DNA from: Phanerodontia chrysosporium
Taxonomy: Eukaryota; Basidiomycota; Agaricomycetes; Polyporales; Phanerochaetaceae
Assembly (NCBI GenBank): GCA_001910725.1
Contig: MJGA01000005.1
Coordinates: forward strand, 1,116,001-1,180,000
Direction of reading: 5' to 3'
DNA length: 64,000 nt
This document shows, in pieces, positions 1-64,000 of the stretch; position 1 is the stretch's first letter; each line of letters begins with the position of its first letter. The notes under the pieces were generated by a model that saw only the letters and a program-made list of their open reading frames with translations, did no database searches and was not told the DNA's origin. The translations under genes were made by a program, and so were the position numbers.

Positions 1-292
1 CAGAAGATGCTACGGATGATGGTCGACCAGCAGCGGAGCTTCGACCAGAGAGAGGGGCATGTTGGGTAGGAGGAGACAGGGAGTTGGTGTTCTGCTGACT
101 GAAGCGGTGACTAGCCGGGTCGTTGGCTCTTATTGCCTCGGCAAATGCTCTGGAGGCAAAGTCATCGTCCGGGACGGAGGCCGGATGGTGTACACTAGAC
201 GACGAACGCGGTCTACCTGGAGTCGGGATGTGGCTTGTTCTGCCTGGAGTAGGGATACCAGATGTACGTCCCTTCGCCGGGGTTGTCGACAT
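1..292 (-). CDS. 5' end of a +TIP-like gene (CLIP-170/CAP-Gly family suspected), runs off the left edge
   Basis: Reading the minus strand from the ATG at 292-290, the frame stays open for 97 codons to the window edge. The start reads MSTTPAKGRTSGIPTPGR and then repeats the idea as TSHIPTPGRPR. It therefore has two SxIP motifs (SGIP, SHIP) in a Ser/Pro/Arg-rich stretch, which is the known binding signature for EB1-type microtubule end proteins. A helical-looking segment follows (DDDFASRAFAEAIRANDPAS), then low-complexity Ser/Pro/Gly sequence. From family knowledge this resembles the disordered N-terminus ahead of the CAP-Gly domain in fungal CLIP-170-like proteins, but no CAP-Gly is inside the window, so the family name is inference. 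The gene is divergent from bL34m with about 250 bp between the starts. Confidence 0.6.
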   Translation of the reverse strand, partial: MSTTPAKGRTSGIPTPGRTSHIPTPGRPRSSSSVHHPASVPDDDFASRAFAEAIRANDPASHRFSQQNTNSLSPPTQHAPLSGRSSAAGRPSSVASS

Positions 293-541
293 AGGAAGCT
301 CCAGGCCAGGCTTGACAAGGAAAAAATAGTTAGAGTGAAGCGGCCAGGGGGGTCAGAAACAAGAAAAGAGCGTGTAGTAGAGGATAGCCCGTATGTCCAA
401 GCCGAGCAACCTTAGAGGGGGATGCACGGAGGCCTCCAGACCAACTCGGACGCTCTCTCGCGTGATCTGTGACAAGGCGTGACCCTCCGTACGCACTGCG
501 TCGCAATTCGTCACGCCTAAAGTTGGTTCCTCTCAGACGGC
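293..541. promoter_or_regulatory. Shared intergenic promoter region between the SxIP gene and bL34m
   Basis: This 249-bp GC-rich gap separates two divergent start codons (292 minus, 542 plus), so it must hold both promoters and both 5' UTRs. I see no clear TATA box, and no convincing ORF is confined to it. Open frames crossing it on both strands are shadows of the flanking genes. Confidence 0.5.
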
Positions 542-913
542 ATGCCTCGAATCCCGTTGCAGCTCTCTCGCCTCCTTGTGCGGGGCCCACCGCCTCTTGT
601 GCGCCCGTCTGCGCCAGCAGGAGCCACTCTGCTATCCACGGCCCCCCGGACGGGTCTTTCGCTCTACAGCAGACCCCTCCCTTTTGCGCCGCCAACGCCT
701 CATCTCAACTTGTTTGGGCTCCCGTGGTCAGGCCCCTCCCTCGCACCCTCGGTTCTCCAACATGTGCGCTATGGCTCAAGGGGAACAGAATATCAGCCCT
801 CGCAGCGCAAGCGCAAGCGCAAGCACGGTTTCCTTGCACGGAAGCGTAGCGTTACCGGACGGAGGGTTCTGGCTCGCAGACTAGAGAAGGGCAGGAAGCA
901 TCTCTCTCATTAG
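542..913 (+). CDS. Mitochondrial large-subunit ribosomal protein bL34m
   Basis: A 123-residue protein whose last 45 residues are the bL34 fold: the run [20 protein letters not shown] followed by [18 protein letters not shown] matches the bacterial/mitochondrial L34 consensus (YQPS-x-RKRxxxHGFxxR, GRxxLxxRRxKGR). The first ~75 residues are Arg/Ser/Pro/Leu-rich with no acidic run, as expected of a mitochondrial targeting sequence plus linker. The role is a structural protein of the mitochondrial 54S subunit, binding 23S-like rRNA. The start chosen is the first ATG in frame. No intron is needed. It is convergent with the CLASP gene, with ~210 bp between the stops. Confidence 0.93.
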
Positions 914-1125
914 ACCGCGCAACAGGTAAGCTTAGTGCCACGCATTTCACGTCGTGCGTATTATTGATGTCTGCAGTCAAGCGTCCGCAATCGCAGAATC
1001 AACAACCTACTTCTCGGCTGCATATAGGGCGACGGGGTAGTCTTGGACGAGGGCGGCGATATCAACGGCTAGTAAACGTTCATACACGCAGGGTTAGACT
1101 ATGTTCCTATGTACTGGTGCGCGGG

Positions 1126-3504
1126 CTATGATTTGGAAATTTCCAGTGGCTTGCACTCCCAAGGACCAACATTGGCAGACACCATCTCGAGGCTTTCTTC
1201 GAACGAATCTCCCTCCTCAACCGTGTGCAGCAATTCACCTGTAGCAGGTGTGAAAAGGAACCCTCGTTGAATGGACTCGACAAGAGCAGAAATCGGCGTT
1301 TGCGGGACAGCGGTGTTAGACGTTCGTGCTCTCGGTGTCGCTGGAAAGGCTTCCGCGCGTACGAGGTCTTGATTCGGATTTGGCCCTGTGCTCTCCTTTT
1401 CGAGCGACTGCACCGCGGTCGCGTCAGTTTCGCCAAATTGGATGCTAGCCTCAGGTATGGTTGATCCTCTGCATTCGAAAGACGTGGGTATTGTGTCTGC
1501 AGGATTCGCGTGAGGCACTACGAGGGGAGGGTCTAGCTGAGCATGCTCTGCATGACACTCGGGCGTGTGAGAGCGTGAGCGCGGAAGAGGTACGAGTTGT
1601 GGAGTGACAGTAGTCTTTCGAGCCTCGGCCTGCGCTGGGACTGTTGGCCTCGAGGTTATCCGGGTTGATGTACGGTGATACAGGTTGGACGACGGGCCTA
1701 TCTCCGAATGTACGGTGCTCGTTGGTTGCACCCGACCTGATATCTTGCCCACCGTGCGCACGCGAACAGACTGTTGGACATGTGCCACTGCTTTTGCACC
1801 GGTCGCGTTTGGAATAGCCCTTCTGACCCCAGTCGTGTTGTTGGTCCCTAGTTTGGTGCGAGAAGTCCCTGTAGTTGAGGTCCCGCTGGCCACGCGTGCC
1901 GTGTCTTGCGTAGGTTGTGATGAAGTCGGCGGTCGCCTACCGCTGGCTGAGGGTGCTTGCTGCCTTGATTGTGATAATACATCGCCCCTACGCGGTGGAG
2001 CATGACTTTTGACTCGGGGCTCCTCAGGTATATCTTTCGAGGATTGGCTGGTCGACAGGGCCGGGTCCGACCGCAACACCCTCCGCGCCCCACTTGGAGC
2101 GCGACGTTGGTCATTCTGCTGAGTGTTCGATCGCGCAGAGCAAGAGGATGGAGCGCACGGGCGCAGAGGACCGCTTCCCGAACGCAAAGGATATGTTGTC
2201 GAAGTTGGGCATGGGGCTAACGGAGCATCCTCGCCTGGTGTTTGCGGAGGATCAGCGAGCCGTGGTCGCGACAGGATGTGAGGTGCGGGCCTCCCATTGC
2301 CACCGTCGCTTAACAGGCTCGATGCACTGCCAGGACGTTGAAGAGTATTTGCAGCTCGCTCTTGAACATCTGGGCTCGGTAGTCTTCGGCCACCCACGCG
2401 ATCAGCACCGGTAGGCTTTTTTGGGAGCTCTCGATCGGCTGTTCGAGCTATGCTGTCAGACCCTCCAGGTGGATGCGTCGAAGAGGATTTGTCTATCCCG
2501 CCTCGCACTGAATGAGATACGTGGAGGGAGGGGACGCTTGGCTTAGAAGACGGCTTGGAGCCGATTGAAAGATATCTCTTGATTGTCGGCGTGAGAGGTG
2601 CAACGAATCTAGATGCATATGAGCACACAATGTTCATGATTTTCATATGTACTCACGTATCAACGCGACTCGGCAGCAGGATCGAGTATGCTTCAAAAAT
2701 CTTTCGTCCAACCTTCCGAACATCAGCGTTCGCATCCGTGGCGAAATGCCTGATAAGTGCCTCGACTTCCTGACCACGGGACTCCCTCTGGAGGTCTGGT
2801 GGATTAAAACACTGCAGGCATACCAACGACGCTTCCGCGACCGTCAGGCGCAGCGATGTAGATTTATCCTTTGCTGAACGGAGCAAATACGAGAGGATAT
2901 GTGGCGACTGGGTAGACTCCACTATCGTGATGAGACAGACCTTGGCTCGCGTGACGAACACTTTGTTCGGTCGGCCACAAAGGGTGAGGATAGTTGGCAG
3001 GAAGGAGGAGAACAGAGGCTCGAAGGTTCTGCCGAGCTCATTGGCGGCGGTGCAAAGTAGATCTATGGCTGCACCAGACAAGCGGGAGCGTTCGGAGCTC
3101 ATCGACTTGTTGATACACGAAGACTGGGAGCGTAAGACTTCCATGAAGTACTCGGGGATAGCGCCACCGCATTCTTGAAGGAGTGTCTGGAACGCCCTCA
3201 ATGCAGTTGAGATCTTGTCCCAAGTTTCCTCGCTCTCTTCCAGAGCTAGGGCGTCCTTAATTGGTCGGAGCCGAGGTTCACAATCCGGAAGTGATGCCAT
3301 CTACAAGGAGTCAATGCACAGCGGAGGAGAGGAGGAGTTCGAACTCACGATATTGCAAGAGGTGAGTTCAACAATCGCCCGGAGACGCCGCACCGAGGGA
3401 GTTAGACGCTCAGGCGTAGGCGATGTGGCCCAAGAGCGCCCTATGCCTTTTAGGCTCTGATCGGCAACCGCGGGGCCGTTCGTGGGGGTTTGGCAACGTG
3501 ACAT
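1126..3504 (-). CDS. CLASP-family microtubule-associated protein, three exons
   Basis: Exons on the minus strand are 3504-3349, 3300-2657 and 2608-1126, joined by two 48-nt introns (3348-3301 and 2656-2609), both starting GTGAGT and ending TAG. Splicing gives a ~760-residue protein and keeps frame. Residues ~55-285 match the CLASP N-terminal TOG domain: helical repeats with a conserved end where VDT is followed by FVAPLTPTIKRYLS across the second intron. The remaining ~480 residues are Ser/Pro/Thr/Arg-rich and disordered, with an SxIP motif (GSTIPEAS), the signature for EB1 binding. CLASPs bind tubulin and stabilise growing microtubules at the spindle and cortex. The protein is shorter than animal or yeast CLASPs and has one recognisable TOG. 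The ATG at 3300 would lose exon 1, so 3504 is preferred because the splice sites are good and exon 1 is open throughout. Confidence 0.82.
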
Positions 3505-4073
3505 CTAAATAGAGTAGTTAGCTGATAATAGATAAGATTGTTCTGATCACTGCTACTGTCCTACACTTTCTGCGGTGATTCACCACATTCTGCTGCGCTG
3601 AAAAGCTATATTATTTAGTGAGCAAGCCACTGCAGCTGGTGTGTGGCTTTATAAATCAAATGACAAGTGAATAAGCTAGAGTGCCACCTGTATTTGATAT
3701 TACTTTATTTATTCTAACTGACCCATTGTGACTTCATCTTCCATGTATATCATGTTGTAGGATGAAAGGGTCTCCTTCTGGAACTACCTATGCTTAATTT
3801 GACTCTATCTAAAGGATATTTGAGCTACATCAACAAAATCATGGTAGAAATGTACCTTGATATACTCTGGTATCATAACTGGATCACAGGTTAATGCATG
3901 GATTGCGGGGACCACAAAGATATCGCAAATTATTTGTCCTACCCTATTCTTATTGCTCGATGCACAGGAAACCACCCCAACCACGAGGCACCAATTATAT
4001 CTGACACTCGGGCTATTTTACCGCAGCTTACCCCAAGCTGGAAAATATACAGTGTTTCACCACTCCTTGAGAC
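3505..4073. other. Non-coding, AT-richer sequence upstream of CLASP
   Basis: The GC-rich gene island ends here. This stretch should hold the CLASP promoter next to 3505. Beyond that I see only short open frames without recognisable protein features. It ends at the left edge of a solo LTR. Confidence 0.5.
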
Positions 4074-4673
4074 TGTCACAGTTTTTCGTCTTAACCCTTA
4101 GGGTTAGGGGCAGCAGGTGACAGAAGCGATTACTCCGAACTGTGACATGCAGAAGCGCTGGAGTGACAGCCCTAGGCTCGGGGCCAGTCACGTGATACGG
4201 TGGTCGCGTGATGCGCACACGTGCGGTATCCCAGGGTCACATGGTCGAAGGTCTAGAAGCAGGCAAGGGTCTGGAAGCGCCGAGACACTCTGGAATGGAC
4301 TAGAAAGTCCTGGAGGTCTCTGGACAGGTCCGGACAGTGCTGGAACGTTCTGGAGGTTTCTGGGACATCGTAGGAAGATTTAGGAACGTGTAGGAGAATG
4401 TAGGAATGCCTGTAGGGCACTAGCCAATAGCGTAGTAGGTATTAGATAGCTAGGACCCTGAACACCGGTCTCTGGGGATCTGGTGCACATGTATATAAAC
4501 CCTGAGGGCTGGGGTGCCTCCCCAGCTTCAATCTCATCGCATCTCACCTCTCTAGTCTCTATACCTCGTCTTCAAGCTTGGCTACACCCTTTGTAGTCCA
4601 AGTAAACCTTTGCCAGTGAGTATTGCTGGTTGGTTTGGTATATAGGCACTAGGGCAGTGCATTTTTTTTGATA
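4074..4673 (+). mobile_element. Solo LTR of Gypsy element A (plus orientation), 600 bp
   Basis: It begins TGTCACAG and ends TGATA, the same ends and exactly the same 600-bp length as the three LTRs of element A. It contains the family's U3 CACGTG boxes, a TATA box (tatataa near 4493) and the initiator-like CCCCAGCTTCAATCT. The flanking 5-mers differ (gagac / aaact) and the right flank is the middle of a B-type pol gene, so it marks a rearranged or recombined insertion, not a clean solo LTR. Confidence 0.88.
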
Positions 4674-5938
4674 AAACTGTTGGAGAAATGGAACTTTGAG
4701 AATGGATTGCTACTTTTCTGGTGACATATCTACAAATCAAAGAATGAGAATGAGGATTTACAATGATAAGTAGTCCAAATGCACCACGACCACCCATACG
4801 CTGAACATTCAGGTAGGAGGAAGATCTACGAACTTGTCTTCCGAAACTATTGGTGGCCAGAAATGTCTGTTTTTGCTAGGAAATACGTCACAGGCTGTGA
4901 TATGTGTCAGTGGATGAAGAATTGCACATAGCAGATCTATGAACAACTCATGCCCAACAAGGTACCTAATGGACCTTGGGAAGTTATTACCATTGACTTG
5001 ATTACTCAGTTGATGCTGTCAAGAGAAAAGGATGTCATTCTAGTTGTTGTATGCCGACTCACCAAGAGAGTACATTTCTTCGTAATAACAAACAAATTCT
5101 CTGCTAAAGATCTTGCAAGGATCCTAATATATAGAATATGCTCTATCCACAAACTACGTGTGCAGATAATTTCAAACAGAGGAACTCAATTTGTGGCTGA
5201 ACTCTTTCAAGAATGGTCTAAACTACTTGGTGTTGAGTCAGCAATATCTACTGCATACCATCTTCACACAAATGATCAAAAAACAGAACAAGTAAATTAA
5301 GTCCTTGAACAGTACCTCGACTGCTTTGCTGATAATGTAAATCACAAAGATTAGGTTAATTATCTGTCCACCACAGAATTTGCCTACAATAATGCAGCAC
5401 ATGAGAGTACAAGAACATACTGTTCTTTCTAGAATATGGTAGACACCCAGAGGTATAACCAACTCTCGATAAGCAAGTCAAAAGCAAAGACTTGAATGAC
5501 ATATTCAAACTTAGACAAGACATCCAAGACAAGGCCAAAGCAGCCCTACAACTAGCAGCAGACTGTATGAAGTGGTACTATGACCAGAACAGGCAGAAAG
5601 TGCTGTTTAAGGGCAGTAACAAAGTCATGCTAAAATCAAAGGATTACCAAATCACTCAACGCTCGCTAACACTGAGGTACCTAGGACCATTCAGAATCAT
5701 TGAACAACTATCCAAACTAATCTTTAAGGTGAAATTGCCTCCGCGATATAGGGCATATCACCCAGTGTTACATGCTAGTAAATTAATCCCCTACTTTACA
5801 CCTTCCATCGGTAGCCAATGAGCTGCACCATCAGAACCAGAAATTCACAGTGGAGAGCTTAAGTATGAGGTCGAGAAAATTCTCAACCATTAGACTACTG
5901 GGCATGTCAGAAGACAAAACTGGTATATAGTTTGATTA
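4674..5938 (+). pseudogene. Degenerate internal fragment of a B-type Gypsy pol (RNase H end, integrase, chromodomain start)
   Basis: The sequence follows element B from about position 12643 to 13892 with many point changes and small indels. Recognisable pieces are the integrase core (TIDLITQLM, ISNRGTQFVAELFQEW, YHLHTNDQ), the GPF module (RYLGPFRIIEQLSK) and the first residues of the chromodomain. The integrase zinc site and catalytic DxRG are damaged and there are several stops. The fragment starts exactly at the LTR edge and ends abruptly inside the chromodomain, so it is a truncated relic. Confidence 0.85.
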
Positions 5939-6434
5939 CCATTTCTGAATATAAATGAAGAATCGTTCTTTCGGTGACTGGGCACTTTGGAGCTTTTGTA
6001 CACCGTTACGAACTTTGGCCAAAGGTGTGGGAACTTTCGTTGTAGTCCCATTAGATTTGGCCATCAATCTGAGGTTAGGGTTCATTACAAACTTTGAAGT
6101 AAATCTTTTTCAATTTTTATAGCTTTTTATACTGTGCTTCAGAACATGCCCTTATATATAGCACTAGTATAGACCTTGGGCTACCTATTGGTATCTATGA
6201 AAACATGCTATGCCTTGAGCTCACTGTTCACCAGCGTGCTCAATGTTGAGCGCTTACATCAGGCTTTACATAGGTCCAATCTCAAATGTAGTCACAATAG
6301 CATGTATAGTATATCGATGGACAGAGCTTGATGAGGGGATTCAGAACATGTATATATGTTGAGGGCTATTAGGTATATTGAGGTGGATGGTAAGGGATCA
6401 AAGTAGCAAATGTACCTATATTAAGCACTCACTT
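5939..6434. other. Unrecognised spacer between a B relic and intact element B
   Basis: About 500 bp of AT-rich sequence. No open frame of interest and no similarity that I can see to the repeats elsewhere in the window. It is the original target DNA of element B, ending with the GGGTG duplication. Confidence 0.4.
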
Positions 6435-6439
6435 GGGTG

Positions 6440-6964
6440 TGTCACAGTTTTCTAATTCCCTACAGTTTTATTGTCGTAAGCGCCCAGTAGGCGCTAGGGG
6501 TTAGGGTTATGGACTAGAGTTAGGACAGGCACGTGTCAGAACGCGGTCACGTGTTGGTCACGTGCTGGGAATGAACTCAGAGTCATGTGAGAATCTTATC
6601 TTTATCTTATCTATGATGTAGACGCTCCGGTACAAGGGTATAGTAGGTAGCCGGACCCAGGGTCCGGGTAGTGTATTCTAGAATAGCGTAGAAGGTTCCG
6701 GACACATCCGGTACTCGGCTTTAGACTTTGCCGAGCCCGGAGTGTCTTGGCAAGTATCGCACCATCATCACGCCATCGCGCATGTGATGGGCAGTATCAA
6801 GGGTCTCGGGTAGTACCAGGGGTCCTCCCCTTCATGTATATATACCGGGCTCTGCTGGGCTTAAGTCCCCAGCATCATCTACCTCGTCTACCACCACTTC
6901 ACTCTCGCAGTCAAGTCTCACCCCACCAAAGCTACTAAGGTAAGTAGCGGGGTTTACTTTGACA
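6440..6964 (+). repeat. 5' LTR of element B
   Basis: 525 bp, TGTCACAG to TTTGACA. U3 holds three CACGTG boxes (about 6529-6564), a TTAGGG-like run near the left end, and a TATA box TATATATA at 6837-6844. The probable transcript start is AGCATCATCTA at 6871-6881, 34 nt after the TATA box. Confidence 0.95.
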
Positions 6965-6966
6965 TT

Positions 6967-6977
6967 TAGATGATGCT
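6967..6977 (+). other. Self-priming primer-binding site of element B
   Basis: TAGATGATGCT lies 2 nt after the 5' LTR. It is the exact 11-nt complement of AGCATCATCTA at 6871-6881, where the element's own transcript should begin. It is not recognisably complementary to a tRNA 3' end. This is the Tf1/sushi-type self-priming arrangement. Confidence 0.8.
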
Positions 6978-7816
6978 ATACCCCTTCGCGTCGATGTCGG
7001 CCTTAAGGGCTTGATCGTCGTACGCAGCGTGCTCAACGTCGTTGCCGGCAACGTCGGCACCTTTACCACTTATAATCTTGCATTCGCAGGTTCGCTTCTT
7101 CGATGCGCGGCTACCACCTGTAATAGGGGTAGTTCTTCATTTGTGGGGGCTGGCAACTGAGGTCCACCTGTAAAAGGAGGCTGTACGTCGTCGGCCATGG
7201 GGTCGCATGGGCATTGCTCGTCGAATTATCACAAGTGATGTTTGTGTAGGCAGGTTCGAAGTGCACATCGACCTGTAATAGGCGATGCTGTGCTCGGCCT
7301 GTCCGGAGACCTAAACGACTTGGGATCTGGGGGATACGTTGGGCCACCTGACAAGGGGCTTGACATGTTGAGACCCACCGTTGAACGCGTGGCGCCAGGA
7401 GTGCGACCACGTGGGCGGACTGTGCAATACAGCATGGGAATCTTCTTGCCGATCCACAGGCATAAGTGGCCACGCGACGCGTGGGGTGTTGAGTTCACCG
7501 CAAGGTGGCCGCATCCCCAGTACTGGATGACAAGCGGTAAGACGCTAGCATCTAGGAAGTCCGTGGAGATCGTAGCTGTAAGGCACGACAAACCATTTGC
7601 AGCGGGTGTGGAAACCCGACTGAGATCTCAAACTCCCCCATTGCGCATGTGCAGAGAGATAATGGCATGCCGTAAACGACTCTACCCACGAATGCGCGCG
7701 CATCAAGATTCGAACCGCAGCAAGAGAGGGCTGGTAACCCTCATTTTCTGAGCACTTTTCCTTTCCATAAGTCGTACCTGTAAAAGGACGCTGGTTGATT
7801 ATGTTATCACATAGAA
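6978..7816 (+). other. Untranslated leader of element B with a recurring ACCTGTAAWAGG motif
   Basis: The ~840 nt between the PBS and ORF0 hold no convincing gene. A 169-codon frame at 7242-7751 has no family resemblance and is probably fortuitous. A short motif, ACCTGTAAWAGG, recurs at about 7114, 7165, 7271 and 7776, with weaker forms near 7345, 8605, 8632 and 8684. Confidence 0.6.
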
Positions 7817-8602
7817 ATGAAGTTCTACAACAAGACCATCATTGCCCGCAACGCCGCTGCCCCCTACCCCTCCCTTGCCGAACGCATCTCGCTTCGCAAG
7901 GAGACCCAGGAAAAGGTCTACGAGGAGGTCAAGGAGAAGCTGGCCGAGATCGAGTGCCCCAAACAGCGCGAGAAGTATCTCCTCCAGCGCGAGCGTAACC
8001 GTCGCACCGTCACCCACCCCGTCCCGAAGGCCGAGCAGGATCGCATCAACGAGGAGTTCGAGGAACGCCTCTGGGCGCTCGAACAGGCCTCCAGGCTCAT
8101 CATGGAGATGAAGGCGCGCAAGCGTCTCAAGGACCGGATTTCGAATCCTGCTTCCTCACTCCTGAGTCGCCTGGGCCCCCCTCAGCACCTGTCTCAAGAA
8201 GAGGTCGAGGAGACATACGGGAACAACAGCGACATGCAAGGCAAGGTCCCGAAAGAAGCAGGTCGTATACAGAAGTCGCACATCATCGATCGAACCAAAG
8301 AGATGATGAATTTGTTCAACGCGGTAAACCTTCGTTTGGTCCCGCTCAGTGACCACCTCGTCGACATCGACAAGATTGACAAGGAGCTAGGCGATGAGGT
8401 CTCGAAGTTGCTCATCGACTTCGAAGACTTATACGACCACTTCGACGAGAACAAGGGGAGAAAGAAGTTGAAGGGAAAGCATTACAGGTGGATTACGAGG
8501 GATTTAAAGAAAATAAAATATGTATCCTTCGAAAATTTTAGTACTCAATATGTAGAGATCGCAAGGGAGCTCGTCGCTCTCAATATCTCATTCGAATACT
8601 AA
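7817..8602 (+). CDS. ORF0 of element B: extra protein encoded before gag
   Basis: A complete 261-residue frame with no stop, in contrast to gag and pol of the same copy. It is highly charged and probably helical: Lys/Glu-rich from residue ~25 to 110 with coiled-coil-like spacing, a variable middle, and a C-terminal module (WITRDLKK, then VSFENF and ARELV). The same module ends the pre-gag ORF of element A (WKKISRDLKK, HSFAEL, CRELI), and both have RKR-x-x-DRI-x-N in the middle, so the two are distant homologues. There are no zinc, membrane or enzyme motifs. It ends 133 nt before gag in a different frame. Function unknown; a capsid, RNA-binding or targeting accessory role is only a guess. Confidence 0.72.
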   Translation: MKFYNKTIIARNAAAPYPSLAERISLRKETQEKVYEEVKEKLAEIECPKQREKYLLQRERNRRTVTHPVPKAEQDRINEEFEERLWALEQASRLIMEMKARKRLKDRISNPASSLLSRLGPPQHLSQEEVEETYGNNSDMQGKVPKEAGRIQKSHIIDRTKEMMNLFNAVNLRLVPLSDHLVDIDKIDKELGDEVSKLLIDFEDLYDHFDENKGRKKLKGKHYRWITRDLKKIKYVSFENFSTQYVEIARELVALNISFEY

Positions 8603-8735
8603 ATCCACCTGTAACCCAATGTAATAAAAACTCCACCTGACACTGAACTTCTGTGTGATACATAAGAGTTTTCCTTACTTTCCAACTGTAAAAGTGGAAA
8701 GAATTTGTACTAACATACCTTTTGACTAAGAAACA

Positions 8736-10235
8736 ATGGCTGACGCTGATCAAATCGCTTAAATCAACTGGACCGACATCAACTTGTCCTCAGACAATAT
8801 CCAACTCTCTCACGAGACCACGGTTCAGGCCATCTCCTCGGTCGCAGCACCAGAGAAAATATCGCAGAACCAAAGGATCTTCATCCAAGAATCGATCTAC
8901 ACGGGGGTTGTTGAAGCCTCCCGTCAGAACGAGGCCCACGTGAGGCACCTATTCGATGGGTTCCTCAACATTTTTAACGGGGCTATGCCGACGATTCTGG
9001 AGAGAGTGGACGACGTCCGCAATGAGCTGGTCGAAACCCAGAAAATCACCTATGTCCAGGAAGCTGCGCTGGACAGCGTCAAGGGGATCGCAGACAATGC
9101 GATCAAACAGTTGAATGCCCTCCCAGCCGGTATCGGTTCAGGAGGTGGCGCACCTGCTCGCCCCAAGTCCGCCCAACCGCCGCTCTTCTCCGGTGAGAAG
9201 AATACGACGAAGTTCGAGGAATGGAAAAATCTAGTCGAACTTTGGAACAGCACCCAGGGCATCACGATGGACAGACAGCGCATCGTCAATGCGTTGTCCC
9301 TGCTGCGTGAATCGGCCCGGAAGCTGATGCAACCACTGTTGGACAAGAACGCCAGGGGCGAGGACATGGGCTCGGTTGACAGTTTCTGGGCTAGTCTCCA
9401 GACGGTATACGGTCAAAAGGATGTTACGCGCATGGCAACGAAGGACCTCGAGAAGCTACTCAACGACAAGTCGGCTCTCCAGAAGGACATCATCGACTAC
9501 TCGGTTCGCTTCAAGGTACTCCTCGACAACAGCAGCAAGCCGTTCACGGACGCGCACATGATTAACAAGCTGTACGACAACGTCGAGGAGAAGCTGGGCA
9601 TCTTCGTGCTGGGCCGCGGTTGCTCGAGTTGACCTACGGCTGCGTCGGAATTCATGACGTATTTCGTTGAGGCATACAAGGAACTCTACCCCGACCGCGC
9701 AGCGACGCACATCTTCAGCAAGGGAGACTCGCATGGCTCGGGTTCTACACCGGACCTGAATGCTATGGACATCAGCGCGGCTCAAACGGGCAAGGGCAAA
9801 GGCAAGGGGAAACAACAGGTGAATTCACAAGAAGCCAAGAAGGTTTCAACTCCCTGCACCATTTGCACTGAGCTGAAGAAGTTCGCGCGTGCTAAAACGC
9901 ACGTCACTTCGGACTGCTTCTCGCTCAAGGACCAGAAGCTGCAACAGTCCTCCGGTAACAACAACAATGGCAAGGCCTCCTCCTCAAGCGGGGGGAGTAA
10001 CAATCAAGGAAAAGGCAAGAATGCAGCGGCAATCGCCGCCAAGAAAAACTCCTTCAATCAAGCGAAGGCCAGGATGGCCAAATTAGAGAAGGAGATCGCG
10101 GGACTCGAGGCCGACGACGAAGTCGTCATCAATGCGGCCCATATCCACGAATGGACGGAGGAGGACGAGAAGGAGTTGAAACAGACTCCCCCCAGGAACC
10201 CGTTGATGAGCGGGAAGCTAGGCGTGCACGTATGA
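8736..10235 (+). pseudogene. gag: gag of element B, two in-frame stops
   Basis: The frame starts at ATG 8736 (MADADQIA), hits TAA at 8760-8762, resumes unbroken to TGA at 9630-9632 and then continues to 10235, about 499 residues in all with no frameshift. It holds a capsid-like helical region (residues ~130-300) and a basic Gly/Lys/Ser-rich nucleocapsid tail. The zinc knuckle is unusual, CTIC followed by eleven residues then HVTSDC, that is CX2CX11HX4C instead of CX2CX4HX4C. Both stops fit single C-to-T changes (CAA to TAA, CGA to TGA). Confidence 0.85.
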
Positions 10236-10299
10236 GGGCCCGAGCTGCTAAATACGCAAAATCGTCTGACCGGAAAGTGGATTTTCTCAACGACCTGTA

Positions 10300-13200
10300 G
10301 TGGATTCCTGCGTCCTACAGGTTAATAACGCTGATCATGTACCCACGGCCGAGTCTACACTGGATGTAGATAGAGTAATTGACATTGATGTATTGAACGT
10401 CTCGCGTAATAAATCATTATCGTTCAAACTTCCTATTACTCTGTGGGTATATGGTAAAAAAGCGCAGACAGAAGCCCTGGTTGATTCAGGCGCCACGACG
10501 AGTTTCATCAATCACAGCTTTGTCGAAAAGAACAATCTGGTAACTATTAAGTTGGCAAATCCGTATGAAGTAAAAAATGCGGATGGAACGATCAATAAAG
10601 CAGGACGAATCACTCACGCCCTGCGAGCCTACTTGGAAATTGGAACACACAAACACACTCAGTACTTACTCGTGACGGATTTGCACGACAAAGACATGTA
10701 TATAGGGTACAAGTTCCTACACTGGCATAACCCAGAAATCGACTGGGCAAAAGGCAATTGGGAGTTCACCAGATGTCCTGAATCATGCAAAGTCTCCAGC
10801 ATGACACAGAAAGTCCAAGCCCTCGACATCGAAATTGGCAATGACGAGGAGCTGACAGAGCTCGAACCAGAGCAATCTTGGGAATCCTCACTGGATGATA
10901 TTGGAGAAGAGGATATTCCCCACCACATCAACTGGGTTGATTTCAGTAACCCAAAGGAACGAACGCAAGCCGAGGCTGTCGCTGACATCCTGGAAAAGGA
11001 TGACGACGATACAGTTGACACCTCACAATGGAAATCACAGGTATCGAGTTGGGTTCACAAATTCGAAAGCATATTCAGTAAGACCAAGTCTGAACGCATG
11101 CCCACCCACAAACCATGGGACCATGCCATTGAATTTGAGGAAGGAGCTAAGTTGCCCCCAATCGGAAAAGTGTACCCACTGGACCAGAGACAACGCTCGT
11201 CTTTCAACGAGTGGATTCGTGAGGAACGCCGGAAAGGTTACATAGAAGAGTCGAAGTCACCCATCGCTGCATCATTCTTTTTCGTAAAGAAAGCCGATGG
11301 CAGTTTGCGACCTTGCATGGATTACCGCCCCTTGAACAGAATTACAAAGAAGAACCATTACCCTATCCCTCACATCGCCGATTTAATCGACGCACTATCT
11401 CAGGTGTCGATATTCACAAAGATCGACCTTCGATGGGGATATAACAATGTCCGCATCAAGGAAGGTGACGAGTGGAAAACGGCTTTTGTAACCAAGGACG
11501 ATTTATTCCAGGCCAAAGTTATGTACTTTGGATTCGCAAACGCACCGGCAACATTCCAGAATATGATGAACAACATCTTCGAGGACCTTATCTGTCAAGG
11601 AAAGGTTATGGTCTACCTCGATGATATCCTCATCTTCGGCAACGACCGCGAGGAACATCGAAAGATCGTACACGAAGTGTTGCAGTGACTGGAAGACAAT
11701 GACCTCTTCGCAAAGGCAGAAAAGTGCCTATTCGAGAAGGACAAACTCGCCTATCTCGGCATGATTATATCCAAAAATCATGTAGAAATGGACCCTGCTA
11801 AAGTCACAGGCATAACGGAGTGGCCCGTACCGACCAAGGTCAAGCACGTTCAGGCATTCCTTGGATTCGCGAATTTCTATCGCAGGTTCATTAAAGACTT
11901 TGCGAAGATCACGAAGCCACTCACGGTACTCACCAAGAAGGATCAACCATGGGAATGGGGTCCCGACCAGCAGAAGGCGTTTGACGACCTGAAAAAGGCG
12001 TTCACTTCTGCACCAATTCTACGAATTCCGGACGACGTTAATCCGTTCAGGCTCTCTACCGACGCGAGTGACTTCGCGATCGGCTCGGTTCTGTCACAAC
12101 TCGACCCAAACGATAAGCTTTACCATCCGGTAGCCTTCCACTCCAAGTCACTCAATGTTCACGAAAGAAACTATGAAATATACGACAAGGAGATGTTGGC
12201 CATAATCCGCGGGTTAGAAGAGTATAGGCACTATCTAGAGGGACATCCGGAGAAATTCGAGATATGGTCAGACCACCAAAACCTGACTTATTTCAAGCAG
12301 GCCCAGAAATTGTCTCGCCGTCAAGCTCGTTGGGCATTATACCTAACAAGATTCCATTTCACACTACACCACAAGCCGGGTAAAACAATGGAAGCTGAAG
12401 ACCCTCTGTCCAGGAGACCAGATCATGAAGAGGGGGTAGAACTCGATAATCGCGACCATATTCTTCTGAAGCCAGAATTTTTCGCCAATCTGCTCGAAGT
12501 CTGCGCGATCGATGCCTCCCATGACGCTCCAGTAAACGACGATTTACTGCTCCAAGAGGTCAAGAAGGCTCTGTTATCCGACGAAGTCACCAAGAACTAT
12601 CAATTGTTACTCAAATCAGGCCCACGCGAGTTCAAGAAACCGTTAGAGGAATGGAACTTTGAGAATGGATTGCTACTCTTCTGGGGACATATCTACATAC
12701 CAAAGGATGAGAATGAGGACTTACGACGACGAGTAGTCCAAATGCACCACGACCACCCATCAGCCGGACATCCAGGCAGATGGAAGACCTACGAACTTGT
12801 CTCCCGAAACTATTGATGGCCGGGAATGTCTGTCTTCATCAAGAAATACGTCACAGGTTGTGACACGTGTCAGCGAATGAAGAATCGCACACAGCAGACC
12901 TACGGACAACTCATGCCCAACAAGGTACCTAATGGACCTTGGGAAGTTATTACCATTGACTTGATTACTCAGTTGATGCCGTCAAGAGAAAAGGATGCCA
13001 TTCTAGTCGTTGTATGCCGACTCACCAAGAGAGCACGTTTCTTTGCGATAACGAACAAATTCTCTGCTAAAAACCTCGCAAAGATCCTGATGGATAGAAT
13101 TTACCCTATCCACGGACTACCTTTGCAAATAATCTCAGACAGAGGAACTCAATTCGCGGCGGAACTCTTTCAAGAATGGTGTAAGCTACTCGGTATCGAG

Positions 13201-14448
13201 TCAGCGATGTCTACGGTATACCACCCTCAGACAGACGGTCAAACAGAACGAGTAAATCAAGTTCTAGAACAGTACCTACGCTGCTTCGCTGATAATGTCA
13301 ATCACGAGGACTAGGTCGATTATCTGCCCACCGCAGAATTCGCCTACAACAATGCAGCACACGAAAGTACAAAGGACACGCCGTTCTTTCTAGAATATGG
13401 TAGACACCCACGGGCAGGACCAACTCTCGACAAGCAAGCCAAAAGCAAAGACTTGAACGAGATATTCAGACTTAGACAAGACGCCCAAGACAAGGCCAAA
13501 GCAGCCCTACAACTAGCTGCAGACCGTATGAAGTGGTACTACGACCAGAACAAGCAAGAAGTGCCGTTTAAAGTCGGTGACAAAGTCTTGCTGAATTCAA
13601 AGGATTACCAAACCACTCAACGCACGCTGACACCGAGGTACCTAGGACCGTTCGAAATCATCGAGCAACTGTCCAAAGTAACCTTCAAGGTGAAACTGCC
13701 TCCACAATATAGGGCATATCACCCGGTGTTTCATGCTAGTAAATTAATCCCCTATTCTACACCCTCCATCGTCAGCCAACGAGCTGCACCACCAGAGCCA
13801 GAAGTTCATGACGGAGAGCTTGAGTACGAGGTCAAGAAAATTCTCAACCATAAGACTACCGGGTGTGTCAGAAAACGAAACTGGTACATGGTTCGATGGA
13901 AGGGTTATGGGCCAGAAGAAGACAAATGGGAACCAGAGAGTAATCTGGAAGGTGCTAAAGAGAAGATCGCAGAATTTTGGCGCGTTCGGAACGAAGAAGC
14001 ACCTATGGAAACAGACGGTTTAGAACTCGATGAAGAAACCCTTCAGATCATTCTAGATGGTGGAAAAACACCATCCAAGAGCACTACCGAGGCAGCAGAC
14101 TGGGACCTGTATGCAGCAGAAGATGTAACAATTCCAGCAGGAGACCGCAAACTCATCAGCACTGGCATTCACATCCGAGTTCCAAATGGAACCTACAGAC
14201 GAATTGCATCATGATCAGGACTTGCACTCAAAGGCATTCATGTCGGCGCAGGCGTTATCGACCGAGACTACACGGGCATTGTCAAAATATTACTCCTTAA
14301 CACAAGCGACAGTGACTTCACAGTCACGACTGGAGATAGGGCAGCTCAATTGATCTTGGAGAAAATTGCCGATGTCGACATAGAAGTTGTCGAGACGCTA
14401 CAGTTAATCGATCGTGGTTCAGGCGGGTTTGGATCCACTGGAAAATAA
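10300..14448 (+). pseudogene. pol: pol of element B (PR-RT-RNase H-IN-chromodomain-dUTPase), four in-frame stops
   Basis: A single frame of about 1,382 codons interrupted at 11686 (TGA), 12814 (TGA), 13312 (TAG) and 14212 (TGA). Domains in order: retropepsin (LVDSGATTSFIN), RT (KIDLRWGYNNVRI, VYLDDILIF), RNase H (FRLSTDASDFAIG, YDKEMLAII), integrase zinc site (HHDHPSAGH...CDTCQ) and core (TIDLI, SDRGTQF, QTERVNQ), GPF module, chromodomain (EYEVKKILNH...RWKGYGPEEDKWEPESNL) and a C-terminal dUTPase ([38 protein letters not shown]). The frame is +1 to gag and has no ATG before the protease, so the ancestor made Gag-Pol by recoding. In the dUTPase several family residues are also lost by transitions (AAD for AAG in motif 1; S-stop for P-R in motif 2). 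Confidence 0.93.
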
Positions 14449-14475
14449 GAAGTCTTCTCTCGGGAGTTCGAATCT

Positions 14476-14488
14476 GAAGAGGGGGTAC
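14476..14488 (+). other. Polypurine tract of element B
   Basis: The purine run GAAGAGGGGG lies directly before the 3' LTR, ending with TAC. In Gypsy elements this primes plus-strand DNA synthesis. Confidence 0.75.
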
Positions 14489-15013
14489 TGTCACAGTTTT
14501 CTAATTCCCTACGGTTTTATTCTCGTAAGCGCCCAGTAGGCGCTAGGGGTTAGGGTTATGGACTAGAGTTAGGACAGGCACGCGTCAGAACGTGGTCACG
14601 TGTTGGTCACGTGCTGGGAATGAACTCAGAGTCATGTGAGGATCTTATCTTTATCTTATCTATGATGTAGACGCTCCGGTACAAGGGTATAGTAGGTAGC
14701 CGGACCCAGGGTCCGGGTAGTGTATTCTAGAATAGCGTAGAAGGTTCCGGACATATCCGGTACTCGGCTTTAGACTTCGCCGAGCCCGGAGTGTCTTGGC
14801 AAGTATCGCACCATCATCACGCCATCGCGCATGTGATGGGCAGTATCAAGGGTCTCGGGTAGTACCAGGGGTCCTCCCCTTCATGTATATATACCGGGCT
14901 CTGCTGGGCTTAAGTCCCCAGCATCATCTACCTCGTCTACCACCACTTCACTCTCGCAGTCAAGTCTCACCCCACTAAAGCTACTAAGGTAAGTAGCGGG
15001 GTTTACTTTGACA
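14489..15013 (+). repeat. 3' LTR of element B
   Basis: 525 bp with the same ends as the 5' LTR, about eight mismatches to it. AGCATCATCTA is at 14920-14930. It is followed by the GGGTG target duplication at 15014-15018. Confidence 0.95.
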
Positions 15014-15018
15014 GGGTG

Positions 15019-15456
15019 AACTGCAGTGATCACCTTGCCCTAGGTGTTTTAGGCCAAATACACACACATGTATATTATGCATACATCCATTTGCGGTTCA
15101 TGAAGCATAAATAGAGCTGTACATATAATGTGAAGCTATTATTCTCTGTAAATATGATTATTTATGGTATTTTTCCACGAATTAGCCCGTTCTACTATAT
15201 AGAGGGTATATTTGACCTGAGCGAATACTTAATATACAGCACACATACCGCGTGAGTATACACGAATATATTGAGCAATTGTCATGCATTGTAAAGGGAT
15301 CTACAAATATAACATCGACTTATCAAAGAATATTCACTATAGACCTTACCTGACATACATAACATGTATGTGTATATATATGTCTGCAGCCACATCATGG
15401 TGAAGTTCACTAGGATATATGTAGCAATATATCATGTGGAACGATGGAGGTATAGA
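15019..15456. other. AT-rich flank right of element B
   Basis: Continuous with 5939-6434 before the insertion. AT-rich, no open frame or repeat that I recognise. Confidence 0.35.
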
Positions 15457-15627
15457 TATATTAGGACCGGAAGCTCCGGCCAGCGCACGTCTGCGGATAG
15501 CGCGCCGGAGGGGCCCAAAATTTGGTGTACCACGTCCGAAATATAGTGCGGCGAGGGCTTCTGGGAGGCAAGCCATGTCCTAGGATAGCGCGCCGTGTCA
15601 AGTAAGGGACGGTCACACCACTTTCAA

Positions 15628-15702
15628 TGGTCATGTGGACTAGCGGTTAGTGAGCTCGGAAAGACACTTTTGGTGTTCGGGGTTCCAGTCGCGCCAAGGG
15701 AA
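15628..15702 (+). ncRNA. tRNA-like segment, possible SINE head or tRNA pseudogene
   Basis: An A-box-like TAGCGGTTAGTGAG (about 15641) and a B-box-like GGTTCCAGTCG (about 15684) have normal tRNA spacing. The T-stem does not pair well and the acceptor stem is unclear, so it is not a working tRNA. It could be the pol III promoter of a SINE or a decayed tRNA. Confidence 0.35.
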
Positions 15703-15879
15703 TTTTTACATGTGTGACAGCGATATTTTGTCCCGCTGGACCATGACAGAAACACTTCCGTAGGCTCATTGGGTAAGTGGCGTCATACTTGTCATCCAAA
15801 CCAAGAAGCCGCTCATCTGGCCTGTATTTTGCTACAGCCCCTACTCCAACACATAATGAGATATAGCACCAGCTGAGAT

Positions 15880-16460
15880 TTAAAACAAGTACAAACGATG
15901 CGTTGCAGGAACAGATGCGGCAGCGGAGCAGAGGATACACGCGTGAAGAGCGCTGGAAAGTTGCGAAGACTGCCGAATGCTCTTCACAAGACACCGAAAG
16001 CGAACTCATGTGCACGCTCGCTGAGGCTGCGACGAAGTCAAACCCACGAAGCGGAACATGGGAGCTTGTGAAAGCCACACTTGTTGCTGCCCCTAAACTT
16101 GAAGACGAACGTGAGTTGCATGATTGTCCTTGTTTCCTCAGATACAAAGTTACCACTGTAATCCAGTGCCTGTGATTGCCATACGAGGTGTAACAACTCT
16201 TAATTCCTTGCAGCAGGGATCATGGGTTGTGTTGCAGACCCCCCTCATGGCCGCTTCATCGGCATGGTCAATTCTGACCTGCCTGTATCCTTAGCATGCT
16301 CTGGGAGAAGACGAGAATCAGTTCCGCCGTGAGGCTAACCATGTCAGCGTCCTATGGACTCATCTCACCGGCAAGGACATTGTCTACAACCTTGGGCTGT
16401 CTGCTATAGAGCCTGCGGAAAGTGGATACATTTCTCTCAAAGGCTGGGCCTTCTCCCGGT
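15880..16460 (+). pseudogene. Unidentified gene fragment, possibly with an intron
   Basis: Codon-like sequence runs from about 15903 (EQMRQRSRGYTREERWK...) and, after a stretch that could be an intron (GTGAGTTGCATG at 16110 to CAG near 16215), resumes as GEDENQFRREANHV, then NLGLSAIEPAESGYISLKGW. I do not recognise the family. Because it lies inside the TIR pair it may be host sequence carried by a non-autonomous transposon. There is no intact start-to-stop frame. Confidence 0.3.
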
Positions 16461-16792
16461 ATGTGCTCCAAACGCTGCCTGCATGCCTTCCCATCCCATA
16501 ACCAGGACGCTCTCTTGACCAGGTGAAGAGTGCTGGGTTGGCACGATATCCAGGCAGTCATTCACAAACAGTTTGAAAGGAAGTTGAAATGTACTTAGAT
16601 GGTCATAAAACTGTTCCTTCGGACCCATGTACACCTCCAAAAAATTAAGAGAAAATACGAGAAAATACAGCATTATATTGTGTGGCATGTCCGGATAGCG
16701 CGGCGAAGGGCCCAAAATCCTAGCGCGCCGGAGCCCGAAATTTGGGGTCCCGGCGGACATGCACTGGGGGGAGCTTCCGAAGTCCTAATATA

Positions 16793-18192
16793 TTACCTTT
16801 AGAAGCAGATCAAGGTGAAGATTGCCATATTGGGAAGGGCCATCAGTGTACAGGGGTTACTGGCGATTGCAGAACACTATATATATACAATGACGATTAT
16901 ATGCGCATTTTCCATCGATTTATAGAGCTATATATCCTGCTCCAAAGAGCTTACAGTGATAGGTCTACTTTGAGCCAGAATACCTGCTGAGTCATCAGTG
17001 TTGTGTGTGCTAGCCTTGGCCTTTGGCTGACAGGCATGTGGAGCTGCCCACGTGGCTTTCCAGGCCACATGGACGAAGTGCACTGTGGGTCCAAAGGGCC
17101 CCATTTTTGCAAACAGAGGAAAATAACGAAATATATTTATTTTCAGGCCTAACTTGATGTCCCTTCATGGTACAGAGCCTGCACAGGGCTCAAACATGTA
17201 TATATACACTATGTAGAGTATGTGTATACACTGGATGCATGCTGTGCCCCTTGGATGAACTTCCAGGGTGGGGAAAAGCGAAAATAGAGGAGGTGGTGAA
17301 GATTGAGCTAGAAAATAATGTTTCGGCCAAAAAACCACCTAAGCGCTGGTGCGTAAAATCGTTTCACGTACGTAAAAACGCCTAGGACACCACCGATGTG
17401 TCTTTACATACGTGAAATGATTTGACTAAGCACTGCCATTAGTTGGGGTCCTTTCTGGAGTATCTCCACCTTAGTACACTCAGGGGTGCGCTATAAATCC
17501 CGATAAAATGCGCAAATAATCCGCGGCCGTGTATTCCATTGGAATACAGTTTGATCGCACTTTCCGAGAAAGGCAACATGGCGCGATGGTTCGATTGCTG
17601 CTTCTAAAATCGAAATAAATTAAGTAGCATCCTCAACTCTACCAGTGGCTTCTGGATAGTGTACATATATGGAAAGAAATGTCTGATATAGTTCCAAACT
17701 TTGTATAAACTGTAAAGCAAACTCTTATGGCAGGAAAGGCCCTGTAATGCTTAATATCTTGTGAAATTGGATATTTATTCTATTCTTTGTATATATATAG
17801 GCCTAGACCTGTATATACAGAGTATGGCTGGCATCTTCATAGTATGTATATATGGCTGCTGTACTATGGCACTGACTGTAGCAATTCCAGCAGAATAGAG
17901 GCTGTGAATGAAGCTTAATCTATTTATTTCGCAGTTTTCAATAAGTATATTTGTATAGCCTCACCAAGGAGGGACCCTTTCAGGATATAATTGTTGATGA
18001 TAGCAGCCATTTATGCATGTGTGCTGTATTATACCTGACAATATACATAGCCTTGCAAGGGTGAGCTAGCTACATCTTCCATCAGAGAAGCTTTTAACAG
18101 ATAATTATATTACTTGTACATTATATCATATTTCATAAGGGGAGTTAAAGTGCAGTAGATGTATGGACATGCAATAGACTATAGATGTTCAT
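16793..18192. other. AT-rich intergenic sequence with a 27-bp stem hairpin
   Basis: No gene is recognised. The one structured item is an imperfect inverted repeat at 17353-17379 and 17399-17425 (23 of 27 positions pair, ~20-nt loop) centred on TTTCACGTACGTAAA, listed as a repeat. The remainder is low-complexity AT-rich sequence with many TATATA words. Confidence 0.45.
17353..17425. repeat. Hairpin-forming inverted repeat (MITE-like)
   Basis: The left arm starts GTAAAATCGTTTCACGTACG, and the right arm's reverse complement starts GTCAAATCATTTCACGTATG. The arms are 27 nt with about four mismatches around a 20-nt loop. Confidence 0.5.
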
Positions 18193-18977
18193 TGTAGAAG
18201 GTGAACTCGATGTCGAAGTGACGCGCGGACTTGCGCCGGACTCGCGGCGGATTCACGCAAGCGCCGACGACCGTCCGCCATGTGGCGCGGAAGCAAAACG
18301 CCTTCGGGCGATCGTGGCTGCCGCCACAGCTCCCTTCCATGGTAATATCTATACAGTTTTAGCTTAGATAATCGCCCCCTCTCTGTTATATACGTCTCAC
18401 AGCCCCCCTCTCGACACTCAGAGACTATTTTACTCTGAGTGTGCGTCCTTCCTTCGTACCTGCAGACCCCAGTAGCGTACTAATGCATGTATTAGTCACC
18501 AGACTGAGCGTCCGCTTACAGGTACATTAACAGAGACTATTTTACTCTGAGTTCACTAGACTGAGCGTCCGCTTACAGGTCCTGCGCACCCGACCGAGCC
18601 TCTCGGTCGCCCCTTACCAGAAGCGCCGCCTCTTGCGCACTTCTGATACTCAACTACAGGAGTACTCTGAATCACACTAGTGGTAGTGGGTGAGCAACTG
18701 AGTGTATTGGAGCGAAGGGAGAACTACTGACCTAGTGGTAGTGGGTAAGTAACTGAAGAGCTCAGGGCACTAACTCCAGGATTTATATACTATCCTACAG
18801 AGGGGATCAAAGTGAACTAAGAACAAAGGAATGAAAGCGAAAAGAACAAAGGAAGAGAGTACCAAGCAACTTCTTTGTTAGTGACCCATAAGGGCCACTG
18901 CATCTGGTCAATCCACTGGGCCACTGAGAGCCGCTGAGTGCAGAGGGATGGTTGCATCACAAAGGACACAACTAACA
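18193..18977 (-). mobile_element. Copia-type LTR E interrupted by solo LTR F
   Basis: The ends TGTAG...ACTAACA and body (GGTAGTGGGTGAGCAACTGA, tatatactatcctacag, cacaaaggacacaac) match the Copia LTR at 42634-42935. It is split after 17 bp by LTR F. Removing F and one copy of the duplication restores the LTR E sequence. The right edge is joined to a 1.1-kb sequence that is also joined to LTR E near 49 kb. Confidence 0.8.
18211..18648 (+). mobile_element. Solo LTR F, copy 1, nested in LTR E
   Basis: It begins TGTCGAAGTGACGCG and ends GCGCACTTCTGATA. The flanks are CTCGA (18206-18210) and CTCAA (18649-18653), a 5-bp target duplication with one change. It contains a TATA-like tatatacg and an internal tandem duplication of about 75-100 bp (GAGACTATTTTACTCTGAGT and ACTGAGCGTCCGCTTACAGG each occur twice). 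That makes it longer than copy 2 at 28659-28981. Confidence 0.85.
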
Positions 18978-20085
18978 ATAGACACATTTTTGAGTGAACT
19001 CACAAGATCTACATAACTGGTCAGAGTGCTTTATGATGCTACACTGACTATAATTCAAAACACCAACTCAACAGTAAATATAACATGTACAGACTCACCC
19101 TTCCAACTGGGACACATGCTAGATACCTGTATGACACAGAGATAATCCACTGGTAGGCTTTATAAGGCTTTATCTTGAAGATTGAAGTTTATAATGTCAT
19201 ATATTATCTTTCAGAAGTAACTAAGTCTTTGTTCTTATACAAGGTCTGATGTGGCTCTAATATATATACATACTTTACAGAGGAGGTCAGTAAATGCCAG
19301 AGGTATTTTGTATCATGCAAATGAGCCTAAAATAGGTGCACATCTGAAAATAAAGTAAAAGTAAAGATTACTGTAGAAAAAAATGTTTTGGCCAAAGTGC
19401 TGGTAAATCAAGACAGAACTCATATACAAGTATGTGTAAAAGAAGATATCATATCCTTGGATGCTCAATGGAACTCGACTAAATAATATAGCAGGCTTGT
19501 AGTCTTTTATGCAACATTTGTTCTGTTATTCTTTATAAATCCTGGTAAACTAAGTAACTAGTTTGCTATAATGTGATACACTATAGATACAAGCAATTCA
19601 GAGTTGATAAAAGATTATATACTATAATCAAAGAGTATAGAGTCAGGGTCAGGATTCAGAGTTGAGGCATTTGACTCTTCATATTGAATGTCAAGAAAGA
19701 AGTGAGCATTTATGGTAACTGCTAAAAATAACACAATAGAGCTAGGCCTCTTGACATGTACCAGCCTCTGAATATCTGTATATACAGGTATATCACTAAT
19801 TAAATGTATATAATATTCATATATAATATAAAGTGTGCATACCCAAAATTGTAATTAATGAAAGGCTTACTATGGCAAATATAGCTCTGCAGAACAAGTA
19901 ACCAATCAAATCCTTTGAATATACATCACCCATTCTGCTCAGTGCAACAAACAGCACTGCCAAAAACCCTGGTGCTAATTCTATTACATTATTTATAAAA
20001 GCCACTGTATCTCAAATATACTATTTATTTTAGTACTCAAGCATGAAGAAATTGTACTCGCTGACTTACGGCCTACACTGACCTA
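18978..20085. repeat. 1.1-kb non-coding sequence G, copy 1
   Basis: Begins ATAGACACATTTTTGAGTGA and ends TACACTGACCTAGT. The same sequence, clearly diverged, occurs at 49174-50805, where it is interrupted by a solo LTR of B. Both copies abut LTR E on the left. It is AT-rich with no convincing ORF. Confidence 0.75.
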
Positions 20086-20546
20086 GTAGTAATGTCGAGC
20101 TTAGGCGTAAAGACGTTGATGAGGTCGCTGGGGGAGTATTTGGGGATATTGATGCCAACAGGCTTGCAGGCGATGGGCTCGTACGTCGGGGAGGCACTGA
20201 GGCGCTCTGCCAAACTGAGCTTCGAGGAGGAGGTGGCAATGGCGACTTGGGCTTCTTGCACCTCGTGTTGACACTGTTCACGGATGCGGTTACCTACACG
20301 TTGTTCGCAAATGTGATTGCCTACGTGTTGTTCAGCTTTGTGGACCTCACAGACGGCGGTCCAATTGATGGAGTGAATGGAGGGCAGAGGCTGGGGAAGC
20401 ATGGACATGTACTTGACGACAACCTTGACTTTGTGATCAGTCCACTTGACGGAGTTGCCAGCTTTGCAACAACATTGAAGGTGGTCGAAAATGCATTAGG
20501 GGATGTGGTCTTTGAGTAAGGGTGCATTCAGGAGCAGAGAGGCCAT
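20073..20546 (-). pseudogene. Unidentified 157-codon ORF with one stop
   Basis: The frame opens at ATG 20546-20544 (MASLLLNAPLLKDHIP), meets TAA at codon 17, and is then open to 20073. It is GC-richer than its surroundings and looks like real protein: KWTDHKVKVVVKYMSMLPQP, INWTAVCEVHKAEQHVGNHI, then a Gln/Glu/Arg-rich helix and SLAERLSASP. I do not recognise the family. The stop would be Gln if CAA had become TAA. The 3' end overlaps the edge of repeat G, which suggests G or this fragment moved. It may belong to another mobile element. Confidence 0.45.
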
Positions 20547-20720
20547 GCTTCAATGAATGTCTTTCGGTACTGCAAAATACAAACCTCAACAATGTGCGCA
20601 GAGTGAGCAGACTGCTCGACTACAATGTACTCGCTTTAATTGGTGGAAATAAACTTTTTAAACGGTGTTTGGGGAGCAGTAGGGAAAAATGCCTAGGACA
20701 CCCAAAAGATCTCGACCTAA

Positions 20721-21328
20721 TGTCATGGAGCAAAGGCTCAATACTGCATGAGGGAGGGCGAATGGAGAGGTTGATGATGAGGCGTGGTGGAGCAAATCAT
20801 GCAGCAACGAACAAACTTGTTCAGCTGTTCATATTGACCAAGAGGTCAAGATGACAGATAGGAGCAAGGAGTGCTACTCTTATATACATCAGGACTCTAG
20901 AACAGGCTGTATGATTACATAAGCTGATGGATAGTGCTCAGCATAGCCAACAAGGCTGTAATGTGGATTGCACAGCAAGGCTGTATCAGAGCTGTATTAT
21001 GAGGCTGCGTCAGGCCGAGACTGTGTCATCAGGATGATAGCTTGGAGTGTCTTGGCGAGGGGAGTTATTAGGGATGATAGTGCCTTCTTGGCGATCTGGG
21101 AAACTGGTTGCAAGGCAGAGCAGTAATCCTGGCAGTGTCAGAGTGCACAGCAGAATGCGCTGGCGTCCAGGGGTGATGCGCCATCAGAGCGCTGGTGCTG
21201 TGTGGTCAGGTGCTGAGTGTGGGTAACTAGAATTCCAGATGGCGTGAGGACTGCTCATCCATTGGATTAATCGAGAAAAATAGCTACAAATCGGTGAAAA
21301 ATAGGTCTATGCCATTACATCCGTGACA
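20721..21328 (+). mobile_element. Solo LTR D, copy 1, in the gag of element X
   Basis: TGTCATGGAGC...CATCCGTGACA, 608 bp, matching copy 2 at 26092-26782. Flanks cctaa / ccttc agree at three of five bases, so the target duplication has decayed or is misjudged. The RSRPSKFNTEAKK gag frame resumes on the right side. Confidence 0.8.
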
Positions 21329-22080
21329 CCTTCCAAGTTTAACACTGAGGCAAAGAAGATTATATTTACCAATTCCCTCATAAAAGACGGACAACACCAG
21401 GCACTACAAACCTGGTCAATAGTGAAGGAACAATAGTACCTCTGAACAGAATGTCCTACGTGGTCTCAATATGCCCAGGAATTCCTCTCTTGATATCAAC
21501 TCACTGATCACAGTGCAGACACCTTTACAGCATTAAAGAAACTGAAGCAAGGAAGGAGATCAGTACATGACCTTAACACTCATCAAAGCTGAAATTGACG
21601 TTACTGACGATGACACTATGCATCCTTCATTACAGACTACGAGACAGAATTAAACAGGGATGTCCACGATATGACATTACTTCAAGTAGTAGCTGAAGGA
21701 TGACAGCTCTACACTATCAAGACTCTTTACCTCTGGCAAGACCTTGCCCAGGGCATCGACGCAGCTATGCACCAAAGCCATAATACTGGTCACAAATTGA
21801 TACCCAAAGATTCCAATGCTATGAATGTCAATGCCATAACTACGAGGAACAATATCAAATACTTCAAATGTGAACAGTTCAGGTACTTCACATGCAAATA
21901 TTGTACCAGTCAAGGTGGTTGCGGTCAAAGGCAAGGTCGAGGGAGAGGACGAGAAGGAGAAAGAGAAGGAAACCAATTCCAGTTCAGCAGAGGAAGATGG
22001 AACGGGTAGACGAATGGGTAACAAACTAATATCATAGAAGCAGAAGCAAGTAGTCTGCAACAAACACAGCAAGACCTGTT
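21329..22080 (+). pseudogene. gag relic of element X
   Basis: The reading begins PSKFNTEAKKIIFTNSLIKD, which is typical of the capsid region of Ty3/Gypsy Gag. Near 21850-21960 there is a Cys-containing, Gly/Arg/Glu-rich tail (FTCKYCTSQGGCGQRQ) like a damaged nucleocapsid. Several stops and frame changes. Confidence 0.6.
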
Positions 22081-22199
22081 TGAAACCATGAAGAGAACTA
22101 TTATGATGCTCTAAAAAAGTCTCTCAACGCATCAATCAATTAATAGAGGCATGAACCAACAATAACCCAAAAGAGGGTTTTCACCAGTGAAGAGAATGC

Positions 22200-22690
22200 T
22201 AGTTGTTTATTCTCTATGACACTTGATTTCTTTTGTACTAGTAGCCAATATGAAGAACCAGTCAATAAAAATCCTCATGATCATTGAATTGAGTATCAAT
22301 GCTGGAAAAAAATCACCACTCTCATTGGCTTTGGAGCCGAAGAAAAATTCATTAATAGGACAGTTGTACAAAGGCTCGGGCTCCACGAGAAACCACTCTG
22401 GTGATCAATACTGGTATACAATGTGGACGGAACTCCAAATCAGCTTGGAAACATGCACAACTATGTCGAGACCCATATTACCATTGGGTCCAAGGTCATA
22501 AAAGAACAGTTCCTTGTTATGCACCTTGACAAGCAAGAAGTCATCCTGGGAATCGATCAGTTATGGAAACACAATTTCTGTATCGACTGGAAGAAAGGAA
22601 CTTTAGACTTTTCAATTTCGCGACCTACATTTGAAGAACGACTAGAGGAGAAAGAACTTCTCAGAGTCCACATACTGATCAGATGAGTTA
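22200..22690 (+). pseudogene. Retropepsin relic of element X
   Basis: FGAEEKFIN near 22330 sits where DSGAT-x-x-FI(N/D) is expected, and the catalytic Asp is lost. Downstream GIDQLWKHNFCIDWKKGTLDF matches the conserved end of Gypsy proteases (GxxxLxxHNPxIDWxxGxxxF). Confidence 0.65.
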
Positions 22691-22743
22691 GAGGACATCT
22701 TCCATCATGAGGAAGTAGCGAAGCCACAGGACTAAACCTATTA

Positions 22744-23060
22744 TTGATGGTCAACCTCGAATTTCTATCCCACTTACAAATGAAAGTTGCAACAGGAATC
22801 AAGTTCAAACCACCAACAGGGACTTATGCACGAATTGCACCTCAGAACGGCCTTGCCCTCAAAGGCATTGATGTCACAGCAGGAGTAGTAGATCATAACT
22901 ATACCAGAGAACTTCAGATCATACTGGGCAACACCACGGATAACTTGTTTCATGTCTAAGCCAGAAATCAGATAGCTCAGCTCATTACTGAACAAATTTG
23001 TCTTCCACAGATATATAAAGTGGAGAAACTCAATAGCACAAACCAGGGAGAACAGGACTT
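22744..23060 (+). pseudogene. dUTPase relic of element X, between protease and RT
   Basis: Motif 2 is PPTGTYARIAPQNGLAL, motif 3 is AGVVDHNYTRELQI, motif 4 is ARNQIAQLITEQI and motif 5 is QGEQDFGSMDV. These line up with the dUTPase motifs G-R-V-A-P-R-S-G, GVIDxDYRGE, KGDRIAQL and RGxGGFGSTG. Motif 1 is no longer visible and one stop interrupts motif 4. dUTPase hydrolyses dUTP to dUMP and keeps uracil out of reverse-transcribed DNA. Its place before RT differs from elements A and B, where it is last. Confidence 0.8.
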
Positions 23061-23379
23061 CGGCTCGATGGATGTAAAACTACAGGACAAGTTCAAGTAC
23101 ATTGCCATCTGAGCAGTAAGAGTTACGCAAGACCCCGACGCACCCCTGGAATTCTATATTGGTACAATAGAATTTGCAAAATTACACACGAATGCTGACT
23201 TTGTGGCATTCTATAATCTTAGTGACCCTACAGTTTATACCGTACCCATCACTTCATCTCTGGCACAGGTAATTTGAGATCTGCAGATTAACACTAAAAT
23301 TAACCTGGCCATAGCACTTGCTCAAGAGAAAGGAACGCAAATGAAGCCAAACAACATTCCATCATACCTTTCAAAGTAT

Positions 23380-26086
23380 CAATATGTCTTCAAAAAACAA
23401 GCATCCAAAGAATTCCTGGAATCTTGATTCTGTGGTTATGCTATCGACCTTAAATCTGACTTTCTGCCCAAAGACTGCAGTCTACCTGTTATCACCTTTA
23501 GGAGAGGAGAAGATGAATAGGTTTATCAACAAGAACCTGCACAAAGGATACATCCAGTCATCGAAATCACCCATGACATCTCCCTTTTTCTTTGTGGATA
23601 AAGAACAGCAATCTTTAACCTTGTCAGGACTATCGGTACCTCAACGAAGATACAATTAGAAACGCGTACCCTTTACCCCTTATCTTGAATCTCCTTGACC
23701 AGGTTAAAGGATTTTGCAAGTTCACCAAAATGGACCTGTGATCCAATTACAACAATATTTGTATCAAGAATGAAGATCAGTGAAAAGCAGTGTTTAAGAC
23801 TAAACAAGGATTATTTGAACCAACAGTCATGTTCTTTGGCCTCTGTAAATGACTTGCAATATTCCAGGCTATGATGAATGACATTTTTAGTGACATGCTA
23901 GGCGAAAGGTGGTTCCAAATCTACATAGATGATATTCTCATCTGTGGACACGACAATGAGGATCTATGACAGAAAACACTACAGGTAGTCAAATAACTGG
24001 CACAGAACAACCTGTTTATCAAATCGAAGAAATGTAACTTTCATGTTGCACAGGTCGAGTTCTTAGAAATAATTGTTTTGCATAATCAGATTCTTATGAA
24101 CTTAGTCAAGGTAAAAGGTGTCCTCAAATGGTCTACACCAACTATGGTAAAGCAAGTCAAGGGATTCCTTGAATTTGGAAACTTCTATGACAGGTTTATC
24201 GATCACTACTCAGATATTGTATAGCCTTTTGTCAAACTTACTCAGAAAGACATAGCCTTCATTTGGTCCCTGGCTTGCAAAGAAGCCTTCCAAGAACTGA
24301 AGCAATGGTTCACATCGGCACTAGTACTCATAACTCCTGATCCAGCGAAAGCCTTCGTTCTCGAATGTGACACCTCACTTGTGGCAACAGCAGCAGTACT
24401 ACAATGACAGGACACAAACAGCAAATGACATCCAGCAGCATACCTCTCACAAAGTCTACTATCCGTGGAGTACAACTACAAGATATATGATTAGGAACTC
24501 CTCGCCATTATCCACACTCTCCAAGCCTAGCACCACTATCTTCTAGGTGCTAAACAACTAGTTTGTATCCTCATAGATTATAAGGATCTAATGTACTTCT
24601 AGTCTCTGTGACAGCTCAACTGACAACAAGCATAATAGCACCTCTTTCTGTTCCAATTCAATTTTTCCCTTCACCACTGCCCAGGAACGCAGTTAGTTCA
24701 GGCAGACGCTATGACCAGGACTCTTCATTCAAGCTATACTGCAAATAACAATGTCAACCTCATTCTCCTTTCAGACGACCTCTTTTATACTTGCAGAATC
24801 CACTCTTTGTCTCTGGATACCAGCATATTAACAAAAGACGATAATACTACCCCAGTTCACCACCATCCTATCAACCTTGACCTCAGAAGGTTCATTCACT
24901 TGATCCATGACAGTGACAAGTTCGCCAATGTCTCTTCACGACCCAGTCATCCTGATGCCAGTACACACTGAGCGTAGCGACTGGACGATTGATGGAGGAC
25001 TCTTGTTCAATTGCAACAAGTGCTACGTACTTGCAAATACAGCACTGCGACCTCGTGATTGCTCTTTATTACACCTCTCTGATATCTGGACATCCAGAAT
25101 GGTATAAGACTGCCGAACTTGTACTTTGTGACTTCTACTGGCCTGGCCTGAGATTTTTCATCTATTGGCAAGTGGCACAACCCTTAACGTATACTAAAAT
25201 GAAGGTGAACACACACCCACATGACCACCATTGCAACCAATCAAAGGGATGAAGTACGACTGACTATTTGCATTCGTCATCTGTGACTGTATCACACATC
25301 TTCAACTGTTCAAGGATTCCACTGCTTTTATGGTCGTGGTCGACCATGACTCTATGAAGGCGGCAGTTTTGATTCCATGCATGAAAAAGACCAACACCAC
25401 AAAGACAGCCACGTACTACTATGACAACATCTTCAGGTGGTTCAGCATGTCAGACGTATTCCTTTGGACAAAGACCCACAGTTCAACTCATAATTCATGC
25501 AGAAACTTTGAAAACTGACAGGCACAGATCAAAGAATGAGCATAGTGTACCACCCTCAGATAGATGATGAAACAGAATGCATGAATCGCAAAATCGAATC
25601 AAATCTTTGGATATTCTGTTCAAATTACCCACACGACTGGTTTAATTGTGTAGTCAATATGAAATTTATATTCAACGACCGAGAACATTCAGTCACGAAA
25701 CAATCACCATTCTTCCTGATATATGAATCTCATCAGGTGGTATTTCCAATGCAATTTGCAAAGTCCAAGATTCTGTCAACACTCAAATAGTTCCAAAGAA
25801 GATGATGTACCCAAGAGGAAGTCAATGCGGCAATGGATTATGCAACTGTGCAGATGACGAGCTGAATATGCTAACACTTTGAACTATTCAAAGAAGGTCA
25901 GAAGGTCTGGTTGGAAATGAATCACTGCGAGAATGGCTACCTATTCAGGAAGCTTGCATCCAAGAAACACAAACCGTACAAGATCGAGAAGGTTTTATCC
26001 CACTTCATATACAAGTTAAAACTTCTGAAGACAATAAAGATCCACTAAGTGGTATATGCATTCCTTTTATTAGCCTATTACAAAAT
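23380..26086 (+). pseudogene. RT-RNase H-integrase relic of element X
   Basis: RT landmarks: KGYIQSSKSPMTSPFFFVDK, VMFFGL, IYIDDILICG. RNase H: AFVLECDTSLVATAAVL, YKIYD, LAIIHTL. Integrase: SGHPEWYKTAELVLCDFYWPG, STVYHPQIDDETE (seen as SIVYHPQIDDETE), then KQSPFFLIYESHQ and the post-integrase YKIEKVLSHFIYKLKL. There are many stops and several frameshifts. The frame continues after solo LTR D at 26788 with KKNFFAPPPNLID. Confidence 0.85.
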
Positions 26087-26091
26087 GGCGC

Positions 26092-26782
26092 TGTCGCGGA
26101 GCAAGGGCTCAATGCTACACGAGGGAGCACAGATGGGGAGGTCAACGAGATGGCACGGCGGAGCAAGTCACGCAGCAATGAGCAACTTGTGCATCTGTCC
26201 GTATTGACCAAGTTGTATTAGTGTTGTATGCTACAGTACAAACAACGGGCTTACCTGTCCGTATTGACCAAGAGGTCGGAATGACAGACAGAAGCGAGAG
26301 ATGCTACCTATATATACTACAAGAGTTCAGGGCAGGCTGTACGGTTACATAAGCTGATGGGCAGTGCTCAGTATAGCCGGTGAGGCTGCGACGCGGGCTA
26401 TGCGGCGAGGCTGTACTGGGGCTGTGTCATGAGGCTGCGTCAGCTGGCAGTGTTCTGAGGCTGCGTCAGGCCGAGGCTGTATCAACAAGATGACAGCTCG
26501 GAGTGTCTCAGCGAGGGGAGTCATTGTAGATGACAGTGCTCCCTCAGCGATCTGGGGGAACTGGTTGCAGGGCAGACTGGTGATCCGAGCAGTGTCTGAG
26601 CGCGCAGCAGGATGCGCTGGCGTCTAGGGTGATGCACCATCAGGGCGCTGGCGCTGAGTGGCCAGGCGCTGAGCGTGGGCGGCTAGGACTCCAGACGGTG
26701 CGAGGCTGCTCGCCATTGGATTAATCGAGGAAAATAGCTAAAAATCGGCAAAAAACAGGACTACGCCGTCACATCCGTGACA
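26092..26782 (+). mobile_element. Solo LTR D, copy 2, nested in pol of element X
   Basis: 691 bp, TGTCGCGGAGC...CATCCGTGACA, with a perfect target duplication GGCGC at 26087-26091 and 26783-26787. It is ~80 bp longer than copy 1 because the segment containing TGTCCGTATTGACCAAG occurs twice in tandem. Removing it joins AYYKMA to QYKKNFFAPPP in frame. Confidence 0.92.
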
Positions 26783-26837
26783 GGCGCAATACAAGAAGAA
26801 CTTCTTCGCACCTCCACCCAACCTTATTGACAGACAC

Positions 26838-28589
26838 TATTATGTGCCAAATCTATTTGCCACAAGATATGAATGAAATGAGGCTCAGTCAGGTATAGCA
26901 GGATAAGCATGATGAAGCAGAGCTTAGTATAGAAGAAGAATTCAAGGCGTGAAAATGTATAATACAGCATGGGAGTTTAGAGCAAGGGCGTGAGAAGACA
27001 GAGACTCAAAGGGAAGGTATGAGAAGACGCAGCCATGTTGGAATCATTGTGGGAAAAACAGGCTATATTTAGGCGGTGTGGGAAAGTAACTACTCAATTA
27101 GGTCTGAGAATGCGCCAAGCATCTCTGGAACAAGGGAAGAGAAGTGTGGAAGGTCAGAGAAAAGTATGGAAAGGAATGGAATCTACTAGAAAGGTACAGA
27201 AAGAAGGTGCCAAGCGGAAAAGAAAGTGGAAAGGAGTTGCAGGAAGGAAGTAGAATAGTGTAGCACCTTGTAGAATATTCTAGCATTGTACAAATTGACC
27301 AAATACAGTCAAATAAGGTCATACTCTGTAGGAATATAAAAGGCCTTTCTCTCTTCTTCTCTCGCAATAGATCACTAGTTGAAAGTGTTCAGCTATTTTC
27401 TTACCTCAACCACTACCATCTCTTGGTGTGGGCTGTGTGTTATCAGTTTAAGTGTGATTCAATTCTAGTAAGAGCAGTTAGTCCACCAGTGTAATCAGGC
27501 ATTGTGGTGGTATTCTATCACTTACTCAGTCTTTAGTCTACAGTTCTTCATTTACAGTAAGACTAGTTAGTCCACCAATGCACTCAGGCATTGTAGTAGT
27601 AGTCTATTACTTACTCTAGTTACGTCTACGGTATTATGGTCTACATTAGCTCTTTAGTCCAGCAAGGTGCTTGATAGTGAGCTATTTGGTTTTGAAGGTT
27701 TAGATATTCATCTACAGTCTACAGTTTATGTATAAGTAATAGCAAGTAGGCTATACTTACTTGGTTGTTACTTGGTTTATGGTTATAAGTAAAGATAAGT
27801 AAGCAAGGCTTACTTTATTTACTCTTTGGTTACTAAGGTTTTACTTACAAGTGTTACTTGTACTTAAGTCTCATTACTTTACCCCTCCTAGAAGACTACC
27901 TCTCCTACCTCTACATACTATTCTACCCTCTGTATACCTACATTCCCAGCAATACCTTTCCCCTCCACATAAATACCCGAGGCAGTAGTCGACTAACAGT
28001 CTGGTCCAGTTCACTTGGTTACCTTTGGTAATTGTCAAAGTAAACCCCGCTACTTACCTTAGTAGCTTTGGTGGGGTTAGACTTGACTGCGAGAGTGAAG
28101 TGGTGGTAGACGAGATAGATGATGCTGAGGACTTAAGCCCAGCGGAGCCTGGTATATATACATGAAGGGGAGGACCCCTGGTACTACCCGAGACCCTTGA
28201 TATTGCCCATTACATGCGCGATGGTGTGATAATGGTGTGATACTTGCTAAGACACTCTGGGCTCAGCAAAGTCTAGAGCCAAGTACTGGATATATCCAGA
28301 ACCTTCTATGCTATTCTAGAATACACTACCTGGACACTGGGCTGGCTACCTACTATACCCTTATACCGGAGTGTCTACATTATAAATAAGATAAAGATAA
28401 GATTCTCACATGACTCTGAGTTCATTTTCAGCACGTGATCAACATATGACCACATTCTGACACGTGCCTGTTCTAACCTTAGTCCATAACCCTAACCCCT
28501 AGCGCCTACTGGGCGCTTACGAGAATAAAACCATAGGGAATTAGAAAACTGTGACAGTAATATTCCTTGCCAGGGTATAAAGCACAACA
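26838..28589 (+). mobile_element. Solo LTR C, copy 1, nested in element X and itself carrying a solo LTR of B
   Basis: The boundaries are approximate, near TATTATGTGCC on the left and GGGTATAAAGCACA on the right. Without the B insertion it is about 1.2 kb. It has a TATA box (aatataaaagg near 27335) and a repetitive 3' half rich in TTACTT/AAGTAA words. The same sequence in reverse flanks element A. Removing it joins NLIDRH to EEYKVEAIL, a conserved linker-to-chromodomain junction. Confidence 0.75.
28033..28556 (-). mobile_element. Solo LTR of element B nested in LTR C
   Basis: 524 bp, reverse orientation, with a perfect GTAAT target duplication (28028-28032 and 28557-28561). It is diverged from the LTRs of the full element at many transition sites. 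Confidence 0.93.
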
Positions 28590-29150
28590 ACATGAGGAGT
28601 ACAAAGTCGAAGCCATTCTGGCAAACAGACCCTGGAGCAATAGAAGAAGATACCTAATTATCAGAAGTGCACGTGAGGTGGTGTTTCTGATAAGGGGCGA
28701 CCAAGTGGCTTGGTCAGATGCGCAGAGCCTGTAAGTGGACACTTAGCCTAGTAAACTCAGAGGGAAAATTACTCTTTGAGTATTGAGAGTGGGCTATGGA
28801 ATGCATATAAGGAGAGGGAATGATTATATAAGCTAGAACTATGTAAAGATTACCGTAGAAGGGAGTTGTGGTGACAGCCACAATCGCCCAAAGGTATTTT
28901 ACTTCTGCACCACACAATAGACAGTTGTCGGTACTTGCACATAATCATAAATCCAGCATGAGTATGCACGTCACTTCGACACTAATAAGATGGAAAGATC
29001 AACCAATTGCAGAAAACTCATGGGAACCTGAGTCACACCTAACCAATGCCAAGAAAGTCCTTGAAAAGTATAAGAGAACTCAAACTCTGAAGTTAAACGA
29101 CAGCAGTCTCAACCACTCGACACAGCTACACCCCGCCTTCAGTACTCAGA
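28590..29150 (+). pseudogene. Chromodomain of element X, split by solo LTR F
   Basis: EEYKVEAILANRPWSNRRRY lies before LTR F (28590-28653) and IRWKDQPIAENSWEPESHL, then TNAKKVLEKYKRT after it. Joined through the CTAAT duplication they form one chromodomain, the histone-tail reader that targets integrase to heterochromatin in chromoviruses. Confidence 0.82.
28659..28981 (-). mobile_element. Solo LTR F, copy 2, nested in the chromodomain of X
   Basis: 323 bp. The reverse complement begins TGTCGAAGTGACGTGC and ends GTGCACTTCTGATA, as in copy 1. It has a perfect CTAAT target duplication at 28654-28658 and 28982-28986. Confidence 0.92.
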
Positions 29151-29884
29151 ATCAACATGTCTTCCATTGTCTCTTTCAACAACAACACTGCCGTCAACAG
29201 TATTGATGAGCAGTTCATCAATGGAGTCACCATTAATACCTCTAAAGTCTCTGCCATTGACCTCCATAATGACACCACTAGCTCACATGCTATCTCCTCA
29301 TTCACTACCTTCTCCACTGCATCTCTGACAACATTGGTGTTCCCACGAACAGAGTTCTCCTCGCATCGTTCAACAATTTTCACAAGCACGACAAAGTTAA
29401 CATCGTCAGCGACGCCCTTCGAGAATGGCAGAAGGAGTTCAACATCATCGAATATCATAACCTCGACAACTCCCTCCACGAGAAAAGCAAGAAGCTCAAA
29501 ACGGATAAACACTAGATGAAGGTCATCTGAAACCAATACATTACCCCAGACAACACACCTGAACCATTTCCTGAGCCAGTCCTGATCTCAGCCCCTATCG
29601 CTGTCAATGAACTTGCACCCTATCACAAATGTGACAGCATAGCCCTATTTTTCGCTTATTTTTGGCCATTTTCCTCGATTAATCCAGCGAGCGAGCAGCC
29701 CTTGTGCTGTCTGGAGTCCTAGTCGCCCACACTCAGTGCCTGGCCATTTAGTGCCAGTGCCCTGATGGCACATTACCTTTAGATGCCAGTGCATCCCACC
29801 ATGCACTCTGTTGTGCTTTATACCCTGGCAAGAGATATTACCAAAGGTAACTGAATGAGGTGGACCAGACTGTTGGTCGACTAC

Positions 29885-30484
29885 TATCACAAAAATGTGC
29901 TGCCCTAGCGCCTATACACCAAACCAACCAGCAATACTCACTGGCAAAGGTTTACTTGGACTACAAAGGGTGTAGCCAAGCTTGAAGACGAGGTATAGAG
30001 ACTAGAGAGGTGAGATGCGATGAGATTGAAGCTGGGGAGGCACCCCCAGCCCTCAGGGTTTATATACATGTGCACCAGGTCCCCAGGGACCGGTGTTCAG
30101 GGTCCTAGCTATCTAATACCTACTACGCTATTGGCTAGTGCCCTACAGGCATTTCTACATTCTCCTACACGTTCCTAAATGTTCCTACGATGTCCCAGAA
30201 ACCTCCAGAACGTTCCAGCACTGTCCGGACCTGTCCAGAGACCCCCAGGACTTTTTAGTCCATTCCGGAGTGTCTCGGCGCTTCCAGACCCTTGCCTGCT
30301 TCTAGACCTTCGACCATGTGACCCTGGGATACCGCACGTGTGCGCATCACGTGACTGCCATATCATGTGACCAGCCCCGAGCCTAGGGCTGTCACTCCAG
30401 CGCTTCTGCATGTCACAGTTCGGAGTAATCGCTTCTGTCACCTGCTGCCCCTAACTCTAGGGGTTGAGACGAAAAACTGTGACA
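29885..30484 (-). repeat. 3' LTR of element A
   Basis: 600 bp, reverse complement TGTCACAG...TGTGATA. About five mismatches to the inner LTR and about nine to the outer 5' LTR, by eye. Confidence 0.95.
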
Positions 30485-30496
30485 TTACCCCCAATT
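30485..30496 (-). other. Polypurine tract of element A
   Basis: On the minus strand ATTGGGGGTAA lies directly before the 3' LTR. Confidence 0.65.
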
Positions 30497-30519
30497 CTAG
30501 CTGAACCTCCTGGTGAAGC

Positions 30520-33500
30520 CTAAATACCAGTGGAGCCAAAACCATCGCTGCTGCGAATGGTTGAGTCGAGGCAAGAAACCGGAGTTGGTTCGGCGTAGGA
30601 GATTCTTTCGAGCACGAGTTGAGCGACACGATCACCCTTGTGGAATGTAAAGGTGTCGGGCGAGTTGTTGATGAGTAGAATTTTGAGCTCTCCTCGATAA
30701 TCTCGGTCAATAACGCCTGCTCCTATGTCGATGCCTCTGAGGCTGAGGCCACTCCGTGGTGCGACTCGAGCGTAGGTACCTGGTGGAGTACACATTCGAA
30801 GGCCAGTTGACGCTAGCTTGCGATCATGGGGCTTGAGCGTAAGGTCTTCCGTGATGAAAAGATCCAACCCTGCGCTTTCTGGCGAGCCACATGAGGGGAG
30901 TTTTGCGTCCTTGTTCATGAGCTCGACCTCGAACTGGTCGTCTGCTCCCCAAGATTGGAGTAGCGCGAGTTCGCGCACGAAAAACTCATCCTCCTCGTCG
31001 TGGTGGCGTTGCAGAAGGGAAATTGCCCTCGGCGCATCTGGGTATTTCTTGTGGAATTGTTTAACCTTCGCCATAGCGTGCTTGAGATTGGGCAAGTATT
31101 CCCATGTGTCGCTATGCTCGTCGTAGCCTCTCCACCGTACTCGGTACATGACACGGCCTTTAGAGTCTGGCTGTGCATCTACAATCTGCTCAACCTCGTA
31201 CTCCTCGTCATCACCCACACGAATGGGTGGTAGGGGTTTGCGCGTGCGATTGGCGACCTCATCCTCGACGTGCTTCGTGAGCTTGCTTGCGTGGAAGACC
31301 GGGTGAATCTTCACATGGACTGGTAACTTCAGCTTGAAGGTGACCGGTCCCAGCTGCTCTACGATCTCGTAAGGGCCTACTCGCTTTGGTGCCAGTTTTT
31401 TGGAGGGAACTCGAAGGTTCAGATCCTTTGCGTCAAGCCAAACACGGTCTCCGACCTTGAACAAGGGTTCTGATTTACCCTGGTCGTAGTACCACTTCAT
31501 TCGCTCTGCAGCCAGCACGAGCGCGGCTTTCGCCTGATCTTGGGCCTCCTGTCTAAGCTTCGTCCAGTCGTCCAGTTCTGACAACCTTGTAACACGGTCC
31601 TGCTCTGGGAACATGCGTGGATGACGGCCATATTCGACGAAGAATGGCGAGTTCTTGGTGCTTTCATGCGCCTGGTTGTTGTACGCAAACTCGGCAGAGG
31701 GCAAAAGGTACGCCCAGTCGTCCTGCCTGAAGCTTGTGTAGCAACGCAGATACTGCTCCAATGACTGATTAACTCGCTCAGTCTGGCCGTCTGCCTGAGG
31801 GTGAAACGCTGTAGTCATTGCTGACTTGATCCCCAGGAGTCTGCACCATTCCTGGAAGAGTTTCGCGGCGAACTGCGTTCCTCTATCCGAAATGATCTGT
31901 CTGGGTAGGCCGTGCAAAGGCCAAACACGCTCATAGAGCAAATTTCCCAGATCCTTGGCTGAAAACTCCTTGGTGATGGGGAGGAAATGTGCTCGCTTGG
32001 TTAAGCGGCAAACGACTACGAAGATAGCGTTGTAACCGTCCGACTCAGGCAAGTCCGTGATCATATCGCATGAGATTATCTCCCAGGGTTCCGACGGAAC
32101 CTCGTTCGGTTGTAGCAGGCCAGCAGGCTTCTGGTTGATGTTTTTATGCGACTGGCAGACTTCGCAGCCTGCGACGTACTTCTTGACGTAAACTGACATT
32201 CCTGGCCACCAGTAGTTGCGCGACAGCAACTCCAACGTCTTCCATCGTCCAGGGTGTCCAGCCCCAGGGAAGTCGTGGTGTAACTTGAGTAGATCCGCCC
32301 TAATCTTGTCGTCCTTGGGCACATACACCTTGCCTCGGTGCAGTAGTAGCCCGTCCTCGAGGTGCCATTCTGCTAAGTCCTTCCCGAACTCTCTTGGTCC
32401 TTTCAACATCAGGTCTTTGTATGACTTGGTGACTTCGTCGTCCAGCAGGGCTTTTCTGATCCTTTCTAGCAGTTTGCTATCGTCCACTATCGATGAATGG
32501 GTTGGTTGCATGGCTCGAATCGCGAAATATTCTGGCTTCAAAAGGACTTTTTCACGATTGTCGCAATCCACCCCCAATTCATGATCTGGCCTCCTGGACA
32601 TTGGATCAGCCCACTTCATCGTCTTTCCAGGCTTGTGCTCCAACTTGAAGTGGAAACGTGTGAGGAAAAGGCTCCAACGTGCTTGGCGTCGCGTCAAGTC
32701 TTGTGCCTTGCGGAAATAGGTCAGATTCTGGTGATCTGACCATATTTTGAATGGTAGAGGGTGTCCCTCCAAGTGGTGGCGCCATTCCTTCAGCGCGCGG
32801 ATGATGGCTAGCATCTCCTTGTCGTATATCTCATAGTTGCGCTCGTGTATGCCTAGCGCCTTGGAGTAAAACGCGACAGGGTGCCAAAGGCCATCCTCGC
32901 CCAGTTGCTCGAGTACAGCCCCCGTAGCAAAGTCTGACGAGTCGCATTCGAGCCTAAAAGGGTGCTCGTCGTCTGGGATCTTGAGAATAGGCGCAGTAGT
33001 GAATGCTCTCTTGAGCGTATCGAGGGCATCCTGTTGCTCAGGCCCCCATTCCCACTCTTTGCCTTTGCGGGTAAGCTCTGACAATGGGCGAACAATCTTG
33101 CCAAAGTCTCGAATAAACCGTCGGTAGAAGTTGGCAAAACCCAGGAAAGCCTGGACATCTTTGACCCTCTTGGGTATGGGCCAAGATAAAACGCCATCTA
33201 CCTTCGATGGATCCATCTGAACCGACCCCTTGCTGATGATCATTCCGAGGTATTCAATGCTATCTGTCTCGAAGAAGCATTTTTCTGGCTTAGCAAACAG
33301 GTCGTTGTCGCGTAGCCGCTGCAATACCTCCCGAACTAATCGCCGATGGTGGTCCAAGTCGTTCGTGAAGATGAGAATGTCGTCTAGGTAGACCATGACA
33401 TGCCCTTCTCGAATCAGATCATCGAGAATATGGTTCATCATGCGCTGAAAGGTTGCTGGTGCATTGCTGAGGCCGAAGAACATCACTGTAGGTTCGTATA

Positions 33501-34581
33501 AACCGAAAGGTGTGATGAAGGCCAGCTTCCACTCGTCTCCTTCCTTGATTCTGACGTTGTTATACCCCCATCTAAGGTCAATCTTGGTGTATATACTAGC
33601 CTTAGATAGTCGATCTATAAGGTTTGAGATCTTGGGTATAGGGAAGCGGTCTTTCTTGACGACTTCGTTCAGCTTCCTATAGTCTTGCACCAAGCGCAAT
33701 GAACCGTCCTTCTTCTTCACGAAAAAGACTGGTGCTGCCAGCGGGGATTTACTCGGTCTGATGTATCCCTTGGCGAGATTCTCCTGAATCCACTCGTCCA
33801 GAGAATTCCTCTCTTCTGGCGACAGCGAGTAGTTACGAGCTGGTCGAGGTAGGGTAGCTCCGTCGATGAACTCGACAGCGTGGTCATAAGGCTTTCGTAC
33901 GGGTAACCGTTCGCTTGCACGCTTCGAAAACACGTCCCCATAGTCCTGATACTGTGCAGGGACAAGCTGCTCCCAGCCCTCGATTCCCTCCAGCGAACGA
34001 ATACTGCACATCGCTGCGATCTTCCGGCAGGTTACTGCCAAAATGCGGCCATCTGGGGTGGAAGGGTCGACCCACTGAAGCCAAGGCTCCTCTTCTTCCT
34101 CCTCGAAGTCCTCGTCCATGGGTTCTTCGAGCTCTGCTTGTGCTACTTGAGCCTTGTGGCTGGTAAAGCGACAAGAGTCTGGGCATCTGGAGTACTTCCA
34201 CTCGCCCTTATCCCAATCTATCTCAGGATTATGCTTCTTCAAGTAGCTAAAGCCAAGGAACATGTCCTTTCCACCCAGATCTGTAATGAGGCATGCTTGT
34301 CTAGAGACATGGTCCCCTACGGCTACGTCGAGCCAAGCATACTCCTCAATACTGCCACACTTGTTCCTGGAGCCGTCTGCGTTGTAAACGCGTATCTCCC
34401 TGGCCAGCTGGTTCGTCTTCAGCTTATGCTTCTTGACGAAGCGATGGCTAATGAACACAGCATAGGCCCCTGAATCAACCAGCGCGGTAGTCTGCACTCT
34501 GACTTCCTTACCCTGACTCAAAGTTACTGGAACGATAAAGCTCGATTTAGAGGGAAGACTAGAGACTTTTCTCGATTCCAA
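30520..34581 (-). CDS. pol: pol of element A (PR-RT-RNase H-IN-chromodomain-dUTPase), intact
   Basis: 1,353 codons from a TTG. The frame actually stays open to ~34660, overlapping the last 25 nt of gag in the -1 frame. No ATG precedes the protease, so Gag-Pol recoding is likely. Domains: retropepsin (ALVDSGAYAVFIS, Asp ~36), RT (~240-430; KIDLRWGYNNVRI, VYLDDILIF ~398), RNase H (FRLECDSSDFATGAV ~545; WSDHQNLTYF), integrase zinc site (HHDFPGAGH...CEVCQ ~770-815) and catalytic core (CDMITDL, SDRGTQF, QTERVNQ), GPY module, chromodomain (~1120-1178, EYEVEQIVDAQ...RWRGYDEHSDTWEYLPNL) and dUTPase (~1225-1353). The dUTPase has all five motifs: [42 protein letters not shown] and SDGFGSTG, including the catalytic Asp in motif 3. 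All key residues of RT, RH and IN are present. Confidence 0.97.
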   Translation of the reverse strand: MESRKVSSLPSKSSFIVPVTLSQGKEVRVQTTALVDSGAYAVFISHRFVKKHKLKTNQLAREIRVYNADGSRNKCGSIEEYAWLDVAVGDHVSRQACLITDLGGKDMFLGFSYLKKHNPEIDWDKGEWKYSRCPDSCRFTSHKAQVAQAELEEPMDEDFEEEEEEPWLQWVDPSTPDGRILAVTCRKIAAMCSIRSLEGIEGWEQLVPAQYQDYGDVFSKRASERLPVRKPYDHAVEFIDGATLPRPARNYSLSPEERNSLDEWIQENLAKGYIRPSKSPLAAPVFFVKKKDGSLRLVQDYRKLNEVVKKDRFPIPKISNLIDRLSKASIYTKIDLRWGYNNVRIKEGDEWKLAFITPFGLYEPTVMFFGLSNAPATFQRMMNHILDDLIREGHVMVYLDDILIFTNDLDHHRRLVREVLQRLRDNDLFAKPEKCFFETDSIEYLGMIISKGSVQMDPSKVDGVLSWPIPKRVKDVQAFLGFANFYRRFIRDFGKIVRPLSELTRKGKEWEWGPEQQDALDTLKRAFTTAPILKIPDDEHPFRLECDSSDFATGAVLEQLGEDGLWHPVAFYSKALGIHERNYEIYDKEMLAIIRALKEWRHHLEGHPLPFKIWSDHQNLTYFRKAQDLTRRQARWSLFLTRFHFKLEHKPGKTMKWADPMSRRPDHELGVDCDNREKVLLKPEYFAIRAMQPTHSSIVDDSKLLERIRKALLDDEVTKSYKDLMLKGPREFGKDLAEWHLEDGLLLHRGKVYVPKDDKIRADLLKLHHDFPGAGHPGRWKTLELLSRNYWWPGMSVYVKKYVAGCEVCQSHKNINQKPAGLLQPNEVPSEPWEIISCDMITDLPESDGYNAIFVVVCRLTKRAHFLPITKEFSAKDLGNLLYERVWPLHGLPRQIISDRGTQFAAKLFQEWCRLLGIKSAMTTAFHPQADGQTERVNQSLEQYLRCYTSFRQDDWAYLLPSAEFAYNNQAHESTKNSPFFVEYGRHPRMFPEQDRVTRLSELDDWTKLRQEAQDQAKAALVLAAERMKWYYDQGKSEPLFKVGDRVWLDAKDLNLRVPSKKLAPKRVGPYEIVEQLGPVTFKLKLPVHVKIHPVFHASKLTKHVEDEVANRTRKPLPPIRVGDDEEYEVEQIVDAQPDSKGRVMYRVRWRGYDEHSDTWEYLPNLKHAMAKVKQFHKKYPDAPRAISLLQRHHDEEDEFFVRELALLQSWGADDQFEVELMNKDAKLPSCGSPESAGLDLFITEDLTLKPHDRKLASTGLRMCTPPGTYARVAPRSGLSLRGIDIGAGVIDRDYRGELKILLINNSPDTFTFHKGDRVAQLVLERISYAEPTPVSCLDSTIRSSDGFGSTGI

Positions 34582-34652
34582 AACTGATCTAATACATTCT
34601 ACTGAGTCGGGAGGGTAAAGGAAATCTAAAAACGGACCAGATGTCGCAGACT

Positions 34653-36233
34653 CTACATCGGTCCCTGCAGAAAATCCTCATCATCTGAGAACACCACGCG
34701 GTTAATCTTCTGCGCCTTCTCCTTTGAAGACGACTTCTTCTTTTGCTTGGTCTTGGGGGTATCTTCTTCTTCTGAGCTATCCGAGCTCGACTCCTCGTCA
34801 GAGGCTACCTCCTGGAATCTCTCTGAGTCGCTGGCGTACACCTCGCGCGCACTGCTCTTCGTCTGGCGAGAGCCCTTATCCTTCTCCTTTCCCTTTGAAG
34901 ACGAAGCCTTTGACGAACTGGCCACCGGTGCATTGGTGGTTTTACTCGACGACGTCGAAGAACCTGAGTTGCTCTTCTTCGATGGACACTCCTTGGCGAT
35001 GTGGCCTTTGCCTCCACACTGAGCGCAGCAGCCTTTCTTCTTCGCCTCCTCGAACGACATGGCAACCTTCTGAACTTTGGCTGTCTTGCCTTTACCCTGG
35101 GCTGAGCCCTTCTTCAAGGCGTCGACATCCATAGCGTCAGGGTCTTTCGACGACTGAGGCTGTCCAGAGAGTACGGTGCCCGTCAAGAGACGTTGATCCT
35201 GCAGAATCTCCTGAACATCCTTCAGCCAACCATCCCAGGTCGTAGCCCACTGAGCACGACCACGGGCTGCCAGTACATCGGCGGCAGCACGAGGGGTATG
35301 GGCATAGGCTTTGACCAACAGTTCCTCGTTGGAGAAGCCAGTTTGGCGAGCCAGCGAACGGAAACGAGCAGCAAACTCATTGAAAGTCTTCTCGTTCGTT
35401 CCTTTCTTGCTGACAAGCTGCTCAAACTCTGCCCTTGCCCTGTCCTTCTTGTCGGTCTGTTGGAATCCTTTCTGGAGTTCGTTCACAAAGTTGGTCCAAG
35501 TACCAAGGGGCTTTGAGTCTGCCACCTTGTCGAAGTACTCTTGCATGACCTTCTTTGCTGAACCTCGCAGGTAAGTCATCGCCGTCTCTATCTTCTTTTC
35601 GTCGTCCATTACGCCACGGTGGCGCAACCAGAGTGCCATCGACTCGAGCCAGTCATCCAGCTTACTAGCCTTATCACCATTAAAGGTGTCAGGCTCCTTC
35701 ATGGTAGGGAACAAAGACTGAGACAACCCAACGTTGCCTCCACTAGTGCCTTGCTGAACCAACACTTTCAAGCTCTCGTTCTCCTGCTTCAGCACCTGCA
35801 TAGCGTTCTGCAAAACGCGATTTTGGTTCTGAGCCTCTGCTATCTGCGCAGACAAGTGCTGTCTAGTCTGCTCAAGAGTGTCTATCTGCTCCTGAAGTGT
35901 CTTGGCCTCAGTTTTGCGTTTGCGAAGGGCTTCCTTCAAGCGAAGGACTTCTGAACCCATTTCCGACCTTACTTGAGCTATCTCAGCCTTTACCCAGTTA
36001 CCCAGGCTGTCAACGAGGGCCTTGAAGTCGCCAGGAGTCAGTCCTTCCTGAGCGGCTTGTACCCATGACTGGCTGTACTCTTCGTAAGAGGTCGAAAGCG
36101 GCGCAGCGGCCAAAACTGGGGTAGGGCCTCCCTCAGCCATAGAGCCGAGTTCTAACGCTCCCCAAGGGTCCATACCACTTGAACTCGCAGCAGAACGCAA
36201 ACCAAAGTCAACAGGATTTGAATTGAGCGACAT
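34653..36233 (-). CDS. gag: gag of element A, intact
   Basis: 526 residues. Residues ~85-155 are a strong coiled coil (Leu/Gln/Glu/Arg heptads, EVLRLKEALRKRKTEAKTL onward). The capsid region follows (FNGDKASKLDDWLESMALWL, then KIETAMTYLRGSAKKVMQ). A canonical CCHC zinc knuckle CAQCGGKGHIAKEC lies at ~407, and then an acidic Ser-rich tail ends in EDFLQGPM. Gag forms the virus-like particle and binds the element RNA. It starts 29 nt after the ORF0 stop in a different frame. The stop TAG overlaps the open pol frame. Confidence 0.95.
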   Translation of the reverse strand: MSLNSNPVDFGLRSAASSSGMDPWGALELGSMAEGGPTPVLAAAPLSTSYEEYSQSWVQAAQEGLTPGDFKALVDSLGNWVKAEIAQVRSEMGSEVLRLKEALRKRKTEAKTLQEQIDTLEQTRQHLSAQIAEAQNQNRVLQNAMQVLKQENESLKVLVQQGTSGGNVGLSQSLFPTMKEPDTFNGDKASKLDDWLESMALWLRHRGVMDDEKKIETAMTYLRGSAKKVMQEYFDKVADSKPLGTWTNFVNELQKGFQQTDKKDRARAEFEQLVSKKGTNEKTFNEFAARFRSLARQTGFSNEELLVKAYAHTPRAAADVLAARGRAQWATTWDGWLKDVQEILQDQRLLTGTVLSGQPQSSKDPDAMDVDALKKGSAQGKGKTAKVQKVAMSFEEAKKKGCCAQCGGKGHIAKECPSKKSNSGSSTSSSKTTNAPVASSSKASSSKGKEKDKGSRQTKSSAREVYASDSERFQEVASDEESSSDSSEEEDTPKTKQKKKSSSKEKAQKINRVVFSDDEDFLQGPM

Positions 36234-36262
36234 CTTGATTCAAAAACGCGCAGATACAAAAA

Positions 36263-37075
36263 CTAATCGAGGTTCTTCTTCAAAAACAACCAATCTTCAC
36301 CCAACTCCTGAATCAGCTCCCTGCAATGCTCAGCGAAGCGTGGCTTAAGCTCAGCGAAGCTATGTGCGCCTGCCTTCTTCAAATCCCTCGAAATCTTCTT
36401 CCACTCCCTCGTGGTGTACTCCTTCGTCTCGACGATGGTCTGAAGGTGTTTGCGAATGTTGTCGAACCTCTCCTTGAACAAGCCCAAGGTGTAGAGCTCG
36501 TGTTCAGTCAACCCAACTCGAAAACGCTGCTCGTCTAGCTTCTGAAAGAACGGACCCAAGTGGTTAAGGGCGCCGTTGAACTTTCGTCCGTAGTCGCGCA
36601 GCTGATGGACCTGAGTGTTGGTGTGAAAGCGAAGGTCTTTGGGAATGGGTTTGACTTCGATAGGGGGAGTAGGGGGAGGTTCAATACGTTCGATGAGGGG
36701 TAGAGGGGGAGGGGCGTTCGCGATGCGATCGAGTAGGCGGCGCTTGCGCTGTTCGTTGCGATAGTCTTCGAGCTGAAGCTGGTGCTTGAAGTCGTTCAAG
36801 TCTGCTTCACGAGCAAGCCTTTCACGACGACCAGGGACAGGGGTGTAGGGTGTAGTGCGAGGTTTGTACGCAGGGCGCGGCTTCCCAACGTCTTTGAAGC
36901 GGTGAAGGTTCGAGATCTTGATGCGCTCAAGCAAGGGTTTGCCAGAGCTCTCGTCCTTAGCAAGGACAAAACGGTTCCTAGCAGCTTTAGGCACTAGTAA
37001 ACACGGGTCAGCCTGTGTACACAAGCCAGAAAACTTCTCCACACAGGCAAAGCGCAAGGCTTTCCTGCCCGCCAA
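36263..37075 (-). CDS. ORF0 of element A: extra protein encoded before gag
   Basis: 270 codons, intact, and the first frame after the leader. The N-terminus is basic (residues ~1-100), followed by a proline-rich segment (APPPLPLIERIEPPPTPP, ~115-140) and a charged helical C-terminal half ending REWKKISRDLKKAGAHSFAE, then HCRELIQELG. The C-terminal module and RKRR-x-LDRIAN match ORF0 of element B, and both stand in the same position. I see no enzyme, zinc or membrane motif. The start may be an alternative codon further in; the ATG used is the first in frame. Function unknown. Confidence 0.78.
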   Translation of the reverse strand: MAGRKALRFACVEKFSGLCTQADPCLLVPKAARNRFVLAKDESSGKPLLERIKISNLHRFKDVGKPRPAYKPRTTPYTPVPGRRERLAREADLNDFKHQLQLEDYRNEQRKRRLLDRIANAPPPLPLIERIEPPPTPPIEVKPIPKDLRFHTNTQVHQLRDYGRKFNGALNHLGPFFQKLDEQRFRVGLTEHELYTLGLFKERFDNIRKHLQTIVETKEYTTREWKKISRDLKKAGAHSFAELKPRFAEHCRELIQELGEDWLFLKKNLD

Positions 37076-37384
37076 CCCTCAACGAAGAGAAAGGGGTATT
37101 ACTGCGGGTTTCCACGCCACGCAGCTAAAACTGGTTGGACAGGGTATTACACCCTTAGTCCAGCACTACAACAGGGGTTACTCGTCCGCAGGCAAAGCCC
37201 TCTGAGGTGGGTTACACCACGTTCCCCTGTCTGTACCTAAAAAGGTACTATAGTGCCCACTTGCGCCTGTGGATCGGCAGAAAACTGAACAAAGCGCAAA
37301 AGCACTTGTTCAAACAAGCCCCCAGAACCCAAAGCAATAACCTAGGCCACCAAAGGTGGAGTAGGTTGGCTAGCTTCAATCTTC

Positions 37385-37984
37385 TATCACAAAAATGCGC
37401 TGCCCTAGCGCCTATACACCAAACCAACCAGCAATACTCACTGGCAAAGGTTTACTTGGACTACAAGGGGTGTAGCCAAGCTTGAAGACGAGGTATAGAG
37501 ACTAGAGAGGTGAGATGCGATGAGATTGAAGCTGGGGAGGCACCCCCAGCCCTCAGGGTTTATATACATGTGCACCAGGTCCCCAGGGACCGGTGTTCAG
37601 GGTCCTAGCTATCTAATACCTACTACGCTATTGGCTAGTGCCCTACAGGCATTCCTACATTCTCCTACACGTTCCTAAATGTTCCTACGATGTCCCAGAA
37701 ACCTCCAGAACGTTCCAGCACTGTCCGGACCTGTCCAGAGACCTCCAGGACTTTCTAGTCCATTCCGGAGTGTCTCGGCGCTTCCAGACCCTTGCCTGCT
37801 TCTAGACCTTCGACCATGTGACCCTGGGATACCGCACGTGTGCGCATCACGTGACTGCCATATCATGTGACCAGCCCCGAGCCTAGGGCTGTCACTCCAG
37901 CGCTTCTGCATGTCACAGTTCGGAGTAATCGCTTCTGTCACCTGCTGCCCCTAACTCTAGGGGTTGAGACGAAAAACTGTGACA
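37385..37984 (-). repeat. Inner 5' LTR of element A
   Basis: 600 bp. It lies directly before the leader that leads into ORF0, so its TATA box and start site are the ones nearest to the genes. Primer site copy at 37372-37382. Confidence 0.93.
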
Positions 37985-38261
37985 GGTATTACTGCGGGTT
38001 TCCACGCCACGCAGCTAAAACTGGTTGGACAGGGTATTACACCCTTAGTCCAGCACTACAACAGGGGTTACTCGTCCGCAGGCAAAGCCCTCTGAGGTGG
38101 GTTACACCACGTTCCCCTGTCTGTACCTAAAAAGGTACTATAGTGCCCACTTACGCCTGTGGATCGGCAGAAAACTGAACAAAGCGCAAAAGCACTTGTT
38201 CAAACAAGCCCCCAGAACCCAAAGCAATAACCTAGGCCACCAAAGGTGGAGTAGGTTGGCT

Positions 38262-38272
38262 AGCTTCAATCT
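38262..38272 (-). other. Self-priming primer-binding site of element A
   Basis: On the minus strand AGATTGAAGCT follows the LTR end after 2 nt. It is the exact 11-nt complement of AGCTTCAATCT at the predicted transcript start in R (38423-38413). Same length and spacing as in element B. Confidence 0.8.
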
Positions 38273-38274
38273 TC

Positions 38275-38874
38275 TATCACAAAAATGTGCTGCCCTAGCG
38301 CCTATACACCAAACCAACCAGCAATACTCACTGGCAAAGGTTTACTTGGACTACAAAGGGTGTAGCCAAGCTTGAAGACGAGGTATAGAGACTAGAGAGG
38401 TGAGATGCGATGAGATTGAAGCTGGGGAGGCACCCCCAGCCCTCAGGGTTTATATACATGTGCACCAGGTCCCCAGGGACCGGTGTTCAGGGTCCTAGCT
38501 ATCTAATACCTACTACGCTATTGGCTAGTGCCCTACAGGCATTCCTACATTCTCCTACACGTTCCTAAATGTTCCTACGATGTCCCAGAAACCTCCAGAA
38601 CGTTCCAGCACTGTCTGGACCTGTCCAGAGACCCCCAGGACTTTTTAGTCCATTCCGGAGTGTCTCGGCGCTTCCAGACCCTTGCCTGCTTCTAGACCTT
38701 CGACCATGTGACCCTGGGATACCGCACGTGTGCGCATCATGTGACCGCCGTATCACGTGACCGGCCCCGAGCCTAGGGCTGTCACTCCAGCGCTTCTGCA
38801 TGTCACAGTTCGGAGTAATCGCTTCTGTCACCTGCTGCCCCTAACCCTAAGGGTTGAGACGAAAAACTGTGACA
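38275..38874 (-). repeat. Outer 5' LTR of element A
   Basis: 600 bp. The TATA box is at 38456-38449 (minus), with the probable transcript start AGCTTCAATCT at 38423-38413. It is followed by the ACTAC target duplication. Confidence 0.94.
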
Positions 38875-41218
38875 ACTACTGCCTTGGGTGTTCGTGTGGA
38901 GGGAAAGGTCTTGCTGGGAATGTAGGTATACAGAGGGTAGGATAGTGTGTAGAGGTAGAAGAGGTTAGTCTTCTAGAAGGGGAAAGGTAATAAGACTTAA
39001 GTACAAGTAACACTTGTAAGTAAGACCTTAGTAACCAAAGAGTAAGTAGAGTAAGCCTTGCTCGCTTATCTTTATTTATAACTGCGGACCGAGTAACAAC
39101 CAAGTAAGTATAGCCTGCTTGCTATAATTTACACGTAAACCGTGAATCGTAGACAAATAACTAAACCTTCTCAACCAAATAGCTCAACTACCAGGCGCCT
39201 TGCTGGACTAAAGAGCTAACGTAAAAAAACTGTAATACCATAGACGTAACTAGAGTAAGCAATAGACTACCACCACAATGCCTAAGTGCACTGGTGGACC
39301 AACTAATCTTACTGTAGATGGAGAACCGTAGACTAAAGACTGAGTAAATGATAGAATACCACCACAATGTCTAATTACACTGGTGGACTAACTGCCCTTA
39401 CTAGAACTGAATCACACTTAAACTGATAACACACAGTCCACACCAAGAGATGGTAGTGGTTGAGGTGAGAAAATAGCTGGCTGCTTCCAATTGGTGATCT
39501 ATTGAGAGAAAAAAAGAGAGTGGTACAGAGTATGGTTTTATTTGACCGTGTTTGGTCAATTTGTACAATGCTAGAATATTCTACAAGGTGCTACACTATT
39601 CTACTTCCTTCCTGCAACTCCTTTCCACTTCCTTTTCCGCCTGGCACCTTCTTTCTGTACCTTTCTAGTAGATTCCATTCCTTTCCATACTTTTCTCTGA
39701 CCTTCCACACTTCTCTTCCCTTGTTCCAGAGATGCTTGGCGCATTCTCAGGCCTAATTGGGTAGTTACTTTCCCATACCGCCCAAATATAGCCTGCCTTT
39801 TCCCACAGTAATCCCAAGATGGCTGCGTCTTCTCACGCCTCTTCCCTTTGGATCTCTGTCTTCTCACGCCCTTGCTCTGAACTCCCACGCTTTACTATAC
39901 ATTCCCACACCTTGAATCCTTCTTCTATATTAAGCTCTGCTTCATTGTGCTAATCCTGCTATGTCTGAATGAGCCTCATTTCATCCATATTTTGTGGCAA
40001 ACAGGTTTGGCACATGATAACTGACACTGCCCGAATACTAGTTTGCCTCACAACTAGTTTCCTAGATCGCCGAGGAGGCACTATCATCTTTGATGAATTC
40101 CCTTGCCAAGATACTCCAAGTCGTCATCCTATTGACACAGTCTCAGCCTGATGCAGCCTCGGAATACTGCCAGCTGATATAGCCTCATAACACAGTCCAG
40201 GTATAGCCTCGCCACACAGTCTGCGTTGCAGCCTTACCAGCTATGCTAAGCACTGCCCATCAGCTTATATAACTGTACAGCCTGCTTTGAAATCCCATAG
40301 TATGGTATATAAGAGTAGCACTTCTTGCTTCTGTCTGTCATCTCAACCTCTTGGTTAATACATAGAGGTAAGCCTGTTACTTGTGTAGTAGTATACATCA
40401 CTAATATAATTTGGTCAATATGGATAGCTGGATAAATTTGTTCATTGCTGTGTGACTTGCTCTGCCGCACCCTGTTATCGACTTCCCCATCTGTCCTCCC
40501 TTGTGAAGCATTGAGTCTTTGCTTTGCAACACATCCTTCACCCTCAACTATTACCTCAGTGCATATATACTCCTCATAGAAGAGCTCTACAAACAACTCG
40601 ATGAAAGAGCCAGTCATCCTCACCTCTGCGAGTGCATTACCCACATCGTCCACCATGACCATACAGCTGAAGCGCTATGAGCTGAGGCAGCAAAGAAGGT
40701 CCTCTGCACATTATATGCAGGTCTTGCATAGCTCAATGTTGATCTAACCCAATGCATCAATGATCTCGACAAGGAGATCGACAGCATCCACGCAACACTT
40801 CGGGAAACAGTCATGCAGATGGACTTGGCCATCAGTAGCAAGATGCAACTTGTTCGAGAAATCAAGGCAAACCATCACGCTCTTCTGCACGAGTTTGCCC
40901 AAGGCAATGGCAACGTCCAGGCCCTTATCACTGAAGTCTGAGACATGTACTTCAATCAGCCTACCAGTGAGACATTCAAACGAGGACAGCTGGTCTGGCT
41001 CAAGTGCACCGCACAGCATCAAGGTCATTCTCAAATCAACCGACATCGCCAATTGTCTGCAGGTTCCTTTCATACTGCCCCTACTCTGCGTCGCTGTCGC
41101 AACAATAAAGATAAGGGAAGGGCCCCTCCAACTGGGGCTGAGGTCATTGACGTTGATGAAATTAAGTAGGAGAAGTCTTAAAGGATCTCACAGAGTTTGA
41201 TCATCAAGGAGGAGCTAA

Positions 41219-41428
41219 TGTTACAAATGCACTGACAAATATTTTCCTTTTTGCTTATTTATTTCCTTTGTATTATTACTCATCCATTCTCTGCCTTACT
41301 AATGTCACTGTTCCTTCTTTAGTTATAGGCTAGGTTAGACGTATATAAGACTAGGACTTTCATTCCCTTTTCTTCAAGCTAGTATTCTGTATTCTCGTCT
41401 AGAATCTACACTATTCTCGACTCTTACA
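41219..41428 (+). repeat. Probable 3' LTR of element X
   Basis: TGTTACAAATGC follows a purine-rich AAGGAGGAGCTAA just after ORF3. A TATA box (gtatataaga, 41341) lies inside, and CTCTTACA at 41421-41428 is a plausible right end. No partner LTR is found, so the limits are tentative. Confidence 0.4.
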
Positions 41429-42633
41429 TGAGGTCTTTGACATATTGGCTGAAAACTTTATACACCCAGTTATGGATATTGTATGACCTGAAATGTCTCA
41501 TTTACATAGTTCAACATATAGCAGCATAAAGATTTTGTGCAATTGGGGACTTTCAACAATACTTAATGACTTTAACATATATTGAAAATCAGCAATAGTA
41601 ATAATGATAATAATCATAGAAACAATGTCCACCTGATCTTCAACTATAATCCACTCTACAATTATATCAACAAAGAGCTCATTGCTGAATGATGGGTATT
41701 TTTTATCAGCTTTCTAATTGGTACCTTCGCCACACTACTTTTGACGTCACTTTGCAATATGTATAATGGCACTCTTTGCCTTGATTTGAATGCCTACTTT
41801 GCAACAAGTAGATATCCAATAATCAATGTGGTTGGCAAGAAAGTGTATGCTAAGATTGTTTATGACATCTCTTGTCCAAGCTACAATAGTATACGTGGAA
41901 TTTTGTGCACTTATTGCTTTGAAATTATTTTCTCGTGAATTAATAAAATAGATGTATCAAATAAAATGCGCACAAGCAGAATTTGCACAATTTCCACCCT
42001 GTATGCTTTTCCTGCTCCAGAAATGGTCAAATCTTTGAAGTCTTGTTTCTCTGTGTGTTCTGTGCAGGACTATGGAACTTCTGATGTTGGTCAGCAATCA
42101 GAAGAGTAGGCAAACCATGTGGTGCAAAGATGGAGTAGAGAAGGTGATGACAGTAGCAGGGCAATTTGATGTTTGTGCCATTGGATCAAACCATTGTATA
42201 TTATTAATACTAGCTGGAATGTTCATGTCAAAGATTTTGTGCTCTTTTTCTTCAATATCAGGCAGTATTTGCTTTATATTCTCTAAGCAAATTCATTTCT
42301 ACCATTGATAGATTATATATCCTGAAACCTCTTTAAATACCTCAGGTGCAGGCTCAGGCAAGGGCTCAGTTGCATGCTAACATACTATGCGACCTCACTT
42401 TGGTGTTAAGAAATGTACAGTTGACTCCTCCTCTATTAAATCCTTTACACTAAGCCTTCTTTCTTGAGTCTCTCCTCTTTCTAGGTAAGCCCTGAGCTGC
42501 CTCGCCTGCAGCAGAATCTGACAAGACAAGGTAATCAGTACAGCATCAAAAGAAATGTTGAAAAGCGCACCATCCAGCTTCCACTGAGTCTTTATAACCT
42601 CAGTCTTATATGTTACATGCTTGGAGTGTTTGT
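41429..42633. other. AT-rich sequence, one unidentified coding-like patch
   Basis: Mostly AT-rich without recognisable genes. On the minus strand, 42395-42633 reads KTQWKLDGALFNISFDAVLI and QILLQARQLRAYLERGETQE, which looks protein-like but matches nothing I know; the Copia LTR interrupts it. Confidence 0.35.
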
Positions 42634-42935
42634 TGTAGGAGATAAACTCGACTACAACAGTGCCCTGGTGGTAGTGGGTGAGCAACTGAGTGTATTAGAG
42701 CGAAGGGAGAACTACTGACCTGGTGGTAGTGGCGGAGCAACTGAAGGGCTCAGGCACTACTGCCAGGGTTTATATACTATCCTACAGGTTGGAGTGTCAA
42801 CTAAGGACAAAGGAGCAAAGGCGAAGAAAGGCAGAGGAAGGAGTACAAAGCAAGTCCTTTGTCAGTGGCCCATGAGGGCCACTGGGTGCCACTGAGGGCA
42901 GAGAAGTGGTTGCATCACAAAGGACACAACTAACA
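42634..42935 (-). repeat. 3' LTR of the Copia element (LTR E family)
   Basis: 302 bp, ends TGTTAG / TCCTACA, TATA-like tatatact. Related LTRs occur at 18193, 45486, 47117 and 48833. Confidence 0.88.
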
Positions 42936-42989
42936 CTCCCCCCTGATTCAGCACGTCTCTGCACAGGGCTCCCCCCGCATCAAGCACAT

Positions 42990-45900
42990 CTACTGCAAGC
43001 CCATAAGGCGACGGAGTGCAGCAACCTTGGCTACAGACAGAGCCTTGGTGAGGATGTCTGCAACCATCAGGTCAGTCTGGACATACTCTGGAGAGATCTG
43101 GCCATCCTCTATTACATTGCGCAGCCAGTAGAGGCGCAGTTGCATGTGCTTCAATCGCCCAAACTGCTCAGGATTCTTGGCCACTGCAATAGCAGAGTTG
43201 TTATCCATGTAGAGCGTCGATGGCGAGTGAGAGAGGTTGTAACCAAACTCTGTGAGCAGATTGCGCATCCAGGCAATGTCCGGCCAGCCTGGTTGGCAGC
43301 CATGTACTCCGCCTCTGTAGTGGATTGGGCCACCACAGTCTGCAGCTTGCTGCTCCAGTCCACCGCACCAGTGCCCATCATGACCACATAAGCACCGGTT
43401 GAGCGCAGTGTGTCAGAGTCCCCGGCATAGTCAGCATCCGAGTAGGTCACAAAGAGCTCTTTCGTCGCAGCAGGCCCATAGGTGAGCTGCAAGTCCAGAG
43501 AGCCCTTGAAGTACCGGAAAAGATGCTTGACTGCCAGCCAATGGGCCTGGCCAGGGTTCGCATTGAAGCGAGCTAGCACAGAGACCGCGTAGGCAATGTC
43601 AGGACGAGTGCAGGTGGCGAGGTACATGAGGGAGCCGACAGCGCTGATGTAGAGGAGATTCTGGATGGCAGCGCGATCTTCTCGAGTGGAGGGATAGTCT
43701 GCTGTGGACAACCGCTTGCCAGGATCCATGGGTGTCTGCACAGAGGAGCAGGATGAAAACCCGTACTTCTCCAGCATGTCAACGATGTACTGACGCTGTG
43801 AGATGGAGATCCGGCGGTTGGGGCGGTCTCGAGTGATCTGAATGCCTAGCAGGAAGGAGGTGAGATCCAGGTCGCGCAGCTTGTAGTGGCTGGACAGTTG
43901 CTGTGCTATGCGGTCGGTCTCAGCAGCACTGTGGAGGCAATGGTGATGTCGTCTATAAAGACAGGCATCATGATTCTGCTGGCGTCCCTGCGGTAGACGT
44001 AGAGCGAGGCGTCGCATTTGAGCCAGGTAAAACCTAAATTGCGCAGTGTAGCATGTAGAGTCTTATTCCACACGCGCCCAGGTTGCTTGAGACCGTACAG
44101 TGCTTTCCTGAGCCGCAGAACGTCGCCAGGTTGCCCAAAGTGGAAGCCCTCAGGTTGCAGCACGTAGACCTCCTCTTCGAGTACACTGTTGGTGTAAGCG
44201 TTGGAGATGTCGATGGAGCGCAAGTCCAGGTCCTCGAGTGCGGACAGCGCAAGGACGATCCGGATTGAGGCCATGCGTGCTGTAGGAGCGAAGGTCTCCA
44301 CATAGTCGAAGCCAGGCCGTTGAGCATAGCCCTTGACTACTAGGCGGGCCTTGTAGCGTTCCAGCTCGCCGTCAGGGAGGAATTTCTGCACAAAGACCTA
44401 GCGATTAGTGATGGCCCCTTGCCTGGAGGAAGAGCACAGGGCTCCCAAGTCTCATTGGCAAGGAGGGCCTCGATCTCAGCGTGGGCTGCCTTCTTCCACT
44501 CCTCTGCATCAGGTCGCTTCATCGCAGCACTCCAGCTATCCGGCCAAGTGTCACCTGCAGCTGCAGCCTTGAGGCAGAGCTCGTCTGTAGAGGCGTCTGA
44601 CAGTCTGGAGGCTCTGAAGAGGGAGCCTGGGGCGAGGGAATGGGCGAAGGTGTGCGAGATGGTGCTGGCAAAGGTGCCTGTGGCTCTGGTGGTGGTGGAG
44701 GCGCAGCAGGCTCGGGTTGCGCATTAGAAGACCCCTCCCCCCAACGCGAGGCTGTGGTGCATCCTCACCAGTATTAAACTCGTAGTACTCTGGTTCAGAC
44801 GGCGTGGTAGCGCTATCGGGAGGGTGGGCGCGGAAAGGAGGGGATATCCGACCAGTTCTTCAAGCCTAGGAAGTACCGCTCATCGAAGATGGCGCGCTCT
44901 GAGATGGTAACCTGCTTGGTGGCTGGGTTGTAGAACTTCCAGCCCTTGTAGCCAGCAGGGTAGCCAATGAAGATGGACTTCTCTGAGTGTGAATCCAGCG
45001 CACCTTGCTTGTCCTTCTGCACATGCACATAGGCGAGGCAGCCCAAACGCGCAGATGGGAGACATCCGGCTTGCGACCATAGAAGGCCTCATAGGGAGTA
45101 ATGCCAGGCAGCGCAGAGGTGGGACACGGTTGAGGACATGCACCAAGGCAGACCGAGCCTTGCCCCGAACGAGGGAGGCAGTCCAGCTTCAGCTAGCCTC
45201 AGAGAGGATGCGGTCAAACTGCTCTGCCACACCGTTCTGCTGTGCCCAGCGTCGCACAGTATGCTGCCGCTCGATGCCGTGCTCGTTGCAGAAGTCCTCG
45301 AGCTCCTTGCTTATATACTCGCCGCCCTTGTCGTCCCTGAGTGCACCGATGCGCTGTGCGTCTAGTTCTCCGCATGGGCCTTGAACTGCTTGAACGCAGC
45401 AGTGGCCTCTCCCTTTGTCTTGAGCAGCATGACCACTCACAGATGCGTGGAGTCATCGATGTAGTGATGCAGTAGCGGTAGCCAGTGTTCACAGTGTCCT
45501 ATGTGATGCAACCACTGCTCTGCACTCAGCGGCCCTCATTGGCCCGGTGCAGTGGCCCAATGCATCAACCAGGTGCAGTAGCCCACATGGGTCAGTACCA
45601 GAGGAGTTGCTTTGTACTTTCTTTCTTTGTCGCTCTCACTTTCATTCCTCTGTTCTTAGCTCGCTTTGATTCCATCTGTAGGATGATCTATCAACTCTGG
45701 TGGTAGTGGGTGAGCAATTGAAGGGCTCAGTCACTACCTCCAAGGTTTATATACTATCCTACAAGTCGGAGTCTCAACTAAGAACAAAGGAGTGAAAGCG
45801 AAAAGGGACAACAAGAGAATACAAAGCAAGTCCTTTGTCAGTGGCCTATGAGGGCCACAGCACCTGCATAATGTACCTGATCACCGCACTGGGCCACTGA

Positions 45901-46093
45901 GTGCCACTGAGGGCAGATAAGTTGTTGTATTACAAAGGACACAACTAACACAGAATGGGTACGGACTGACAGAGGGCCATCAGAGTGTATGAGCTGAAGT
46001 GGCCGGGAGGCTCTGTTGAACGATGACGGGAAGAATGCAGCGTTGAGCTTGCCAGAGAGACATGGCTCGCAGATGGAATCCGCTGTTTCTGCC
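42990..46093 (-). pseudogene. Copia pol: GAG-pre-integrase, integrase, RT, RNase H with frameshifts
   Basis: From the 5' side: CEPCLSGKLNAAFFPSS and HSDGPLSVRTHS (46090-45960), then after the LTR insertion GYRYCIT, DDKGGEYISKELEDF, QQNGVAEQ (integrase, 45480-45190), the integrase C-terminal GCLAYVHVQKDKQG and IFIGYPAGYKGWKFYNP (45046-44813), RT (KARLVVKGYAQRPGFDYVET, IDISNAYTNS, LRKALYGLKQPGRVW, VFIDDITIA; 44391-43960), and RNase H (FVTYSDADYAG, STTEAEYMAANQA, LYMDNNSAIAVAKNP; to 42990). The order IN before RT is diagnostic for Copia. Frame changes near 44400, 44000 and 43290, plus stops, make it non-functional. The central catalytic residues are still readable. Confidence 0.92.
45486..45950. 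repeat. Head-to-head inverted pair of truncated Copia LTRs inside the Copia integrase
   Basis: Plus-oriented LTR start at 45486 (TGTTCACAGTGTCC) runs to about 45695, where it meets a reverse LTR that ends ACTAACA at 45950. Both lack their 3' ends. The flanks share only CTG, in reverse, at the point where the codons THS|GYRY should be continuous. Confidence 0.8.
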
Positions 46094-46600
46094 TTGGTGT
46101 CCCCTTCTTAATTCCGTTTAACGTCGGTGTGGTCCAGAACCGATTCTATTGTACTTTTGATGTCATGGTGGGCTTCTGTAACTACCCGTTCGAGATCATG
46201 GATGTTGTTAAGGAGGTAGCATCCTGGACCGGGTGTTCTCGATCTGCAAGCAGTCACTGCAGCTTGATTGTCCGGAGCAATTGAGACTTCACTTTCCGAG
46301 GCGGTTTCTAGCCATATGTGCTCCAATGCCAGTATGATGCCTACGCAACGTTGTGTTCATGTCATAACACTCATGTTATGTGATTATGGCTGCCAGGAGA
46401 TGTCAAGTAAGTGAGGGATCACAATGTGGTGACCTTTTATAACATACTCTTGAGCTACTATAGCCATGTTAGGCAAGCCAAAGAGAGACCCGTCTGAAAT
46501 TATGATGGCCCAGTTCGTGGTTTTGCTGGTGACTGGAGCGGCTGCTCGGAAACTGCTGACGCCGAAACACTGGTCGGCCACTACTCACACACTGACCAGG
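46094..46600 (-). pseudogene. RNase H fragment of a LINE-like (non-LTR) retrotransposon
   Basis: WAIIISDGSLFG (near 46500), VGIILALEHIWL and SIAPDNQAAVTACRSRTPG, then HTDVKRN-stop-EGDTKA follow the RNase H pattern of fungal non-LTR elements (DGS, E-L, DNQAA, H...GNExAD). It has stops and a frame change. It ends where the Copia pol begins. Confidence 0.55.
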
Positions 46601-47116
46601 GATCGACAGGTACATTGCCTTGCCCGAACAAGGCTTTCAACTTTGTAGACTTGTCGAGCCTGTCGATCATGTTACGCAGTCAAGAAGCAGTGGTTTCTGG
46701 GTATTGAAATGAGAGCATGCTTGGCTGCTCGATGTTTATCATAGTCTTGGCAAACTCATATACAAGAGATCTATGTCTCGCAGCCATATATCAACAAACC
46801 ATGGGCAGCCGCACATTTTAAGGGAGTATATCTCCCTGTTACTTCGTGGCAAGCTCGATGTCATACTTGCAAGTTCCGACGTAGTAAGGGTCAGGCTCTG
46901 TGCCCAAGCCGTGTATAGTCTGTGGTGATTTAGCGAAGTTGCGTATATGTCACTATGCGACCTACTTGGTACATATGTGTAGGTATCTCTTTTTTCTTGA
47001 CCACCATATATATCGTAATTGGTAACATACTGGCCTGCTTGAGCTTCTTTATGGACTCCTGAGGACACTTTGGATGTCTTCGCTCCCTGTGAAGGTTGGA
47101 ACAGAAGGACACATTA
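46601..47116. other. Unassigned sequence, possibly more of the LINE relic
   Basis: A 109-codon minus-strand frame at 46739-47068 has no family match that I can see. No other structure noticed. Confidence 0.3.
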
Positions 47117-47467
47117 TGTTAGTTGTGTCCTTTGTGATGCAATCACTTCTCTGCCCTCAGCGGCACCCAGTGGCCCAGTGCAGTGGCCAGGTGCATTGAC
47201 CAGGTGCAGTGGCCCTCATGGGCCACTGACAAAGAATTTGCTTTGTACTCCTTCCTCTGCCTTTCTTCGCCTTTGCTTCTTTGTCCTTAGTTGATACTCC
47301 GACCTGAAGGATAGTATATAAACTCTGAGGGTAGTGCCTGAGCCCTTCCGTTGCTCCGCCACTACCACCAGGTCAGTAGTTCTCCCTTCGCTCTAATACA
47401 CTTAGTTACTCACCCACTACCACCAGTGTAATTCAGGGCACTCCTGTAGTCGAGTTTACCTCCTACA
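47117..47467 (+). mobile_element. Solo LTR E (Copia type), plus orientation
   Basis: TGTTAGTTGTGTCC...CTCCTACA, 351 bp, with TATA-like agtatataaact. Flanking 5-mers catta / tcgga do not match, so a target duplication is absent or lost. Confidence 0.85.
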
Positions 47468-48832
47468 TCGGACAGAAGGTTAAGAAACAAGTACCTGTAA
47501 GCATGCTGTGCCCTTCTATCTGACAACAACCGATCTTGATCCAAGGCTACACTGACAGACAAAGGTGAACATGTTCTCTAGTGAGAGCAAGGGTATCCAC
47601 ATTTATGTCGAGTGGAAGGCAAGACAGTCATCCAAATTCCTGAGGTTTATATCTACAGCGATCAGCCCAGTTCGAGGAAGAGATAAACATTCTGAACAAA
47701 ATAGAAACAGTCATATATACTTTCAGCAAAGGACAGAAGGAGGAGGATTGCTCTCTATGAATGATGCCACTCCATCAGCTAGTTCGTTAGAGTTGATGAC
47801 AGATCCACTGGAGGATCACCACACAGGTCCAGTGATACTGCTGAATGACGCAGCTGCATTCGCAGCATCATCTCTGTAATGGTTATTGATGTAACCGATG
47901 ACCATGAAAAAGTTGCAATCCAAGGCGTAGCCCATCATCTCGACCCTCCACAAGTGATGAAAGAGAATACTACACCCAAACTACGATAGTCATCAGTTTA
48001 TATACTCATATTGAAGCGATCTCGCTCACCGCATTATATGTTGATGACAGACAGTTTTTTGCAGTGATTACGATTTGTTTGTGCTTCTATCATAATCTGA
48101 AGTTATTGCTATACTCCTCGAACACCTTGCAACCGACTTTTTAACCGTCATATGCCACTTTCTACTCTGGCAGCCTGGCAAAGACACTTCTGTAGAACAG
48201 TCCCTTGGTGCACAAGCTACTGGTGCCAGAGAAGGTCTTTCATTCCATGGTGAATCGCAATACTTCTAAAGTGTTCATTAGACCATGTATATATGATGAC
48301 CCAATGTCATCCTCGGTGAAACGCGAAATCCTCTGTGCAATGGTCAACACTACTGTCATGAATAGATGGTGACACTTACATGGTTGTATTTAATCAGTCA
48401 CACAGTGATGTCACTAAAGCATTCCACATTGTGGCAATTGGCTCCCCAGCTCTTCCCTTCCAAGCATTGAGGTTGTGCATAGTGCTCTGAAGCTGCTTCC
48501 TGAGTTATAGTCGGTCATTTTCATGATGAGGGATTCATAGACACCACCTACCCAAGAGTTTGCGGTCACTATCTTGAAGCCTCACAGTAGTCAGTGAGTG
48601 TGTTTGAATAGCTTGTCATCTTCGATTAAGAGTACAAACTCCTTGACTGTTATACTTGCTTCTTTGGCCAGACAAGTATGGTCTCTACATGTTTGGCCAC
48701 AGCCTATGCAGGCTCAGACATCTTGTTAGTGTAATGGATGAGAACGCACCTTCAATGCCCCAGATTCATTCTGTACTGTTTCCTTCCCCTTGTGAGTACT
48801 GTCTGACTTCTCTTCTTCCTCGTCCTGTTCAC
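47468..48832. other. Unrecognised sequence
   Basis: About 1.4 kb with one 104-codon frame (47565-47879) of no recognisable family. Nothing else noticed. Confidence 0.3.
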
Positions 48833-49173
48833 TGTAGGAGCTTAACTTGACTACAGAAGTGCCCTGAATCACACTGGTGGTAGTGGGTGAGCAACTATGT
48901 GTATTGGAGCGAAGGGAGAACTACTGACCTGATGGTAGTGGGTGAGCAACAGAAGAGCTCAGGGCACTACCCCCAGGATTCATATACTATCCTACAGAGG
49001 GGATCAAAGTGAACAAAAACAAAGGCACGAAAGCGAAAGGGACAAAGGAAGAGTGTTCAAAGGGGCTTCTTTATCAGTAGCTCATGAGGGCCACTGCACC
49101 TGATCAATGCACTGGACCACTGAGTGCCACTGAGGGCAGAGAAGTGATTGCATCACAAAGGACACAACTAACA
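48833..49173 (-). mobile_element. LTR E joined to repeat G, copy 2
   Basis: TGTAGGAGC...ACTAACA, 341 bp, the same family as 42634-42935. As at 18 kb, its right edge abuts repeat G directly. Confidence 0.85.
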
Positions 49174-50805
49174 ATAGACATATTTTTGAGTGAATTCACA
49201 AGATCTACATGACTGGTCAGAGTGCTTTATAATGCTACACTGACTATAATTCAAAACACCAACTGAACAATAGGTATAACATGTACAGACTCACTCTTCC
49301 AACTGCAACATGTGCTAGATATCTGTATGTCATAGAGATAATCCACTGGCTGGCTTTATAAGGCTTTATCTTGAAGATTGAAGTTTATAATGTCATATAT
49401 TCTCTTTCAGAAGTGACTAAGTCTTTGTTCCTATACAAGGTCTGATGTGGCTCTAATATATATACATACTTTACGGAGCAGGTCAGTAAATGTCAGATGC
49501 ATTTTGTATCATACAAATGAGCCTAAAATAGGTGCACATCTGAAAATGAAGTAAAAGTGAAGATTACTGTAGAAAAAAAATGTTTTGGTCAAAATGCTGG
49601 TAAATCAAGGCAGAACTCATATACAAGTCTGGATAAAAGAAGATATCATATGCCTGGATACTCAATAGAACTCGACTAAACAATATAGCAGGCTTTTAGT
49701 CTTTTATGCAATATTTGTTCTGTTATTCTTTATGAATCCTGGTAAACTAAGCAATTAGTTTGCTATAGTGTGATGCACTATGGATACAAGAAATTCAAAG
49801 TTGATGAAAAATTATATACTACAAGTAAAGAGTGCAGAGCCAGGGTCAGGATTAAGAGTTGAGGCATTTGACTCTTCGTGTTGAATGTCAAGAAAGAAGT
49901 GAGCATTTATAGTAAGTGCTAAAAATAACACAATGAAACTAGACCTCTTGGCATGCATCAGCCCCTGAATATTCGTATATACATGTATAACATCAATTAA
50001 ATGCATATAATATTCATATATAATATAAAGTATGTATACCCAAAATTGTAATTAATGAAAGGCTTACTATGGTAAATATGGCTCTGCAAAACAAGTGTCA
50101 AAGTAAACCCCGCTACTTACCTTAGTGGCTTAGGTGGGGTTGGACTTGACTGCGAGTAGTGCGAGTGAAGTGGGTGAAAGACGAGGTAGATGATGCTGGG
50201 GACTTAAGCCCAGTAGAGCCCGGCATATATACATGAAGGGGAGGACCCCTGGTACTACCTGAGACCCTTGATACTGCCCATCACATGCGCGATGGCGTGA
50301 TGATGGTGCAATACTTGCCAAGACACTCCAGGCTCGGCGAAGTCTAAAGCCGAGTACAGGATGTGTCCGGAACCTCCTACGTTTTTCTAGAATACACTAC
50401 CTGGACCCTGGGTCCGGCTATCTAATATACCCTTGTATCGGAGCGTCTACATCATAGATAAGATAAAGATAAGATCCTCACATGACTCTGAGTCCTTTCC
50501 CAGCACGTGACCAATACATGACCGCATTCTGACGCGTGCCTGTTCTAACCCTAGTCCTTAACCCTAAACCCTAGCACCTACTGGGCGCTTACAAGAATAA
50601 AACTGTAGGGAATTAGAAAACTGTGACAACAAATAACCAATTTAATCCTTTGAATATATATCATCCATTCTGCTCAGTGCAATAAACAGCACTGCCAAAA
50701 ACTCTAGTGCTAATTCTATTGTATTTCAAATATACTATTTATTTTAATACTCAAGCATGAAGAAATCGTACTCGCCGACTTATGGCCTACACTGACCTAG
50801 TTCAT
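49174..50805. repeat. Repeat G, copy 2, interrupted by a solo LTR of B
   Basis: Parallel to 18978-20085 from ATAGACATATTTTTGAGTGA to TACACTGACCTAGT, with scattered substitutions and small gaps. Confidence 0.78.
50096..50628 (-). mobile_element. Solo LTR of element B nested in repeat G
   Basis: 533 bp in reverse orientation. Flanks ACAAG (50091-50095) and ACAAA (50629-50633) match the uninterrupted ACAAGTAACC in the other G copy, a target duplication with one change. Confidence 0.9.
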
Positions 50806-51793
50806 ATAGAGATTGTAAGAAGTGATTAAGCAAAGAGTTGAGAAGGTTTAGAAGGAATTCAAGTCAATATTTGAACTCAAGGTACAAGTGCTAGCATGGA
50901 AGCTTATATACTACTGAGTCCAAAATTTATAGAGATAGACAAAAATATACAAAACATATTATATTACCAATCTGGGAATGTCATAGAAATGAAGAGGACA
51001 AAAATTTGTGAGATGATGAAAGCATGTAGTGAAGAAAGTCCTTAGCTACCACTGCAATCCACAGCTCCAAATGTCCAAAGTAACTCCTTGAAAATTTGTA
51101 ACTTTCCTCAAACTCCAGTGTTCTCCAGAAGCAGAGATGGCTCGGAGTTTCAGTGCCATGACAGTACCCCCCTTCTAGGATGAGACCCTTGAGGCCAAGC
51201 GCTTTGCAATATTGTACCACTTTTGTGAATTTTTTCATAGCCCAACAAATTTGCAGTACTCCCTGATGGATAATTTTTTTTCTTTGAGTTTTAGAGTTTC
51301 AGATGGAGTGACAGAAATATCTTTCTTTACTATTTAGGCCTGCGAATTTTAGGCTAGAGTTCCTCAGAACCACTATGTCTTCTGAAGAAGAACAAAGACT
51401 TGAACACGGTAAGTACTCTGGAGTTTGATCTTTGGGGGTCCATCTGCTAACAGGGTTTACAGAAATCTGGAAGACTGAGGAGAAGGCCAAGAAGGTGCTC
51501 GTGGAGATGGCACTCAAGAGGCGCAAGATGAAGCAGAAGTGCGAGAAGACACAGTGAAAGGAATAGGAGAGTCAGAAGCAAACCATGGAGAAATAAAAGA
51601 AGCATATAAAAAAGAAAGGCAGGGAGGTTCATGTGAGCTGTGAAAAGAAAGTGGCCAGAAGTGGTGAATACTAAGGTGGAGGTGGAGGTAAAGGTAGAGA
51701 TGGAGAAGTATATACCCTGTGACTTCTGTCGCAAGATGAAGCTGAAGTGCAAGTGAAGGATCAGCAGGTGAATGAAAACCTGCCAGCTATATA

Positions 51794-53447
51794 CAGTGGC
51801 TGCCAAAAATAACGCAACAGCGCTAGCGCCGGAGTTTCGGCGGTGCTGTTTCCTGCGCTGCACACTCAATACACTTCGTATGGCTTTCATTTTTTGTAGG
51901 TAGACTACAGATACACATGTTAATCTATCTACAATAAATAAATGATTCAATTTCAAGAAATGAGTCTGAAATGCATGGAATAGCTGCGCCGCTGCCTCTG
52001 AACCCCTCCTACCTAATTGGGACAAGACATGACAACCTTGACAAAACTTCTCGAGAACACAGCACAAAGTGAAGAGAAAATGTCCAAAAAATTAGTACTT
52101 AGTGTACTGGCCCTTGGCGTCCCTAAGGGTCTGCAAACGACGTGGAATAGACCTGTACAGCCTGCGAATAAATTGTATATCAAGTGCTTCCCACTCCTCC
52201 TGCAATGCACACCACAATTCATCTAGATTGCGTGGACGGGGGTTGCGGCGGTTGACGAGGGTTTCCAGGTGCCACCAGACATGCTCTATGATGTTCATGT
52301 CAGGGGAAGAGGGTGGCCAGGGGAGCAATTCAACGTTATTGTCTTCAAACCATCGCCTTGTACACTTTGCAGTGTGTTTCGGGTCATTGTCCTGCTGGAA
52401 TATGACTGCTTTGCGTGGATAACCAAGGTCTTCTAGAGAGCCAAGATAGGACTCTTCGAGAATCTTGCAGTATGAGGCTGCTGTCATATTTCTATCCACT
52501 CGATGCAGCCTCCCAACGCCCTTCCAGCTTATACATCCCCATACCATTATACTTCCTCCTCCGTATTTCACCACCTTTTTGAGATTCCGTGGTAGAAACT
52601 CCTCTCCTACCCTCCTCCGACAGTATTGCTTTCCATCTGAGCCAAAAAGATTGTACTTGAACTCATCAGAAAAAATAACTGTCTTCCACTTCTCCATCTC
52701 CATCCTGCGATGTGTCTTCTCCCACATTCGCCGCTTTATTATGTGAATAGGATGAAGAAGGGGCTTGGTACGACGAATGCGTTCCTTCAGACCAATGCTT
52801 GAGAGTTCACGTTGGACAGTTCGGACTGAGACGTGGGGGAATAGAGTATGTCGAACCTTGGTAGCATCTGCGCACTCGCCGCTTGTGATTGCACGACTCG
52901 CACGGCAGAGATCACGGTCATCAAAAATACATGGGCGACCTGGCTTCCTGTTGACATTGTAGTTGTTGTTGTCTTCACGAAGCTTGGGGATGATGCGGGA
53001 GATTTGTGAGCGGTGTACACCAAGTTTGTTGGCGATTTCGGTTTGTGTGAGTCCAGCAGCAAGAAAGTCCCGTATGCGGGCACATTTGGTAGGGGTGAGG
53101 ACTGTCATACGTGTAGTTTATGACAAAGTATGTGTAAGAATATTTGTGGAATTTTTCGTGAAGAGAGAAGGGTGTGGTGGAGGAATGACGACGCGCACCA
53201 AGCAGGATGGGTGGTGCACATCACTGATGGCTTCGGGGGTTTTGATTGGTCACTTATCTTGTGAGACGGTCTTTGTCACGGTGAGTCCTTCAATAATCAC
53301 AAGAATATTTAAGCACACTCTGTTGTATACATGAATACTATATGAATTTAATTGGGTATATACATGTATTTATGAATATATACAGGCCGATGCATGCCAA
53401 AAGACAGTCGGCGCCTAGTCTTGTTGTGTTATTTTTGGCGGCCACTG
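51794..53447 (-). mobile_element. Tc1/mariner transposon, apparently intact, 1.65 kb
   Basis: It has terminal inverted repeats CAGTGGCYGCCAAAAATAAC on both ends, flanked by TA (51792-51793 and 53448-53449). It contains one complete transposase ORF. The TIRs differ at a few sites. Confidence 0.95.
52092..53108 (-). CDS. Tc1 transposase, DD34E
   Basis: 338 residues, complete. The N-terminal helix-turn-helix pair recognises the TIRs: LTQTEIANKLGVHRSQISRI (~20-40), the GRPC linker, then VSVRTVQRELSSIGL. Catalytic triad: VIFSDEF (first D), IFQQDNDPKHTA (second D), PDMNIIEHVWWHLE (E). There are exactly 34 residues between the second D and the E, the Tc1 signature. It catalyses cut-and-paste transposition into TA. 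No stop, frameshift or missing catalytic residue. It is the only gene in the window besides element A's that looks able to encode a working transposition enzyme. Confidence 0.96.
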   Translation of the reverse strand: MTVLTPTKCARIRDFLAAGLTQTEIANKLGVHRSQISRIIPKLREDNNNYNVNRKPGRPCIFDDRDLCRASRAITSGECADATKVRHTLFPHVSVRTVQRELSSIGLKERIRRTKPLLHPIHIIKRRMWEKTHRRMEMEKWKTVIFSDEFKYNLFGSDGKQYCRRRVGEEFLPRNLKKVVKYGGGSIMVWGCISWKGVGRLHRVDRNMTAASYCKILEESYLGSLEDLGYPRKAVIFQQDNDPKHTAKCTRRWFEDNNVELLPWPPSSPDMNIIEHVWWHLETLVNRRNPRPRNLDELWCALQEEWEALDIQFIRRLYRSIPRRLQTLRDAKGQYTKY

Positions 53448-54330
53448 TATGAACATCAAGTAGTCATGCCCAAAAGATAAAATCTTTGTAAGTGAAGTTG
53501 TGCTATGGCGAAAGGCTACAGAAAAGGAAAAGAGTCAGGTGACAGTGTCAGCAGAGGAGATTCGGAGCTCTAAGCGTGAAGCATAGTTAGAAATTGCAGC
53601 CCAAGCTGCTGTGATCGTGGAGGTTTTGAGTTGGCTGATTGCCATGGTGCAGGACCTCAGCAAGCAGGCTATCTTTGAGGGCAAGGTAACCTGCCACAAA
53701 TTCTCAAAGTTTATGTTCAATATGAACATGCTTGCGAACGCTCTGTATATGTGGCTGGTGGACCTGCACTTTGACACCGCTCTAATCCAATTGCAAGAGC
53801 TGAGATCGGCACTGGAGCAGCTACAAGTAATAGAGCAGAAGTTAGACCTAATTAAGACAGATCAGACGAACTAATCTGAAAATGCACAGAAGTGGGCCAT
53901 CCAGGTGAAGTCGATGTGGACGAAGTTGGTGGCAGTGGCAAAGTGGACTAAGCAGGTCAGGGAAGGCAGTGAAAATAATGCAGACAGAGAAAATGAAGAG
54001 GAAGAAGAAGGGGAAGCACTGATGGAGGTACAAAAGACAAAAGAAGAAGATAAGGAGAGTTCAGAGACTTCAGCCTAATATTCCAGCAAATCGTCCTAGG
54101 TGTCTCAACCCCACTCGGCATCAATCATATCCAAGGATGTGGCTCACTGCCTCAGATGGCGACAAGTCCCTTACTCTATGGCGAGGGGTAATTCTCTAAG
54201 GTAAGTGGCCCATACAAATTATTTCCTTAATCAAATACAAACCTCGGCTTACTTATTTCCAGAGACACTTGCTGCTGCTTCAACAGTGAACAGGCATTTG
54301 AAGTCTGAGGACAAAAATTCACTGTAAATT

Positions 54331-55600
54331 GTGTGAAATAATCTAGAGCTATATGGAATAGAGTGTGAGCATATCTATACATAATAGCTAGACCCCAAAT
54401 GATGTTACAAATCGATAGAAGTTTGTGATAGGACTATTAATAATTAATATAGTGCACTGATTCTCATGATGTTCAAGTTTGGCAGTGGCCTTGAGTGCAC
54501 TGCCAATCTTCGACTTCATAGAGCAAATCCATCTCTGGTTTTGATCGTTGACAAGTGCCAAAAGTGTTTGGCACTAGGTCATGCAGAACATTGAAGGGGT
54601 AAGCTATAGTCCACAGCTGCTTAATTGTAATATCAGGCACATTTGCACCCTATTTGCTACAACAAATAGGTACAAAGGCTAACAATCAACAGTATCCAGC
54701 AGCAAATATGTACATATAAGGTGTACATAAGGGACAGCAAATAATGTCATTAACTTGTATTTGTATCAAGCCTCTCAGAATTCTTCAGAATTCTTCAGAA
54801 TCTCATGGAACATTCCAGAAACAGACCATTCCTTCACCTCCAACAGCCAGAACATGGCAAAACCTTGTGGAAATGAAAACATATTCCAGATCCCTTGGCA
54901 TATGCTTGGCTCAGCAGCAGGAATTTGGCCAGAATATGCCAGAAACAGGTGGAAGCAAACAGAATAGTCTAGTTTATTCTAGTTTCTTTCTAATGATAAA
55001 TATCTACTTCCTTTTTTAATTTCTTTATTCCCACCCTCTTCAATTTTAAATAGCCTCTACATGTATATATAGGCCACAAGTAGCACCTCAAATAACAAGC
55101 AACTTTCAATCCACAGTCAGGCTATTGCTTCACCCAAGGTAATGTAACTTAAGCAACTGGCTTAGCTACAAAGTAGACTCTATCAGTTTACTACAGCGCT
55201 AGTGAAAGGGGGCATAGTTTACTGAGCAAATGGCTTAGTATGGTGCATTTCAGTTGTCAATGATTGTCACTTACGTTTGTGGTTACTTAGGTTTACTTGA
55301 GCTTCATCTGTGATGTGAAGTTAAGTAACAATAGTTCAACATTGTCAAGCCTTCACTATACTGGAGTGAAGCACCTGCTTACATGCAAACAGGCTATTAA
55401 CTGGACATTAGACTCAGTGTGGACGTAGCTTAGGTCTAGCAGTCAAGATCATAACTGTATCTATCCCACATTTATTGCTCCTACTTTTGTATACATTCAT
55501 ACAACAAATCACATATCTCAACACGAACCACTGGGAATTCTCGATCTAACGTCTGATCCAGAAAACTCAGCATACAGTTGTTCCTCTTGACTAAACAATA
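54331..55600. other. AT-rich sequence, possibly an old LTR
   Basis: No gene recognised. Around 54620-55450 there are LTR-like features, a TATA box (catgtatatatagg near 55060) and TTACTT/AAGTAA words as in LTR C, but no boundary can be set. Confidence 0.3.
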
Positions 55601-55619
55601 TACCAACCGTCTCTGGCAG

Positions 55620-58600
55620 TGATATCGTCCTTGCATTCTTCCATCAAATCTGCAAGGAAGTGCAGCAGTTGATACATATTTTCAGTGTTCTCGGCTTCCA
55701 CATCATCAAGCTTCACAGAAATTAATCTTTTATTAGCGCAAGACTCCAATTAATCTGTATCAAGACATATTCTATGTCCAACACCACTGCCAGCTCTTGT
55801 CCTCAATAAGCCATCACGACCAATTGCAGGTGGTTTGTTAGGTAATGGATTGATCTAGAGGAGAGAGTTGTAAGCAGGTTGAACTGCTAAAGAATTAGAT
55901 ACATACTGGAGATGATACACACTAGTTTATGTCAGATTCTAATATACCTTCTGAAGGAGAACCTGACTCAGCACCTATGCGGGCCAATCAATTCCAGTTG
56001 CACTTCTGCTCTGGTGGCTAAATGAGCTTTTTATTGATAGGAACCATATAGAAGGGTGATATGTGATATTGAGTTGCCGTGACCCACTAGTTTGGAGGGA
56101 GTATACCTATCTTCTACATAAGATGCTTGCACAATAGGGAGAAATGGTACTTCTGAGCATTGCAATTGTATATCCATGTCATGAGATCTGTTGTGTACAA
56201 TCTGTTGATTGCAACAATAGTAAGACACTCTTAGAACTGTTTGAATGCAGCTTGCATGATCATTAGCTTATTTGGCTATCCACCACTGCGTCTGTTGAGA
56301 ATCTGAGAGAGGGTAAGTCTGTATATCAGAAGACACTGAGTGAGGATGGCATAGTTTGCAAGGTCAACTGGTGGGCAGTTGTACCTCTGCAACATGAGGT
56401 GCTTGAGGTTTCGGCACAATGATTCAACAATCATAGTCATACAATGAACAGAAGTGCTCTTCTCATTTGCAAAGCGGGCCCAATGAGCTCACCAATCACT
56501 TGCATACCAATTATTCCACAACTATACTTATTCTTTGCAGAGCCAGTTTCGATAGCAGTGAGTATACATTTTTTCAGTTGTTTTGCATTTGATCTTCACT
56601 CCCATTTGTGCCTTGCCATGGCATTCGGGGAGCAATAAATGCTGGAATGCGTACTTGGTAAAAATGTGCATGATTGGTAGGCGGTGTGATGCAGGACAGA
56701 ACATGTAGTTGTTCGCCTTCTTGTGATGCTTGTGGTGCAGTTGCTCTTCTGCTTGGCTACAATTTGGCATTTTAGGTGAGTGGACAACTTTGACTGGCAA
56801 AGGCTCACTATTGGTATCCACAGATTAGTGTTCCAGAACTTCTGCATTGGTGCGGATATCCTCTTCAGCATTGCTAACCATTCCTCATAGTCATTATACT
56901 CCAAGTTGTACTGTCACGATTTTTTGTCTCAATCCTTAGAGTTAGAGGCAACAGGTGATGGAAGCGATTACTCTGAACTGTGACATATAGAAGTGCTAGA
57001 GTAATAGCCCTAACTTTGGAGCTGGTCATGTGATACGATGATCACGTGATGCACACATGTGCAGTATTCCAGGGTCACATGAATAAAGGTCTAAAAGCAG
57101 ACAAAGGTTCAGAAGTGCCAAGACACCCCAGAATGGACTAAAAAGTCCTCTTAGTTCCGGACAGTGCTGAAACATTCTGGAGATTTCTGAGACATCGTAG
57201 AAATATTGAGGAACATGTAGGAGAATGTAGAAATGCCTGTAGGGCACTAGCCAACAGTATAGTAGGTTTTAGATGGCTAGAACCCTGAACACCAGTCTCT
57301 GGGGATCTGGTGCACATGTATATAAACTCTGAGGGCTGGCAGTGCCTCCCCAGCTTCAATCTTATCGCATCTCACCTCTCTAGTCTCTATACCTCATTTT
57401 CTAGCTTGGCTACACCCTTTGTAGTTCAAGTAAACCTTTGTCAGTGAGTATCGCTGGTTGGTTTGGTGTATAGGTGCTAGGGCAGCTTATTTTTGTGATA
57501 TGTACACCTCCTCTCTGTGCAACTAAAGCTCAACAAGCCTAGCCCAGTGTTCACCAGCATTGCTCCGCTCATTGTCTGATGCAGTGCTGAACTCAGTGAT
57601 CACACCCTCAGGATTACTGTGGATAAGTTGCCTTTCCAGATTGAAGTCTTCTTGACAGTTAGGATTTTTGTCATCTTGATTAGATAAGCCACTTGGTTTA
57701 AGAATGATTATGCATGCAGGGATGCAGATAACCAAGTCTTCCTGTGAGAGAGCAGAAGGCTGCCCACTAATCAAAAGGTGCACTCAGGGATAGGGAGCAG
57801 TTGTGGTACTTCTCGAGATTCACCCCCATATTGTGCAATGGGAACAAAGGTGGAGTAGATTAAGCTAAACTCTTAATGCACTTCCTCCCTGTTATATGTG
57901 CCAGGCTGCTCAAATAGCTTTGCCAGCCTTTGTTTTGGTGCATGCAATACATGCCAGAAGTATAGCTAGTGCTTGGCATACGACCAGACCTCTCACATTG
58001 CGTTAATTTCCAACCAGTCCTTGTTCGTCAGGATATATTCAGGGTTCACATCCAACTTCTTGATTTGATGGAGGAATTGCTCAAAAACAGCCTGTTTCAT
58101 GTCAAAATCAGCCACTTGCAGATCTGTGTTGAGATTACAGAATGTAAGCGGTATCTCTAAATTCTCTGCACCAGCAATTGCAGCAAACGTTTCAAAATAC
58201 ACTCTATTGTTTCCGACTGCCAAGTGGTAAGCCTTCTACTTCTGCCTGATTAGATGCGTCAAACTTATATGTTGAGTCCATGGCTAGCTTGAATATGTTT
58301 GCTCACCAAGTAGACATAAAGTTCATAATGTAGAATGCAAGGGCCTGCATTTCAGACACTGGCTCTAGCTCAATGAGCTTAACCTGATGTTTGGAATGTT
58401 AAAGGGTGAATTTCTGTGTGGATTCTATGTCATTCTTCTCAAGTTTCCAGAAATCCTTGCTGACAGACTCCCAGTAGTGCGCAACAGCTTTTCTTGTAAA
58501 GGGGAGCTTGTTCTTGGAATTGTACATAGTCTAATCTTCATTCTTCTGCTGAACAATGAGGTACCACAGCTAGAATATTGTGAGTAATTCTTTCTAATAA

Positions 58601-58850
58601 TCTATGCTGCTGGGAGCTAATCTCTTCAGTGTTATAGGTCTGCACATGCTCTTCAATAAACTTTTTCCATCTGTCTAGTAAGTTGATTATTTTATAAGCC
58701 CGATAGTTAACCAGGTGTTTGACTTTGATTGCCATCACAAATGAGGTCAGATTCATGGTGATGTGAAGCCAGCCATCACATTCAAAGTGTTGCATGTGTC
58801 GAACAACTCATGGCTTGTCTTTAGGTGACTCCTGATCTTGCTCTCGAGTC
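55620..58850 (-). pseudogene. MULE (Mutator-like) transposase relic, split by a solo LTR of A
   Basis: Read on the minus strand from 58795: DGWLHITMNLTSF (N-terminal region), LAMDSTYKFDASNQ (58270) and FEQFLHQIKKLDVNPEYILT, then NKDWLEINAM (58040, the MULE catalytic domain), YAKHxLYFWHVLHAPKQRLA (57900), HREEVYNLEYNDYEEWLAML (57540 across the LTR), and a SWIM-like zinc site WICNCNAQKYHFS (56170). Further down, INPLPNKPPAIGRDGLLRTR (55830). Many stops and frameshifts. MULEs are cut-and-paste DNA transposons with long target duplications; I could not find their TIRs. Confidence 0.7.
56912..57500 (+). mobile_element. Solo LTR of element A nested in the MULE relic
   Basis: 589 bp, TGTCACGATTTTT...TTTTGTGATA, with a perfect TGTAC target duplication (56907-56911 and 57501-57505). 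Removing it and one TGTAC restores the MULE reading frame. The U3 CACGTG boxes have partly decayed by transitions. Confidence 0.94.
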
Positions 58851-59549
58851 TTTAGCTATGCACAACTAAATGAATAAATTGTAGCTTTCAAGTTTACAGG
58901 AATACTATTAGTTTCGAACTTGACAGTGCATAAAATATATTAAATTTACAGTGAAGAAGCAATAGGTAAGGTATGCATATTCAATGCAATATCATCCACA
59001 TCCCAATAAGCTAAGAAACTGCTATTGCTCTCTCCTTTAGGGTTTGGTCACTCAAAAAGCTGGCAGAGCATTCCATCTTTGTTCACAGCTCAAAATCTGC
59101 ATCTCCTGAGCTCTCTCTGACCATGTCCATGAGGCTGTTCCAAGATGCCTGCATACAGTGCGTCTTGGACCTAACACCACCATCTTCTACATTGCCCTTC
59201 TTCATCAGCCTTTACCTCTTCTACCGTGTTGCCTTCTTTGATGCACAGGTGCGACAATACAACGCCAATTTGCCTTTATTCTTTTGGCTAACAGTGATAT
59301 TTTCAGAGGTTTTAAAAATATTGCACTGCAGGCAGCGGTCTTTTTCCATATGTCTCTAGGTGTTCAGCAGGGTGCAGAATGCCTAGATGTTGCACAGAAA
59401 AATTAAGGGTGACCAGAACAAGGGCAGGGAGTGTTTAAGTGAGTATTCTACTTGGTTACTTTAGCATTTTGACATCCAATTCTAGTGAATATGAGATATA
59501 GCATATTTATCTGGAGTGTATTGATATTATTACATAGATAATGAATGTT
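58851..59549. other. Unrecognised sequence right of the MULE relic
   Basis: Possibly the MULE's terminal region. A 78-codon plus-strand frame at 59123-59359 has no family resemblance. Confidence 0.3.
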
Positions 59550-59900
59550 TGCAAATTGTCCGAAACCCTTGTTTGCACCATCTTACTAATCAGAACTTGA
59601 AAGCACCGATTCACTATTGAAACAGCGGCAGGTGTCTTTAGAAATAGATAAGCCAAGGTTTGTATTTGAGTAAGGAAATGATTTGTATAGACCACTTACC
59701 TTAGAGAATTACCCCTTGTCATAGAGTAAGGGACATGTCACTGTCTAAGGCAGTGAACTATACTCTCGGTTGTGATTGATGTTAAGTGGAGTTGAAACAC
59801 CTAGAACAATCCACTGGAGCATTAGGTTCAAGTAGTTCAGAGGAGTCAAAGTCAGAGGAGTTCAGGGAGGAGATGGAGAAGAGTTCAGGAAGGAAGAAAA
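59550..59900 (-). repeat. Inverted copy of 54030-54320
   Basis: The reverse complement matches the 54-kb sequence, including GGTAATTCTCTAAGGTAAGT and CAAATACAAACC. Both encode related text (PNIPANRPRCLNPT versus PNAPVDCSRCFNST) ahead of a probable splice donor. Confidence 0.65.
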
Positions 59901-60079
59901 TAAGACCAGAGAAGTAAGAGGGTATTTTGTTCTTTGTCTTATATTTTTCTCCTTTAATATTATGTAACATTTTTGGGAATTCTTATGTGAGAGTGAATAG
60001 ATGCAGAAAATTGAATTAGAAGCAGAGATGGAAAACTGACAAATCAAAAGAAATACAAAGTGAGATGTTTTTTTATGTA

Positions 60080-61210
60080 TATGAAGGTAAAAGAGGCAGA
60101 TAAATGGGGAGAGAAATAGAAAGGTATCATTAGGGTATCGATCTTGAAGTCCACGATCTCAGAGATCTCATATTCAAGGTCTTCATTGATCTCGACCAAA
60201 GATGGCGTAGACGTAGTCCAACCTGGAATAAAACTAGAAAGGTGATATTTAACATAAATATGTTGTACACGAAATGTATGGTGCAGAACCTGTGGAGAAG
60301 CTATAGTATATATAACTATGGGCCAGCCTTTGCTATGACCTTGTAAGGACCAAACATTTTCTCTGCAAGCTTTGAAAATGGACAGATAGTCTAGAAGTAC
60401 TTAGCCTTTACAAAGACCATGTTTCTAATCTGAAGATCAGGCAGAGGTGATCTCTGGAGATTGGCAGATTTTTGGTGGCACTTCTGGACTTCTGCGATCT
60501 GTATCCAGAGCTCTGACTAGAGCTTGTAGAGATCGACAGCAAAGTCACAAGTGTGAGTGGACATGATATTATGCTCAGGATGCACTGTGAGATTGGGTGA
60601 TAGCTCTTGTTAGCAAGAAATGGAGAAATATCCATTGTTGCACTTAGGGCATTGTTGTACATAAATTTCATAGGTAGAAGTAACTCTGATTAGTTGTTCT
60701 GCTAGTAATTGCAGTACATTCAGAAATACTACTTGAGAGTTTGGTTAGTATGCTCTGTTTATTCATTTGCCTCAGGGTGATACTCAGAGGTGTAGTGTAG
60801 TTCAATGTCCAAAGTCAGAGTTAGAATATAGAATAACTATGAGATGAATGTGGATTTCCCAGTTAGCAGTAACATGCAAGGGAACTCCGTGCTGGGAGAA
60901 CATAGAAAATGAATAACTTAGTTAATCCCAGAGCATTAATCCCATTATAAGTGGGTATTAAGATTGCCTGCTTAGTGAGACAATCCACCACTACAACGAT
61001 AGCAGAGAATCCAAAAGACTTTGGAAGATACTCGATGAAGTCCATGGAGATGAAGCTTTACAACTTCTCTAGAATCAGAAGTTGCTGCAGAGTTCTGTAT
61101 AGTTTGTACCAGGTAGCCTTGGATCTTTTGCGATTTGTGAAAGAGTGGCAGTAGTTCTTGACGGATCTATGAATACCAGAAAATACAGAGCGTAGAATGC
61201 TCCACAGTGC
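60080..61210 (-). pseudogene. Ty3/Gypsy integrase relic
   Basis: On the minus strand: SMDFIEYLPKSFGFSAIVVV (integrase core, 61045), then MKFMYNNALSATMDISPFLA (60671) and, near 60360, a piece like the post-integrase LAEKMFGPYKVIAKAGP. Numerous stops. No LTRs found nearby. Confidence 0.75.
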
Positions 61211-61469
61211 TCTGCATGCCGCATCGCGAGTCACACTGGTCCTCAATCCGGCACTTGTCCGAACTGTCCATAAACGCCCGAAGCACCCAGTACTGCTTGA
61301 CCCGTCCCCTCTGCCCTCTGTTGATCACTGATCCGCTATTGACACATCTGGTACGTTACCCTTCTGTGTACTCTATGTTAGCCTTAATACCAAAAAATAG
61401 TGAAAACATGATAAAGCTTGGCAATATCAAGAACATCTCAAAGCTCATTGCATAGAAAGGCCGCATGAA
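61211..61469. other. Unassigned sequence before the CTF4-like relic
   Basis: LVLNPALVRTVHKRPKHPVL near 61240 looks protein-like, but I cannot assign it. Confidence 0.3.
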
Positions 61470-62800
61470 GGCTGTTCGAAGAGTAACATGGCATTGATCG
61501 GAGTCTCTGCTTGTGCATCTACATCTCCTGCACAGCTTGAATTTATCTCACCGTGAACTTAGATTTCATGTAGGGCAGATGGCGAGATTATTATGTGAGA
61601 CGTCTCAGAAGGTGAACTGAAGCAGGTGACAACTATAGATAGCATTATCCCACGATACAGAGTTAGTGCAAAGAAATTATCTTCATATCTGCTCCTAACA
61701 GACCATTCAGGTCATCGGAATGATGTTACGACTGTTCCACTGTCTGGCATACCTCTGGACTACATTTTTATGTCATCATGCAAATGCACGGTATGCATAC
61801 ATAGTGTCCACCAGTTGGTTGCATTCATGTTCATGTTGAGAATTGGCCAGTATAGCAGGGGCAGAATGGACAAAGTCCAGAACATTTCCAGACAATGCAT
61901 GTTCTGGTGCAATCACTGTGCTTGCACGATCTGTCAATGGCATGTATATCACAACGGCCAGCAAGAGTGAGATCTTTGTTTGGGCGACGCACAACTGCAG
62001 ACTAATGTACCGATTCCAAGAAAGCATCACCTCGCCTTTGGCACAAAGGGCCTGGTCACCAATAGCCAACCTTCTTGCGTGGATAGACACCGACAGTATG
62101 CTGACCCACTGGAATAGCCCCTTACCTGCTGACGGCGTCCACCCGGTTAAGTTTTTGGCGTCTGTCTTCACATCGAAACCTCTGCTACAGGCTACAAAAC
62201 GCAAGGGCATGCCCAACCTGTTCGACTTTGACCTCAGCATCACTGAAGCGCAAGACATTGTCGATGACCAGAATGCAGCAATCGATGACAGCGAGCTGCA
62301 GACCAGCCTCGCGGACGTGTTCAATGAGGACTGGATTCTGAACGACCTTGGTGGGGGCATGGACCATGAGGACAAGGCCATGAAGGGCGTGCGATGGAGT
62401 GGCAGGGGCGTGCGTGAGATGGTCAGCGTGATAAAGACACAGGCAGTGTTCCAACCAGGTGCAATGCCATTCATGGCAAAGAAGCAGTATCTCGTGTACA
62501 ATATCCTCAGTGTCATTGAGGCCACGGACTAGGACACGCACCATGTTGTCTCTGTCGAGTTCCACAACTGCAGCGCATATTGCTCCTACTACTTCATGGA
62601 TGCTCACAAGTACGACTTCGCTGCCCTCGGCGAGCGCAGCGTGCCCGAGGGCGCGCATCCAGCACACGTCGCGTACAAGCCCTATGGCACCTGGGCAGTG
62701 CAGGTGGAGTGGACATATGACCTTCCTGCACATGATGATGTTATCAAAATGGTATGGCCTGCCATTGCACACCGTTACCTGTTTGCAGCTGGTTTCTCTA
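61470..62800 (+). pseudogene. Broken CTF4/MCL1/WDHD1 (replisome adaptor) gene copy
   Basis: WD40-like pieces appear at 61570-61640 (ADGEIIM, stop, DVSEGELKQ) and, in another frame, from 61843 (VNGMYITTASKSEIFVWATH, QRAWSPIANLLAWIDTDSML). The conserved middle domain follows: PFMAKKQYLVYNILSVIEAT, then a TAG at 62530-62532 and DTHHVVSVEFHN, SYYFMDAHKYDFAALGERSV, VAYKPYGTWAVQVEWTYDLP. CTF4 is the trimeric hub linking GINS/CMG helicase to polymerase alpha. Here the stop is where CAG (Gln) is expected, frames change, the start is missing, and similarity fades after ~62760. The full gene should be about 800-1,000 codons, so this is a truncated copy or a decayed gene. Confidence 0.75.
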
Positions 62801-62879
62801 ACTTGAAAGGGGCCATTGGTTGGGGATCTTGCTCGGAAAAAACAAGTATAAATGAAGACGTAGAGTATTGAAATAACTT

Positions 62880-64000
62880 GTCCTGGGTGGGCCTGTGTAC
62901 AGCATAGAGAAGAGGGACAGGACGGCAAAAGAAGGAGGTGACTGATAATTTAAGTAAAGTGAACAAATAGAGCCAAATTGATCTTCACATACTTGTCAAA
63001 TACACTAGGGTTAAGCATGCTCTCTGAGCTTGCCATGCACCTTGTAGTCAGTCGGAACATCTGTCTGACATGGAAACTCAACTCACCACTGCATACGTAT
63101 GCTAAATGACCTGGAGCGGCTGAATGCATGAAAATACAGAGGCAGACACACTATGAGCTAATATTGGCAAGTACCCAGACCTACCAAATAAACTGTAACC
63201 AGTGACAACAAGCATTCGATGCCGTGCTTGAAGCTTGGACACTCGCCTATGAACTTGGCTGCCATCTGGTCCCAATCAATACACGATACAACTTCCGTGT
63301 TGTCGTCGATGTATTGTGTTGGTCATGAAGTGAATGCTTAAGCCGTATCGCAGAACCGCGTGTGCTGAACAATCATGATTAATGGACAACCCTAAGATAT
63401 GAGCGTACAAGCCTACATCCTACCACGCTGCTCCCCCTTGCATCTGGCCTTCACTTCACTTTTCTAAGCACCCGCGGCGAGCACTTAACTTCATGATGAT
63501 CACACTGTGTTCGCTGTACTCCGCTTGCTCATTTGCTACAAGAATTGTTGATGCTGAAAAGGAGGTAACACAGATATGCTGTACGGCGCCCTTATACATG
63601 AAATGTGTGGTAATATCCAAAAAAAACTGACACATATACAAGTACATCTCAATATCTATACACCCGACTTGGCACTATTGGTACAAATCACAATAATTAT
63701 ATAACTAGACCTGAAAACATGTATCATTCCTTGCGTTGCCAAAATTGGTTTACGCAAGCGAATACACATAGACTGATCTTCCTATATTGACATGAACAAT
63801 ATAACATATGGCGTACCTACTTCTGGACGAATCAGATCGTTATTTGTAGTTGTCGATCTGTTGTTTTACTTTTGAAGCACTGACAAACTGTTTTTACAGA
63901 CTTACTTGCCCGCTGAGATCGGTATTCCTATAACGTCACACGGTCGAATTGTAAATCGCCAGATGTAAAATATGAGAAACAACCATCACATACAAACTGC
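62880..64000. other. Unrecognised sequence at the right edge
   Basis: Mixed base composition, with only short frames on either strand. No repeat, RNA gene or protein family recognised. Confidence 0.3.

Follow-up and report, generated by a model that had tools for sequence, protein, structure and literature searches.

How does a retrotransposon translate a conserved gene that has no start codon? The question is raised by an open frame ahead of gag in an LTR element of Phanerodontia chrysosporium. The window, that is, the whole 64,000-nucleotide stretch analysed (contig MJGA01000005.1, positions 1,116,001 to 1,180,000), carries two elements, A and B, each with such a frame, termed ORF0. A sequence-only reading had claimed that the two ORF0s are distant homologues and an old selected gene. 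Our reading, to which we give a probability of about 75%, takes ORF0 to be an accessory gene conserved in a fungal chromodomain Ty3/gypsy clade and expressed via spliced RNA, with splicing choosing between ORF0 and Gag-Pol. Splicing itself is what we infer, from conserved splice-like signals.

ORF0 in three families of chromodomain elements

Element A, a chromodomain Ty3/gypsy LTR element on the minus strand (29885..38874), was delimited by LTR comparison, flanks and Pol domains, and lies between copies of a target-site duplication, ACTAC (29880-29884 and 38875-38879). Its pol (30520..34677) encodes protease followed by RT, RNase H, integrase, chromodomain and dUTPase, the last five found by a domain scan. 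Domains, LTRs and target-site duplication place the element among the Ty3/gypsy chromoviruses, and the dUTPase match (E 3.7e-37) places it among dUTPase-containing Metaviridae. Upstream lie gag (34653..36233) and, ending 29 nt before the gag ATG, ORF0 (36263..36993, stop codon 36263-36265); ORF0, gag and pol occupy three different frames, all on the minus strand. The 600-bp LTR adjoining ORF0 (37385..37984) and an extra 5' copy (38275-38874) are 99.0% and 98.3% identical, respectively, to the 3' LTR (29885-30484), all three on the minus strand. The 5' end is a recent 890-bp direct tandem duplication of the LTR plus 290 nt of leader, at 37095-38874. At other A loci, about 594 nt 5' of the LTR contained a second same-direction LTR-length match in L007 only.

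Element B lies on the plus strand (6440..15013) between 525-bp LTRs that are 98.5% identical (6440-6964 and 14489-15013), with the target-site duplication GGGTG. Its gag and pol are interrupted by stops in the window copy, and its chromovirus domains were found in broken frames by a scan of frames other than that of the integrase core. The dUTPase match is partial (E 4.3e-6) and the gag-profile match weak (E 0.013). Stops interrupt gag at 8760-8762 (codon 9) and 9630-9632; the first of these is a sense codon in most of the other B copies. The rest of the window includes an open transposase frame with DDE_3 and Tc3-type helix-turn-helix matches (52092-53117), a Copia-type remnant with a weak RVT_2 match below its cut-off (43151-44062) and, at 2653-3300, what is presumably a host gene, its frame containing the CLASP N-terminal domain. 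The neighbouring frame, 1126-2652, matched no Pfam family.

The ORF0s had been described as 260-270 codons long, each coming first behind the leader, in a frame unlike those of gag and pol. Open frames of 271 codons (36263-37078, minus strand) and 267 codons (7799-8602, plus strand) are indeed so placed in A and B, although the first 28 codons of the A frame are probably intron, as argued below. Their homology holds. BLASTP aligned the two with 29.6 bits (E 4e-5, 25% identity over 159 aa), and hhalign of four-sequence profiles, the comparison proposed at the outset, gave a probability of 83.9, E 7.7e-6 and a score of 44.0, against 13.7 for a reversed profile and 23.6 for the best of 100 column-shuffled profiles. 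P0007, the end of which was judged adapter-like, was left out of the B alignment. The RKRxxDRIxN and C-terminal motifs named in the sequence-only reading are aligned, but the likeness is wider, and the N-termini match as well. A six-frame genome search with the A-type protein P0003 returned B-type ORF0s as the best non-A matches among those listed (best E 8.9e-4).

Protein searches returned 3 matches for the A query, 4 for B and, with scoring confined to the 7996 candidates sharing most words, 13 for the joint alignment. None of the matched proteins carries a precomputed Pfam domain. The homologues, of like length and 15-70% identical, come from other fungi and metagenomes; the named organisms are Phanerochaete sordida, Obba rivulosa and Postia placenta. 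A single scan of viral contigs found no relative. Three proteins, P0013-P0015, combine an A-like N-terminus (MPK...LLERI...HxFD) with a B-like C-terminus (W-R-x-I-K-R-D-L-K-(K/R)-I...V-S-F) and thereby settle that the A and B ORF0s are related.

A genome search with P0013 (E about 5e-4) uncovered a third family, C, with 153 genomic matches to its ORF0, 106 of them near full length as counted from the list. Across the 39.0-Mb genome (145 contigs) A gave 127 matches and B 54, fragments counted in for all three families. Against the ORF0 profile, the C profile scored 61.2 (E 1.4e-8; best of 100 shuffles 23.4). A and C ORF0s matched directly at E 1.3e-5, and a direct comparison of B with C gave no significant match. 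Pol domains from RT to chromodomain and an LTR repeat mark C as a chromovirus; the Pol frame scanned holds no dUTPase.

The bodies of A and B had been called non-homologous, which is true of the LTRs alone. These share no convincing similarity (28 nt at 79%, E 0.011, plus an identical 12-nt start), whereas Pol is 49-65% identical between A and B (48-65% across A, B and C) and Gag matches at E 8e-18 (27% over 153 aa). Gag of A also matches that of C (24% over 249 aa, E 2e-8); comparison of C with B Gag showed no similarity. By these alignments A and B are sister chromovirus families, and since their Pol and Gag are homologous, the position and motif of ORF0 were evidently inherited with the element. 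Judged from sequence divergence, ORF0 has travelled with its element, changing at a rate close to that of Gag or a little above it, and far above that of Pol.

ORF0 is under purifying selection in all three families of this genome. The sequence-only reading had asked for dN/dS; we computed Nei-Gojobori pN/pS, which is far below 1 throughout: 0.154 in A (22 of 26 rows, the four dropped including two second matches within one locus; control frames 0.96 and 1.25), 0.130 in B (31 of 33 rows, two dropped; control frames 1.05 and 1.59) and 0.130 in C (7 of 9 rows; control frames 1.35 and 1.70). In B the constraint on ORF0 equals that on Gag, the gag part giving 0.162 (27 of 32 rows; control frames 1.37 and 1.32). 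A chance open frame preserved by the near-identity of copies, most A copies examined being about 99% identical, is refuted by the pN/pS values of the three families (0.13-0.15, where control frames give 0.96-1.70) and by the like-length homologues elsewhere. Neither outcome named in the sequence-only reading as refuting it, an insignificant profile match or a ratio near 1, was obtained, and the claim of an old selected gene stands.

The start of ORF0 and candidate splice signals

The 271-codon frame of A contains no methionine codon. Between the ATG at 37569, which overlaps the TATA box (TGTATATAAA, 37559..37568, minus strand), and the gag ATG at 36233, element A has no ATG in any frame. Base-neighbour frequencies predict 9.2, and none of 2000 simulated sequences was free of them. 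The gag ATG is thus the first of the unspliced transcript. The TATA-to-gag stretch is ATG-free in 21 of 24 distinct A copies; the exceptions, L064, L065 and L066, hold 7, 1 and 6 ATGs.

Homologues begin Met-Pro(-Lys) where A reads Val-Pro-Lys (codon 29 of the A frame, at 36993), although the initial Met of database proteins may conceal GTG starts. The conserved protein starts at codon 29, and 36994-37078 is probably intron. Internal methionines are also absent from P0001, P0002, P0003, P0010 and the C protein; B-type and intermediate proteins have 3-7. Two Obba rivulosa homologues, one of them short, have one each, and both read Val-Pro-Lys at the start site.

Candidate splice signals lie on both sides of this presumed intron. 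The proposed 5' splice site, GCCA|GTGAGTAT (GCCA|GTGAGT; 37440..37441, minus strand), is within the LTR and is the top-scoring donor in 36100-37600. The candidate acceptor (36994..37011, minus strand) comprises a branch-like CTGAC (37007-37011) and the 3' splice site TTTACTAG|TG. A scan for acceptors gave two AG candidates, both behind this one CTGAC, the sole CTRAY paired with an acceptor: the first, CTGACCCGTGTTTACTAG|TGCC, lies at the Val-Pro-Lys codon, and the second AG ends at 36978. The proposed 448-nt intron (36994..37441, minus strand) would comprise the last 57 nt of the LTR plus the leader and would hold the first 28 codons of the open frame. Joining GCCA|GTGAGT to CTGAC-N10-TAG|TGCCTAAA yields GCC-ATG-CCT-AAA-GCT, with ATG at the conserved Met-Pro-Lys start followed by 242 codons lacking any internal Met. 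A|GTGAGT is present in 24 of 24 distinct A copies and the AG|TG acceptor in 23, the AG being lost in L066; this agreement adds little, as the copies are nearly identical.

Family C shows a matching arrangement independently. Its ORF0 reads Val-Pro-Lys at the start site and has no internal Met, an A|GTRNGT donor precedes an AG acceptor by 60-61 nt in nine of nine copies, and the acceptor reads AG|TG in eight and AG|TA in one. Joined, the junction gives A-TG-CCG-AAA; the 39 Mb genome holds no exact match to ATGCCGAAAGACGTC. Over the roughly 1.47 kb from the presumed transcription start to gag, counted in eight of the nine copies (the old copy in L047 was left out), ATGs fall almost entirely inside a 57-nt LTR stretch. 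Past it, six of the eight copies are ATG-free before gag, against 8.6 ATGs expected; L041 and L042 carry one private ATG each, and L045 has no ATG at all. This 57-nt stretch (L041:3419-3475), a second intron-like feature of C, lies behind, and ends in, the repeat TTGGTCAATACGGACAG.

In shuffled leaders (4000 shuffles each) the combination of an A-ending donor, a branch sequence and YAG at the given place had a frequency of 0.0010 for A and 0.0008 for C, with patterns that are fungal consensuses, untrained on this host and fixed after A had been seen. A donor alone was not rare (0.24 for A, 0.09 for C).

The ORF0 of B has an ATG of its own and spans 261 codons plus stop (7817..8602, plus strand; pN/pS as above). 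The candidate 5' splice site AG|GTAAGT (6938..6945, plus strand) again lies within the LTR, and AAG|GTAAGT is kept in 32 of 33 copies. A candidate 3' splice site AG (7813..7814, plus strand) sits just 5' of the ORF0 ATG (7817), and all 33 of 33 copies, despite several indels between them, have an AG 0-2 nt before that ATG. A further candidate, a branch-like TACTAAC plus AG (8708..8730, plus strand), lies 5' of the gag ATG (8736); TACTAAC is found in 32 of 33 copies and the strict AG-AAA(C/T)A-ATGG in 31 of 33. The leader between the donor and the gene starts contains many ATGs, so that under scanning both ORF0 and gag of B would need splicing. CCTGTAA occurs five times in the leader and spacer of element B (7117-8608), four times with (A/T)AGG following; in the window's other 55.4 kb it occurs three times, plus three on the opposite strand.

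A spliced ORF0 RNA would thus use a donor within the LTR in A and B or in the leader in C, where the 60-nt intron candidate sits downstream of the LTR. In A and C the intron would split the initiator codon (A|TG), so that a start codon would exist in spliced RNA only; since unspliced RNA is almost cleared of ATG up to gag, scanning ribosomes would bypass ORF0 there and start at gag. Spliced RNA of A and C would then yield ORF0 and unspliced RNA Gag. In B one donor and two acceptors, before ORF0 and before gag, would give two spliced RNAs. The intron of A and B would take out the LTR end and leader, so spliced RNA should not be copied. A genome search allowing up to two mismatches found no genomic copies of the spliced forms of A, C or B gag. 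Such absence would follow from copying of unspliced RNA alone, but also from a lack of splicing.

The same GTG could instead act as a near-cognate start: ORF0 of A and C would be translated from unspliced RNA at the GTG of Val-Pro-Lys or at an upstream TTG or GTG, and leaky scanning would reach gag. A near-cognate CUG starts the glyco-Gag of MLV. The GTG stands at the conserved start site in both families, and leaky scanning too would require the nearly ATG-free stretch up to gag. Against this, the GTG of A is in a context (TTACTAGTGCC) that we judge poor, and the GTGs of A and C sit in an AG|TG acceptor with an A-ending donor. A near-cognate start would also leave the conserved donors unexplained, and family B keeps its acceptors before real ATGs. 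We consider it improbable and retain spliced expression of ORF0 as the preferred reading.

The ORF0 protein and its possible role

The sequence-only reading had recognised no known retroelement protein in ORF0, and neither did our searches. Neither window ORF0 reaches a Pfam cut-off, and Foldseek gave no match at E <= 0.001 in the PDB (A and B models) or BFVD (A model). The best Pfam match among 17 homologues was AIP3, in one member (E 7.4e-4); this and the single-member matches to liprin, Myb and Syntaxin_2 were dismissed as coiled-coil noise. Sequence matches in the PDB (best E 0.0023), to designed coiled coils and similar entries, point to no assignable family, and VIA-align rows resembled common helical bundles and were set aside. 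A leucine-rich export-like motif, present within the last 40 residues in 16 of 18 proteins, is not used as evidence, being no better than shuffled tails, which give 0.24-0.90.

AlphaFold2 modelled the ORF0 of A with pLDDT 76.7 and pTM 0.47 and that of B with 76.3 and 0.41. Common to both models are a long helix (37-38 residues), an LxRI-containing linker and, in the C-terminal part, four main helices; the B model alone predicts two further helices and two short strands at the N-terminus. By their order the main helices agree in the two predicted folds, both of which have a pTM below 0.5. The N-terminal 110 residues are basic (net charge +11 in A, +7 in B and +7 in C). The predicted protein thus has a basic N-terminal part with the long helix behind it, the LxRI linker and a C-terminal helical bundle.

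What might such a protein do? It could counter or tune host silencing or copy number, as a silencing suppressor or by self-restriction, as Ty1 p22 restricts its own element. The high copy numbers given above (A 127, B 54 and C 153 matches, counting fragments) would suit such a role, but sequence and fold searches support neither form of it, and we regard it as unlikely. A somewhat better candidate is a structural role in the particle: Gag may be split, with ORF0 as its matrix-like N-terminal portion, or ORF0 may be some other particle component. ORF0 lies just 5' of gag in A, B and C, its N-terminus is basic and the protein predicted helical, and in B its constraint resembles that of Gag (0.13 vs 0.16). 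It has, however, a separate frame and its own stop. Neither ORF0 matched the Retrotrans_gag, Ty3_capsid or CCHC profiles, nor did any of 17 proteins at E <= 0.1; gag profiles do recognise gag of A and of C. Separate frame and absent matches are still compatible with a structural role. We rate this reading as possible, though with the odds against it.

The most likely function, put forward tentatively and by analogy with CERV of Cer1 (below), would be control of the element's own unspliced RNA, through export, protection or packaging. Doubtful as a whole is a bolder version, a new switch design in which an A|TG-split initiator and more than 1 kb cleared of ATG by selection separate exclusive ORF0 and Gag-Pol/genome programmes, with ORF0 as a Rev/CERV-like regulator in fungi.

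Comparison with known systems

In searches of an open-access literature library we found no description of the ORF0 family, nor of any LTR element whose start codon is made by splicing. Ty3/gypsy elements with dUTPase in Pol, as here, are the Metaviridae of Phanerochaete chrysosporium and Postia placenta (PosPlaTy3 families). The legend of Figure 3 in PMC2864245 names an 'add. ORF', function unknown. That frame may or may not be ORF0; its description, in the part available, mentions neither splicing nor a missing start codon, unlike ORF0 here. Additional ORFs of plant LTR retrotransposons resemble ORF0, by description, in encoding a protein beyond gag and pol (PMC7264820, in part). The barley BARE retrotransposon separates RNA pools through splicing, as proposed here; what its spliced RNA encodes is Gag, out of a single ORF and with no extra protein, unlike the ORF0 elements (PMC3735527).

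By analogy, the closest working parallel to ORF0 would be CERV of the C. elegans LTR element Cer1, an accessory protein made from spliced mRNA and needed for export of unspliced RNA (PMC10309623, in part). Both systems would set an accessory protein from spliced mRNA beside unspliced gag-pol or genomic RNA, here as suggested by splice signals. The likeness is one of description: a role in RNA export was shown for CERV and is a guess for ORF0, and a splice-built start codon, proposed for ORF0, is not mentioned for CERV in the accessible text (PMC10309623). We rate a spliced-RNA accessory gene of a retroelement as a known kind and the start of ORF0 as unusual. Fungal Ty3 elements gain an additional conserved protein family, together with a concrete route for its expression. 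If the spliced junction is real, ORF0 is a coding sequence cleared of AUG, and splicing alone decides which protein is made. Fungal LTR retrotransposons would then join retroviruses and Cer1 in managing spliced versus unspliced RNA.
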